A stretch of 64,000 nt of DNA, from the NCBI GenBank assembly GCA_950295325.1, contig OX485809.1, positions 30,194,001 through 30,258,000 of the forward strand. Direction: 5' to 3'. Source of the stretch: Polytrichum commune. Lineage: Eukaryota > Streptophyta > Polytrichopsida > Polytrichales > Polytrichaceae. This document shows, in pieces, positions 1 to 64,000 of the stretch; the stretch's first letter is position 1, and every line of letters begins with the position of its first letter. The position numbers were made by a program, and so were the translations under genes. The notes beneath the pieces are model-generated. The model was not told the origin of the DNA. It did not search any database and saw only the letters and a program-made list of their open reading frames with translations.

Positions 1-209
1 TTGCAACGGCCATGGAAAAACACAACCAACAATATTAACCATGAATGGCTACACATATGTTGGCAACGGTGTGCGGCACATTCACAAATCTTGTCGACCC
101 ATGCTTCTTCAATTCCAAATTGGGTAGTGAATAAGAGAACTACCATATGACATTGGTGGGCCTAGTTGTATTTCACAATGTCCTTCAACTTGTCCACAAC
201 GTACGTTGT
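1..209. other. No gene recognised
   Basis: AT-rich intergenic or decayed transposon sequence left of the first solo LTR. No convincing reading frame or RNA gene was seen. Confidence 0.5.
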
Positions 210-214
210 CCATC

Positions 215-1804
215 TGTCAGCCTTAAACCCCCACCCTTGAGCGTCGTAATCCGGGTGAGAGCCTAGGGCCCACATGCAATCAATGAATGTCACTCAACCC
301 TTGGCATCAGTTGCTAGTCAATCCCATGGCATAATCATGAACTCACAACTTTTATTCAAATGACATGAAGTTGAAGTATTAAGAAATACGGTGGGGTCTC
401 ATGGTCATGACAACCCCAATTCCCCATTGATTCCTTAAACCCTATTCATAACTCTCACTAACCCGCTAATTTCCACTAAATGCTAATGGTCATGGGCCCT
501 CCAGTGCACCTATGGCTGCCCACAACCATCAACACCCTTGCTTCATCACCTAACCTAAATTAGTAAATCAACCCTCATTAAGTCTATGAGGTTGCCCCTC
601 CTTTGCTCCTGGGCCAATTCACCTTCTGGGCAGCCGTGAGCTTAACACCGCACCACTGGTCTCCGACCTCAGTCCGTTGACTTGGCCCCTGGCTGCGGTT
701 GTGGCTTCCTCAACCAGCCCCTCTCACCCAGGCCTACTCTGTTCCTGCCACCGAGGCAAGCTTCTTAATCCACCGTGAACACATCGCCCTCTTACCAGCA
801 ACCTCCTGGCACAAAATGGCTGCCACCATTCCAGCAACTCACTCCCGATTCAGCCTTCAAGGCTGGCCTCACAATTCGCCTGAAACAAAAGATTCTACCA
901 CTCCTCCCTGGATACTTCCTTCATCCACCCTTCTGCCACCAGAATTGATCAGGTCATCCACATTTCAGTCTGCCCCAGCTACTCGCATCAGTTTATGCCG
1001 TAATGTGGCAATTCTCGGCAGCTATCCTACCCAGTTCGGTGTAGCAGTCTACAAAGCTTCTCCTGCCTTAGTTTTCTGATGGTTCGCTAGTGACTCCTGG
1101 GTCAACTGAGCCTGGCTCTTGCCAAGTCACACCGAATTTTTTCCTTCTCCTTGCTGGTCGAAATTCACAGCTCGGCCTGTCATCTTCCCACCCACTGGAA
1201 TCCTCAATCTCTTGAGGCTCATGTGTTTTCACACTCCTTCGAGTTGCCTCCCCTTTGCGGTTGCTTCATGTCCTCTCCTCTTCCTAATTCCAAACTGCCG
1301 CATGTTGTCACATTCTTGCGAAATCAGAGACTGGCAGGGCTCCACCCTTCTGGAGGCTGCCGCCGTTGCCGTGAGAGAGAGTAAGTTCTCTGGGCTAGCC
1401 CCTGGATCCGACAATTGTGCACCTGATCCGCTCGGGAAGGAGACCCCCCCTTCCTAATTCGAACACTCCTCAACTTAAACCAGAAAGCAACCACGCTTGC
1501 AATTCCCACTACCCCCGGCCTTAGAACAAACAATAACTTAGCCTAAGCCTTAACCCGTCATTTAACCAAAGCTCAAGTCGTAAATCTTTTCACTCAATGC
1601 TATCTGTCCCATAAATTAATTCCAAAATACATGCCTCAAAATAAAAGTACTAAACAACTCCTATTAAAATGTTCAATCCAATCTAAATTCCAACGCTAAA
1701 GTTCCATTCTTTTTATCTTTTTGAATGTTTGAACAATGTCAAAGTCTAGGTTCTAATAGTTTTTTGAGATTAAGGACACATGTGGGCACCAAATTGGGCT
1801 CACA
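215..1804 (+). mobile_element. Solo LTR, family A (copy 1)
   Basis: A 1590-bp unit starts TGTCAGCC and ends GGGCTCACA, that is TG...CA with short inverted termini. It is flanked by a perfect 5-bp target duplication, CCATC, at 210-214 and 1805-1809. The 5' part (AAACCCCCACCC, then a segment matching GCGTCGTAATCCGGGTGAGA) and the 3' part (ACATGTGGGCAC) recur in the units at 15356-17418 and 46181-47861. TG/CA ends plus a 5-bp duplication are the hallmarks of an LTR retrotransposon. There is no internal gag or pol next to it, so it is a solo LTR left by LTR-LTR recombination. The short frames inside it (for example 699-1079 and 1119-1457) have no recognisable domain and I do not call them genes. 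Confidence 0.85.
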
Positions 1805-1809
1805 CCATC

Positions 1810-2145
1810 ATTATGTTTTTCAATACATCAACAACAAGTTCAAGCACCAACTTCCTATTGATCAATTGACTCATCAAGGCAGACATGCATTACAACAAAT
1901 GGTCATACATCTTAATTGGATAGCCTATGTGAACAACTTAAATCAGGGGAGGGATGATTGGAGAAGTGCCATCGAGGCACGTCACATCAAGAAAAATATG
2001 AACGACAACAATTTTTGGGTTAGTTGCGATAATTACTGCCACATATCCGGATAAGGTACTAAAAACATTAAGAGTGTTTGATGGTACAGAGCCAACAACG
2101 GGCAAGGGTTGGTTGACGATGAAAAACTTGCAAAATATGTGCTTA
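1810..2145 (+). pseudogene. Possible hAT-like transposase fragment
   Basis: An open stretch up to 2054 ends in residues NNFWVSCDNYCHISG, and after one frame change the text resembles VLKTLRVFDGTEPTTGKGW. The pattern, an aromatic-rich stretch followed by a 'lrxxDgxxPtxG' segment, resembles the C-terminal half of hAT-like transposases of plants. The fragment is cut on the left by the solo LTR ending at 1804 and on the right by the MITE starting at 2146. No catalytic residues can be assigned. The family call is a weak inference from memory of hAT proteins. Confidence 0.3.
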
Positions 2146-2476
2146 CACTAGTAGAAAACTATGCCCAAAATAATTGCAGCTAAAATTAGTTGTGGTTGTT
2201 TTGATCAACCGATCTAAAGTTGCTAAATGACCACATATTTTCCTTTCTTTGTTTGGCGATTGCAATTTTAAAACGTTTGGGGTGTGTAATACACGGCTGG
2301 AAAGGTATTTTCAAGACCTTTCCAATGGTATATTAAACGCCTCAAGGTTTCTAAAATTTCAATTGCTAAACCAAAAAAACAAATCTGCAGTTGCTTAGCG
2401 ACTGTAGATCAGGCTAGTCAAAATAACTGCAGCCAATATCAGCTGTAGTTCTTTTTGGCATAGTTTTCTACTAGTG
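2146..2476. mobile_element. CACTA-type MITE (copy 1)
   Basis: A 331-bp unit with terminal inverted repeats CACTAGTAGAAAACTATGCC on the left and their inverse on the right (…GGCATAGTTTTCTACTAGTG). It is flanked by the 3-bp duplication TTA (2143-2145 and 2477-2479). CACTA ends with a 3-bp duplication define the CMC/EnSpm superfamily; without any coding capacity this is a non-autonomous miniature copy. Relatives lie at 4578-4911 and 57865-58174. Confidence 0.88.
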
Positions 2477-2579
2477 TTAGTTGTTGAAATCAACATTCCA
2501 ACTTAGTCCACATGCTCGCCACGTTGGTTGAAGAAGATTGTTTTCACAATTGGGAATGACGGAATATGTCTTGTATGCT

Positions 2580-4460
2580 CAGGCTATTGGCGCCATCCCA
2601 AACATCCATAAGGCCATTGACATTTCCACTCGTTCAACTTGACATGGATATCTTTATCATTGAGCGACACCTCTTTAGTGATGTTTTTTTTGTCTTTCTT
2701 CATCATGCTCAAAATTTCAACATCCGACGTATGCTCAACATCCCAAGTCATCGTCTCATTTGGAACTAGGTCGTGTAGCAACACGATCACAATACCATTT
2801 GAGTCATAAATGTAACCTTGGATGTGTGGGCCTTTGACAAAATTTCATGTATTACTGGCATGGACTCCCATAATTTAGTACAAAAATACTCTCACAACAA
2901 GCTTTAGGTCTTGAACTAGGGTAAAACTCATGCTTTGCCCTTGTGATGTGCTCAGCTGTGAAATTCATTGCATAACCTTGGAGGTCCTTGACATAATGTT
3001 GTGCATGCCAATTGCAAGCATGAAAGTTTTTGTATTGTTTGGGGGGTGCATTGGAGGTCCTATTGTACTCATAATTGGGAGGCATTCCCCATTGCACACC
3101 GAATTGCTCATACAACCTGCAATGAAGAGGGGTTTCGCATGAAGGACAACAAGGTGTTTACATCATGTGAGGCAACAAGCAATTTGGATGGACTATGGTC
3201 GAAAGAGCCAATAATACATGCGCCTTCAGGTCCCCAACGTTTAATGCATATGCCACAAAAACTCTCATCCTTGGTCCACACGAGGACACATGGCCACAAC
3301 AAGGTTGGTATGGCTAGAGGTTTCACGATGCAAGCCAAGGTACGCAACTCCCATATTATATGGCTATGATTATAACCACTTATAATGCATTTTAGTCCAA
3401 TCTCGAGTGATATAATTTGTTTTAATGTAGGAAACTCTTGTAGCCTTTCTAACAGAAAATCCAAATTTTTTATGATATATAAGAAATTAATATTCCTTGA
3501 AGCATATTATTACATTAAAAACATTATTAAATGATTTGTTCTAATACAAAACCATAGGCCAAACTACCCAACTTTTTGGGTTTTTTTAATAGAAATTTAA
3601 GATTTTTTTAACATAATAATTTTTTTTGAAGGACTTTAATTTTTAATTGGAGGCAACCACTCGTGTGGATCTTTAAAAATCAAATGCTCTACAAGGTTTA
3701 AAAAAAAGTGTTTTAATTCTTTATACAAGTTGTGGAGTTTTTTTTTAAAAAGAAAAAACTTGCAACCCAACTTTTTCTACATCTCATTTATTTAATTTGG
3801 TCTTCACCTAACTTTTTGGTCTTTTCATTTTTGTGTGAATTGATATAATTTTTTACAAAAGCCGTCCTCTAAGTTGCTTTAATGGCAATGCCTCCCGCGT
3901 ATAATATGGGAGTTGTGTACCTGGGGATGCAAGATGATACCACAATCGCCCATTGGAATTCATCTTTGAGTCACACATTCCAATCAATGCTAGGTTCACG
4001 TTGCTCATCGACTGGAAGCCCATTGGGGTACATGAGCTCCATGGGCCACCATGTGGTGAATAGAAGTTGATGATCAAGCCATTGTTCACAAGGACTCCTA
4101 AGTTTCTCAAGCTCGTCCATTAATGCCCTCTCGTGCATTGCGTACATAAAGGTAATTATAACCATGCAGGTGTAGTCATCTTTCAACATTGACTTCCTCT
4201 TAATTACCCTAGCGTAATCAACCCAAATTTCCTCTAGATTTGATGATGGCGTCTATCCCTGGCCCCTTGAGTCTCCACCCGCACCCTCAATTATGTCCCC
4301 GGTTGGTAAACATTGTTGTTCACTTTTAACCCTTGCAAGAATAGTCATCTCCTCAATCTAGGCCCTCAACCCTTGGACTTCGTTCGCTTGTTCCAAGCAG
4401 ACCAACTCCGATTCCCGTTTGTGGTCCGACTTGCATTTTGCCAACTCAAACCTCAACGCC
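2580..4460 (-). pseudogene. Decayed minus-strand coding remnant, unknown family
   Basis: Read on the minus strand from about 4460 down to 2580, several consecutive frames look protein-like but are separated by stops and shifts. First comes a charged, coiled-coil-like stretch (about 4460-4330, containing FELAKCKSDHKRESELVC). It is followed by frames at 4189-3853, 3464-3108, 3115-2852 and 2790-2584. The coiled-coil piece resembles the C-terminal helix of plant transposon-associated proteins, but I cannot name the family. A low-complexity T/A-rich stretch (3540-3850) interrupts it. It is probably an old transposon gene. Confidence 0.3.
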
Positions 4461-4577
4461 TTCACCACATCATTATCAACAACTGTTAGTGGTGGTGTTG
4501 GAACCTCCGATGTCACCTCCACATCAAACTAGTAAAGACGGTGGACAAACCAAGAAGGGTCCATATGGTGGTGTCAT

Positions 4578-4911
4578 CACTAGTGGAAACTTTGCCAAAA
4601 AGAACTACAACCGATTTCGGTTGCCGTTCTTTTGACCAACATGATATGGAGTCGCTAAACGATTGCATTTTTTATTTTTTTTGGTTTTGCGACTATAATT
4701 TTTAGGTTGTTGGGGCGTGTAATATATTGTTGGAAAATATATTTTCATGACATTTCCATAAATATATTAAACATTTCCAAATTCCTAAAATTTTGGTTAG
4801 TAAACCAAAAAATTAAATCTGCAATTGTTTAGCAATTGCAGATTAGGCTGGTCGAAAATACCGCAGCCAAAATCGGATGCGGTTTTTTTTTGGCAAATTT
4901 TGCTATTAGTG
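4578..4911. mobile_element. CACTA-type MITE (copy 2)
   Basis: A 334-bp unit starting CACTAGTGGAAACTTTGCC and ending with the degenerate inverse (…GGCAAATTTTGCTATTAGTG). It is flanked by the 3-bp duplication CAT at 4575-4577 and 4912-4914. The interior matches the copies at 2146 and 57865 (for example the subterminal AAAAAGAACTACAACCGA block). It has no coding capacity. Confidence 0.85.
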
Positions 4912-4914
4912 CAT

Positions 4915-5775
4915 GTGGATTCTTTGTTTCTTGGCAAGTGGTTCAACATGAACTCCTAACATTGTGTTCACATTGTTGAGGTCTATGTGGTCGGAAGGTG
5001 TAGTTCCTAGAGGTTAATGACCTAGGATCATAAGGAATCAGAATAAGCATGGACTACTGGAGGATTGTTGGAGGTTGCCATGCCAATGTGAACAGTCAGC
5101 CAATGTTCCAACCTAGCACGGTACTAGATTTGACCCTACTCCGGCGCGTTGCCTTTATATCTATGTTGGTATGTGGGATGATTGACTAGTTAATTTGTAT
5201 GTCCAAAATGACCTTGGTATACATCCTTTGGCACAACCACATGAGCATATGCCCACAATCAAACTTCCTTGCCCCCCCCCCCCCCTCATATATACTCCCA
5301 AACCTCCTTGCACCGGTATCGGAATATCTTATGGCTCACCTTCTTTCATAACCCATGCTTATCTTTGAACAATCTATCAATGTTCGCAATCAAAACAAAC
5401 ATCTTCATCAAATTTCTCCATTCCACAAACTACCAGACAATACTATACATCCACATACCACCCCTCTCATCCTACCATCCGAGAACCATATATAGATGAA
5501 ATGACGATGTGCAAAAAGGTTCAGGGAAAGGAACTAATTGAATTTAAAATATTCTTCAATGATGGTCCTTAGAGATGCGAGATTCTTATATAAGTGCAAC
5601 GCACCTATCTTGTCTACACTCCTAATAAATGTGTATGGTTGACAAATTTCCTTTGACATTCAACTTTCAAATCCAAAGTGTCACGTGACGTTTTCAAAAA
5701 CAAATTTGAAAGTCACGTGACATCCACATTTTCTTCTAAAATGCCACTTCAATGTCACATGCCTAGTAGTATGTG
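4915..5775. other. No gene recognised; homopolymer C run
   Basis: Intergenic sequence. It contains a run of 14 C at 5272-5285. Short frames such as 5269-5499 are translations of low-complexity pyrimidine-rich DNA. Confidence 0.5.
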
Positions 5776-5779
5776 TCAT

Positions 5780-6538
5780 GGGGCCATTCACGGTTGGGGT
5801 ACTACTTTTGGCCGTCTAACGGAAAACGGACTTTTTTGGATAACTTCACATGCTTGGTATGCTTAGATTTGTATTGTGAAGCATATTTTGGATCATACCT
5901 ACATTTCATACTCCATATCAAGTACACTGACAAAGTTAATTTAGAAGGAATAGGGTAATCTAAGATATCCTTTTGATTCCTTAAAGGACATTAAGGAGTG
6001 TTGTCTTAATTGTTCACCTTAGGATCAAGGAATGAAAGGGCAACAAGAATCAATCGAAACGATCCCAAATTTTTTCCTCACACTCATCGTTCAAGTGTGT
6101 ACCAATAGAACCAAATATGTATTGAATAGCAATTGCCCAACTTTACATGTGGCACCAAACATATCCAAATATACATATACTCACGGCCACACGTAAAAGG
6201 AACGTCTAGTATTAGAATTGGACAAAAAAAATTATATGAATGGACACATGACACTTTTACCAAGGTACCAAGATACATAACAGGAAATAATTGACCACCA
6301 ATGCACACCTAAATAGCAAAAAAATGCCATTGATGTGGCCTAGGGTTTAGGGTTTAGGGTTTAGGGTGATTATTAAATAATAATAAAAATCTTTCTTGAT
6401 AAAGCTTATGAACTATCTACTTATTTATGTAAAATTTATTGATCAAATAATAGTAAATCATGATAAAAACCAAGATCAATGCGACAAAGTCCTTAAGTCC
6501 TTTGTCCCAAAAGTAGTACCTCAACCGTGAATGTCCCC
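5780..6538 (+). mobile_element. Unclassified TIR element with 4-bp TSD (copy 1)
   Basis: A 759-bp unit with terminal inverted repeats of about 30 bp: left GGGGCCATTCACGGTTGGGG, right end the inverse of GGGGACATTCACGGTTGAGG, both continuing into TACTACTTTTGG. It is flanked by TCAT at 5776-5779 and 6539-6542, which fits a 4-bp target duplication. A second copy lies inverted at 7100-7851. The interior carries an array of TTTAGGG at 6341-6367. The short frame 5773-5958 also appears in the other copy but is a repeat sequence, not a recognisable protein. A 4-bp duplication does not fit CACTA, hAT, Mutator, Harbinger or mariner elements, so the superfamily is left open. Confidence 0.82.
6341..6367 (+). 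repeat. Interstitial telomere-like repeat (TTTAGGG)
   Basis: About four tandem TTTAGGG heptamers inside the TIR element copy 1. The inverted copy at 7100-7851 has a shorter version at about 7271-7289 (CCCTAAACCCTAAACCCTA). It belongs to the element, so it is not a chromosome end. Confidence 0.9.
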
Positions 6539-6542
6539 TCAT

Positions 6543-7095
6543 CTCAAATTCTAATGTGTCAATTGATGTGTGGTTTTTTCTTCACAAGTCATACTACATG
6601 TCAAATTTCAAATTATGTGTCAATTGACGTATATTTGTTTTGTGTACAAGTTTTAGTGTGTCAAATGTCAAAAACTTGCAAAAACTTTGTCAAAAATACA
6701 CATTGCTCGTAATTCATTTCCACAAGAAACCACGAACCTTAAAACATGAAACCTTAGAAGGAACATGGAATGCATTCGTTGTTATTAATATTATCATTTT
6801 AATATACGGTAGAATTCCAATTCACAATGACAATGATTCTCTGAACATGGGAATGGCAGTTGGGATTGTGGGAGGGGGAAGCGGGAGGCTTGGCTAATAG
6901 AGTGACCTTCCTTGAGAGGCATTCCTTCCAGGACCACTGGGCGGGCAAAGGCGCAACCCCATCCTTTCTCAATTACACTTAATTGGTTTGTAATGTATAT
7001 GAATACTTGTGAAAGGAGAAAACACTAATTAAAATAGCATTTCAAACATTATAACATCAATGCCATTGAAAATTTCTTATTATTTTCAGCTTCCT
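6543..7095. other. Spacer between the two inverted TIR elements; no gene
   Basis: AT-rich DNA of about 550 bp with one short GC-richer patch (about 6860-6960). No recognised coding region. Confidence 0.45.
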
Positions 7096-7099
7096 AGTT

Positions 7100-7851
7100 G
7101 GGGCCATTCACAGTTGGGGTACTACTTTTGGGACAAAGGACTTAAGGACTTTGTCGCATTGATCTTGGTTTTTATCATGATTTACTATTATTTGATCAAT
7201 AAATTTTACATAAATAAGTAGATAGTTCATAAGCTTTATCAAGAAATATTTTTTTTATTATTTAATAATCACCCTAAACCCTAAACCCTAGGCCACATCA
7301 ATGGCATTTTTTTGCTATTTAGGTGTGCATTGGTGGTCAATTATTTCCTGTTATGTATCTTGGTACCTTGGTAAAAGTGTCATGTGTCCATTCATATAAT
7401 TTTTTTGTCCAATTCTAATACTAGACGTTCCTTTTACGTGTGGCCGTGAGTATATGTATATTTGGACATGTTTGGTGCCACATGTAAAGTTGGGCAATTG
7501 CTATTCAATACATATTTGGTTCTATTGGTACACACTTGAACGATGAGTGTGAGGAAAAAATTTGGGATCGTTTCGATTGATTCTTGTTGTCCTTTTCATT
7601 CCTTGATCCTAAGGTGAACAATTAAGACAACACTCCTTAATGTCCTTTAAGGAATCAAAAGGATATCTTAAATGACCCTATTCCTTCTAAATTAGCTTTG
7701 TCAGTGTACTTGATATGGAGTATGAAATGTAGGTATGATCCAAAATATGCTTCACAATGCAAATCTAAGCATACCAAGCATGTGAAGTTATCCAAAAGAG
7801 TCTGTTTTCCGTTAGACGGCCAAAAGTAGTACCCCAACCGTGAATGGCCTC
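7100..7851 (-). mobile_element. Unclassified TIR element with 4-bp TSD (copy 2)
   Basis: Inverted relative of 5780-6538. The left end is GGGGCCATTCACAGTTGGGG and the right end is the inverse (…CCCCAACCGTGAATGGCCTC). It is flanked by AGTT at 7096-7099 and 7852-7855, a different 4-bp duplication from copy 1, so the two copies inserted independently. Sequence agreement with copy 1 is high over its whole length. Confidence 0.82.
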
Positions 7852-7855
7852 AGTT

Positions 7856-8460
7856 AATAAAATATTTGATTGATGGAAATACCAGTCAATTTTTTTATTT
7901 ATAAAGTGAAAATGAACATATATAGTGGATTTTGAACCTTGAATACATTACCCGGTGTACTCAATTTGGATTTTGTGGACAAGCACCCTTAGAAATGCAA
8001 GGGAACTTCTTTTTTAAATTAGGCATGATGGGCAGGACCTGGGCCACCCAGGCGGGCTTGCTGAGGCCTACCCCCCTCCCTTCTGGTGTTCCATCTAGTT
8101 AGGAACTCCCCTTATAAAAGGGTAGCCTTAACTCCTTTATCTATAATTCACAACTATACTTCCGCCTCACCCCTCCCTACAAAGTCTCTCCATCTCTCCA
8201 TCTCACTAACGCACTTCACAATTAGGTTTCCACCCAACCAAAGTGTGCGAGGTGTTGGCCAACAATTAGGGACCACTGTGGGACCGAGATCATCGTTGTC
8301 TTCCAAACCTCTTCTAAGCTAACCTTATGGCCTTTTCTCACCGGCTGGGGCAAACCAACCCGTACATTGGTCCCTTGGAGGCAAGGGCTTAGACATCCAA
8401 CAATGAACGGGTGTATGGGTTGGTTCCCCCAAATCCTTTCTCACCTGACCCTAAGCCTAT
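7856..8460. other. No gene recognised
   Basis: Intergenic DNA leading up to the left border of the large inverted repeat, with a C-rich patch near 8070-8330. No recognisable protein or RNA was found. Confidence 0.4.
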
Positions 8461-11400
8461 CATTTTCATGTGATAATCATCAACTTTTACAAAGCTTGTT
8501 TCTTCACCTGGTCACTAACTACTCTTCCCCTATCCTAGGTGGCGTCCTTGCTGGGCGGGGCCTGAACCCGTTAGAACCCACCCTAAATGCCAACCCTTTG
8601 GAACTTGCCATGCTGTGCTCCAGGTTCTACGTACCTGTAAAGCTGTCACAACAGTCTCTGGTCATTGGCCAAGATGCAAACACCGAGGTATTAGTTAAAG
8701 TCGCTCTCTCCCCGCCTTTTGTTAGAAACAACCCTTCCTTGGGCGTGAATATCGAATTGTGTTGTGGGTCTGTTGAATCTGTGGCTTGTTTGTCCGGAAC
8801 CCTGTGATTTCGACGAGTTTTCTACAGCTCACTGTGAAGTTTAGCTTGCAGTTACGAAATGGATGACGCTCTGCTGCTGATCGCTTGAATTCGGTACCTG
8901 CTAGTACACGAAGTCTTCTCTACTCTTCTGTGCTGCCAGCTTCATTTAGGCACTGAAGGGCGGCATTGTATCAAGTTGGATCCCTGTGGGGCGTCGAAGC
9001 CGCTGTCCAGGTTGATTTTTGAGCATAATCAGTCAAAATCCTGGAGTATCGAAGTCCACCCGCCTCCATGTAGATCTTCCGCTTTAGCTTTAGTAAAGTC
9101 AGTTGTGTCCTACAGATTCCTCTGAGATGATACGTTGTTCTCCTGAACTCCCGAACGTCAATCGGTTGTTCTCGAACTCGACTGGTTCATCTGTATCTAG
9201 CAGTTGCTTCTCTCCGTTCCTTGATTGCGCCCTGCTGGGCGATTTGCAATGTAGTAATTTGCTGCCTGCACTCAAGAGCACTCCGTGTCTGAAGTTATCA
9301 CTGTCAGGTATGTGATGTTATTTGGGTCGTTTTTCATGTTCTCCTACTTCTACTGATTAGATACTGATTAGCCTCACCGCAACCGACTCACAGAGATCAC
9401 CCTGAATGAAAAACCCCAGGTACATCAACCTACCCGAATTTGGGAAGGGCGCAGAGCCACTTCACTTCGAACTAGCTGTCCACGGCAGGCTTAAGGATTC
9501 GGCAATAATCACAGATGAAACCACAAGCAATTCAAAGAGGGGGAGGAAGGGCCGACTTTTTACTGGAATCCCTCGCTCGGAGCAATTGCGGGCGTTGCCT
9601 AGTGGCAAAGAGAAACCCCGGCAGAGACTCAAAACTTGTCGTTGGGGCAGGCGCTATGAATCCGGCAAGGGTATTAGCAAGGAGCAGGTGTGGACGGAGG
9701 TCTTCTGCGCTGCCTCGGTGGTAGAGATTGTGGATAATACCACAACGCTGTGTGAATGACGAGGTTAACTCTCTGGCCACTTTTAACCAAAAAACCACTT
9801 ATTGACCCTCCACCGTGAAAACAGAGCCACTGCACTATTCCATAATAAAGCCTTTATTTGCTAGGGTCAGGTGAGAAGGGGCCATTAGCTTAGCTTCTCG
9901 ACGCTCTCAAGTTGTGTGTTCCATGATGACTTCTCGCTTCCCTCTCTCCGAAGTCTGCCGACGTTGGGTTAGAGTGTGATGACTCGCATCCCTCTGCCGA
10001 CGCTGCATGCATTCGAACCGTTTTGGGTTAGAGTACGATGTTTCACAGTAGAATTCGGAGTTTGTCTGGGTCTTGTTCCTGTGTGCTGTTCAGAAGAATT
10101 TCGGGATGGGTGGGTGTACCAGAACTTTAATTTGTGATGAGGTCTGGGTATAGATGGGGGCTGGGCTATGCCTCCAGTGCATGATGAGACACTGACCAGA
10201 TGGGGGACATTCTGAGGTTTCGGTGCGCATGACGATGTGAACATGCGCTCGATTGGAGGCGTGGTGATCTGTTGGGTTGCTGATCGCTGCTTTGCTGCGG
10301 CTGGTTTGGTCATGTCTAATACGAGGTATGTGAAAGAATTTGTTGCGTAAGTGGCAAGCTACACTTGCCGAGGGAGTTCCCTTCGGTTCAATAGCGGCTA
10401 AAGTAAACTTTGCACCGCTGCCGGATCACACCTCCGCCTTCCCCACTAGATGAGCTGGTGGGGCATCCGAATGTCTGATTCGGGAGTAGAGCAGTCATTT
10501 ACCTGGCGTCTCTTGGACTGAAGGGAGCTCCCTTGTTTGTTGACGTTTTTTGATGCTCATCACGTTCCATGCAAATTTGCTGTGTAAGGATCAGGGTAAT
10601 GACAAAATATTATTTGTGCATGTGTTTCTAACCTCGTCACGAGCTACCCGCGATACGATATTCTCCATCTGTCGTTTGCTCTGGCTATAACGGAAACACG
10701 TTTAAATACTACTGACCCAACATACCCAGAGATGAGATGTCGCCAAAGTGCACGGGGGGAAATCATATCTTGGTCTTTATTCTCTTTATTGCTCGACGGA
10801 CAAAGCAGCAAGTTGAGAAAGTACGAGAGTGTGAAGACATGAGCTCTGCGATTCACCGAATGCTGGCGGGATTGGCGAATACTTGGTAGATGTGCCGGTC
10901 CTCTATCTCTACAAAATTCTGTGTTCTGACGCTTTGAAGCTGCGAGTAACCTCATACAGTTGACGGAATCGAGTTGAAGTTGATCTCCATCAGCTAACCC
11001 CGTCTTGGGCGCTTTGGAGCTGCGAGTAGCCTTACACAAGCGACGCATTCGAGTTGAAGATGATCCCCAAGCGCCAGTCGTATTGTGAAAGGGATAGTAG
11101 GCCGATGAGTCTTTCTGGAAACTCGCCCACATAATGATGCAGCTGCCAGCTTACGTGTATTATTCTTGTTTAGTTGTAATTACTAAACTTGGCTTTAGCT
11201 GGTAGGAGCATACACGGATGGAGAGCTATGTCCATCGCAGCCACTTGTTCAAAAGGTGGTAGTCAGGACATCGAGGTTAGGGTGGAGCCACGATCGTGAG
11301 CGCGAACGGAATGGCTTCATTCACAAGTAGTTATGGAGGTTTGGATAGTGTAGTCCATCCTGCGCACTGGATTGCCTTCTTGTAACGGAAGAATAAAGTT

Positions 11401-12555
11401 TGTCGTTGAAAGAGATACTTGTTCTCAGTCTGTTACATCCTCACTCTGTGGCATGTCACTGTGGTTTGTGAAGATAATGCCATGGAAGTTATGTAGAACT
11501 AACATGTTTTGCGGACTATGTCTTCGTTAAATGTTTGGTATTTTATATGTTGAACTTGTGGTCTGATGTGATGGTATACTATTTACCGATGTGTTCCCGG
11601 GTGGCCCACTGTTAATGTGAGGGAGCGTTGCTGAAGAGCGAGAGTATCTGTCAATACGTGGGTCTTAACATCTGGAGGAACTCGAGTGGAAGTGAGTGAT
11701 ATACATGAAATGTTGATGGCGGGTTTGGCACAGTTCCATCTTTAACATGACACTGAAGAGCCTGATGCTAGTGAAGTATTATCTTTCCACAGACGAGCAG
11801 CATCTCTTATCACCAAAGAGTTTAGGTGATAAGACAGAATATTTCATAGGTCCAGTTGTTCATGTTATCAACAACAGTACTGTCAATTTCCTCCCACATA
11901 TGTTGCCACATGTTCCAATGTGACTTGTCCCTTGCAGGTTGGGGACTGTTTCCAGCGTGCTACGCTTATTTCTTTCGGTCTGTCCACACTGATGTGTAGG
12001 TCTGAGCAATGTGCTGCAAAGCAGTGACCAAAGCAAGTTAATTGCATCTGTGCATCAGCTTTCTACACGCTTTTCCATTTTCATGCTTGTGCCGAAGGTA
12101 CCTGACATTTACAGGGTTGCATTCAAAAGTGAACGAGTTTCCAGCCAGACTTGGTAATAATTCACAATCCTCTTTATTTTTGCTAATCAATTATTGAACC
12201 TTGATATAGAAGGGACTGCTAACTTGCCAAGGATTTAGGAGTTGCAAGTCTTAGTTTTATCTGTGTCAGCATGATAATTTCGATGCTGACCAACTTACAG
12301 TTCGACAGAGACTCAATGCCACGCAGTGTCGAAGATGAGTCAAGTTTGATGCAGCCAGTTTTGTGGTTGTATTGCGCTTTGAAACTGTAGTGCTGCATGC
12401 AGATTTGTAGTAGAGCAATTTTGGGTTTCCAGTCCCCACCATAATCTCGTGCATGGAGGAATGTCTTTCATTCTCCCGAAGGGACGCGCATTGGAAACGG
12501 ACTTTCCCATTGTTTAAGGGGCCAACGAACACTGTGCGTAGCTGGTGGTGGACAA
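8461..12555 (+). repeat. Left outer arm of large inverted repeat (near-identical segment)
   Basis: This 4.1-kb segment is the reverse complement of 31812-35925. Over 9.9-12.5 kb I see almost no differences: the translations of 10644-11132 and 33231-33719 are identical over 162 residues. Toward the outer end (8519-8810) about seven of 103 translated residues differ. The segment has a higher GC content and complexity than its surroundings and no transposase or other known domain. Possible splice donors (CAG/GTATGTG near 9306, GAG/GTATGTG near 10326) hint at a transcribed, possibly non-coding or intron-rich unit, but I cannot support a gene model. Confidence 0.9.
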
Positions 12556-12599
12556 GCATGGGTAGGCCCTCCCAAGTATTTCTACACATGAGTGCACTA

Positions 12600-12819
12600 C
12601 ACCAAATATGATATTCAGTGTGACTTACTATTTGGATTTACACAGTGCTTTATCTTTTTAGTACTGAAATATATGTTTACCAAGTAAAGTTGTCAATGTT
12701 CTATAATCATGTCCAAACTACCAATTTAACATTTGTTGGTCAAATATGAGATATATAGTAAATAGATATAGGATTTCGTAATTCCAAATAGTAAGTGACA
12801 CTAAATATCATATTTAGTG
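12600..12819. mobile_element. TA-flanked MITE, Tc1/mariner-like (copy 1)
   Basis: A 220-bp unit with terminal inverted repeats of about 45 bp, beginning CACCAAATATGATATTCAGT and its inverse ending …ATATCATATTTAGTG. It is flanked by TA at 12598-12599 and 12820-12821. The other arm of the inverted repeat, near 31723-31735, has the empty site, reading (reverse complement) GCAC-TA-GTAGGCATG. This proves the borders and the 2-bp duplication. A relative lies at 60259-60462. The TA target suits Tc1/mariner-type elements. Confidence 0.85.
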
Positions 12820-12821
12820 TA

Positions 12822-13981
12822 GTAGGCATGGGGGCCTACGTGATATGCCAATCTAATACAAAGCCTCCATAGTGGCATGCGCCCACTTCGTGCTAGATTG
12901 GCATGTCATTAGACCCACCATTTCTTCTAAGGTTGAGGCATCTATAACTGATAGAATAAGAGAGTTTGCAATCGTTTAGGAGTAATAACACTGTATTACT
13001 TTTCTTGCGAAGAGAAACATGTTCTAAGGAGAATGCAATAAAATAACATAAAATTAGTAAAATTCATGAATACGGAAATTGCTACAAATTTTGAAGCAGT
13101 AAAGTTAGGGTAACAAATAGTCGATCTATAGGTTCACCCATAACTGCTCATCTATATTTTAACACTTGGCTATGACAATTATCAACACTCTTATGAGGAT
13201 AAGGTCGAGCCATCCATAGTGGACTAAGTGCATTTTAACCGCTCACTAGGTTCATGTCATCTAATGCCGACATGGATGAGATCTATATTTTTCGGCGAAC
13301 AACATTCAAGTTTTATATGGTGGCCGCCTATGATTTATTACCCTCATAAGAGTTTCGACAATTATCGTAGCAAAGGATTAGCATTAAGATGAGCGGTTGT
13401 GGGTTGTTCTATAGATCAACTATCTATAACCCTAAAATTTAGGCTTTAAAATTTATAACAATTTCCATGTTCATGGTTTTCTTTTAAATAATAGCATTTT
13501 CCTTAGAATTTTTTTCTCCTCACAAGAAATCAAAAATAAATAAATAAATTTAAGTAAATAATAATTCTATTTAAATTTTAAAAATTAAAGAAAACAAAGA
13601 AAACAAAAAACTTGGTATCACTCCTCTTACACACATGCAAAATATCTTATTTTATTGGTTAGAGATGCCCCAACCTTAATCAATCAGAAGCTGCCACCAC
13701 ATAAACATCAACTCTATTCGCCTGAAAATATATAGATCACATCCACATCAGCAATACATACCCCAGTGAGCGGTTAAACGGACTCGGTCGACTATGAATG
13801 CCTCGACCTTAGTGGGGTTTGATATTTGTGCGAGTTGCACTTTTTGGTCGGTCTAATCTAGTACGTCTCCTACATTATTGATATCCATTGAAATCATCCA
13901 ATTCATTTCAAGCTTTTGTTTTCAAACACAGAGTATTTTTTGGAATACACTTTGTTGGAAGAAGAATGTTAGGAGGAGTTA
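12822..13981 (+). repeat. Inner part of left inverted-repeat arm, with internal foldbacks
   Basis: Homologous, inverted, to about 30640-31735, but with clear divergence (roughly one base in eight in the part I aligned), unlike the near-identical outer 4.1 kb. The segment also folds on itself: 13084-13200 pairs with about 13333-13460, 12930-13000 with about 13615-13690, and 13200-13300 with about 13720-13816. It is therefore an older foldback-rich repeat. No coding region was recognised. Confidence 0.75.
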
Positions 13982-14281
13982 GGGCCGCTTTACACCTAGA
14001 GACCGGGCCAATTCGTTTTGTAAGAGGCTTGAAATCCTCATTTGTGATTGGCCAAAAGGTTGAAATCGGCCCCAACCCCTTTACACGTAGAGGCCATGCC
14101 GATATGGTGGTATGATTTTTCTTCATCAAAAAATGCATGGTCTGACTTGGCATGAGCTCGTTGAATTGGGTGCATTCAAAATGGAGGGGCAATGTCAGAT
14201 TTCAATAGAAAAAAAATTAAAACCTTTTCTATAGAATATGATCTTTTTAACAAACTAGATCCGTTGGATTATGTGGAAATC

Positions 14282-15273
14282 TGTCGCGCACCTCTCCATG
14301 AGGAGTGCCCGAAACACCATGGGCACAAGGGGGACCCCGGAGTGACACCCGGGACTTGTGGCGCCGTTGGTGAGAGGGCCCAAGTGATCCTAGTGTGGGT
14401 GAGGGCCCCGGGCGTTGGGAACGCCTCCCACCCACGAAGACTAGGAGGCACAAGGGTAAGGCCATGAGCTATGCGTAGCTCATGGCGTGGTGATTCTAGA
14501 ATGCTCAAGAACACCTCAATCGGAGGTGTGAGCTAGGAGTTATGGCCATTTGAGTGGGGCGCTGTCCCGGGACAGCGCCCTGGTACAGCAGTGCCTGGGA
14601 GGGATTCCCGGGACTGCCAAGGTTCAAACAGGCATAACTTCCCCAAGACTTGCTCGAATGGAGCAAGCGAGGAGTCCATCGGCATCTACGTGAAGCGTAG
14701 ATGAGGATGGAGTGGTTGGTTGTTATGATCAGACATCATACAAGGAAGTTATGATGGTCTGAAGCTGCTGGGGGGTTCTAGGCCCAGCAGCTAAAGGAAA
14801 TTGTCCACTTGGCCCCAACTCTTGGTAGGGAGACAAGAGGTTGGTTGACGGTGGGGTAGGGGCCCCGCATGAAGTCCTAGAGGCTTATAGGGGTGAGGTG
14901 GTGTGGCCTCACCCACCCGAGGCCGAACGGCACGGCCTCCATTGGCATTGGCCTAATGTGAGGCCATAGTTGCCTAGTATGGTTCGGGTTGTTGTAGTGT
15001 TGCTCCGGCAACGCGATGATCAACATAAGATTGGACTTCCATGGATGGAAGTCCACATCTAAGGATTGGTTACCGATTAAAGGGGTTGGTTAGCGATTAA
15101 GGGGTGAGTCCCGAAAGCAAAGTAGGAGGGTTGGTTCCCTCCTATGAACTATTGGTCCGGGGTAAGAGGAGCTATCCATTAGCATGGCGGAATGCAAATG
15201 GTTAGCGCTCGTAACCTTTGGTAGAAATGAAAATTGGCAAGATTGTCAAGGGGGGCTAGCAAGGGTTGCGACA
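14282..15273 (+). mobile_element. Solo LTR, family B (copy 1), nested
   Basis: A 992-bp unit starting TGTCGCGCACC and ending GGGTTGCGACA (TG...CA with TGTCGC/GCGACA inverted termini). It is flanked by the perfect 5-bp duplication AAATC at 14277-14281 and 15274-15278. The related MITE at 63176 shows the uninterrupted sequence GTGGAAATATGAACAG at this point, so the insertion is certain. A second copy, opposite in orientation, is at 36249-37247. There is no internal coding region. Confidence 0.9.
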
Positions 15274-15355
15274 AAATCTGAACGGCTCTATGCTAGATTA
15301 TGCTAGGTCCGTTGGATTATGCTAGATTTATTGAATCAGCATGTCTTCTTGATCA

Positions 15356-17418
15356 CGTGAGACCTAAACCCCCACCCTTAAGCGTCGTAGTCCGGGTGAG
15401 AGCCTAGGCTCACATGTGTATGATTAATTGCACTTACCACTCGTACTTCGGCCCCAATGTACCAACATGTGAATAGCAAAACCAACAGCTTTTATTTAAT
15501 GGTAAGAGATCCAAGTATTTAGAAATACCCTTAGCTCTTGGGATTATCCCTAAGTAAAAGTCACTCAACAACATGTATGCCCATGTTCAAGCCTTGAGGC
15601 CGAGACCATGAGCTAGCTAACTAAACTAATTATTCATTAACTCATTGAGGCGGCACCAACTACATCTTTTGGCTTGCCATGCCCTCCACACTACCTAACC
15701 CCTACTTACTTACCACATTCGGCACACTCTAATTAGCTTCCTAATGAGCCCCCCAATACTCTGTTGGCCAACTGCTGGCTCTTCCAGCTTCCCGCATCCC
15801 CTTCTCCCATGTTCCTGTACTCACCTCCCAGTCACAATCCCGCAGCCAAATTTTACCTCTTCCCAACGGCAGCTGACCACCACCAGCACTTTTCCAGCTT
15901 CGCTGCCCCTAACATTACCCAACCCAATACTCTTAACTCCGGCGCGGAGTTCGATGCGGCTCCAGGGAGGTTCGGATGCCAGCTCCGGTGGGTCCATTTT
16001 TCTGGCCCTCCCCGTTTAGGCCCCTTGATGACTTTTTTTGGTTTTTTGTTTGCTAAATTTGGGTTCTACGGCCCCAAATTACTCTAGGAGGCCCCTTATG
16101 AGATCAAGTAAGGCCCCACCCAATCAAAAAAATAGGGGGCAATTTTTGCCCCAACCCACCCGAACCCACCGGAGCTGGCATCCGAACCTCCCCAGAGCCG
16201 CATCGGAGCCGCATCGAACTCCGCGCCGGAGTTAAGAGTATTGGGTTGGGTAATGTTATCCCTTCACTGCTGGGGTGCACCCCTTACCTCCTTCAGATCA
16301 ACCCAGTGTTTGATCGATAATGCCGTCCTAGGACCGGCCCCTCACAAGGCCCCAGGTGCCCTGGTCGCATTGAATCTCTGATTCGGGTATCCAATCTGTG
16401 GTGAACTCATCTCGACTGAGCTGTGCCTCTACCCCGTAGGTTGCTCCTCTCCGCTTGCATCCACTCAGCACTTCGGTGAGCTTCCTCTTCCCCGCCGAAG
16501 TCTGGTCCCGCCCAGTTCAAAATTGCCGAGTCAACATTTTCTGCCCAAAATCGATGCTAAGCAGCTCATTCTCCTTGATTCACCCAGTGCAGCCTCCCAC
16601 AATGCAGATCTAGTTGGCAGTGGTGCCGATATATTTAGCCTTACTTCCTCTGATTCATGTAAAGCTTCGACTTCTCTGCCACTGAATTGCTACAATCAAG
16701 TGGTGCCTCAGTCCCCAGGGACATTACATTCCTCGCCCAAGTCAGCCACCTCCCCTTCAAATCTGTATTTCCTGCCCACTACCTGCTTAGGCTGCTGAAG
16801 CTTTGGTTCCCTGGCTGCTTCACTCGTTGTGCCACAGCTCCACTTCGGCACCACCTCCTGGAGTCCCAAGGCCGCACAATGTGTATGCCGTAATGTTCCT
16901 GCCCTACATTCTAAGCCCCGAAAAAGAAACCTCCAGGGCTTCGCCCTCGCCCTGGCCAGCCCCGAACCGCAACTGAGAGAGCAAGAACTGGGAGGCGAGC
17001 CAGCCTTGCGGCCAGACCCCCTTCACAGCTGCCGGAAATCCAGCAAAGATGACTGAATGACTTTCTCCCTACCCCGCACCGTCCCCTTATCGGGCAGTCT
17101 CTTATCCTTAAATGGACATTAATGTGGTTTCTCTCCCTCTCTTACTGCTCACCTTAAAAAGGTTAAGGCCCAAGCCTAACCCATTGGGCCTAATATGACT
17201 TCACCCTCGAATTGAACTAATCCACTCTGTTTAATTTTACTCTTTTTCAAGCAACCCCAATCCTCACACCAAACACTAATTCTAATTTAATCTAAACAAT
17301 GTTTAATTCCTAATGCCTCCCGCTTGTTATTGCTTGGCCACTTCAAGCAACCACGAACTCCAAGGTCTTCATAAGTTTTAACCTTAAGGGCACATGTGGG
17401 CACAATATTGGGCTCACA
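15356..17418 (+). mobile_element. Solo LTR, family A (copy 2), nested
   Basis: A 2063-bp unit that starts (C/T)GTGAGACCTAAACCCCCAC and ends TTGGGCTCACA. The 5' and 3' blocks match the LTR at 215-1804. The flanks are GATCA (15351-15355) and GACCC (17419-17423), a degraded 5-bp duplication with three of five bases matching. The uninterrupted MITE at 63176-63686 shows the flanks joined (CTTCTTGGCCCTAAGGCC near 63528). The interior is GC-rich and has only short frames without known domains. Confidence 0.82.
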
Positions 17419-17573
17419 GACCCTAAGGCCTTTACATATGGAAAAATTGGCCCCTGTTATAATCTTATTGTAATGTGTGGTTGAAGCCGGCGTCCAACCC
17501 AAAATGGGTTGAAAATTCATGCAATCGGCCTAAAGTGGAATTGGCCCGGCATCTAGGTGTAAAGCGGCCCTTA

Positions 17574-18545
17574 GACAATGAACAAGTGAAAATCGAATAT
17601 GGCACTTTCTTACTGGTTATAATATATTTAATACTACATGCCTTTTACATCTACTGTAAAAATATTTCTCGTTGCTTCAAGTTCGGTTAAATAAAAATTA
17701 GAAAAAATAAAACTCTCAAGATAAATCTAGAACTTTTCTTTCCAATCTCATACAACTCTAGTTCTTCATTTCTGTTGTGATACAATCAAGGGAAATTAAG
17801 TTTAGAATATTAGAAAAAGGACAAATTATGGATTTCCGCAAATGGGATGGGGTAAAGTTTGATATCTTATTCTTGAAATTCAATTTACATACTTCTTTTT
17901 AGAAGTGACTTGAATTTATTGTATTAAAACACTTTTTCACAATATAAAATTTACCTATTGATTTATCTAATATTTTAGGAGTTCAAGATTATGTTGGGGC
18001 AATCATTTATATATTACTAGGCTAAATATGGTCCAATGAACATCCATCCCCAAATTATGGTGACCTATCGTTTGGGGGGTGGACTCTCCATTGGATACCT
18101 AAATGACGTGCATGGGTCACTACGAAATTAAGCCCCCTGCATACAAGAAGTTTACACATTAATAACAAATGTATGTGTACTCACGGCATGCTAGAAAATG
18201 AACTTATGCATTTATATTAAGCTCTTCAATGTAATGTGATAAATGCCTCCACTACGTATACGATAAAAATAATAAAAATATAACAAATACTTACAATGTC
18301 CAACTTTCCAACGAGAAAGTCATTGGATGTTTTTCCATTCATAGGATGCAACTCAATGATTACATATAACAAACAAAGACAAGAGCACAATAACTTAGCC
18401 ACAATCCGGAGACAAAAACTCAAGGGAGCCTATGAGCGCTCCAAGAGCCTGCAATTTATAAAACATGGAAGCAAAATGCAAACCTTGACAAGAATGAACA
18501 AGGTAGTCATTAAGGTCTATTATCATATGACAACACTAGATGAAA
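17574..18545 (+). repeat. Innermost part of left inverted-repeat arm
   Basis: Inverted homologue of 30436-30622 followed by 28490-29283 (agreement is good but not perfect). Homology fades near 18540 on this side and near 28490 on the other, which defines a spacer of about 9.9 kb between the arms. No coding region is recognised. Confidence 0.75.
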
Positions 18546-21470
18546 TGATGAACTTGATGACACTAACAATCTATTGTTGGATTTGTTTTTAAACCTTGGG
18601 GCCTCTTATTTTTTGTAGATTTACATATACCTCAAAATTATTAATAAGCTTGGTAAATGTACACACTAGAGAAAATTAGTACCTCTCCTTTGTGTATACT
18701 ATGTACATTAATGCCTCAAATAATACCCCTTCTTACACTCACGTTAGTTCGTACATTATGTGAAGAGTCAACCTGTCGGGCCTATCATACTTGTTATAGT
18801 GGGGATATCCCCCTCCCTACACCCCTTAGCAAGTTGACCTAGAAAACAACAAACTCCCCAACAACCTCCAACACAAACCCCCACCCAGTACCCACCACTT
18901 CCACACCTCCCCACTAATTGCCCACCAATCTACCCACCTCTTCAAAGCATATACACAAATGGCTCGATATACGAATTAAAACTATCCACGATGGCGGGAT
19001 ACGGTATCTCCTCCATTAGGAGACTCAAACTAGAGAAACTTTTAATCACCAGTGGAGAATATAACATTAAAGTGTCTCAAATCTTTCTTTCAATTAGATG
19101 ATCGAGTCGATATTAGGCTCTATCTCACAAAGGGGAATACCTCTGCCACTTTAGGGAATTAGCCAGTTTGATAACCTCTTGTTTTTAGTCCCATAAGCCT
19201 TTTAGCTTTCCAAACTTGTAAATCATTTCATTTGAACAAGTCACTTACTTGGTACCTTGGCAATTTTGTTACGATTGCATTTGGGCTATAATTATGATGG
19301 AGAGCGATTTATCTTACCCATGACCACTTTAGAGACATGACACAATCAATATTGACATTGAACTTGGTTTTCATTGGCAAATGAGCCATGTAGAATCTGG
19401 TAGTGATGTCTTCCACTTATACAACATTAAACGATGGAAGAATTCCCCCCTACAACACCAAACAAAGAATTTTTGACTCCAAAGCCTAGATCAACACTTC
19501 CTTAACTCCGATTTCAAAGATTTCAAATACTTTTGGTCCTACTTCACAAGTGCTAACCTACTCAATCTTCTAATGCTCAAATCCATTAACTGGATGATTT
19601 CATAGGATTGGAGGTGTCCACATTTGCCTCATCTACCTTAGGGGACACTCCAACACAAATTGTGTCTCATTTTTAACTACATTATAAGAGCAAAAGTGGC
19701 ATAACCTATTTTCTTCAAGGATAGGAATTGTTGACCATTGTCCAGTTTCAATGGTAAGTCTATGATTTGAGGTGTGGTAAGTAGCAACGATCCTACATTA
19801 GGATGGTGACCATGGTTGCTTAATGTACAATTCATATTTGTATTTGAGAAAATCCTTGACATGAAATCTAGTTTCTTCTCTGAAAGATGGAAAAAGTTCC
19901 ACACTTTAGCAAGAAAGTCCTCCTTGAGATCATCAAATGTGATTATTGATGGTGTTGGGTTGTTTTAGGTTTCCCATTGAGATAGACCACATGATGCCTT
20001 CCACATGATTGGTGTTTTGTATCAGGTGTCAAGAAAGTGGGATTGCTAACCAAAAGGAGCAAAGTTTTGGGCATGTGACCATGCTTTTAGGACAAATTTT
20101 AAGAGAACGAGTGATCATGGATGGGACGTTTACATGTAAGCATCTTTTGAATCCAATAATCCTCGGATGAGTCCAATGAGCAGCTCAAAATTTCTTTCTA
20201 ATGGGGTGCCAGTGTAACGTAGCTTGTGGAATCTTCTTGTTATTCCTTGTTATGCATTTTGTAGCAATGAAAATTTTCTTGGGCAAAATTAGAAAAGAAC
20301 TTACCTCAAAAAGTGAGTTTTGACACCCCTGTGTAATTGGGGTCCTCTTTTAAGGTGTGGGTAAGGCCGTTGCCACCTGCCCGGTTGCCCTAATCCCCCT
20401 CCCGTCCGCCATGTGTCACTAGCTAGCTCAAAGACGTTCAAACGTCTCCTCACCTGACCCTTCCCCCCAATGGCTTCAAAGACACCATCTCCACACCAAA
20501 GCTCTCTTTTAACGCCACCAAAACCCTAGCCGCTAGAAGGTCATGTCACCATCCCTGCCTCCTCCGCCACTCTCATCCATCCCTTAACATTGTTTATATG
20601 TTTTGCCTTTGTGACAATTGGCCAAGTGGGATTGAGTTTTGGACAAATTACGTACATGTGCTTCCATTGTTGGTTTCAGATGGGAAATGGACGCGCCCAA
20701 TGAAGATGCTTGGCAACTAACCAAGTTTGCTTGTGGTTTTCGTTTGGTTCTTGGGTCACCCACCAGGTATTAAGACCTCACCCTCTCTCTTCCATTTGGT
20801 AAAGCTCATTGAATATTGTGCAATGTTTTATGGCCTTGATTGTTTGTTTGGGTTGGCTTGCTTGATACCCATGATGCAAGTGTTGGATAACTTATCATGT
20901 TTAGTTAAACATGTTTTGATAAACATGTTTTGCTGAACACGGTGAGAATTTGTCAAGGGAATTTGTATAGCCAATATGTTGATCTCATGTGTGCTTTTAC
21001 ACAAGATCATGTATCTAAAGGCTTTAAAGAGATTTTCCAAAACACATATGAGCTTGTTCAGTTACTGAATGAGCACCTAGTGTGAATACAAACAATGATA
21101 ATCTCTCCATTAGAATGGAAAATTTTACAGCCATGATGCAAGTAAAGGTGAAGGCGTCCGGTGCATACGTGATGTTCACTCTAGCAGTGTTCCAAGCCAC
21201 CGTGTTCTTGGTGCAACATCGATGCTCACAAGTTGGTGCAAACACAATGGAAGAGTTTGAGAATGCTTCCCCGTATTCGAAGTTATGGGTGCACTTGGAA
21301 TTGTCTATCCCCAATAAAAGGTTCTAGCCATAGCTGATGATACATTCTCATAGCACATGGCGGTCCTTAAAGCATCCCTAGAGCACTCTATGGGGTTCCC
21401 AAGGAGCTTGGCCAAGGGAATGTTGTACTTGCACTCATTGATTCCTAGCTCATTGACGTACAATCTTTCT
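18546..21470. other. Spacer of inverted repeat; decayed sequence, no gene
   Basis: Low-information AT-rich DNA. The minus-strand stretch about 19910-19380 has broken protein-like text containing RLCHFCSY (about 19677-19710) that could be a reverse-transcriptase tail, but this is too degraded to call. The patch 20340-20700 is C-rich without a frame. Confidence 0.35.
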
Positions 21471-21475
21471 TCAAG

Positions 21476-21808
21476 ATGAGCATGAAGTCCAATTGTGTGT
21501 GGGCAATGGAAAATTTTGGGGATCTTAATCTCATCACCATGATATGGCGGAAGCTATCAATAAATGCATTGTTGGCTTCAAAATTGTCTAAATTTCACAA
21601 GTTGGCCAACATGGGGTCAGTTGATGATGAAAGAGTGTCCTCAACATTGGGTATCACAAAGACGAAATTGAGGAACAAGTTGACTAACCCTTTAGATTTG
21701 ACAGTGCGCATGTTTTGTCAAAAGCATTGGCGGCTTGACAATTTCTCATTTGACGATGCCTTTGTTGCATGGAAACAAGTGAAGGATACGTATGCCATGC
21801 TTGCATGA
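21476..21808 (+). pseudogene. hAT-like transposase C-terminal fragment
   Basis: The 110-residue frame contains VDDERVSSTLGITKTKLRNK followed by LDLTVRMFCQKHWRLDNFSF. This resembles the C-terminal dimerisation region of hAT-like transposase-derived proteins of plants, where 'ER.FS.L..iK..LRN.L...L...vrm' is conserved. Upstream text (about 21080-21330) may belong to the same old gene but contains stops. Catalytic residues are not present. The family call rests on pattern memory, not a search. Confidence 0.45.
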
Positions 21809-24129
21809 GGCAATTTTGATTGCCCATTTGTCATGATTGTCTATGGCAATCTTAATTGCCTTGATTGTTGTGAGTTGAATTTTATTTGTTTATGCACTAA
21901 TGGCAATTGTAATTGTCTTTAGGTGTTTTCCAAACTCAAGCTAGTGGCCACGATTTAGGAATGGAAAAATAGAGGCATTTGAGGGGCACTGGCAATCTAA
22001 TGTAAAAGGTGAATGGTAAGTTTACCATATGATTCCAATAAATTGAGTACATTTTTCTCCACCAATCTCATGTGGCCATTGTTTGCTTCTCACATAGCAT
22101 CTTTTGAGTCAAGTTTCCATGATGCCAACCATATCTCACACCTACTTGTGAATCTAGTGACAATTACAATGAGACCATCCATTCTTTTACAGTTATGTGT
22201 TTGATTTATGGACATTACAGTGCATTGAGATGGAGTTGGGCATAGTCTTTCCAAGACTTGGATTCCTACCTCCCACAATGCTTTTGTAACCAAACTTATA
22301 TGCTCATTGTATGTTATAACATTTTGGCACCTGTCAGAGGGAAAGTGGTAAAGTTGTTGTTTAAATTTTGACACAGATATGTTCATGTATTTCCATTGGC
22401 TTTGGATAGCCTGCAATTACATACAAGCTTGTGGTTGATGTCCCGAATTATCCCCTCACCCTCAACATTGTGTCGCCCATATTTTTTAGTTTTCTTACAT
22501 TCCGCCAAATTCTCTCCAGAAAGTTTGGCCGTGCAGCAGCTCGGGCACCCATGGTACCTTTGGTTTTACAAAATGTCTGCACTGTTCTGTAGTGAACTGG
22601 TCATGACCGGAGCTGGACCCTGCAGCACGGCCACTTGCACTCACTTCTCAGGGGATGGGAGACAGGCGTTAGATTCAGGTCAGAAAGGAGTGACAGGAAG
22701 GACAGAATCTATGAGCGTGATGTCAGACATACTGTCGACGTGAGCTCTTTAACGTTTATCAGTCCACAACCCACTTCCCAATGCCTGGTGGCCTTTAGCC
22801 AGGCTTTACTGTAGTACTTCCATGGACCAAACTCACGAGGAGACAAATCCTCTTTTCAAGCCCAACATACAAAGTACTGCCTCCTCTCTCTTTTTAAGAC
22901 ATGCGTGGTTGCGCAAGAAAGTGTCGTATTTTCCGAATTTCACATTCACAGTAACATGACATTTTGGTTTCAATTGTCGTGCTATCGGGGGTTTCCATGT
23001 AAATATCTTATTTCAATGTAAAATGTCACACTTGTATACATAATGATGCATAAAGTATGTATGCAAGAAAAATTGCATTGAAGAAATATGTTCACAACGT
23101 CACACAATATGGATTTTTAAATCATCTCTCTCTCTCTCTCTCTCTCTAGTCCTCTAATGATATCTTCCCCATAGCACACACTACGAAAGTAAGAATTATT
23201 GTCTTTTGATGATGTTTGTTGATGTTGGCAATTATCACCTTGTTCAATTTATTCATAAGAGATTGCATGTGTCATCGCATCTACAAGTGAGAGCTCCGAA
23301 TAATTCTCCCCTACCTAGTTGTTAGTAGTGGAGATTGGACATGAGCTTGGGATGGAAGTTGAAGGGGCAGTCAAAGGGGGTTGCGATGAGGCATGTAAAA
23401 TGAGAGCAAAAGTACAAGAGTGCAACAATGCCAGAAGACTCCACAAGTGAGTCAAAACTGCTCTCTGTAAAAGAAGTTAGAAAATATGTTCCCCAAGGTC
23501 TCCTTGCATGTTTCAAAGTATTGATGAAACATGATACTTGAAACATATGTGGACCCCACCATTTGTGCACATTAATCACCTCTATTATATGACGAATAGG
23601 ACATATACAATGTCGTATTACAAACATTGTAGTCATCATCGTAGCCGTAGTAATAGTATGGAGATAAGTTAACACTAAAAAGTTTGGTCAACGGGATATG
23701 CGTTGTATAGTCCAGGTGTTGTATAATCAAGTGTCGGAATATGGAATCACGTAGACTGTAACAATACTCTGGGCCTTATACAATGCACTCCCCATCTAAC
23801 ACACGTAGTCCTTAGCACACGAATTGAATTACTATAGTCGATTCAAATCTATGAACATCATGACACTACTTAATTATGTATCAATACTCTGTGGGGCTGG
23901 GAATTCCACAAGTATTATGCTCCTTTATTTTGGGTTATATCCACATTTGGATTATACTCAGCTTGAGTATTAATCATTGCAGAGTAATAATCACCAACAA
24001 TTGGCCTTGATTGATTAAAAAATAATGTATCAAATTTGCCGTGTGCCAGAATCGTAGACAGAGCGGGAAATGTTATATATCGGTTTAAACCTGGACTTAC
24101 ATGCCACCTGCCTCCCTGCTCAATTGTCC
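21809..24129. other. No gene recognised; (TC)n microsatellite
   Basis: Intergenic DNA. A (TC)n tract is at 23125-23147, and a GC-richer patch without a domain is at about 22440-22880. Frames such as 22090-22416 and 23322-23675 on the minus strand have no recognisable motif. Confidence 0.4.
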
Positions 24130-24131
24130 TA

Positions 24132-25475
24132 CAGTCTAACCTCGTTAGTACGACACTCATTAAGACGACACCCTCGATATTACGACACATTTTTGCGCGA
24201 CCAAACTTCTTAGTTCAAAACTCCCTCTTTTAGACGACTATGACACTCGATAATACGACACTTAGAGCATGCATTTTGTCATATTAAAGAGGGAATAAAT
24301 GCTAAAATTCCTTTCATCCATGATATGTACATCTAGAATACATCCATTTTCACTTGGGAACTACTTGAGAACTTCACTTATCATTGGGAACTTAATGATA
24401 ATTAGGGTTACAAGTGTAGAATGGACTTGGTTTAGGGTTAGAGGGGCCTCCTCCCTAGTATGTTGCCTCTTGTGCACTCTCTTGGATTCTTGCAATCTCC
24501 AATCTTTGTGCACTCTCTTGCACTCTTACATGACTTTGGTATTCCTCCCCCCCAATGTGACAAGCGTAGTGCAACCTTTGGATCAAGGTATAATAGCATC
24601 TTTCAAAATTCAATACAAGAAGAAACTTTTGCAGTGGGTTTTGTTACAATATGATGATGCTACATTGAAGGACTTAAGGAAGGTGGTGCCCAATATCAGA
24701 CAAGCTATCATGTGGAGTTATGAAGTATGGAGTGAGTTGGATGCACAAATAGTCAGGAATTGTTGGAGGATGGCGCGTATATTACCTGCAACATGAAATG
24801 CCGATTTTGCCTTAGTTGATGAAAGGGAGAAGAATAGAATGCGAGAAGAATCAGATGAACTTGGTGCTCTGATTTCAAAATTGCGATTGGGTGATGACGA
24901 GATGTCTATCGAGACTTATATTCAGATGGAAGGGGAAGAGATTACTGAGCTAGAATTGACAACTGATGAGTTAGTGGATGCCGCTTTGGGAGTCAATCAT
25001 GCACAAGGCTTTGATCTTAATGTTGATTTGCATTCAGTAGATGTGGATGATGTTGCTCCACCTACAGTAAAGCTTAGTGATGCTAAACATCATGCATCAT
25101 TGTTGTCTAATTTCTTATTAGACAACTCTTTACATTTTGGTGTTAATGAAATTATTAGTTTTCAAAAGCTAGCAGGGAATTTAGAGAAGATGACAGTTGC
25201 TAACTTAGGTAGGCAACACCAGAGATCTTTGAACTCTTATTTCAAGAGTTCTTGAGAATTTTTGTATTTGTTTGGAGTTATAACTTATTATTTCATACAC
25301 TTCCTAAACCCTAAACTCAATGTATATGGTTTGAATCTCATATTTCTTATGTTTTTGTATTCCCTCGATAGTACGACAATTTTAGGCCATTTGTCATATT
25401 AACGAGAAGACGACACCTCGATAATACGACATTTTTTGCGTTTCCCAAAGGTGTCATACTAAAAAGGGAGAACAG
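24132..25475 (+). mobile_element. pogo/Tigger-like DNA transposon, internally deleted
   Basis: The left end is CAGTCTAACCTCGTTAGTAC followed by GACAC. The right end, inverted, is CTGTTCTCCCTTTTTAGTAT followed by GACAC. It is flanked by TA at 24130-24131 and 25476-25477. The subterminal TACGACA motifs repeat several times at both ends, as in Tigger-like elements. At 1.34 kb it is about half the usual autonomous length. It encloses the C-terminal part of a DDE transposase. Confidence 0.85.
24299..25255 (+). pseudogene. Tigger/pogo-type DDE transposase, truncated
   Basis: The frame 24299-24796 carries LPPNVTSVVQPLDQGI starting near 24545, the signature around a catalytic Asp of pogo/Tigger transposases (Asp codon near 24581). 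It is followed by the helical region with RQAIMWSYEVWSELDA. A stop near 24794 separates it from a second frame, 24839-25255, an acidic C-terminal tail ending SLNSYFKSS. The N-terminal helix-turn-helix DNA-binding domains and the earlier catalytic Asp residues are missing, so no activity is expected. Family members cut and paste DNA at TA dinucleotides, which agrees with the TA flanks of the enclosing element. Confidence 0.85.
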
Positions 25476-25649
25476 TACTGCCCAAGTGTGGGTCACCATT
25501 AACATGTAAGAGAATCTACCCTTCTTGATACATGGGGCCATGCTACAAATCTCTATTTAGAAAAAGGAGCAAGCTACCAAGTCTATGTCTTGGGCGAAAG
25601 TTCTTGACCGACCGGTGCACTTCTCCACCGTAGTGTAAAGCGGCCCTAA

Positions 25650-26236
25650 GGGCCAGTTTACACCATCGATCATGAAGTTGGAATCTAGAAGATGGCCTTT
25701 TTTCATGGTTTGACTTCATGGTCCAACTTCCATGGTCCGATTTAAAAGAAAAAGAAAAAATCAATTTACAAAGTTTTTGGGCTCCTCACTAGGTGTAAAC
25801 CGAATGTGAACCAAGAAGAATGATCATGCACCAAAAAAATGGATGTGCTGATATTTTTTTAATATATGTCCAAATAGGGCAGTTTTGAAAAGATAAAATT
25901 TAAGTCTTATCATTCTCTTTTTTTGTTTGTCTACATCTTCTCTTTCTCAAAAAAAATTCATTAAATTTTTTTCTATAACAATAGTTCTTTGCCATGGGCC
26001 CCTGCCTTTTTCCACCAGAGCACATTTTTTGCCTCTCCTACTGCAAAACATGTTGGATCATGTCAGTGGATAATGTAGGCCTTAAAATTTTGTTTTTTAG
26101 GGACCTCAAACTCCATGGTCACTCTGAAATGTTTTCCTTGGTGTAAATCGAAGTGGTGTTGGGATGAGTTCAAAAGCCAATCCCAAATTTTACAAGGCCT
26201 TGGGACAACTTTATGGTCCATGATGTAAACAACCCC
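25650..26236. mobile_element. PIF/Harbinger-like MITE
   Basis: The left end is GGGCCAGTTTACACCATCG. The right end, inverted, is GGGGTTGTTTACATCATGG. The flanks are TAA (25647-25649) and TAG (26237-26239), so the duplication has decayed by one base. Directly to its left (ending 25646) is …TGTAAAGCGGCCC, the right end of another Harbinger-like element. Its left end was not found. About 587 bp, no coding region. Confidence 0.65.
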
Positions 26237-26239
26237 TAG

Positions 26240-28489
26240 GTAATGTTATGAATGTCATAGGTTAGGCTCAACGCTATTCATTTAGATCAAGTTGTCCTAA
26301 GCACGTCCCCACCATGGATACAACAAATGGTCCTCTACCATTGGTTTAAAATTGGGCTTAATGGGAAAAATGAAACTTGTTTGTATGTCCATAATCTCAA
26401 CATGTTGAATTACATAGTAAGATCCTCATATAGAATATGAAAAATTGATTATGATAATATTATAGGTGTTGGTTTAATTAAATTTCACTATTCAACATTT
26501 AATTACATATATTTGACATTAATTAATGAATATCTTTCCATCATATTCCAATAGCATAACATTCAAGTAATCATTAAGGATTCAAATATCTCCCATGAAA
26601 TTTTAGTTATCACAATTTATCAATGGATCCGCCCCATAGAATTGAAGCAACCTAAGAGTCAAGATTTTGAAAATATGTCCAAATAGACTTAAAACAAGTT
26701 ATGGGTTATTATTCATTAATTCATATATATATATATATATGCAAGGGGTATTCACTTGTAATTTACGTAGGAATGACTTGCGAGAAAAGGTAGGGTGGAA
26801 TATATTCGTATGACAATTTTTTTTGGTTCAAATCCACATTAGGCTTTGTTATGTCCATAAGAAATTTATATATTGTGTATAATAATATAAATGATGCTAA
26901 TTTACTTTAATTTACTTTTTTTAATATTAGCCTAACAAAAATTGGAATGAATCCTTTATTTGGAAGATGAATATGTTTGTAGCTATTTAAAATAAAAAAT
27001 TTAACACTTTTGCAATTACCATATGTTCTAACTCTAAAACCCAAACCCTTGTGTTTGCTTACAGATTTGATGTCTTGTGCTCATTGTACATAATGAGGTC
27101 AAATGTATGAATGTATTTGTTGATTTGATTCTTCAAGATGCTATGTTTCCTTTACATGAAAAACATCAACAAACAAATAATTACATTCCATTACCACAAG
27201 AAATATAATTCAAGTAAAACTATACAAGTAGTGGGGAGGGGGGGGGGTGGAATGTATGAATGGGGTCACCAGTTAGAGTAGCTTCGGGTTAGCTAACCCC
27301 TAATATTGCTAAAATTTTGTCAGCTTTCTCGTTGCCTTTCATTCCTATGTGGGATCAGACTTTGTGTATGTGGACCAGGTGAGGGTGTTTAGCAATATTG
27401 ATGAGGATTGCTGTAAGTAGATGACAATCTGGGTGGTGGTGGTGGCTCGGGAGTTCACTAGACATGTATATATGTATACACGTGCGTGACAAGGGTATTT
27501 ATTCAAGGGATATTTAATTATCCATCCTTAATTTTTGTACCGTATTATTATATAATTATATAATTTCTTGTTTTTTAAATGACCCTATAATTACTTTTAA
27601 ATTTGATGAAGCTCTAATTTTAAGCTAGGTATGTTCATTATAATTAATTGATTTTGCTCCAAAGGGTTTAAGAGCATTCAAAGTACTAAGTCACCAAAAT
27701 CCAAGGCACATCAAGGTTTTACATTAAGAGTGTTCATAAATAGTTTCAAACAACAAAATCAGCCCATGTTCCTCAATCAAGTTACACGCACAATGGTACT
27801 GAGTGTAAAAAAACAATTAAAACACCAACAACAAAGCAAGAAAAAATAGGGTCCATGCAATAATGTAGAAGGGTATAGAGTTAATACTACAACATCCTGC
27901 TTGAAGCAGATAGACACAAGACCAACCAAAACTCCTCTAATTTATCTTGAGAAATTGTTTCTAGCATTTAAAAATACTAGCAAAATTGTTCATAGCAAAT
28001 GAAAGATGTCATGTTCATCTTGCAAAACAATTCCTAGCTTTTAAGAACACTAGTATATAATCAACAAATAATGCATGCCTTTAATCCTAAACCTAGGAAT
28101 CCGTCATCCACCCTCATCAATCTTTCATCCCATTTTTTCAACTGAATCGACGTAGTTTTTCATCCAAAATCTTCCTGCCTTTGAACACAAAGGACACCCT
28201 ATTTCAAAAAAAACCTAGGATCCTTAAATCCTACAATATATTTTTACAAATATTTTAAAAATATGCGTTATTTGTATCAAGCCTATATTATTTATAATAC
28301 AAATTTTATCATACATACTCACCTATATTACTTCTAAGAAAATTCTAAGTTTTTCCTTTTGTGAATATGAATTACCCTATATTTTCCCGCACGTTGTTTT
28401 CTAATATTATTGCAGTGAACTCCCCGAGGGTGGTGGTCGTGGTGGGCTAAGGGTGAGTTCTTAACGTTGCAGAGTAGATAGATGGAGAC
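26240..28489. other. No gene recognised; (AT)n microsatellite
   Basis: Very AT-rich DNA with an (AT)n tract at 26723-26740 and a G run near 27236-27247. No frame worth calling. Confidence 0.5.
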
Positions 28490-29283
28490 AACCCTGTTGG
28501 CATATGGTAATAGTCCTCAATGACTACCTCGTTCATTCTTGTTAGGGTTTGCGTTTGGATTCTAGGTTTTACAATTGGAGGTTCATGGGCTTCCTTGACT
28601 TTTTGTCTCTAGATTATGGCCAAGTTATTATGCACATGTTTTTGTTTGTTTGATGCAATCATTGAGTTACATGCTATGGATGAAAAAATGTCCAATGACT
28701 TTCTTGTTGGAAAGTGGTTATTATAAGTATTAAAGACGTATTCCATTCATGTCTCTATTTTATGTTTATTATTTTTATCATATACGTAGTGGAGGCATTT
28801 ATCACATTAAATTGAAGAGCTTAATATAAATGCATAAGTTCATTTTCTAGCATGCCGTGAGTACATATACATTTGTTATAAATGTGTAAACTTCTTGTAT
28901 GCAGGGGGCTTAATTTCGTAGTGACCCATGCACATCATTTAGGTATCCAATGGAGAGTCCACCCCCCAGGACGATAGGTCACCAGAATTTGGGGATGGAT
29001 GTTCATTGGACCATATTTAGCCTAGTAATATATAAATGATTGCCCCAACATAATCTTGAACTCATAAAATATTAGATAAATCAATAGGTAAATTTTATAT
29101 TGTGAAAAAGTGTTTTAATACAATAAATTAAAGTCACTTTTAAAAAGAAGTATGTAAATTGAATTTCAAGAATAAGATATCAAACTTTACCCCATCCCAT
29201 TTGCGGAAACCCATAATTTGTCCTTTTTCTAATATTCTAAACTTAATTTCCCTTGATTGTATCACAACAGAAATGAAGAACTA
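28490..29283 (-). repeat. Innermost part of right inverted-repeat arm
   Basis: Inverted homologue of about 17750-18545 on the left arm. The match is interrupted at 29283 by two nested TIR elements (29284-30432) that are absent from the left arm, and resumes at 30436. Confidence 0.75.
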
Positions 29284-30003
29284 AGGTAGAGGGTGCTTAA
29301 ACCAACACTTTAAGCTATTGCACATACATATGGCTATGTGGTTGATATATAAAATATATATTCATATTAGCCTTTGGGCTAAACATAGGTATCAAGAAAG
29401 AAAAAATAAATTTAGTCTCAATTGAATATTTGATGAATATTCAAAGTCAAAACTACTAGCTTCCTTATACCAATCCATAGGCCCCGTGTATGGCAACCTC
29501 ACATATGATGAGGACCCCCACCTTCATTGCCTAGAACCAACACAACATAGCTGGGTATTAGACCCAAACTACATCAAAGCCCAAGTAGTAATGGTATGCA
29601 AAGCCACACGGGCTACCTCCATGATCCCTCCTGGTTCGCTTGCAAAACCATCACCTTGCATCCCGGGAACCAACCCCCTTGCATCCCGGGAAATGACCCT
29701 TTTGTGCTTTGTGGGCCTACCTCCTTGGCGTTGTGAATAGAATGACTAGAATAGGCATTGACAAGCCACCCTAATCCCACCTTGAACCAACCCGAGATAG
29801 AGTGGAGCCCGTTACATACCCTACATGAAGGTTATGGAGGCCGCTATGAGGTGGCACCACTAATGGCACCTAAAACCGTCACTCCGTGGGCCCAGACACA
29901 CCTACACCGCCGGGTACGGTTCAAGGTTGTAGAGTGTTAGCAATTGGGAGGCATTTATAGGTGTTGGTTTTGGATGGGGTGTTGGTTTTAGCACCCTCTA
30001 CCT
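29284..30003. mobile_element. TIR element with TA target duplication
   Basis: The left end is AGGTAGAGGGTGCTTAAACC and the right end is the inverse of AGGTAGAGGGTGCTAAAACC. TA precedes it at 29282-29283. The matching TA follows at 30004-30005 and again after the nested element at 30434-30435. The left arm of the inverted repeat holds the empty site (reverse complement GAAC-TA-GAGTTG near 17753). About 720 bp. The superfamily is unclear; the TA target suggests Tc1/mariner. No transposase was seen. Confidence 0.75.
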
Positions 30004-30005
30004 TA

Positions 30006-30432
30006 GGGCATCCCCAGGAGAGATAGTAAGCAACCCGCCAAAAATAATATATTATATGGTGTTTAGGGTGTTTGGGGAGCCCTCCATCTTGGGCGGGGCC
30101 GCTCATCTTGAGTCAGAGCCCACCAAAGCCTAGGCATACCCCCGGTATAATTAGGAAGCAATCAATAAGACAACGACACCTATTATCTGACATGAGATAA
30201 AGTAGGATATCGGAGTATCTGATATTAAAGTAATCTCTTGGCGGGCCGGAGGAGGGCCGCCATATGAACCATTTATGGCGTTGGAAGGCCTTTACTATAC
30301 CCGGGCCGCTTCTAAATTATGCCGGACCGGACATTGGTGGGGATCAATTTATGCCGGTACCGCCACCTAAGAACCCGGGATGCCCCATTTTTGGCGTTGG
30401 CATGCCCTATGGCGAGGCTGCTGGGGACGCCC
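30006..30432. mobile_element. PIF/Harbinger-like MITE inserted at the end of the preceding element
   Basis: A 427-bp unit with ends GGGCATCCCCAG and CTGGGGACGCCC (one mismatch). It is flanked by the 3-bp duplication TTA at 30003-30005 and 30433-30435. The target TTA was formed by the last T of the neighbouring element plus its TA duplication, so this insertion is younger than that element. The interior is GC-rich. Short frames in it are not genes. Confidence 0.8.
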
Positions 30433-30435
30433 TTA

Positions 30436-31811
30436 GAGTTGTATGAGATTGGAAAGAAAAGTTCTAGATTTATCTTGAGAGTTTTATTTGTTCTAATTTT
30501 TATTTAACCGAACTTGAAGCAATGAGAAATATTTTTACAGTAGATGTAAAAGGCATGTAATATTAAATATATTATAACCAGTAAGAAAGTGCCATATTCG
30601 ATTTTCACTTGTTCATTGTCTAACTCCTCCTAAAATTCTACTTCTGACAAAGTGTATTCCAAAAATTCTCTATGTTTTGAATACAAAAGCTTGAAATGAA
30701 TTGGATGAATTCCAATGGATATCAATAGTGTAGGAGATGTACTAGATTAGACCGTCCAAAAAGTGCAACTCGCACAAATATCAACCCCCACCAAGGTCGA
30801 GGCATTTATAGTCGACCGAGTTCATTTAACCACTCACTAGGGTTATGTATTGTTGACATGGATGTAATCTACATTTTTCAGGAGAACAAAGTTGATGTTT
30901 ATGTGGTGGCAACAACTTGTGATTGATTAAGGTTGGGGTATCTATAACCAATAAAATAAGATAGTTTGCATGTGTGTAAGAGGAGTAGTACCAAGGATTT
31001 TTTTTAAATAATTTTTTTTTTAAATTTTTTTTTGTTTCTTGCAAGGAGAAACATATTCTAAGAAAAATAGAATTATTTAAGAAAATCATGAACATGGAAA
31101 GTGTTAAAAATTTTGAAGCGTAAATTTTAGGGTTATAGATACAGTCTCAATGTATACATTAACCCACAACTGCTCATCTCAATGCTACTCCATTGCTTCA
31201 ACAAATATCAAAACTCTTATGAGGGTAATCAATCACTTGCAACCACCACATAAAACTTAAACGTTGTTCATTTGAAAATATAGATCTCATCTATGTCAAC
31301 ATTACATGGAATGAACCTAGTGAGCAATTAAAAAATAAACCTAGTCCACCCTCATAAGATGCCTCGACCTTATCCTCACAAGAGTGTTGATAATTGTCAT
31401 AGCCAAGCATTAGAATTTAGATGAGCAGTTATGGGTTAACCTATAGATTGACTATTTGTTACCCTAACTTTACTGCTTCAAAATTTGTAGCAATTTCCCT
31501 TTTCAAGAATTTTAGTTTATTTTTTGTATTCTTCTTAAAATTTGTTTCTCTTCTCAAGAATAGTAACACCCTGTTATTACTCCTAAACAATTGCAAACTC
31601 TCTTATTTTAACGGTCATAGATGCCTCGACCTTAGTAGAAATGCTGGGTCTACATGACATGCCAATCTAGCATGAAGTGGGCTGCTACCATGATGGACAC
31701 TTCGTGTCAGGTAGACCCCCATGCCTACTAGTGCCCTCATATGTGGAAATATTTGGGAGGGCCCACCCATGCAGAAACAGAGAACTTTTATGCCACATTC
31801 AAAATGCATGT
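30436..31811 (-). repeat. Inner part of right inverted-repeat arm
   Basis: Inverted homologue of 12556-13981 plus 17574-17750, with moderate divergence and without the Harbinger-type element or the TA-flanked MITE present on the left arm. It carries about 40 bp (near 31770-31810) absent from the left side at the junction with the near-identical outer arm. No gene was recognised. Confidence 0.75.
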
Positions 31812-34800
31812 CCACCACCAGCTACGCACAGCGTTCGTTGGCCCCTTAAACAATGGGAAAGTCCGTTTCCAATGCGCGTCCCTTCGGGAGAATGAAAGAC
31901 ATTCCTCCATGCACGAGATTATGGTGGGGACTGGAAACCCAAAATTGCTCTACTACAAATCTGCATGCAGCACTACAGTTTCAAAGCGCAATACAACCAC
32001 AAAACTGGCTGCATCAAACTTGACTCATCTTCGACACTGCGTGGCATTGAGTCTCTGTCGAACTGTAAGTTGGTCAGCATCGAAATTATCATGCTGACAC
32101 AGATAAAACTAAGACTTGCAACTCCTAAATCCTTGGCAAGTTAGCAGTCCCTTCTATATCAAGGTTCAATAATTGATTAGCAAAAATAAAGAGGATTGTG
32201 AATTATTACCAAGTCTGGCTGGAAACTCGTTCACTTTTGAATGCAACCCTGTAAATGTCAGGTACCTTCGGCACAAGCATGAAAATGGAAAAGCGTGTAG
32301 AAAGCTGATGCACAGATGCAATTAACTTGCTTTGGTCACTGCTTTGCAGCACATTGCTCAGACCTACACATCAGTGTGGACAGACCGAAAGAAATAAGCG
32401 TAGCACGCTGGAAACAGTCCCCAACCTGCAAGGGACAAGTCACATTGGAACATGTGGCAACATATGTGGGAGGAAATTGACAGTACTGTTGTTGATAACA
32501 TGAACAACTGGACCTATGAAATATTCTGTCTTATCACCTAAACTCTTTGGTGATAAGAGATGCTGCTCGTCTGTGGAAAGATAATACTTCACTAGCATCA
32601 GGCTCTTCAGTGTCATGTTAAAGATGGAACTGTGCCAAACCCGCCATCAACATTTCATGTATATCACTCACTTCCACTCGAGTTCCTCCAGATGTTAAGA
32701 CCCACGTATTGACAGATACTCTCGCTCTTCAGCAACGCTCCCTCACATTAACAGTGGGCCACCCGGGAACACATCGGTAAATAGTATACCATCACATCAG
32801 ACCACAAGTTCAACATATAAAATACCAAACATTTAACGAAGACATAGTCCGCAAAACATGTTAGTTCTACATAACTTCCATGGCATTATCTTCACAAACC
32901 ACAGTGACATGCCACAGAGTGAGGATGTAACAGACTGAGAACAAGTATCTCTTTCAACGACAAACTTTATTCTTCCGTTACAAGAAGGCAATCCAGTGCG
33001 CAGGATGGACTACACTATCCAAACCTCCATAACTACTTGTGAATGAAGCCATTCCGTTCGCGCTCACGATCGTGGCTCCACCCTAACCTCGATGTCCTGA
33101 CTACCACCTTTTGAACAAGTGGCTGCGATGGACATAGCTCTCCATCCGTGTATGCTCCTACCAGCTAAAGCCAAGTTTAGTAATTACAACTAAACAAGAA
33201 TAATACACGTAAGCTGGCAGCTGCATCATTATGTGGGCGAGTTTCCAGAAAGACTCATCGGCCTACTATCCCTTTCACAATACGACTGGCGCTTGGGGAT
33301 CATCTTCAACTCGAATGCGTCGCTTGTGTAAGGCTACTCGCAGCTCCAAAGCGCCCAAGACGGGGTTAGCTGATGGAGATCAACTTCAACTCGATTCCGT
33401 CAACTGTATGAGGTTACTCGCAGCTTCAAAGCGTCAGAACACAGAATTTTGTAGAGATAGAGGACCGGCACATCTACCAAGTATTCGCCAATCCCGCCAG
33501 CATTCGGTGAATCGCAGAGCTCATGTCTTCACACTCTCGTACTTTCTCAACTTGCTGCTTTGTCCGTCGAGCAATAAAGAGAATAAAGACCAAGATATGA
33601 TTTCCCCCCGTGCACTTTGGCGACATCTCATCTCTGGGTATGTTGGGTCAGTAGTATTTAAACGTGTTTCCGTTATAGCCAGAGCAAACGACAGATGGAG
33701 AATATCGTATCGCGGGTAGCTCGTGACGAGGTTAGAAACACATGCACAAATAATATTTTGTCATTACCCTGATCCTTACACAGCAAATTTGCATGGAACG
33801 TGATGAGCATCAAAAAACGTCAACAAACAAGGGAGCTCCCTTCAGTCCAAGAGACGCCAGGTAAATGACTGCTCTACTCCCGAATCAGACATTCGGATGC
33901 CCCACCAGCTCATCTAGTGGGGAAGGCGGAGGTGTGATCCGGCAGCGGTGCAAAGTTTACTTTAGCCGCTATTGAACCGAAGGGAACTCCCTCGGCAAGT
34001 GTAGCTTGCCACTTACGCAACAAATTCTTTCACATACCTCGTATTAGACATGACCAAACCAGCCGCAGCAAAGCAGCGATCAGCAACCCAACAGATCACC
34101 ACGCCTCCAATCGAGCGCATGTTCACATCGTCATGCGCACCGAAACCTCAGAATGTCCCCCATCTGGTCAGTGTCTCATCATGCACTGGAGGCATAGCCC
34201 AGCCCCCATCTATACCCAGACCTCATCACAAATTAAAGTTCTGGTACACCCACCCATCCCGAAATTCTTCTGAACAGCACACAGGAACAAGACCCAGACA
34301 AACTCCGAATTCTACTGTGAAACATCGTACTCTAACCCAAAACGGTTCGAATGCATGCAGCGTCGGCAGAGGGATGCGAGTCATCACACTCTAACCCAAC
34401 GTCGGCAGACTTCGGAGAGAGGGAAGCGAGAAGTCATCATGGAACACACAACTTGAGAGCGTCGAGAAGCTAAGCTAATGGCCCCTTCTCACCTGACCCT
34501 AGCAAATAAAGGCTTTATTATGGAATAGTGCAGTGGCTCTGTTTTCACGGTGGAGGGTCAATAAGTGGTTTTTTGGTTAAAAGTGGCCAGAGAGTTAACC
34601 TCGTCATTCACACAGCGTTGTGGTATTATCCACAATCTCTACCACCTAGGCAGCGCAGAAGACCTCCGTCCACACCTGCTCCTTGCTAATACCCTTGCCG
34701 GATTCATAGCGCCTGCCCCAACGACAAGTTTTGAGTCTCTGCCGGGGTTTCTCTTTGCCACTAGGCAACGCCCGCAATTGCTCCGAGCGAGGGATTCCAG

Positions 34801-35925
34801 TAAAAAGTCGGCCCTTCCCCCCCCTCTTTGAATTGCTTGTGGTTTCATCTGTGATTGTTGCCGAATCCTTAAGCCTGCCGTGGATAGCTAGTTCGAAGTG
34901 AAGTGGCTCTGCGCCCTTCCCAAGTTCGGGTAGGTTGATGTACCTGGGGTTTTGCTTTGAGGGTGATCTCTGTGAGTCGATTGCGGTGAAGCTAATCAGT
35001 ATCTATTCAGTATCTAATCAGTATCTAATCAGTAGAAGTAGGAGAACATGAAAAACGACCCAAATAACACCACGTACCTGACAGTGATGACTTCAGACAC
35101 GGAGTGCTCTTGAGTGCAGGCAGCAAAGTACTACATTGCAAATCCCCAAGCAGGGCGCAACCAAGGAACGGAGAGAAGCAACTGCAAGATACAGATGAAC
35201 CAGTCGAGTTCGAGAACAACCGATTGAAGTTCGGGAGTTCAGGAGAACAACGTATCATCTCAGAGGAATCTGTAGGACACAACTGACTTTACTAAAGCTA
35301 AAGCGGAAGATCTACATGGAGTCGGGTGGACTTCGATACTCCAGGATTTTGACTGATTATGCTCAAAAATCAACCTGGACAGCGGCTTCGACGCTCCACA
35401 GGGGTCCAACTTGATACAATGCCGCCCTTCAGTGCCTAAATGAAGCTGGCAGCACAGAAGAGTAGAGAAGAGTACTAGCAGGTACCGAATTCAAGCGATC
35501 AGCAGCAGAGCGTCATCCATTTCGTAACTGCAAGCTAATTAAACTTCACAGTGAGCTGTAGAAAACTCGTCGAAATCACAGGGTTCCGGACAAACAAGCC
35601 ACAGATTCAACAGACCCACAACACAATTCGATATTCACGCCCAAGGAAGGGTCGTTTTTAACAAAAGGCGGGGAGCGAGCGGCTTTAACTAATACCTCGG
35701 TGTTAGCATCTTGGCCAATGACCAGAGACTGGTGTGACAGCTTTACACGTACGTAGAACCTGGAGCACAGGATGGCAAGTTCCAAAGGGTTGGCATTTAG
35801 GGTGGGTTCTAACGGGTTCAGGCCCCGCCCAGCAAGGACGCCACCTAGGATCGGGGAAGAGTAGTTAGTGACCAGGTGAAGAAACAAGCTTTGTAAAAGC
35901 TGATGATTATCACTTGAAAATGGTT
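31812..35925 (-). repeat. Right outer arm of large inverted repeat (near-identical segment)
   Basis: Reverse complement of 8461-12555. The right border falls at about 35925, ten bases before a recognisable DUF7869-like coding fragment begins at 35935, so the repeat appears to end inside or next to that old gene. The few differences cluster at the outer end. A short direct duplication of AGTATCTAATC (about 35008-35030) is found only in this arm. No domain was recognised in any frame. Confidence 0.9.
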
Positions 35926-35934
35926 AAATATTCA

Positions 35935-38530
35935 TCAGCAGGGGGATAGTGGGGTAATATGTTCACGCAAGTCCATATTCCATATACCAAATGAAAGGTC
36001 GATGTCATCATGGGTATGAGCAACTAAAAGGTAAGACACATGAACCTCTGTGAATATCCCTTTGGCCATGAACATGAACCAATATGCCTTCACAAACCTA
36101 CACTTGTTGCATTTCAACAATTATTGCGCTTAAACATGCAAAACATGTGGAAGAGGAATAGTCGGGATGGGCTACATACGTGGAGCTCATTATTCTTGCA
36201 AATATATGTCACTTCCGTGGAGTATAACATGATAAAGAGATGACCATATGTCGCAACCCTTATTAGTGCCCCTTAGCTTATTTTCACCGTTTCGCAACTC
36301 TAGCAGGTGTCACGAGCGCTAACCTTAACGTCCCACACACGTGCATAGTTAGCTCCCATACCAACCGCCAAGCTTATAGCTTGGTTACCAAACCCTCCTA
36401 CATATGCATTCAAAACTCTCCCCTTAGTAGATAGCCGTTGGTTAGGTGCGGACTTTCATTCGTGGAAGTCTAATATTGAGTTGATCATTACATTGCCGGA
36501 GCAACTCTACAACAACCCGAAGCATACTTGTCAAGTTTGCCCCTACGTTGGGCCAATGTACATGGAAGCCACACCGTTCTGTTGAGGGCGGGGTTAGTCG
36601 GCAACGCCGCCTCCACATATAAGCTTCTAGGACTTTGGGCAGGGCCCCTACCCCACCGTCAAGTAAACCTTTGTCTCTCCTAAAAGGTTGGGGTCAGGTA
36701 GACATTTTCCCTTAGCTGCTAGGCCTGGAGCCCCCCAACATCTTCAAACCTCCATAACTTTGTATTTTGATATTTAATTCTATCAATCGACCAGTCCATT
36801 GACAACTACTCTTTGCATAGATGCCGATGGACTCCTCACTTACCCCATTCGGATAAGTATTGAGGGAATTATGATTGTTCCAACCTTGGTAGTCTTGTGT
36901 GCCATTCCCAAGTCATTGTTGTCCCATCACATCACCCCTTGGAGTGCTGGGCACTGTCCCTAGGCAATGCACCACTCAAATTGCCATATCTCCTAGCTCA
37001 CACCTTCGATTGGGGAGTTCTTGAGCATTCTAAAAGCTGAACGCCATAATCTACCCAATGCTCATGGCCTTACCCTTGTGACTCTTAGTCTCTGTGGGTG
37101 GGAGGTGTTTTCAATGTGTGGGGCTTTCACCTACACTAGGATCACTTGGGCTCTCTCACCTATGGCGTCACAAGTCCCGGATGATACTCCAGGGTCCCCC
37201 TTGTGCCCATGGTGTTGCGGACACTCCCTATGGAGTGGTGCAGGATACCATTCGGCACCGTGGAAAAACCTATGAGATGAAAGATGTTGGGGTTTTTCCA
37301 AATCACGAAGGAGTCTTACGAATGAGCCTACAATATGATTGCAATCGCCATGATACAAATCCAATGCATTATGGGCACATATCTTGTCTTCATGTCCATA
37401 AACCATCATTTATGTTACCGAAAATGCTAGTTTTGTAAACATATCAATGTCTTTGTTTTTGTAAGCGAAGCAAGGAAAGGCAATCTTGCCATGGTCCATC
37501 TTGTCATGAATGATGGTCAACATGTTCCAAAGATGTTTAATAAAGAGAGCCCTTATGCATTGGTAAGTATTACGAGTGATTTTTTGCTACGCTTGGTGCT
37601 TCTCCAACTGCTTTGAGAAACTAGTGTGGGCGGCTGAACTTTAACATGTTGGAGAATGATAATAAAGGTAAGTAAATCGCATTTCTCACAATGAGCAAAA
37701 TTATCACCAACCTTTTTTTTTATGTAGTGTTTAAATTAGTTCTATGTTATATGGCTAAGAGTTGAAAGAAAAATTGGCAGCAAAACACATATGTCATATA
37801 TTTTAGGGCATTGCATGAAATGCAATAGTTAGTGAAATACCCTAAAATTGAGAATATAATCGGATTGTTGCCATTATAATAGAAATACATTTCCAATGGA
37901 CCAAGTAGAACTTTAAGAATATCAAAGAGTCCACTAACCTGGTTGATTGTAACAAAAAAATTGTTCAATTTTGTTCCGCAAGGCAAGACTATCTTGACTA
38001 CGCGTGTGTTGTTTGGCAACTTGCAGTATTTGTGAGGCATCATGTTTGCTTTGTCCTCAACTAGGGTGGTAAGAGTGGCAGTGGCTTGTTGAGTACATAC
38101 ACGATTCTTCTTGGTGTTCAAGTTTCTATGGTCTTGCAGATGCATACCACACTTGAACTCCTTACGGTTTATGTAGAATTTGGTTTTTGATAGCACAAAT
38201 ATGTGCCTCCATCCTATGACGCATATGTCGTGACCACTCATTGTGAGAACATTTACAAACACCCTGGAAGTGTATGTACTTGTCTATAGACCTCAGGTTA
38301 TTTGGTATGTCGCATTCTTGTAGAGTAGGCCTAAAATTTGGTTTGAAGCGCGAGTGTTTGGTCTCTAGGAAAGAATGTAAGGCACTCGCAATCGCAACAA
38401 ACAATTATAGAGAATTGTTGTATGCATGCATTATTTAGTGCTTGAAATCGTTTGGTGGGCTTAGTATGGTCTGATGTTGTCTGGGAAATCTCGTAGGCCC
38501 TTTTTCCTTCCTTCCTCCATTTCTCCATCA
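35935..38530 (-). pseudogene. DUF7869-like transposon-associated gene, split by a solo LTR
   Basis: On the minus strand the text runs from about 38404 to 37260, is interrupted by the LTR at 36249-37247, and resumes from 36248 to 35935. Recognisable blocks are MMPHKYCKLPNNTRVVKIVL (about 38030-37970), HGDCNHIVGSFVRLLRDLEK (about 37350-37290) and KGIFTEVHVSYLLVAHTHDD followed by IDLSFGIW (about 36065-35980). The last block matches VGHTHDDIDASFGRW in the gene at 47862-49262. The upstream part has Cys/His-bearing segments (CKCSHNEWSRHMRH near 38230). This family is found in repeats of seed-free plants; its function is unknown to me. Stops and frame changes show it is dead. The C-terminal end is lost at the inverted-repeat border. 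Confidence 0.7.
36249..37247 (-). mobile_element. Solo LTR, family B (copy 2)
   Basis: A 999-bp unit starting TGTCGCAACCC and ending GGTGCAGGATA, the reverse of the unit at 14282-15273. The flanks CCATA (36244-36248) and CCATT (37248-37252) form a 5-bp duplication with one mismatch. It splits the DUF7869-like pseudogene. Short frames inside (37021-37275 and 37094-37438) are LTR sequence. Confidence 0.85.
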
Positions 38531-40815
38531 ATTTGGAATTTCAAATAGAAGGAGAAAAGAAATTCAAAGAAGACAATGCACAAATGATAGAGGAAAAAGG
38601 TAATAAGATCTCAAGGAACAAGAGAAAAAATGATCTCAAAGAAGTTAAACTCTCTCTAATAGAAAGAAAAAGTCTGAAAATGGAGAAACAAAACATTTAC
38701 AATGTAGAACTTGAAGAGAAGATGACTTGAAGGTCTAAATAAAATGAAGATACAAAATACTCTCAAAGAGGAAGGATGGTCCAAAATGAGAAGAGTATGA
38801 AGGCCTCAAAGAAAGGAAAAAGAATGAAGAAGTGGATCAAGGCAAATTATGGAGAGGTGTGGCGATTACAAACATGAGAAGGCAAAACCCTATAAAATGA
38901 TATTGTGGTATGTGAAGAGGCAAGGATGAGGAGTGTCCCACACAATCGCAAGGTGGCAAATGTGCAAAGTCAACAATCCAAATGGTCGAGGGTTTGATTT
39001 TTCACAATTATATGATTAACAATTTCTAAATCATGTTTGTCCCAGGTTGTCTCATAATTTGAGGAGCTCATACATTGAATGATTATATTTATTGTCAGAT
39101 TAGGTACGATTAGACTTCTCCGTTACTTATGCAGCCATAAGGTATGTGGATGTTATTTGGTTCGTTTTTTCATGCTCTCCAACTTCTACCAATAATTGGA
39201 TTACACAACGAAACTTGTGTTGCATTAGCAAATCTTCGATGACACGTCTGCAAAAATTGGATTGGAAATTAGACCTCACATGGTTTAGTATTGGTTATTA
39301 AAAGTGTGTGTTTGGCGATTTCTTAATTGGCTACATAGGTTCTCCCAACTATGAAGTTCCCTATTAAGCGTAAAGTAGTTATTAATATTGGAAGACGTAG
39401 TCCAATGTGTTTGAGACATGTGTCTTCATGATGTTTGTTCTTTGATGCTAGCCAAACCAGGTCCGAGGTGCCACTAGGCCCTTCATCAAACCACATACAT
39501 GTCAAATTTAGGGGGGTCAATTAAGGATTTGACCCACTTAAGACCCATCTCCCTTATAGGTCCCCCCAATCATATATTTTCTGGTCACATAATCAAAACT
39601 TCTTTCATTTTGGTGTCCATGCTTAGATGCACACCTAACCACAAACCCCAATATATATATGAGTCCAAATTATTGCTATGTTGGAGTCAGCCATAGTAGA
39701 CCTGTGTTATTTGGATACATTTTCTTATGCAGTAACGGCTCGTAGGATATGCAAACACTCCATTATCTGTGTTGTATGGTTACCAAATCTAAATCGTGCT
39801 TGTACACATTCCCCTCATACAATGAATGTCTTAGTCCTTATTAAAATGACGATTATACTCATGTTAATTATGCGGCCATACAAGTCCCCCAATCATTACT
39901 TGGATCATGTAGTCCAACCTCTTTTAAATGCATAAGATTTTGGTGTTCATTCTTAGATTCACAAACAATCACGTACCAATAATATAAAGGTAGACCCAAA
40001 TTATTTCAATTTTGTAGATTTCAAAATCTTTATATTTTCAAGATTTTAGATTTGTGTCCAAAGTTTGTGATTTGAAACTTTAGCAATTGTTTTAAGAGGC
40101 TTCTGTGGGTGGATCTTTTAATTTCATAAGAGGTTCTTGAGTGGAATTTCAAGAGGAACACACCGATTTTATCAATTTTGAAAATTAGATTGATCTTAGG
40201 GCCTGAATCGGGCATTTTCTCTTGCTAGTCCGAATTTTTGAACATTATTCTGTGTGTAGCTCCATCATAGAAGGTCCGATTGATGTTTTAGCGACATTTC
40301 GGATTCATATAAGTATTAAAGAATGAGAGCCGGGATTGATGTACATTTAAGCAACAAATGCAACAAATACTTGTCTTTGGGCATTGCTATTGGCATCGCC
40401 ACTTGAAGGTGTGCAATCAAGGTGACAATGTTTGTTTGTGAGAGAGGGATCCAATTCGGTTTCTAACTTCATGAGGCACCCTTTCACATGTTTATTCGGG
40501 TAGTGTGCCTATTTTTGTATTTGTTATAGGCGCATAATTTTTGTTTAGACGTTTTGTGATAGTGAGGCTAGATTAATCATCGGCGAGACCATTTTTGTAC
40601 ACACGTGAAAACACATTTAAGGTGAAAACCATTTGTACCGTGTGTGGCGTTGTTAAACCTTGTGGTGAGACTGGATTAATGAGCAGTAGACCATAATAGT
40701 TTGTTTGTTAACATGATGCCCTATATGTTGCTCTATTTCCCTGGAAAGATAGTTGTAGGTGTATGTATTAGATTTAGTGCATGGTGAGGACCAAAAGATA
40801 GTATTATCGCTTACC
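38531..40815. other. No gene recognised
   Basis: AT-rich intergenic DNA. An A/G-rich purine stretch at 38540-38840 translates to a lysine/glutamate-rich frame (38533-38730) that is compositional. The last part (40200-40815) may be the untranslated leader of the retroelement whose gag begins next. Confidence 0.4.
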
Positions 40816-40819
40816 CTCA

Positions 40820-42300
40820 CCAACTGACTCCGACAGCGAAGGGGTTGAGAACAAATAACCTTTGGCTGATCCCAATGAGGGTTTTTAGCCTATTTCGACG
40901 TTGGGAACTTCACCGGTCACTCAATTCTCAATTACATGTAGTTGGGAGGAAACGGAGGACGATCACCGCAGTAGAATCCGAGATCGGTTCTCTAGGAGGG
41001 ACACATGTATTCCACTTAATGAGTGGAAGCTCCATTTTAGGACATGGAGCCGTGAGCGGAGACAAAAGATGTCCTATTTCAATGATTGGTATGCCTTCGA
41101 GCATTTTTCTCAACATTTGGAATATAAGGCGCTCCAAAGCTACGAGGAATGGACTGCAGCTCATGTGGCCGAGCTTTTCAAAGTGAAAAATTAATGGATT
41201 CATAAAGTCGAATTGGTTATGGTGTTGAAAGAAGGTGTTATCATGGATATGCTTTTTGTCCAAGTTGATAATAGTTTGGAAACGAAACATGAATCACCAT
41301 TGGAGAAAAAGTCTAGCTGATGGAAGGGTGGTTCTCATCCATTAGTGCTTAAGACACCGATGCATTATTTATCGAGGTTGGCCTAAGTCACGCAAGCTGC
41401 TATAGACGCTCTTGAATCTTCTTCTTATTTTGACCATTTACAAGAATTCTTCCAGTATCTCAAATGGAAGTACATGGGCAATCGTCGAGACCGGATGCAA
41501 AAAATCCAAGATTTTTGAAAGAAAAAAGATGATCTTCCCCAGAACCATGTATATGAGGTTGGCACAGTTTGCACGAGAGACGGGAAACATTCTTACATAG
41601 CAACAATTTGTTGACCTTTTTGTTTTTAAACATGACAAGAGGGTACATGAATTGGTCTATCCCAAATTTCTGACCAAATGTGAAAAAAACCTATGTTATT
41701 ACAAGCATTTATGCTTGTAAAGCGTATCGACAACGCAATTTGCATAGAAGAAGCGGCCAAACTTGCCGTAACAATGGCTTTGGAGCACTCCAAACTAAGA
41801 TTGAAGCATGAGCCAAAACATTCACATGTGCAATGAAGTTTGGCTGAGATGGAGTCCAGTCTGACTTTTAATTGTTGGAAATGTCGAAAAGATGGCCACG
41901 ACAAGAGGGATTGTCTTGATTCCAAAGCAAATAATGACAAGGAGAAGGCCAAAAATCCTTCTCAAAATAAGAAACCCCAACAAAAGCCAAAACGTAAGAC
42001 ATTGTGGTGCACCCATTGCAATCGAATCAACCACGATGTTGATGCTTGCTTTGAGCTTCACCCGGAGTTGAGAGCATTGTTCTCTTTGAGTGGTTCTTCT
42101 TCACCTCAGAAGAACAACTCACTCCAAGCTCAAATGGGTGAGCTTCAGGACCAAATGAAGCAGCTAGTGGCTTCTTCAACTCAATTTGCTGAAAATTGGG
42201 TTTTTTCGAGTGCAAGGGAAGATAATTTTGCCTCCACAATACCCCATTACGACCCATTTATCTACAAAGCTTCAGGAGAATTAGTCGGAGCAGTAGCCTA
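40820..42300 (+). pseudogene. Retrotransposon gag with two CCHC zinc knuckles
   Basis: The N-terminal part (about 40870-41640) has the look of a retrotransposon gag capsid domain, e.g. EEWTAAHVAELFKVKN near 41144 and FDHLQEFFQYLKWKYMGNRR near 41440-41490, with frameshifts. The frame 41840-42301 holds two perfect CX2CX4HX4C knuckles: CWKCRKDGHDKRDC (41873-41914) and CTHCNRINHDVDAC (42008-42049). They are separated by a lysine-rich linker and followed by a coiled-coil-like stretch (QMGELQDQMKQLV). Gag packages the element RNA and forms the particle. Here the frame is broken several times. It precedes a protease and a methyltransferase and looks like the start of one Ty3/gypsy-like polyprotein. 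Confidence 0.85.
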
Positions 42301-42304
42301 GACG

Positions 42305-42600
42305 AGTTTTGATGGACACATGGGCTCAACCTGTCATAATTGGCAAGCTACTTGCCAATGCGTTGGGATTGATGGCTTCATATTTGGAACCATGCCCATT
42401 TACCATCTTGACCTCGTTAGGGGCCAGAAAACGGGCCATTGGACAAACGAAGCAGCCTCTTCGTTTGATATTCCATGTGGAAACATGGCCAATTTATTCA
42501 CATTTCTTTTTGAAATGTACAATTACAGGTGCCACCAATTACAATATATTGGTTGGCTAGCAAGCCCTCTACCCTCTTGGGTTTGGTTTGGATAACTAGA
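42305..42600 (+). pseudogene. Retropepsin-like aspartic protease, active site mutated
   Basis: The frame from 42309 begins MDTWAQPVIIGKLLANALGL, the retropepsin active-site strand with DTG changed to DTW (TGG codon for the Gly). It continues to a flap-like region and TGATNYNILVG (about 42520-42560), which matches the strand before the second conserved Gly of the fold. Such proteases cleave the retroelement polyprotein. The frame shifts after 42560 and the substitution predicts no activity. It sits between gag and the methyltransferase. Confidence 0.75.
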
Positions 42601-42653
42601 CCGACGAGGCGTGAATTCAATTAGGATGGTCTTCTAAAGATGGAAGAAAATAA

Positions 42654-43977
42654 ATGATTCTAGTTACCTTCGGCGCATTGGCTATGTCCATGGCAACTAA
42701 AGTTGTGTTTGGTTGCATTGCAACCATAGATTATCTACCTTCCGGCGCTACTTTGTTGGAGGAATATTTCGCCTCAATTGGAGAATTTGAAACAAAGTTA
42801 AAAAATCCAACTCCTCCACATTTGCCGATTCGACACCCAAAAGATCCGCTTCCTCCTTGGGGGACCCTTGAGTTGTTATCTCAACAACATCAAAAGATTG
42901 TAAGTGGCTTGTCTTCAACCTCCGTGGATCCTTCTTGGAGTCCAAACACCATTTTATGATTGATTCGGTGGCAACCTCGTCACAAAGGTATCACCGTCGT
43001 GGAGTTATTTGCCGGTATAGGGACTGGATTAGCAGCAATCATGGAGGCGGGACTCTCAGTGCGAAAGTACATCCATGTGGACAATGCATTGGTATCTCGT
43101 TGAGCGGCAAGACATCATATCAACCAATTGATGGCTTTGTTTCCCGAGCAATTACCTCAGTCTGCAGTGGAAAAAACATTCTCAGGTCTTCCCAATGATG
43201 TTTCTCTCATTGCACAAGAAGATTTGAGACGCCTAGGACGTGTGGACTTGTTGATTGCATGTTGGCCTTGCCAAGGTCACTCACGTGCACAAGCAGGTTG
43301 TGATCTTGATGACCCCCGATCCACCCTCTTTTGGGAATTGATGCGGATCATGGATTGGTGGTTCAAACACCAATACACTCCCCTTGGATACATCTTGGAG
43401 TATGTAGCACTTCTAGGTGACACTAGAAGCAAGATTGTGGCAAATGGGCAAGATTTGGGTCCCCAATCTTTTTGGATGCCGTGGGAGTGGGTTCTTATGC
43501 TCATCGACCTTGATGGTTTTGGACCAATTTGGTTCCCCATCATCTACTTTCCATTGCTCTTGCTCGGATTTCCATACCAATGGGACACAAGGTAGACGAC
43601 ATCTTCGATGCCAACATGTCCTCGCTACCGGTGCTCAAAAACGAGTCTATGCCTTTGGCGTTGGTCAACAAGGTGGAGGCACCTCGTGGTGTATTCCCAA
43701 CCTTTCTAACTTATCCGGGTTCCTACGCATTTCGGGCACAAGGACCAGGCATGGTGTGGGATGCAAACACTCACACTTATGAGGTGCCCGATGCGGATGA
43801 ACATGAGAGAGCTATGGGTTTCCCCACTCACATTATGGTGTCACATGACATGACTGAAGGTCAATGTCGCTTTGTTTTGGGCCAAGCTATGGATTTGATT
43901 TCCTTAGTTTGGTTCCTAGGTATTTGTCTTGCCTTTCAACAGCACATGGATGACCGGTTGATGGCTCTAGGGGCAAA
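42654..43977 (+). pseudogene. C5-cytosine DNA methyltransferase domain in a retrotransposon polyprotein
   Basis: In one frame from 42654 a linker is followed by motif I VVELFAGIGTGLAA (from 42996), an acidic YIHVDN (motif II-like), and LLIACWPCQGHSRAQAG, whose PCQ catalytic motif IV has the Cys codon at 43269-43271. Then comes YILEYV (motif VI, where ENV is usual, with Asn changed to Tyr). After a frame change near 43430-43530, the frame from 43529 carries ERAMGFPT (as in the ER..GFP region) and the motif X-like GQAMDLISLVWFLG. The order I-II-IV-VI-X is that of a complete C5 methyltransferase. In-frame stops at 42957-42959 and 43101-43103 and the shift show decay. The frame of motif I is continuous (apart from the stop) with the linker after the protease. 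The element is cut at 43978 by an LTR, so reverse transcriptase is not seen. Confidence 0.85.
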
Positions 43978-44877
43978 TGTGAGCCCAATATTATGCCCAC
44001 ATGTCAACTTAATCATAAAAATTACTAAAACCTTATAATTGTGTTTGCTTGAGTAGTCAAAAGGATAAAAAGGGGTGAGGAGTTAAAAGTCTAGATTGAA
44101 GTGAGTTAAGTGGTAAGTTAGGAGTTATGTAGGGCAAGAGGCCGAGGAGAATTAATGGTGGATCAAGTTAAGAAGTTACGTGTGAGTTCTAGGGGGAGGT
44201 AAAAGCAACTAAGGGAGTGGGGAAGTGGAGCTTTAAAAGGGGGAAAGGCCAAGGAAAGAGGCCTAACCCCGTTTTTCTTTTCGGGCAGCCTGAAAAATGC
44301 CGGGCAACGCGAGAAAAAAGAGAGGCTTGGAAGGGTCTCGGGGGGCAAGGGAGCAAAGGCTCATTATGCATGGGGTTGAGAAGAGGGTGAGAGAGAAGGT
44401 GAAAGGGGGCGAAGCTCTGCTCCATTGGGGAGGATGCATAGGCAGAGGTGAGAGAGAAGGAAAGGAGCTCTCATTCGAGAGAAGGGGAGAGACAGGAAAA
44501 AAAAAAAAAAAAAAAAAAAGACTAGGAGAGGAAGGCAGAAGCGCTGCTGGGATTGAGAGGGGCGAATGAAGAGGCGGCGAAATGTTCCATGCTAGGAGGG
44601 GAGCAGATCAAGAAGTGAGAGGAGTGCATGTTGCCGAAGCCAACGATCATGCTGGCCAGCCAGGAGAATGACTGAAGAGCAAGGAGGCTAGGGATAGTGC
44701 ATTGCGGCGCGGCATGGCAGGGGAGCCGTTGGACCTTCCGGTGCAGATCCAGAGGAGCATTGTTCTAAAGCTTTGTGGGTAGCAAGAGCCCAACCGTTTC
44801 CGAAAGCTCTTGGGGAGCCTTGCAATCGCTCCCCCTGACTACGATGGTCTCTCAACACATGGGCGATGTGGAGGCGG
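43978..44877 (-). mobile_element. LTR fragment, family A-like, reverse orientation
   Basis: Starts TGTGAGCCCAATATTATGCC, the inverse of the family A 3' end. It truncates the methyltransferase frame. The body is purine-rich and includes 23 consecutive A at 44497-44519. The other end is hidden by the next LTR, and no matching duplication of the left flank GCAAA was found. The frame 44297-44569 is low complexity. Confidence 0.6.
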
Positions 44878-46180
44878 TATGAGCCCAAATTGTGGGCCCA
44901 TATGTGTCTTCAGACAGTGAAGTTGTTAGAACCTGCATTTGAAACTTCTTTTTAATTGAAAAAAACATAAAAAAGAGTGTAAACTTAGTTTTGATTTGGA
45001 ATTTTGTGTAAGAGGGTTAGTTGATACCTTGTGTTGAAGCAGTGTTGGAGTTAGTCAGGATTAGATTTTAGGTAGGGTTAGGGGGTAATTTTGCAACCTT
45101 GAGGTTAAACCTTAAGGGCTGGGGTTTATTGGTTGAAATAGGCTTGTTGGTGTTCATTTTGGGGGCTTGGGAAGGTCGTTTTGGGCATGAGGCCGTTACT
45201 CCAGTTGGGTGAGATTCGGAAATCTCGGATCGGAGGAGGGGGGTCCTCTGTCTCGGCAAGGGTTCCTAGAACTCTCAACTCTCGAAGCTATGTGGGCCGA
45301 AGGCGGCCGGAGGGCGAAGCTCTTGAGGATTTCTAGCACGGGTTGAAGGAATGCAGCTGGTGTTCAGGTGATTTCGGAGGTTAGTGGTAGCTGCAGATGC
45401 CACAACAGCTAGTCGAAGTCTACTGGCAAGCTGCAATCGTGAATGACTGAGGCTGAGGCGGAACCAGCTCTCTGTTCGGGGATACAAGCCGAATCTGGCT
45501 GGCACACAGGATTGAATCTCACGCGCAAGGAGGTTCCTGATCACTGGTCAAGGCTTCTGCAAAGAATGAGCTGACTATTGAATGGTTTGGGATTCCAGCA
45601 CAGAGTGTGGATGGGAGCTCGGGAGGATAGATGTCAACTGCTGAGGACCGAGGAGCTAAGGGGAATTCTGGAATCGGTGTGAAGAAGGACCAACTGGAAG
45701 AGTTGGACTAACTAGGAAGAGTGATTAAGGAGTAAGAAGGAGAAGCCAGCACAGGGAGCTCGGCCAACCACCTCGGCTGACGGGTGTTGACGGGCTCTGG
45801 TGAGAGGCAAATAGTGTAGATTCTGGAAGGGATGAGAGCTACTGAAGGCGGCAGACTGGTGGCATTGGGAAGGCTTTGGGGTCAGTTATTAGGAGGTTAA
45901 GGGTATTCATTAAGAAATGGTTGGGATTAGTAGGGGGGTTAGGTTAATCAATAGAATTAATTAGAATTAGTTAGGAAGGTAGACATTAAGGGGAGCAAAG
46001 GGAGTTGTGATGGTCCAAGCTGCATAATGTATTGGTTTTATGAAGGAAATGTAATGCTAAGCGATCACAAGGTGTGAGAGTGTTTTTAAACACTGATAAC
46101 CTTGTGTTCTCTAATAAAGAATTGTGAGATTTAAGAATGACAATGTGTAGTGACAGTGTGACCTAAAGATGCTAGGTTAG
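44878..46180 (-). mobile_element. LTR, family A-like, reverse orientation, truncated
   Basis: Begins TATGAGCCCAAATTGTGGGC, again the inverse of the family A 3' terminus, followed by AAAAAAGAGTGTAAACT, which matches the inverse of 47750-47780. Near its right side CTAATAAAGAATTGTGAG (about 46111-46128) corresponds to the inverse of the CTCACAACTTTTATT block of copy 1. The terminal 5' part (about 100 bp) is missing where the forward LTR begins at 46181. Confidence 0.6.
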
Positions 46181-47861
46181 TGTGAGGCCCAAACCCCCAC
46201 CCCTCTGCGTCTGTAGTCCGGGGGGGGGGGGGTTGGTGATTCACATTCCCCACTAAGTGTGCACCTACCCTTGGTATGGGTAGGGTTTAATCCTAGGCCT
46301 TAGTGAACTCACGGCTTTTATTTCAAAGCACGAGTACAAGCATTAAATAATGCTTTCTCTACATTAGCTTCTTCTTGTCACCAGTTCACCTCTCGGTTCA
46401 ACAATCCACACTTAACCTATTCAAATCTAACCACAAGTGAGAGGGGCTTTGGCCAAGCACCAACCCTTCACTTCCATTCTCCTAATCAATGTCCCTAATC
46501 CCCTACTTAAGCATGCCTAAACCCTTACATATTAGCCTCAGCTAATACCCCTTGATTAAACAAACCCTAGATGCCCCGGCTTCCAAACTCAGTCACCCTT
46601 GAGTCGCCGTAAAAGTGCGTTGTTCACCTCCGGGTCCTGGCCCGTCAAAGCCCGTCACCCAGCTGGGTCGGCCCACTGGTTCTGATCCCTTCAACCTTCA
46701 AAGCCTCAGCCCGGCCCGCTTTCGAGGCCCCTGGCCTAACCTCCTCGGCCTCTACCATTCAACAGAATCAGCTGCGTGCTTCTCCAGTCGGCCACTTCAT
46801 GCTGATCCAACACTCATTGCCCAGTCAATTTGAATGCAACCTCTTCGCAGCCAACAATTCATCCACCCTCACCAGCCTTGCATCTTGCCTTAGATGAATC
46901 AATCTGAAGGCCTCTCCCTGCCATCGAGATCCTACCCTTCCTGGCCGTAATCCCCTGTTCCTCTCTCAGCCTCAGTCTGCTTAGTCTATGTCACTACTTC
47001 CCTGCTTGCGAATCCTCAAAAATTATCCATTCCGAGCGCAGCATTCCACATTCTGAATACACCCTTGAATTCTATCATGTGAGCGGTGGGTAATCCAGCA
47101 ATGGATTGCAGACTGTGCGCCCATGAGTCATCCTTCATGCACCCCCCTTTCTAGATGGAATAAGTGCACCGAGTTCCCTCAGTGTGGGTTCCTCCTTATC
47201 CCCCCTCCCGATAGTTGGGTGCATTGAATTCGTGCTGCCGGATGAGCTGCTAGACTGCCGGACTTCCATACCTGCCCAGCCGAACTCTCTTGTTGCGGCA
47301 GCCTCTTGCCCATTCCACTACCCACATTGCACTGGCTTTTCCTTCCTCTGCGGCCACCCAACCGCAACCTTTTTTTTTAAGCAGCCTCCCATTCCCAAGC
47401 TCTCCACTCACCTTCTGCTGCATTGCATGCACTCCCGCAACCATCCCCCTTCGCCTCACGAAGTGCCTCCCACCGAACAGAGTAGGGTCCCCTCCCTGAT
47501 CCGGGAAACCAGCTTACCTCATCCGTTGGCAACTGCCTCAATGCTTTAATAAAACCTTCTCAAGGCCTAAAATGAACACCCTCCTTGCCTAACCAGGCTA
47601 ATAACATCACCTCAACCGAGGCTTAAGGTCCTTAAGCTTAACTCGTACCCTTAACTATTCACCCCCACTACTCTATCATACTTGAGCAATTTCCTTCTTC
47701 CTTTTCAACACTAACGCCTTAATCTATCGTCAGGCTCAATCCCACTCAAACTAGAACTTACACTCTTTTTACGTTTTTTTTTATATCAACTACAATTCAG
47801 GTCCTAACTCTTAAAGACTTCTAATCCTAAACACATGTGGGCACGTCAATTTGGGCTCACA
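46181..47861 (+). mobile_element. LTR, family A (copy 3)
   Basis: A 1681-bp unit starting TGTGAGGCCCAAACCCCCAC and ending TTGGGCTCACA, matching the copies at 215-1804 and 15356-17418. Unlike copy 1 it lacks a target duplication (GTTAG against AAACC), so one side was rearranged or deleted. It contains a run of 13 G at 46220-46232. The DUF7869-like gene begins immediately after its right end. Confidence 0.82.
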
Positions 47862-49262
47862 AAACCACACGATAGGGTCATTCACGATGGAGAAACCGCC
47901 ATCCTATTCTTTAAGATTGTTATTTGAAAACTTAGGGTCAACACCTCTATATGAAGCAGTCTTGGATGGAAAAGATGTATGCATGCACTCGTTGCCGGAG
48001 CCACCAAATGAGGATGTGATTGCCACGAATTTGCTCCCAACTCTGCGTGTCCAATTGGACAATTATGCCAAGGACAACAAAAGTCGATATGTTTTTGCAT
48101 ATTGGTCGTTGTTGGTTGCCAAGGGCATTTTCAAAGAAGTGTTTGTGTCCTTTTTGTTGGTAGGACACACGCACGATGATATTGATGCATCTTTTGGGCG
48201 GTGGAGCATGAAGTGCGAGAGGAGGATTTCCCAACAATCCCATTGTTGATGAAGTCGTACATAGATTTGGAGAACGTTCCCGTCATCCCCCATATGATCG
48301 AGGAGGTTCCCGACTTCAAGGCATTTATAGAATTGTATATTCGAAGTGGGGCTCACCGATTGATCGGGCATACGAAGGCACAACAATTCCGGTTCTACAT
48401 GCGTGACGATGGTGTCCCCGCCATGCAATACAAATTGTTGTGCACGGCACAAGACTGGAGCCCACCGGAGGGTCTCCTTGTATGGCGCGTTGATGGGGAG
48501 GGAAGGACAATGTTGCCAGACGGAGAGCCTAAGCCTTGCAAACCAATACCCATGAAAAATTTGGAGGATATTCTGAAAGGCATATCAGGTTTCATACAAT
48601 ATTGGGAGAGTTTGAGGGTATCGGATGTTGGTGGATCGTGTTGGCTTCGTTACGGAAATTGGATACAGTATTGGATACATGTTTGTGGCGCCTTGGCAAA
48701 CCTTCACCAAGATACACCCCTTACTTTGAGGCATGGATTTTGGCCGCAAACACGTGTCAATGTACAAGCTTCGGAGGCTAGTCTTTTGGGAAATGGAGAG
48801 GTTCGAGAGGAGTTTGATGTGGACGACCATTACGTTGGGCCTGCAAGTAATCGTCCCCCACCATCTTTCCGCATTGCAGTGGATTGTCATGAAGGCTATA
48901 TGTTTATTTTGCGTCCTGGAGATGAGACATATGCAAAGCCTGTATGGGTGGCAAGAGCTTTGTCCAAACCAAATTTTATAACTTCCAGCCCTCATTTTCG
49001 GCAAATTGAGGTGGAGTACTACCGACCAATGGCACAGAATGAAGATGTGGTTTGGCATTACACCGGCTGGGATACAAACCCAAACTTTCGGTGGAAGGTG
49101 GATTCGGAGCACGGTCCATCTTGGATAGATACAGATTCCATATTCATAGCATGGAAACCACGGAAAAATCAAAGTGGATCAGTGTCCATCCCTCAAAAGT
49201 ACATAGCATTTGCTATAGACAGCCTTGCTCGGATCGAACAAGAAGCATGCCACATTGAATGA
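47862..49262 (+). pseudogene. DUF7869-like transposon-associated protein, 5'-truncated, one frameshift
   Basis: The first frame (to 48249) carries VQLDNYAKDNKSRYVFAYW (about 48049-48105) and VGHTHDDIDASFGRW (from 48160), the hallmark blocks of the DUF7869-type domain. Around 48195-48215 the frame shifts. The second frame, 48201-49262, is open for 353 residues to the natural C-terminus and includes FRIAVDCHEGYMFILRPGDE (about 48867-48926), KPVWVARALSKPNF and VEYYRPM, an apparently separate beta-rich C-terminal domain. Because 353 residues stay open, decay is recent. The N-terminus is removed by the LTR ending at 47861. Function is unknown; the family occurs in repeats. The relative at 35935-38530 keeps the N-terminal half. 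Confidence 0.75.
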
Positions 49263-49990
49263 GAAGTTGGTAGGATTGTGTTTTCATAATAATTATAGTT
49301 CCACATTTAGCTATAGTAAACACATATTAGTCATATGTGTGCTCCGCAAAATAAAAGTAGAGTGTGGGTTGAACTTAGGAACGCTCCAACTCCAATGGAG
49401 TTGGATGAATATCCATATACAATATTTCATAACAAATGTGACCTTTATTTTATTATTATTTTTGGGACTAAATTGTTGAGTTGAATGAATATGCATTTTT
49501 TGCACGACGCTTCCAAGGTCGTAGTATCTATATTTTACTTCATATGCTAATAATAGCCATTATACTATATGATTTCTTTTGTGGGGTTCGTTTTAAGTGC
49601 TTTACCCAATGTGCTTATATCGCCAAGCATTGATTTTGAGATTAGACTGATAATATATTTGAGATTGTTGACAATATAATTTCGGGTGAATTCACGTTGT
49701 TGTGGTCCATATATTAATTTGAGACAAGAGAAAGTCTCAAATTAACGAATATAGTGTTCTGTGCTGGAGTGAGAGATAACTTGACTCATTGTGTTCATTT
49801 GAAGAGAGAATTAGAGTTTTTGCTAGGGTTTGACTTTCTTCCTTCTCTGTGGAGGTGTGTTATGTATGTGTGCCTTTGCTATGTTTTAATTTGAGTTGTT
49901 AGTGGTGGTTGGTATTCAAGTTGTGGTGACACATGATCGCTACTTACATGACATAGGATTTCTCACTGAATAGCATTTTTTCATTGGTAA
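49263..49990. other. No gene recognised
   Basis: AT-rich DNA between the DUF7869-like gene and the gypsy pol fragment. No motif was found. Confidence 0.45.
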
Positions 49991-49996
49991 AATGGA

Positions 49997-51800
49997 TTGT
50001 TTACCTGTTTGTGGCCGGATGGAACTAGGCATATAGTTCCAAGGCATGACCAACGCGCTCCCTTAGTATGGGTAGTACATGAGGAGTTGGGTCACTTTGG
50101 GGTGCGTAGAACATATTCCATGTTGCGCAACCAGTATTGGTGGATTTACATCACGGGTAGATCACTTAGTGCATTTTAAAAACGACGTGCGGCATAATAT
50201 AGAGAGGATTAAAATCATTTGAAATAAAAAATTATAAGGGAATTCCAAATAATGAAAGGGCCATTAAATGTAGACAATCTCATTATAAGTTAGATGGACA
50301 TAAAACGTGGGCCATTATTTTTTTGTAAAATTAATATAGGGGCTAAAGATAAGGATCCTAGAAGGTATGTTTAGTATGGTATGTAAATGGGTTTAGGACT
50401 CACGGGGATGGATGATAATTGGGATTTCTGTCTGTCCAAAATTACTTAAAAGGAATATAGAGTACAAAAAATTGCAGTGACTTGGAAAATATAAGTAATG
50501 GAAGGGTGCAAACAAATGGGCCATTTTTAAAATTTAAGTAACTATAGGAAGGCTTTAATTCAACCCTTGAAGGTAAATAGCCCCAAAACAAAAAACCCCC
50601 AGCCGCACGTGATGCACAAAAATGCCTTAGAGTGATCTACCCGTGATTTACATGTACCAACATGTTGCTACCTATGTTGGTAGGTGTGAAGTATGTGATG
50701 AAGTTCGATCAAGTTTCAACACCTTGTCGCCCCAATTACGTCCCTTGCCTATTATGGGTTTAGAATATCGATGGAATTTGAATTTTGTAGGACCACTCAA
50801 GCTTACACCACATGGGGCAAAGTATATTTTGGTGATGGTAGACCCTTTTAGCAAGTGGATTGAACTTATTGTTTTACCTCAAAACTCAACTACTATATTT
50901 TTGGATTATGTTTTAGTGCGTTTTGGAGCACATGCTGAGGTGTTAACTGATCAAAGAAGAGAGTTTATTGATTCCTTTGAGGAGTTGTGTACCAAATCCC
51001 TTATTGATCATTGCATTACATCACGAGATCATCCAAAGGCGGATGGTTTGGTTGAACATGTTGTTCAAACGATCAAACGAGGTTTGTGTAAATATGGTTT
51101 ATTGCGAGGCAACCATCATGATTGGGACCTTATGCTCCCATGGATAGCCATGGGTTACCGATTCAGTAGGCAAGCATCATTGGCTTCGTATAGACCTTAC
51201 TAATTTTTGTATGGAAGAGAACCTTTGTTGTCAAGTTCAATTCGAGAAAAACTTAATCCAGTTGTAGACTTGGATGACCCAGAAGTTTGGGCTCAATGTC
51301 TACATGAGCAGGTTGAGTTCTTCAAACGAGCCATGCCTATGGCCATGGAGAATTTGTTTATCACCCAACATCGTGATACGTTGCGATATGCTCGTATTCG
51401 TAATAGTGCTTATCAACCTCAGTTGCGAAGATTCTCCAAGGAAGATTATGTCTACTTGCAACGTGAGGCACCCATGACTTTGGACGTCAAAGCAAGGCGT
51501 ACAATCCTTCATTTGAAGGATCTCCTTCCAAGTGGCATTTTGCTACTTGAGGGGAAGGATGGACAAGAATGTTGAAAGCATTTTAAGAATTGCGCTCCTT
51601 GCTACCTTCCCATTGAGCGGACCTTACATCCCGAATTGGCGGTGGTGCTTGAAGGTCTTCCATGTTTTATTTGTAGCAAAAAGAAAGGTGCAGAAACCAT
51701 GTTGTGTGACACATGCCAATGAGGCTAGAATATGGCATGCTTAGTTCTGCCCTTGAATTCACTGCCTTCAAGTGATCAGATTTGCCCTTGATGTTGGAAA
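49997..51800 (+). pseudogene. Ty3/gypsy integrase with C-terminal PHD finger, broken
   Basis: Starts in the HHCC zinc domain (HEELGHFG near 50080, RNQYWW near 50125). A MITE at 50152-50645 intervenes, and the text resumes with VATYVGRCEVCDEVRSSF (about 50665). In the core, the first catalytic Asp of WxxDF is Asn here (WNLNFVGPL near 50775), the second is kept (VLTDQRREF near 50940), and Glu is kept in ADGLVEHVVQTIKRG. A stop near 51200 follows PYRPY-like text. The next frame, 51207-51575, is the integrase C-terminal part. After a stop, 51663-51794 encodes a C4HC3-like PHD finger: CFIC, MLCDTC, an expected GWHMAC whose Trp codon is a stop and whose His is Asn, then ICPxC with a stop. Integrase inserts the cDNA; a PHD finger reads histone tails and may guide it. 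Confidence 0.85.
50152..50645. mobile_element. hAT-type MITE inside the integrase
   Basis: A 494-bp unit with terminal inverted repeats CACGGGTAGATCACT and AGTGATCTACCCGTG (the T-to-A step before GTG makes 14 of 15 perfect). It is flanked by a perfect 8-bp duplication, ATTTACAT, at 50144-50151 and 50646-50653. One copy of the 8 bp plus the flanks restores the integrase reading between QYWW and the region before VATYVG. An 8-bp duplication and a CA-starting terminus fit hAT. No coding region. Confidence 0.9.
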
Positions 51801-52180
51801 TCCTTAGAACATGCTACGTCTACAGACAAACATTAATTGTTTCTATGAGGGATATTCACTATTGTCATAACAAAAACATTGTCATTTTTTGTGACTAGGC
51901 GCCAAATATGCGGCAGAACATAATTTGATGGGTGAATCACGAGAAGATTTGACAACAAAAATCGTCAAAGGCGACAAAAGATGAGGCACAACATTTATTC
52001 CCAACCTACAAGTCTTGTTGTGATGTTTTTATCAAGTTATTCCTATGGTCGTCGGCCGACCCTTAACGTTAACCAAGAATGTGGAGAAATATTGAGCTTC
52101 ATCTTTGCCATGGCAATTGAACCAACTACATTAATTTATGTAGACCTAGTTGATAGACATGGGTATCTTTCTCAACTAAA
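51801..52180. other. No gene recognised; possible 3' end of the gypsy element
   Basis: AT-rich DNA following the PHD-finger remnant. The frame 51981-52187 has no recognised motif. Confidence 0.35.
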
Positions 52181-52189
52181 GGGATAAAT

Positions 52190-52958
52190 TGAGAGTGTGT
52201 TAGTAACACACTCTTTGTTATTTTATGTATGGTTTTCTTATTTTATTTTTTGCACAATGTGTTATGTGTAACGATGTATATTTACATGACAACTATTATG
52301 TGGCATGGTGTCGAGTACCAAACCATGTCTTAGTTAGTTAGTCTTTAGCTAATTAGTCATCTTGCCTAGTTTATAGGCTAAGTATTATGTTAATACAACC
52401 CTCGGGGTAGTTACCGAGATAAAAGAGTTTTCCAAGAATTACTTTTGTCTTGTGGGACCTAGCCACCTTTTGAGAGGTTCTCATCCCCTTGCTATGGGAC
52501 CTTGCCACATTTTAGAAGGTTCTCATGCACTTGGTATAGGACCTACTTAAAGTTGGGTTTGGAGGGATCAAGGCACATCGGCTCCCTCGGTTTGGCATTC
52601 TTGCCAAGTCAAGTCTTGTAGTTGTGTATGAAAAAGAGAGAATTTGTGTTGTAATGTTGCTTCAAACATGGCGGTTTGCCATTGAATAAAATTTATAAGT
52701 CTCATTTCATTTACTTCTACACTTTTTGGTTCTCCCCATGTGAAGTGAGAGATAGCTCACCTAATATGAGTGAATATAGAGTTGTGTATGAATATTAAGA
52801 GAGGTCATATCTCCTCCATTACCTTATCTTAGATTCATTACTCATTCATTGAGAATGTGTTGGTAATACACTCATTGTTATTTTGTTGTATGCTTTTTCT
52901 TTTTTCTTTTTTCTTTTCACACAATGTGTTAGGTGTAACGGTATATATTTACATGACA
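52190..52958 (+). repeat. Diverged direct repeat pair, possible LTR remnant
   Basis: About 105 bp at 52190-52295 (GAGAGTGTGTTAGTAACACA … GTGTTATGTGTAACG … TTTACATGACA) recurs at about 52853-52958 with moderate divergence. The spacing is about 660 bp. The TGTTAGTAACACA-like start would suit the end of a copia-type LTR, but no complete LTR pair or duplication was found. Confidence 0.4.
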
Positions 52959-53278
52959 TTCCGGGTTCAACTGACTTTTTACCATATGTTGGTGAAAAAA
53001 TATTTGGCTTGGCCAAACGACGACTCCATATAGAACCAGGAATGGATGATGATTCGCATCATTTCGTCAAGATCAAATTTTCTCACCCAAAAGCTCCTAC
53101 AAAGGCTTTGAGGACAAGCTTGCATAACTTTCTTTTAGCATCTATGGAGCATGATCTTGAAGTGGATGTTCCTATATTACTTACTGAAAACAGAGCATCC
53201 AATGTTGTAGAGCTAGTTCATCATGTCATTATAGTTCTAGAAAGTGACTACAATGTTCAACAATGGCATATTCATTGA
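52959..53278 (+). pseudogene. Unknown coding remnant
   Basis: The frame from 52883 becomes protein-like after the direct repeat (LPYVGEKIFGLAKRRLHIEP … LTENRASNVVELVHHVIIVL) and ends at 53278. Further broken text continues in shifted frames to about 53780. I do not recognise a family. It is probably part of an old transposon gene. Confidence 0.25.
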
Positions 53279-53280
53279 GT

Positions 53281-55190
53281 ACCATATGTAGTAAAGAAAA
53301 CTTGTTTTGCAATGCAGGCTAGGATTGGAGAAAAATGCACTCAAAAATTACCGTTGTCAATTTTTGCCCCTAAATACTTTGGAGTTTTACATATGGGAAG
53401 CAAGAATAAGGATTTCGAGCAGTTTTTTTACATTTTCCCTAACGGTATTGCAATGTGTGTAAAAAATACTTGATGCAGGTGGGTCAAATCATGTCTTGAT
53501 GTTCCTAATGTCTAGCCAATTCAAAGAGGAACTAATCACACCGCTCATTAGATTATAACGCTTAAAGGAGCTAGCTTCCAGTTGCAGCAAAGACAACATA
53601 TGATATACAAACGTCTCTTTGACAATAATGAGGTCATTGATGTATAATTTGAAATATTTTCAAACCAGTTGATTATGAGAAGGACCTCTTTTACACGAAT
53701 GGCAGTACTACTCGTCGCAATTTAAACCGAGATATCTCCATTGTGCAATTGAGTAGGTGAGAGTCTTCTAGTCTTGTTGTTGTTGAAATCTCAATGTCAT
53801 TTTTGTTCCTAGCCTTGGAATCGAAGCAGTCATTGACTTGGTCTCTAAGTACGGGAGTGAAGCCAAAGAATACAAAATGAGCATAGGTCCTTCTTTAGAG
53901 TGTTCATGCATCAATTTTCAACAAATGATAATCAAGTTCAAGAAATGCAAACAATACTATAATTGCAAGCATTTGTATTATGTTTACCATATTGCTTGTG
54001 GCATGTAATGCGATGAAGTCCATTTCATTCATGCTACATCTATTAGCTTTAACAAAATAAAGCATTTTTTTCCCAACGGAATTCTTGACCGCATTTTAGT
54101 TCTATAGTACATTTCATTGGGGACCTTGGAGTTGTGAACTTATTATCCATTCCATCTGTTTTTTTGAATTTTGAAATTATATCATTATCATTTTGAACAT
54201 TTGCAATTTTGAACTTTGTTGAGCCGGTTTAATTTTCTTCACATGTTCTATCTATTGCTAGAACAAGATACCTTAATCTCTTATACTCTAAGTCAAATAG
54301 ACAATTATTTCAAAACCATTTATTCACATATGTCATCTCAAAATGGAAATAATTGGTCCAAAATTTGCTCCTTTCAGTGAAATCCACGGTTTTAGGTCAC
54401 AAAATTAAAACTTTTCACTTCACCATTCATGGATTTTTGCTCATTGCTCATGGATGTACGCTCACTGCTCATATCATAGTGTCATTGACATGATAAACAA
54501 TGATGTCGTTGTAGAAGTGACTACACCGGTTGGGAAAGGAAAGCGTAAACATGTCACAACGACTAATGAGGCAAAGCCCCGGGGGGTGCAATCCATTGTT
54601 AAGTTGAACACCCCATGCAATATATATATATATATATATATTACATAAAGCATCACCAAAATGAGTCAAAATTTTATAATTTTTTTTCATGAGTAGATGT
54701 ACATACTATCTATTACACAATAAAAAACGATAACCAAATTTGATGATTTTGTTTTTATTTATAAAACATGCCGTTTCTAACTAGAATGACGCATAATTGA
54801 AGTAAAACAATTACTACAAAAATGAAGATGCTTAAATTTTTTAGAATTTATATATATATTATCAATGGTTATGCATGTATAGGAAAAATATCATAATTTT
54901 TGAAATGATCTATGGCATGTAATATAGGGTAGCAAACTTTTATCGCACGTGGTTATGAAACGTAAGGGGGTGTGATCACCCCGTGGGCATAGTCAACATC
55001 TGCCTCTCACGTTAATATCGTTGCACCCTCCCTTTCCCCTTCTTCAACCACACCTGGTATTTCTGCAACTAGAAACTATGCCTCCTCTACTTCCCGTATT
55101 TTACGCTTTCAACAAGTGTCAAAATCCAACGGGAGTAATGCCTTACCTTCAGAGCCTAGTTGTTTGGTCTTTTTGGAGAAGACTTAGATA
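53281..55190. other. No gene recognised; (TA)n microsatellite
   Basis: AT-rich DNA with a (TA)n tract at 54619-54641 that causes the isoleucine/tyrosine repeats in the short frames there. Confidence 0.45.
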
Positions 55191-55194
55191 CCAA

Positions 55195-56015
55195 CAATGA
55201 TAGAGATTGGTGTATATGAGGACACGCTTATGTTGAAAGCAATCGATTATGTGAAGGTTAGTAAATTGAACGTTGTAATGTTGTCCATTATATTTTAATT
55301 ATTTCATTATATGCCAAATGGATCGTTCTTGGGTCTAATTTTTACTTTGATACTTTGTTCTTAGGTGGGCTTTGGGTAGAAGAGAAAAGTGTCTTCAAAG
55401 GATTGCACATTTGGGGGTTCAATCTAATTATTGCAGACTTGGCAAAAAGTCTTCATGTGCCTAATGTTTCCTCTCCTCCTAATAACAACCCCCCTTGGGA
55501 CATTGAGGCTCAACCACACTAGTAAGAACATTAAGGCTCTTTTTGAATTTGCTTTTGCATATCTCACCGATGACGGCCCCTTGCTCTTATATATTTGTCC
55601 CTGAGAAGAAAGATGTTAGGGTTGATGTGAGGACATTTGCAGCCTCTTATGGTTTTAAATTGCAAAAAGATTGGTGGGGTTTCAATGAGTTGCCATTGTG
55701 TTCTTCACTTGACACATCTTTGGCGGTACACACTAAACTCTATTATATTTTGCCTTCAATTTCTCCTTCTCCTTCTCATTGTATTGTAATTGTTCAATTG
55801 GATTTCATAATCCCGCACTTAATGTTGAGTTGCGGTTCCTAGATTCGTTGTTTTCGCATCATATTGTTTCTTTGTTCCAATCCCAAGTCGGAGTTTGTTT
55901 TCCAAAATAGGGTGCAATGTTTGAGGTGGATGTGAAGGCCTTGGACATGTACTTCAATCTCACATTGGCAAGCACACAACTCGGGGAGGTGACTATCAGA
56001 ATTTTAGAAACCACG
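55195..56015 (+). pseudogene. Unknown transposon-like coding remnant, possible methyltransferase-like
   Basis: Broken plus-strand text: FNLIIADLAKSLHVPNVSS (about 55420-55470), HTSKNIKALFEFAFAYLTDD (about 55515-55570), KKDVRVDVRTFAASYGFKLQ (55600-55665), WWGFNELPLCSSLDTS and, much later, FEVDVKALDMYFNLTLAS (about 55920-55970). 'LIIADLxxS' followed by an alpha/beta pattern resembles a Rossmann-fold methyltransferase region near the (D/N)PPY-type loop, but the loop itself is not intact. The call is speculative. Frames shift several times. Confidence 0.3.
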
Positions 56016-57860
56016 TGAGATAAAAAAAAAAAAATCAATTTAATTCGTTGAGGGTAAAATTTATAAATTCATTAGATCTACCATAGCATTGGAAATACGT
56101 CCCCTACATGATTATATGTAAAATAAGGTGGTGAATAATTCCTTCATTTTAATAATCAATAAAAAAAATAGGGTTATAGATATTGGATTCCCCTTAAAGT
56201 GTGTAGTAGGATCAATACAATAATTATGGCTTTTGTATTTAGCTTTCTTGTATTTGAATGCAATTTTTTTCGGAGTAGGTAGTTGTGCAAAAATCTATGT
56301 CTTGTCACAATTGATTATAATTCTTGTTTTGTTCTATTCGTGTTTACAACTTGTCTATGTTAGCTTGTATATTTTGTTATCTCTATGTTTATTGGTAACT
56401 CTTTAACTAGAACCCAAATGCTATTAGTTGTGTTTTGAATGGTACTTTGAATGGTCTAGGATTGGTATAAATAATTGAAACCAATTGAATGACAAGATGA
56501 ATGGTATGGAATGTTTGTTGCTCACATAGTTGATTTTGCAATGCTATAGTATTCCGTCCACTATTTGGTACTTGTACGATTCATTAAAAAAATATGATGC
56601 CAAAAATTAGCCCTTTAAATAATTACAAATAAATATAGGGTGCTAAAAAATACGTCAGAGTAGCTTTATATCTACAAATAGGGTGGAAAATCTTATTGAG
56701 AGGTGCATAAATATCCCTCATTAAATACTCCATTATTGCACGTGGTTACAAAACGTAAAGGGGTGTGATCGCCCCGAGGCACACAACTCATGAATAGTGA
56801 GTGCCATGGAGAGGTGGTGGGGAGAAGGACTCCGAATTGATGCAAATCTTAATTGAGGCTTTAACAACTCATACATCGGTTGTCCCTTGATGCATATGCA
56901 TCCACAAGTTGTTATTCTCATAATTACCATCAATATGTTCTAGGATCATCATACTACAATATTTCTTAACTTCATTGCATTTCATTGCCATGTGCATCTG
57001 TTCATGCTTGCAGACGTGGTGGTTGCCATCTAGTCGCATACAAAGACGACTCTGCATTATTTGATGCAATCTTGTCACCACTTTGTGATCCAATATCAAC
57101 TCCTAGTTCACATGGATATGTGGTGCACAATACCACTAGCAACTCTGACGAAGAGCATGTTTAAGAAGGTGCCGCAAAAAAATCAATTGAGTACGTAATT
57201 TTGCCATTTATCCATGTTGTCTGCCAATATAACATCCATATCTTGATAAATGCTCACTTGAATTCTAACATTTTTGTGTCATTTTGCAAAAAAAAAATGA
57301 AAAATATGACTCCCCCTTTGAGCCATATGGTTTTGCCTCCATATGCAGAGAGTGTCACATAGATCATGGCGGAAACATTGACGTAGGTTCCTCACGTAGG
57401 TCTAAACAATTTGTTCGTCTTCCATACATAGATGACGAGGGAGAGGAGTGCAACGATCTTGATGATTAGTTTACATTAGATAAAGACTATTTAATGGCGG
57501 GTTGATGTAAGTGCATGTTTTGTGGTTTTGATTTTGCATTAATAATAATAATAATAATGTTGTGTACGCAATTGACCATTCTACCACCTTGTTTTGCCAT
57601 GTGTTCAACTAAACTTTCAACCCTACCCCATTTTCTCCAATTAATTTGCCAATTTGCCACAATATCAAAAAAACACATTCCAAGAACAAGGTCACATGTC
57701 GCAATTTGATTCTCTTTGTCAATATATTTTCATGCCGACTTTGGTATTTAGTAACTAAACACATCTGCATATCCACGATTGTAGGACATATATGTGTGTA
57801 TCTCCAAGCTTTATTGTTTCCTCACCACTCACTAGTCATATGATAGCACTCCCCTGCAAA
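56016..57860. other. No gene recognised
   Basis: AT-rich DNA. Short frames such as 57284-57469 (containing CRECHIDHGG) have no family I can name. An (AAT)n tract is at about 57538-57556. Confidence 0.4.
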
Positions 57861-57864
57861 GCAT

Positions 57865-58174
57865 CACTAGTAGAAAACTATGTCAAAAAGAACTACAATC
57901 GAAATCGGCTATGGTACTTTTGATCAGCCTACTATGCAGTTGCTAAACGAGTGCAGATTTGTTTTTTGGTTTAGCACCTGAAATTTTAGGAATTTGGGGG
58001 CGTTTAATATACCATTAGAAATTTCTTGAATACACCTTTCCAATAGTATATTACACGTCCATAAATTTTTAAATTGCAATCGCAAAATGAAAAAGAAAAA
58101 TTTGTAATCGTTTAACGACTGCAGGCCAGGCTGGTCAAAAAAACCGGTTTTTTGGGCATAGTTTTCTACTAGTG
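57865..58174. mobile_element. CACTA-type MITE (copy 3)
   Basis: A 310-bp unit with ends CACTAGTAGAAAACTATG and its inverse CATAGTTTTCTACTAGTG, flanked by the perfect 3-bp duplication CAT (57862-57864 and 58175-58177). It is the best preserved termini of the three copies in the window. Confidence 0.9.
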
Positions 58175-58429
58175 CATGCATGAAAGAACGCCAATACTAA
58201 TAGCATGCACCACAGAGGGCAAATCACTGTGCTAAACCAATTTAGAATTCATTCACTTAGACTTTTGCAGTCCACTTCCAACATCCTCACTTGTTAAGAT
58301 CCAAGTACTTTATCACATTTAGTGATGACTATTCCATAAAATGTTCGACCTATTTTCTGAAATCATAGGATGCTAAACTAAATAGTTTCAAAGGTTTCAA
58401 ACACCTTGTTGAAAATTCAGAAGGGATCA

Positions 58430-60000
58430 CCATAAAATTATTCAGGTCAGATAGAGGAGGGAAATTTAACTCCCAAGTTTACTACCTTTCCTGAAGAATT
58501 TGGAATCTACAAACAGCTCACCTAGTCACACACCCCAAATCAAAATGGTGTTGCAGGAAGAAAAAACATAATTCTCCTAGAGAGAGCTAGGTCAATGTCA
58601 TTGTCAAGCCAATCACCTGCCTATCTATGGAATGAGGCAATAAACACTGCAACCTACTTGACAAACATAACACCCAGTCATGCTAACAAAGGGAAATCCC
58701 TCAATGAAATGTTTCTAAGTTCCCTTCCTAACGTGCCTTACCTGAAAGTATATGGTCCTCTCACTTATATCCACACACCAAATCATAGAAAGAACAGATT
58801 AGAATCAAAAACATCTTAAATGATGCTCTCAATCAAAGGCTTACAAGCATGTCAAGTTTGCACTAGGAAAAATTCTAGTTTCGAAATATGTTGTTTGGGA
58901 TGAATCCATCACAAGGCTTGACAACATCCTCAAGGATCACACCAACATCCCAAGTTACAACGTTACCTTCCACAGAAGAACCAGTCAACAGATGGCAAGC
59001 CAAAGAAATCAGAGCACAAGAACTTGAAGATCCCTTCAGCACCACAAGAACACCGTTGCCTTCCAAAGAGTCATCTGTAGCTGATACTGTACACGCACAT
59101 TGGAACACACACAACAATTAGCTAGCATTTCCAAACGTGCCAGCTCCTACCCAAAGAATCTCCACAAGAGCGCGAAATCCGCCAGCATACTCAAAAGACT
59201 GCGTCTACTTTACGGATTTGTGAACCAACATCATATCGTGAGGCTGCTTAATACCCACATTGGAACAAAGTAATCAACAATGAACTCGAATCCATTTTCA
59301 AAAACAAAACTTGGGAGATAACCGAACTTCCTTAAGGTATAACTCCCATCACCTCCAAGTCGATATGCAAGACTAAATTTTCAGCAGATGGGAAGATTGA
59401 AAAGCACAAAGCAAGTCTGGTTGCACGGGGTTCTGAGCAAACAAAAGGAATGGATTATGAAGATACATTTGGACCCACGATCAAATGAACTATGATCAGA
59501 ATTGTCACGTGCTTTGCCACGAAAAAGGGATGGAGAATTCAACATCTCAACATCAAAACAACATTTCTCGTTGGAGAAATTGACTCAAATCCTCATGGAG
59601 ATTCATGAAGGGATAATTGTGGAAGCAGGGAGCAGAAACACACGCAAGGTATGTCAATTACTAAAAGCTCTCTCTGGACTCGAGCAAGCCCCCCGACTTT
59701 GGTATGCCAAAATAGATGGTGCTTCAAGAGCTTTTAGTTTGACTAGGAATGTCTCTGATCACAACCCATATGTGAACTCTGAGGGAGGACTTCAAATCAT
59801 TGTAAGAGTCTATGTAGACGATCTCTTGCTCACAGGGGATAATGGAGCAAAACTAGAACTCCTAGAGACATACCTCCAGTCAAAATTTGACATGTCAAAA
59901 TTGGGCAACCTTAGCATGTATGTAAGAGTAGAGCTTGATTACACAGAAGGGGGAAGCCCTGCCTCCTCTGACGATATGTAAAGGCAGAGGTAGAATAAAT
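58430..60000 (+). pseudogene. Ty1/copia pol pseudogene (integrase end and reverse transcriptase)
   Basis: Integrase text begins with FRSDRGGKFNS at about 58441 (the 'D-G-G-E-F' region with Glu changed to Lys), then a QNGVA-like region with frameshifts (about 58540) and SLSSQSPAYLWNEAINTATY in the frame 58595-58819. After a linker, the RT begins with LVARGSEQTKGMDYEDTFGP (about 59417-59476). The frame 59502-59981 holds LLKALSGLEQAPRLWY (about 59661-59710) and the catalytic YVDDLLLTG at 59811-59837. RNase H was not recognised. Several stops show the element is dead. The order integrase before RT is diagnostic of copia rather than gypsy. Confidence 0.88.
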
Positions 60001-60258
60001 ATGTAAGGAATACATAGGAAGTGTAATTGGAAACAAATATGTCATTGACAATATGAGGGAGCAGAGATTATATACCCTAATTACAGTTGGTAGGTATCTT
60101 GTTGTCAGCTCTCAGCAAGTGAATGGACCTTATGGACATTTCGGCTTTTATGATATGAAATGCCAGAGAAGCAAATCCTCAAGTGACTCATTGGCCATCA
60201 AGCTTTATTGTAAAAGAACAATTGTGATGCAGCTAACGATTGTGATGGAGTGCATCTA

Positions 60259-60462
60259 CCACACATATGGTATTTAGTGTCACTAACAATTTGGAATTCC
60301 ACAATGCTATAACTTCTTACTATCAACTTCCATTTTCACCACCAGAAATTTATTGGGTTGTGTGGACATTATATAACACAAATAACTTTACTTGGTAGAA
60401 ACTTACTTTCTTGGCACTGCGTAACCCCAAGTAGTAAGTGACTAAATACCATAACTGGTGTG
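60259..60462. mobile_element. TA-flanked MITE, Tc1/mariner-like (copy 2)
   Basis: A 204-bp relative of 12600-12819. The left end is CCACACATATGGTATTTAGT; the right end, inverted, is CACACCAGTTATGGTATTTA. Flanking TA is at 60257-60258 and 60463-60464. The ends also share the TAGTGTCACT/AAGTGACTAA block with copy 1. It is more diverged than copy 1. Confidence 0.65.
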
Positions 60463-60464
60463 TA

Positions 60465-61263
60465 ATTGTATCAAATTGCAAACTTCTGTACAAGAATTAT
60501 GATTTGCTTTCAAAGCATTCAGAGTCTCAGCAATTTACTGTTATAAAGATCGCATTAGGGATATAAGATCTTTGCTTCCCATACTTCATGTTGTAATAAT
60601 TCCCTGCCAGAACCCAGCTGCCTTGTTTCAAGAATATATGATTGAGAGTTGATTTTTTTGAGTGCACCTCCACCTTATTACTCCACTCCATGTTCACATA
60701 CATATGTGATTAGCATCCCACACATCCCTCTGCTTGTGTCTGGATTTACTTCCCACTTTTGGCACGCCTTCCAGCCATGAGGCATCATCAAGGCTGCATG
60801 AATATCAACTTGCAATAAGAAACAAGACCCAAAAATCTAGAAATGATAATATTACAATATAAATTTCCCCTCCGATGAAGCACAGTCAGCTGTATATCTA
60901 TACCACAAGCCAAGGCAACCAATTATCGATGAAGACAGACACAACTTAAACATGCACTAGGCCTAATGATGAGATGAACCCTAATGCAGTTCTCTACGGA
61001 ACCAGCCATATCTTACTCACAACAGACACATGTAATGCACGGGTCAAATAAGGTGCGAGGCTTGAACAAATTTAAACCTGCATCCACATAGTACAAGTTA
61101 CCCATCAACCTGGGCAAACCCTGAAGTAACTAAAAATTGTTCCAAGCACCCACAATGCGCTATTTAACATACAGACTATCCTTACCAGGTTTCCGAACTG
61201 CTAAAAGAATGAGAAGGGGCGATTAAACTTGTTTTTCCAGCTCAAGGAACTAAGGAGTTTTTA
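60465..61263. other. Region downstream of the bS16 gene
   Basis: Holds the presumed 3' untranslated region of the minus-strand gene. An AATAAA-like hexamer overlaps the stop (61258-61263 on the minus strand), too close to be a convincing polyadenylation signal. No other gene is seen. Confidence 0.4.
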
Positions 61264-62590
61264 TTATTGCACTAATGGTAAAATTCCTGCTTTCAAAAAC
61301 AGTCCTCGCACAGTGTCTGTTGGTTGAGCTCCAACTGATAACCAATACCTGCCGATCATAAAGGAAAAACAAGAGCCCGTAAGTATACATGACGTGTTGG
61401 ACAATAAATTCCATACTCAGATACTGCCTATGAAAGAACACCCGACAGTTTCAGAACAGGGAGAAGAGAAAGCAATGTAAAATTCGTGGCATCCCTTAAG
61501 CGCGACTGACTGTATGTAGCCTCTCGAGTCTAAAGAAGGATCAGGAGCTTGCCACAGGCGATAAATAGCCAAGACATAAAAATTAGGTCAATTCGCATCA
61601 AATCAATTTTTCCACTGCAAAATGTGGTTACGTTCCAACTAGATGAGAGAAAGAAACCAGAAGCTGGTCACCAGCCAGAAACAAAGGAACCGCAGAGGGA
61701 CACCAACAAAGTCTTACTTAATCCTTTCCTTGTTGACTCCAACGACCTTCATGCCGTCCTTGCCTGTGAACACCAGAATCCCAGAGACCGGTCAGATAAA
61801 TGCTAACCCTAAACCCTGAACCCTACCAGAATAGACTCACATTTCAAAACAGCAAAATAATAGAGCATACATGTGGCACATTATTCTCACAGGATCAAAT
61901 TCTTCCAGTGTGCCAATAATACCAGCTGTAGATTACTGCACCACTACAACTACTGCATATCAATGGCAACCAATCCTGCCATTCTGGCATGAATGGGAAT
62001 GGAAATGGCAATTGCCATTCATTCACAAAGACACATTCTCCGTGAGTGACATTCTTGTGAAGTAGGACTGTAATTCACATAACATTCAAATGGTACAGAG
62101 ACAGGCCAGCCCCCAAATTCTCACCGGGCAAGGGATTGTAGTGTCCAACAAGTTCGAGATGCTTCCCGTCACGGGGCGTAGTACTGGTAGCAACAAAGAT
62201 ACGGTAAAATGGCAGCTTCTTGCGTCCAAATCTCTGCAACCTGATGCGCACCTTGCCCGCAGCTCCTGGTCCTTTCGCCATGTCCACGGTGCCCACGGCC
62301 TTAGGGTCAATCTTGAACAATTCAATCCCTCCCATATCCTTCTTCACCTCATCTGCCTTCCCGGCCTCGGCCACCACAGCCAAACCCCTGTACCCAGCCT
62401 CCCGTGATACTCCTGCGGTCCTCACCTTCTCTGATAATGCGGTGCCCGAAACCCTGAGCCCCTCGAACGATGCGAGCAGCGACCTGGGCTGCGACACAGC
62501 GAGTTGTTGCATCCGGGCGACGGGCCTGGTGCACTCGGAGGTAGATGCCAGGGATAGGGTGGGCGCCAAGGAGCTCTGTAGCGTAGCCAT
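61264..62590 (-). CDS. RPS16: Nuclear-encoded plastid ribosomal protein bS16, three exons
   Basis: Exon 1 is 62590-62125, exon 2 61763-61718 and exon 3 61348-61264. The introns are 361 and 369 bp with GT donors (G/GTGAGA, AA/GTAAGA) and AG acceptors (TTCACAG/GC, CGGCAG/G). Lengths 466+46+85 give 198 residues with a clean stop. Residues 1 to about 85 are a Ser/Ala/Arg-rich transit peptide ([16 protein letters not shown]…, ending near [10 protein letters not shown]). The bS16 domain follows: [20 protein letters not shown], then [16 protein letters not shown] at the first splice, [14 protein letters not shown] in exon 2 and [15 protein letters not shown] in exon 3. bS16 binds 16S rRNA early in 30S assembly. 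The start at 62590 was chosen because the transit peptide begins there; an in-frame ATG at 62737 would add a tail unlike a transit peptide. The nuclear copy can replace the chloroplast rps16 gene lost in many plants; mitochondrial dual targeting is possible. Confidence 0.93.
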
Positions 62591-63172
62591 GGCTGCAACA
62601 ATTCGGATTGCTCTGCGCGAAGAGCGAGCTCTGTCTATGTTGCGGAGTCCGGCAATGGACGTGCCAAGCGCGAACAAGAGGTGGAGGCTCGCGAGCTCTG
62701 GCAGGATAGAGTTGTGGATCATGCGCCCCCCACCCAAGATTCACTTCGCCTTCCTTCGCTCCCTCCTCCACCCTCCTCCTGCACGGGAAGGAATGAGTGG
62801 CAATGCCTTCCCCAAACGCGATTCACGACGGGACATTACATGTGGGAGGGATCTTATGGAGACCTAACGGGCGGGAGAAGCTACACTGGGGTTGCCCGAG
62901 AAACATGCTCTTGGGACGACCATTATGCTCTTGGCTCCCGCCCTCCACGTTGGCCCTTACGCACATAATGGCTCCCTCGGGCATTATCTACCGCGGAAGC
63001 CCTACCACACATTTCGCTTTGTTGAGCGCCGGGCTCCTTGCAAATTTCCTATCATACCCCTTTCTTTGGTAACTGGGGCGGGCTTGCTGGGCTCCTTACA
63101 TCGCTTCAAAACATGGTCCCGTTTGCCGTGTCTCATTTCCAGGGTCTTATTAGATAGAATGAGAACAAATAT
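62591..63172 (-). other. Upstream region of the bS16 gene
   Basis: GC-richer than the surroundings up to about 62880, as expected for a plant promoter and 5' leader. I see no clear TATA box. Plus-strand frames in this stretch (62220-62867, 62681-62968 and others) are antisense or by-chance. Confidence 0.4.
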
Positions 63173-63175
63173 TTA

Positions 63176-63686
63176 GGGCCGCTTTACACCTAGACGCCGG
63201 GTCAATTCATTGTGTAAGAGACTTCAAATCCTCACTTGTGATTGGTCAAAAGGTTGAAATCGGCCCCAACCCCTTTACACCTAGAGGCCGGGCCGATTCA
63301 GTGGTATGAATCTTTTAATCAAAAACTGCATGGTATGACACGGCCCGAGCTCGTTGAATTGGGTGCACCCAAAATGAGGGCCAATGTCACATTTCAATAA
63401 TAATAATAATAATAGAATATGATCTTTTCAACGAACTATATCCATTGGATTATGTGGAAATATGAACAGCTCTATGCTAGATTATGCTAGATCCGTAGGA
63501 TTATGCTAGATTTATTGAATCGGCCTAGCTTCTTGGCCCTAAGGCCTTTACATATGAAAAAAATGGCCCTCATTATAATCCTATTAGAATGTGTAGTTGA
63601 GGCCGACCTCCAACCCAAAAGGAACTGAAATTTCATGCAATCAGCCTCAAGGGGAATTGGCATGGCCTCTAGGTGTAATGTGGACC
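63176..63686. mobile_element. PIF/Harbinger-type MITE, uninterrupted copy
   Basis: A 511-bp unit with left end GGGCCGCTTTACACCTAGA and right end the inverse with substitutions (TCTAGGTGTAATGTGGACC). The flanks are TTA (63173-63175) and TTG (63687-63689). It aligns over its whole length with the element at 13982-17570 after the two LTRs there are taken out, and shows the empty sites for both LTRs. No coding capacity. Confidence 0.85.
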
Positions 63687-63689
63687 TTG

Positions 63690-64000
63690 AACTGAGCAAA
63701 ACATTACACGCATCCTCAAGGCATTCCAATTACACTTGCCGATTGACAAGAAAAACGAGGCCCGGTTTTAAAGCAGGGAAGGTCCATTCAGATCAACCTT
63801 CATAAAAAAAATTCATCCCATGCCCTTCAGGTTCCCGCCCTTGGGGAGGGCCTCAATTGTTGTAAAGCCCCCCCCCCTCATGGCTTTCCTCTGTGTATAA
63901 TTTCTACATTGTGAATGAATCTGGAGGGGCTTTTGTGTAACATCATTGGGACCATTGATCTCCTCTAGATCCATTAGGATAAAATTTGCGCCAAAGCTTC
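63690..64000. other. No gene recognised
   Basis: Intergenic DNA with a short C run near 63869-63878. No frame worth calling. Confidence 0.4.

Follow-up and report, generated by a model that had tools for sequence, protein, structure and literature searches.

RESULTS

The window, a 64,000-nucleotide stretch of the Polytrichum commune genome (assembly GCA_950295325.1, contig OX485809.1, positions 30,194,001 to 30,258,000), holds a dead member of a retrotransposon family whose pol is of Gypsy type and whose recent and well-kept copies lie elsewhere in the same genome. All recognized parts of the element are on the + strand. A remnant of the 5′ leader (40427 to 40599) matches the leader of the sibling copy L044 at 73% in blastn, and a gag remnant, starting with an ATG at 40781 and ending at 42304, matches intact first open reading frames (ORF1s) at 34 to 35% in tblastn. 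The element thus begins further to the left than 40820, where the original prediction had placed its start. Gag includes the two expected CCHC knuckles (41873 to 41914 and 42008 to 42049), and its frame holds 14 in-frame stops, the last of which, 42299, stands at the frame's very end. An aspartic protease remnant (42306 to 42557) was recognized from its translation and from a tblastn match running from ORF1 residue 723/725 onward. The DTG-like strand proposed for it is present as RVLMDTWAQP, with DTG itself altered to DTW. A linker (42558 to 42959) shares its frame with both the protease and the following methyltransferase (MTase) and carries TAG, TAG, TGA, TAA, and TGA.

The C5-MTase, DNMT3-like and with its motifs in linear order, occupies 42960 to 43978 and matches intact copies at 54 to 59% in tblastn. 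The complete, same-direction motif order first read by eye was borne out by a Pfam DNA_methylase (PF00145) match to the ORF at 43104 to 43595 (E = 4.5e-9); motif IV is PCQGHS (43266 to 43283), ENV is degenerate, and ERAMGFP and GQAMDL are present. The motif I frame had been described as broken only by a TGA, which holds from 42654 onward (TGA at 42957), while four more stops lie at 42558 to 42651. In all, the protease/MTase frame has six stops before 43593 (TAG 42558, TAG 42597, TGA 42612, TAA 42651, TGA 42957, and TGA 43101), and the MTase match switches frame at about 43440 to 43454 and then meets a TGA at 43511. Neither the ORF at 41837 to 42301 nor that at 43514 to 44038 gave a noteworthy Pfam match. 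With two intact ORF1s from the same genome as tblastn queries, the window matched at 40781 to 42304, 42297 to 43439/43451, and 43454 to 43978/43984, with E values down to 2e-179; the gag-protease-MTase order is therefore not a product of chance.

Further to the right, one or more later insertions (43978 to 47861), whose inverted ends TGTGAGCCCAA...TTGGGCTCACA were seen by eye, appear from these ends to part the MTase piece from an integrase piece; blastn of this interval against itself gave no inverted match. The integrase N-terminal (H2C2) piece lies at 49937 to 50143 (tblastn with ORF2 residues 578 to 646, 67 to 68%) and is followed by an insertion inside the integrase with terminal inverted repeats of about 35 nt (50144 to 50651) and then by the integrase core and C-terminal part, with a degraded PHD finger (50652 to 51833; ORF2 residues 649 to 1046, 72%; Pfam rve, E = 7.1e-9). 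The terminal repeats B1 (52188 to 52291, 81% to B2), A2 (52292 to 52847, 72% and 71% to A2 and A1 of the sibling copy L043/L044), and B2 (52848 to 52958), the last forming the right end of the element (...TTTACATGACA), are laid out as in better-kept copies. No match to ORF2 residues 1 to 577, comprising the reverse transcriptase (RT) and most of the RNase H, was obtained in the window by tblastn, and no left terminal repeat was found there. The gag-MTase and integrase pieces are likely, but not proven, to be two halves of one element. In the sibling L043/L044, on another chromosome, gag, MTase, RT, and integrase stand in a row with 76 to 83% DNA identity to both window pieces, and its terminal repeats are 71 to 81% identical to those in the window.

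Several other features of the window were observed. Long ORFs at 47815 to 49262, next to the insertion that terminates the MTase piece, perhaps represent another transposon; the one tested (48186 to 49262) matches DUF7869 below the cut-off. Of the neighboring ORFs at 24299 to 25255, the first matches a DDE_1 transposase. A large inverted repeat (8461 to 18435 and 28583 to 37241) has arms that are 100% complementary over as much as 3209 nt and patchier beyond; it reflects either recent duplication in inverted orientation or a fold-back in the assembly. A palindrome (5779 to 6538 and 7100 to 7852) has arms that are 97 to 100% complementary around about 560 nt.

The 407.8-Mb genome was searched with the 163-amino-acid (aa) MTase ORF, and 150 of 521 candidates, the window itself included, were scored. 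Among these 150, the matched MTase stretch was free of stops in 122 copies, and 27 lay in stop-free frames of 1340 to 1386 aa. The other scored copies are 48 to 69% identical to the MTase protein piece of the window, which marks the window copy as a member of a divergent subfamily. In well-kept copies, a single ORF encodes gag, protease, and MTase; an in-frame TAG comes next, and then RT, RNase H, a DDE integrase, and a PHD finger. In the two copies analyzed by Pfam, the MTase of ORF1 was above the cut-off and CCHC or protease matches were below it, while ORF2 contained RVT_1, RNase H, H2C2 and rve integrase, and PHD domains, so that the RT-bearing intact copies sought after the first reading do exist. 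ORF2 (1045 to 1048 aa) is in the same frame as ORF1, after one stop, in L031, L037, and L049; in L033 and L035, frame changes or the end of the locus interrupt it.

A nested insertion, in which gag/protease and the MTase would belong to two adjoining elements, might be suspected from the insertions and frame shifts between the parts of the window copy, but we give it practically no credence. Five of ten fetched locus pairs (L031, L033, L035, L037, and L049) carry gag, protease, and MTase in a single uninterrupted ORF of 1360 to 1386 aa (two of them checked by Pfam), which rules this arrangement out and establishes the predicted retrotransposon with an MTase after gag and protease. Moreover, 31 of 32 loci have the protease 5′ of the MTase, L026 being without a match in the piece examined. 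Of 34 public homologues, 32 show a protease match before the MTase, and P0034 and P0035 start at the MTase. Nor did the MTase correspond to the single host C5-MTase gene with introns that was read (L061). That gene encodes a DRM, in which motifs VI to X precede I to IV and lie on separate exons. No host DNMT3 was found among the 123 PF00145 matches listed, which are filled by element copies.

The divergence of the copies was also evaluated. Between subfamilies, dS is saturated, and omega values across them are consequently soft. The pN was 0.224 for the MTase, 0.229 for the N-terminal part of gag, 0.222 for the protease, and 0.059 for RT, the MTase being no lower than gag or protease. Within subfamily 1, omega was 0.28 in the MTase versus 0.20 at the beginning of ORF2; of the 17 MTase segments compared, 6 contain stops. 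Across 17 copies, the ratio of C-to-T changes to transversions, uncorrected for kinship or codons, was 7.8 at CHG, 2.4 at CG, and 2.25 at CHH.

Terminal repeats, expected as LTRs, were indeed found, but they are split. Eight of 10 locus pairs show the arrangement A1-body-B1-A2-B2, with two B copies only in the L049 stretch and A1 or A2 present only in part in L035 and L037; no split repeats were shown in the remaining two pairs, L045/L046 and L047/L048. A1 and A2 are 97.3 to 100% identical in six comparable young copies and about 83 to 86% identical in the old L043/L044. The RT, RNase H, and DDE integrase order (two copies), the TG..CA ends (TGTCAC...ACGACA), and the short target duplication are those of Ty3/Gypsy elements. 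Duplications of 4 bp (TGTC, GGTT, GCAA, TACA, and GATA) flank five of the six elements with both ends, and none was seen at L043/L044. A standard LTR element has the same full LTR at both ends; here, the left end has A only and the right end B-A-B, and we therefore file the element with the KnitGypsy-Dnmt3 class. Pfam lists no tyrosine recombinase, the mark of DIRS/PAT elements, in ORF2 of the two copies. Two bases join B1 and A2 to form the palindrome GACAGCTGTC or nearly so. The sequence after A1, inspected by eye for a primer-binding site, differs between subfamilies.

To survey the ORF1-ORF2 junction, queries were taken from copies L010 and L049. Of 32 loci, 29 (all but L004, L014, and L025) allowed the beginning of ORF2 to be aligned, and every one of the 29, decayed copies included, has TAG at this position, with no other stop and no sense codon. 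CARYYA follows in 27 of them, the exceptions being L003 (CAATCT) and L008 (AAGTTA). The stop of L043/L044 is not readable, as neither the last part of ORF1 nor the first part of ORF2 was matched there. UAG-CARYYA is described as the tobamovirus signal for type I stop-codon readthrough (PMC3542737, PMC4132726), and this signal is present in the 27 copies and in one further locus, L057 (CADCWO010000201.1). L057 is this element, with RT 89%, integrase 91%, and MTase 68% identical to subfamily 2, the same B1-A2 junction, a single TAG before CAATCA, a 1047-aa ORF2, and the predicted downstream RNA stem kept. Its contig is filed as a cyanobacterial (Synechococcales) metagenome-assembled genome yet carries a plant-type retrotransposon and is thus probably contamination. 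Among public homologues, P0005 to P0019 (15 of 15) end 52 to 122 residues past the MTase match with no RT match, in keeping with a stop at this position; two predicted proteins, P0030 and P0032, extend uninterrupted from gag through integrase, and the UAG is therefore not general in the class.

A candidate RNA stem of 17 pairs starts at the 12th base past the stop and overlaps coding sequence. Over the stem and its three inner helices, the paired share of cells is 97.6%, versus 36 to 48% when the pairing is slid, and the 13 double-change cells and the covariation score of the stem exceed those of all 500 shuffles. The number of stem pairs with double changes (three) shows no excess over shuffles (322/500), and further pair types are below nearly all shuffles (499/500 at least as high); single folds of the region gave z scores of −1.2 to −2.6. 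A stem downstream of the TAG is likely, although not proven.

Taken together, the TAG after the MTase is probably a leaky stop. It could instead be an ordinary stop, with ORF2 expressed from a spliced RNA, by internal entry, or by reinitiation; readthrough is here predicted from sequence, and the gag stop context of the Candida element Tca2 did not direct readthrough in Saccharomyces cerevisiae (PMC2194720). Nonetheless, we regard an ordinary stop as rather improbable given the constancy of the TAG and of CARYYA, L057 included, and the position of ORF2 directly 3′ of the TAG in the same frame.

By sequence and fold, the MTase is closest to DNMT3A/B, with linear motif order. Its motif IV is PCQG, like that of the phage MTase L056, instead of the PCN of human DNMT3A and the host DRM, and we therefore call it DNMT3-like. 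The ENV Glu and the motif VIII Arg show no variation across 33 aligned proteins, and conservation of the Cys in motif IV is at least 90%. Many element MTases have the motif IV GWPCQGHSxAGxGxGLDDxRSGLF, close to that of L056, and a motif VIII, AHRPRWxWTN, close to that of DNMT3A. As relatives, L056 and the Streptomyces loci L058 to L060 were set aside, the matches being distant or short.

A protein search identified 34 homologues (7994 candidates scored), Marchantia polymorpha and Sphagnum fallax proteins among them, and a further search identified 52 (7983 candidates scored). The Klebsormidium protein KFL_009030040 (P0040) has the order protease-MTase-RT-RNase H-integrase, and a Closterium protein combines MTase and RT. 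The slot between protease and RT is common to P0040, Marchantia P0025, and the Polytrichum copies. In P0050, P0053, and P0060 (the last a part up to the MTase only), the MTase lies between RNase H and integrase, having apparently either moved within the polyprotein or been taken up again. An MTase tree (66 sequences) and an RT tree (15 sequences, with no MTase-free Gypsy RT as outgroup) recover the same main groups, with weakly supported deep branches and P0050 and P0053 placed differently. In a tree with outgroups, the element MTases stand together against a partial DRM, a partial DNMT3A, and the phage enzyme, with a low node support of 0.309 and no plant DNMT3 in the tree. The window branch is too long in the MTase trees because the piece used extends beyond the frame change by about 29 residues.

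DISCUSSION

KnitGypsy-Dnmt3 of the alga Klebsormidium nitens is described by de Mendoza et al. (2018, PMC5890265) as having Gypsy domains, a DNMT3-like MTase between protease and RT that is under purifying selection, and DIRS-type split repeats, its MTase having been acquired in the K. nitens lineage; P0040 is presumably this element. The original prediction left open whether the present element belongs to the algal class or is independent of it. From the domain order, the split repeats, and the main groups shared by the MTase and RT trees, we place it most likely within the class, which looks like one old class common to algae and bryophytes. The relatives in Marchantia, Sphagnum, and Polytrichum argue against a capture confined to K. 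nitens. They also contradict, for bryophytes, a 2019 paper (PMC6338049) according to which land plants, with tracheophytes as the example, have no transposons that carry a methylase.

Alternatively, bryophyte and algal elements may have taken up the MTase separately. The MTase clades are deep, the uniting node has the low support given above, the position of the MTase can change, as P0050, P0053, and P0060 show, and the outgroups are few: a DRM as the sole plant host MTase and a single DNMT3 from an animal, each of them partial, and one phage enzyme. We consider separate uptake unlikely, however, in view of the identical slot in P0040, P0025, and the Polytrichum copies, the split repeats reported in Klebsormidium (PMC5890265) and found in the Polytrichum element, and the agreement of the two trees in their main groups, if not in their deep branch order. 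A single old class remains our preferred reading, and the MTase has perhaps been kept since before land plants.

We propose the following mechanism. Most ribosomes would likely stop at the UAG and yield gag-protease-MTase, while a few would likely read through UAG-CARYYA, perhaps aided by the downstream stem, and yield the full polyprotein. Since the MTase is placed before the leaky stop, it would be made at the gag level, above the level of RT, and more MTase molecules would enter particles. The B1-A2 junction, consisting of the right end, 2 nt, and the left end, is likely a joined-end copy that would serve as template restoring both termini in reverse transcription, and the DDE integrase would likely trim 2 nt and insert the DNA with a 4-bp duplication. 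Less certainly, the MTase may methylate the element's own cDNA or the DNA of the landing site, so that a new copy would arrive marked like host DNA; cDNA methylation is an idea of the 2018 authors (PMC5890265). As a whole, this explanation, from element layout and leaky UAG to joined-end template and MTase marking, is the best that we can offer, and we hold it with good confidence. Counting against it are the soft omega values and the MTase pN, which is far above that of RT, the stops in some MTase segments of subfamily 1, the mixed covariation statistics of the stem, the uninterrupted P0030 and P0032, the two locus pairs in which split repeats were not seen, and the negative yeast result for the KnitGypsy-Dnmt3 enzyme.

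With regard to the substrate, methylation of element cDNA fits best, at perhaps an even chance. The MTase might instead act on host DNA or RNA or merely bind nucleic acid in the particle; coexpression with gag would suit such a structural role, and the KnitGypsy-Dnmt3 enzyme produced no methylation in yeast, a result that its authors call inconclusive (PMC5890265). Binding alone would not need the invariant ENV Glu and motif VIII Arg or the conserved motif IV Cys, and we consider these other roles less probable than methylation of cDNA. If the proposal is true, the element brings along a large number of MTase molecules when its cDNA is delivered and could mark both itself and its landing site. 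Retrotransposons are a main target of cytosine methylation, and an element that keeps its own MTase thus raises the question of what the mark does for the parasite. With recent copies in Polytrichum and relatives in the model Marchantia, this question is testable, and the leaky stop makes a concrete prediction on enzyme dosage.

Joined together, these elements of the argument suggest that one lineage took up an MTase before land plants arose and kept it in green algae, liverworts, and mosses, that a leaky UAG provides the MTase at the level of the coat, and that a DDE integrase operates on DIRS-style split repeats with a joined-end template. We put forward this joint reading tentatively, at somewhat short of even likelihood. 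To our knowledge, no other Gypsy element besides the algal one combines a DDE integrase with a split-repeat joined-end template.

Compared with known systems, the present element shares with KnitGypsy-Dnmt3 a Gypsy pol with an MTase in the polyprotein, the domain order, and the split repeats (PMC5890265). The hosts differ, an alga for one and a land plant for the other. P0040, a gene model, runs through without a stop, whereas the Polytrichum element has the UAG between MTase and RT in all readable copies; the PHD finger lies at the C terminus of the Polytrichum element, a region that the partial P0040 does not reach. The Marchantia and Sphagnum proteins (among them Mp_4g09160, Mp_8g17980, and BDL97_09G086500) have a protease and then the same MTase, at 34 to 49% identity, and are named hypothetical protein or by domain in their source. 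Our literature search, for which subscription papers, preprints, and supplements were mostly out of reach, found no paper on such elements in bryophytes and none that treats these Marchantia and Sphagnum proteins as retrotransposons. A 2025 DNMT phylogeny mentions DNMT3s in retrotransposons, LTR Copia and DIRS, reported earlier in streptophytes and dinoflagellates (PMC12344493), and its trees may hold bryophyte elements. SymbioDIRS-Dnmt3 of dinoflagellates is also a retrotransposon with a DNMT3-type MTase, but it is a DIRS element, and its capture and that of KnitGypsy-Dnmt3 are independent according to the authors (PMC5890265). An in-frame stop between ORFs, as here, is described for MuLV, Tca2, and SIRE1 (PMC2194720). 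Tobamoviruses have a UAG with CARYYA, as do the copies analyzed here. In SIRE1, the stop precedes env and stands in a TMV-like context. The present element differs from these other stop-bearing elements in that its stop sits between the MTase and RT.
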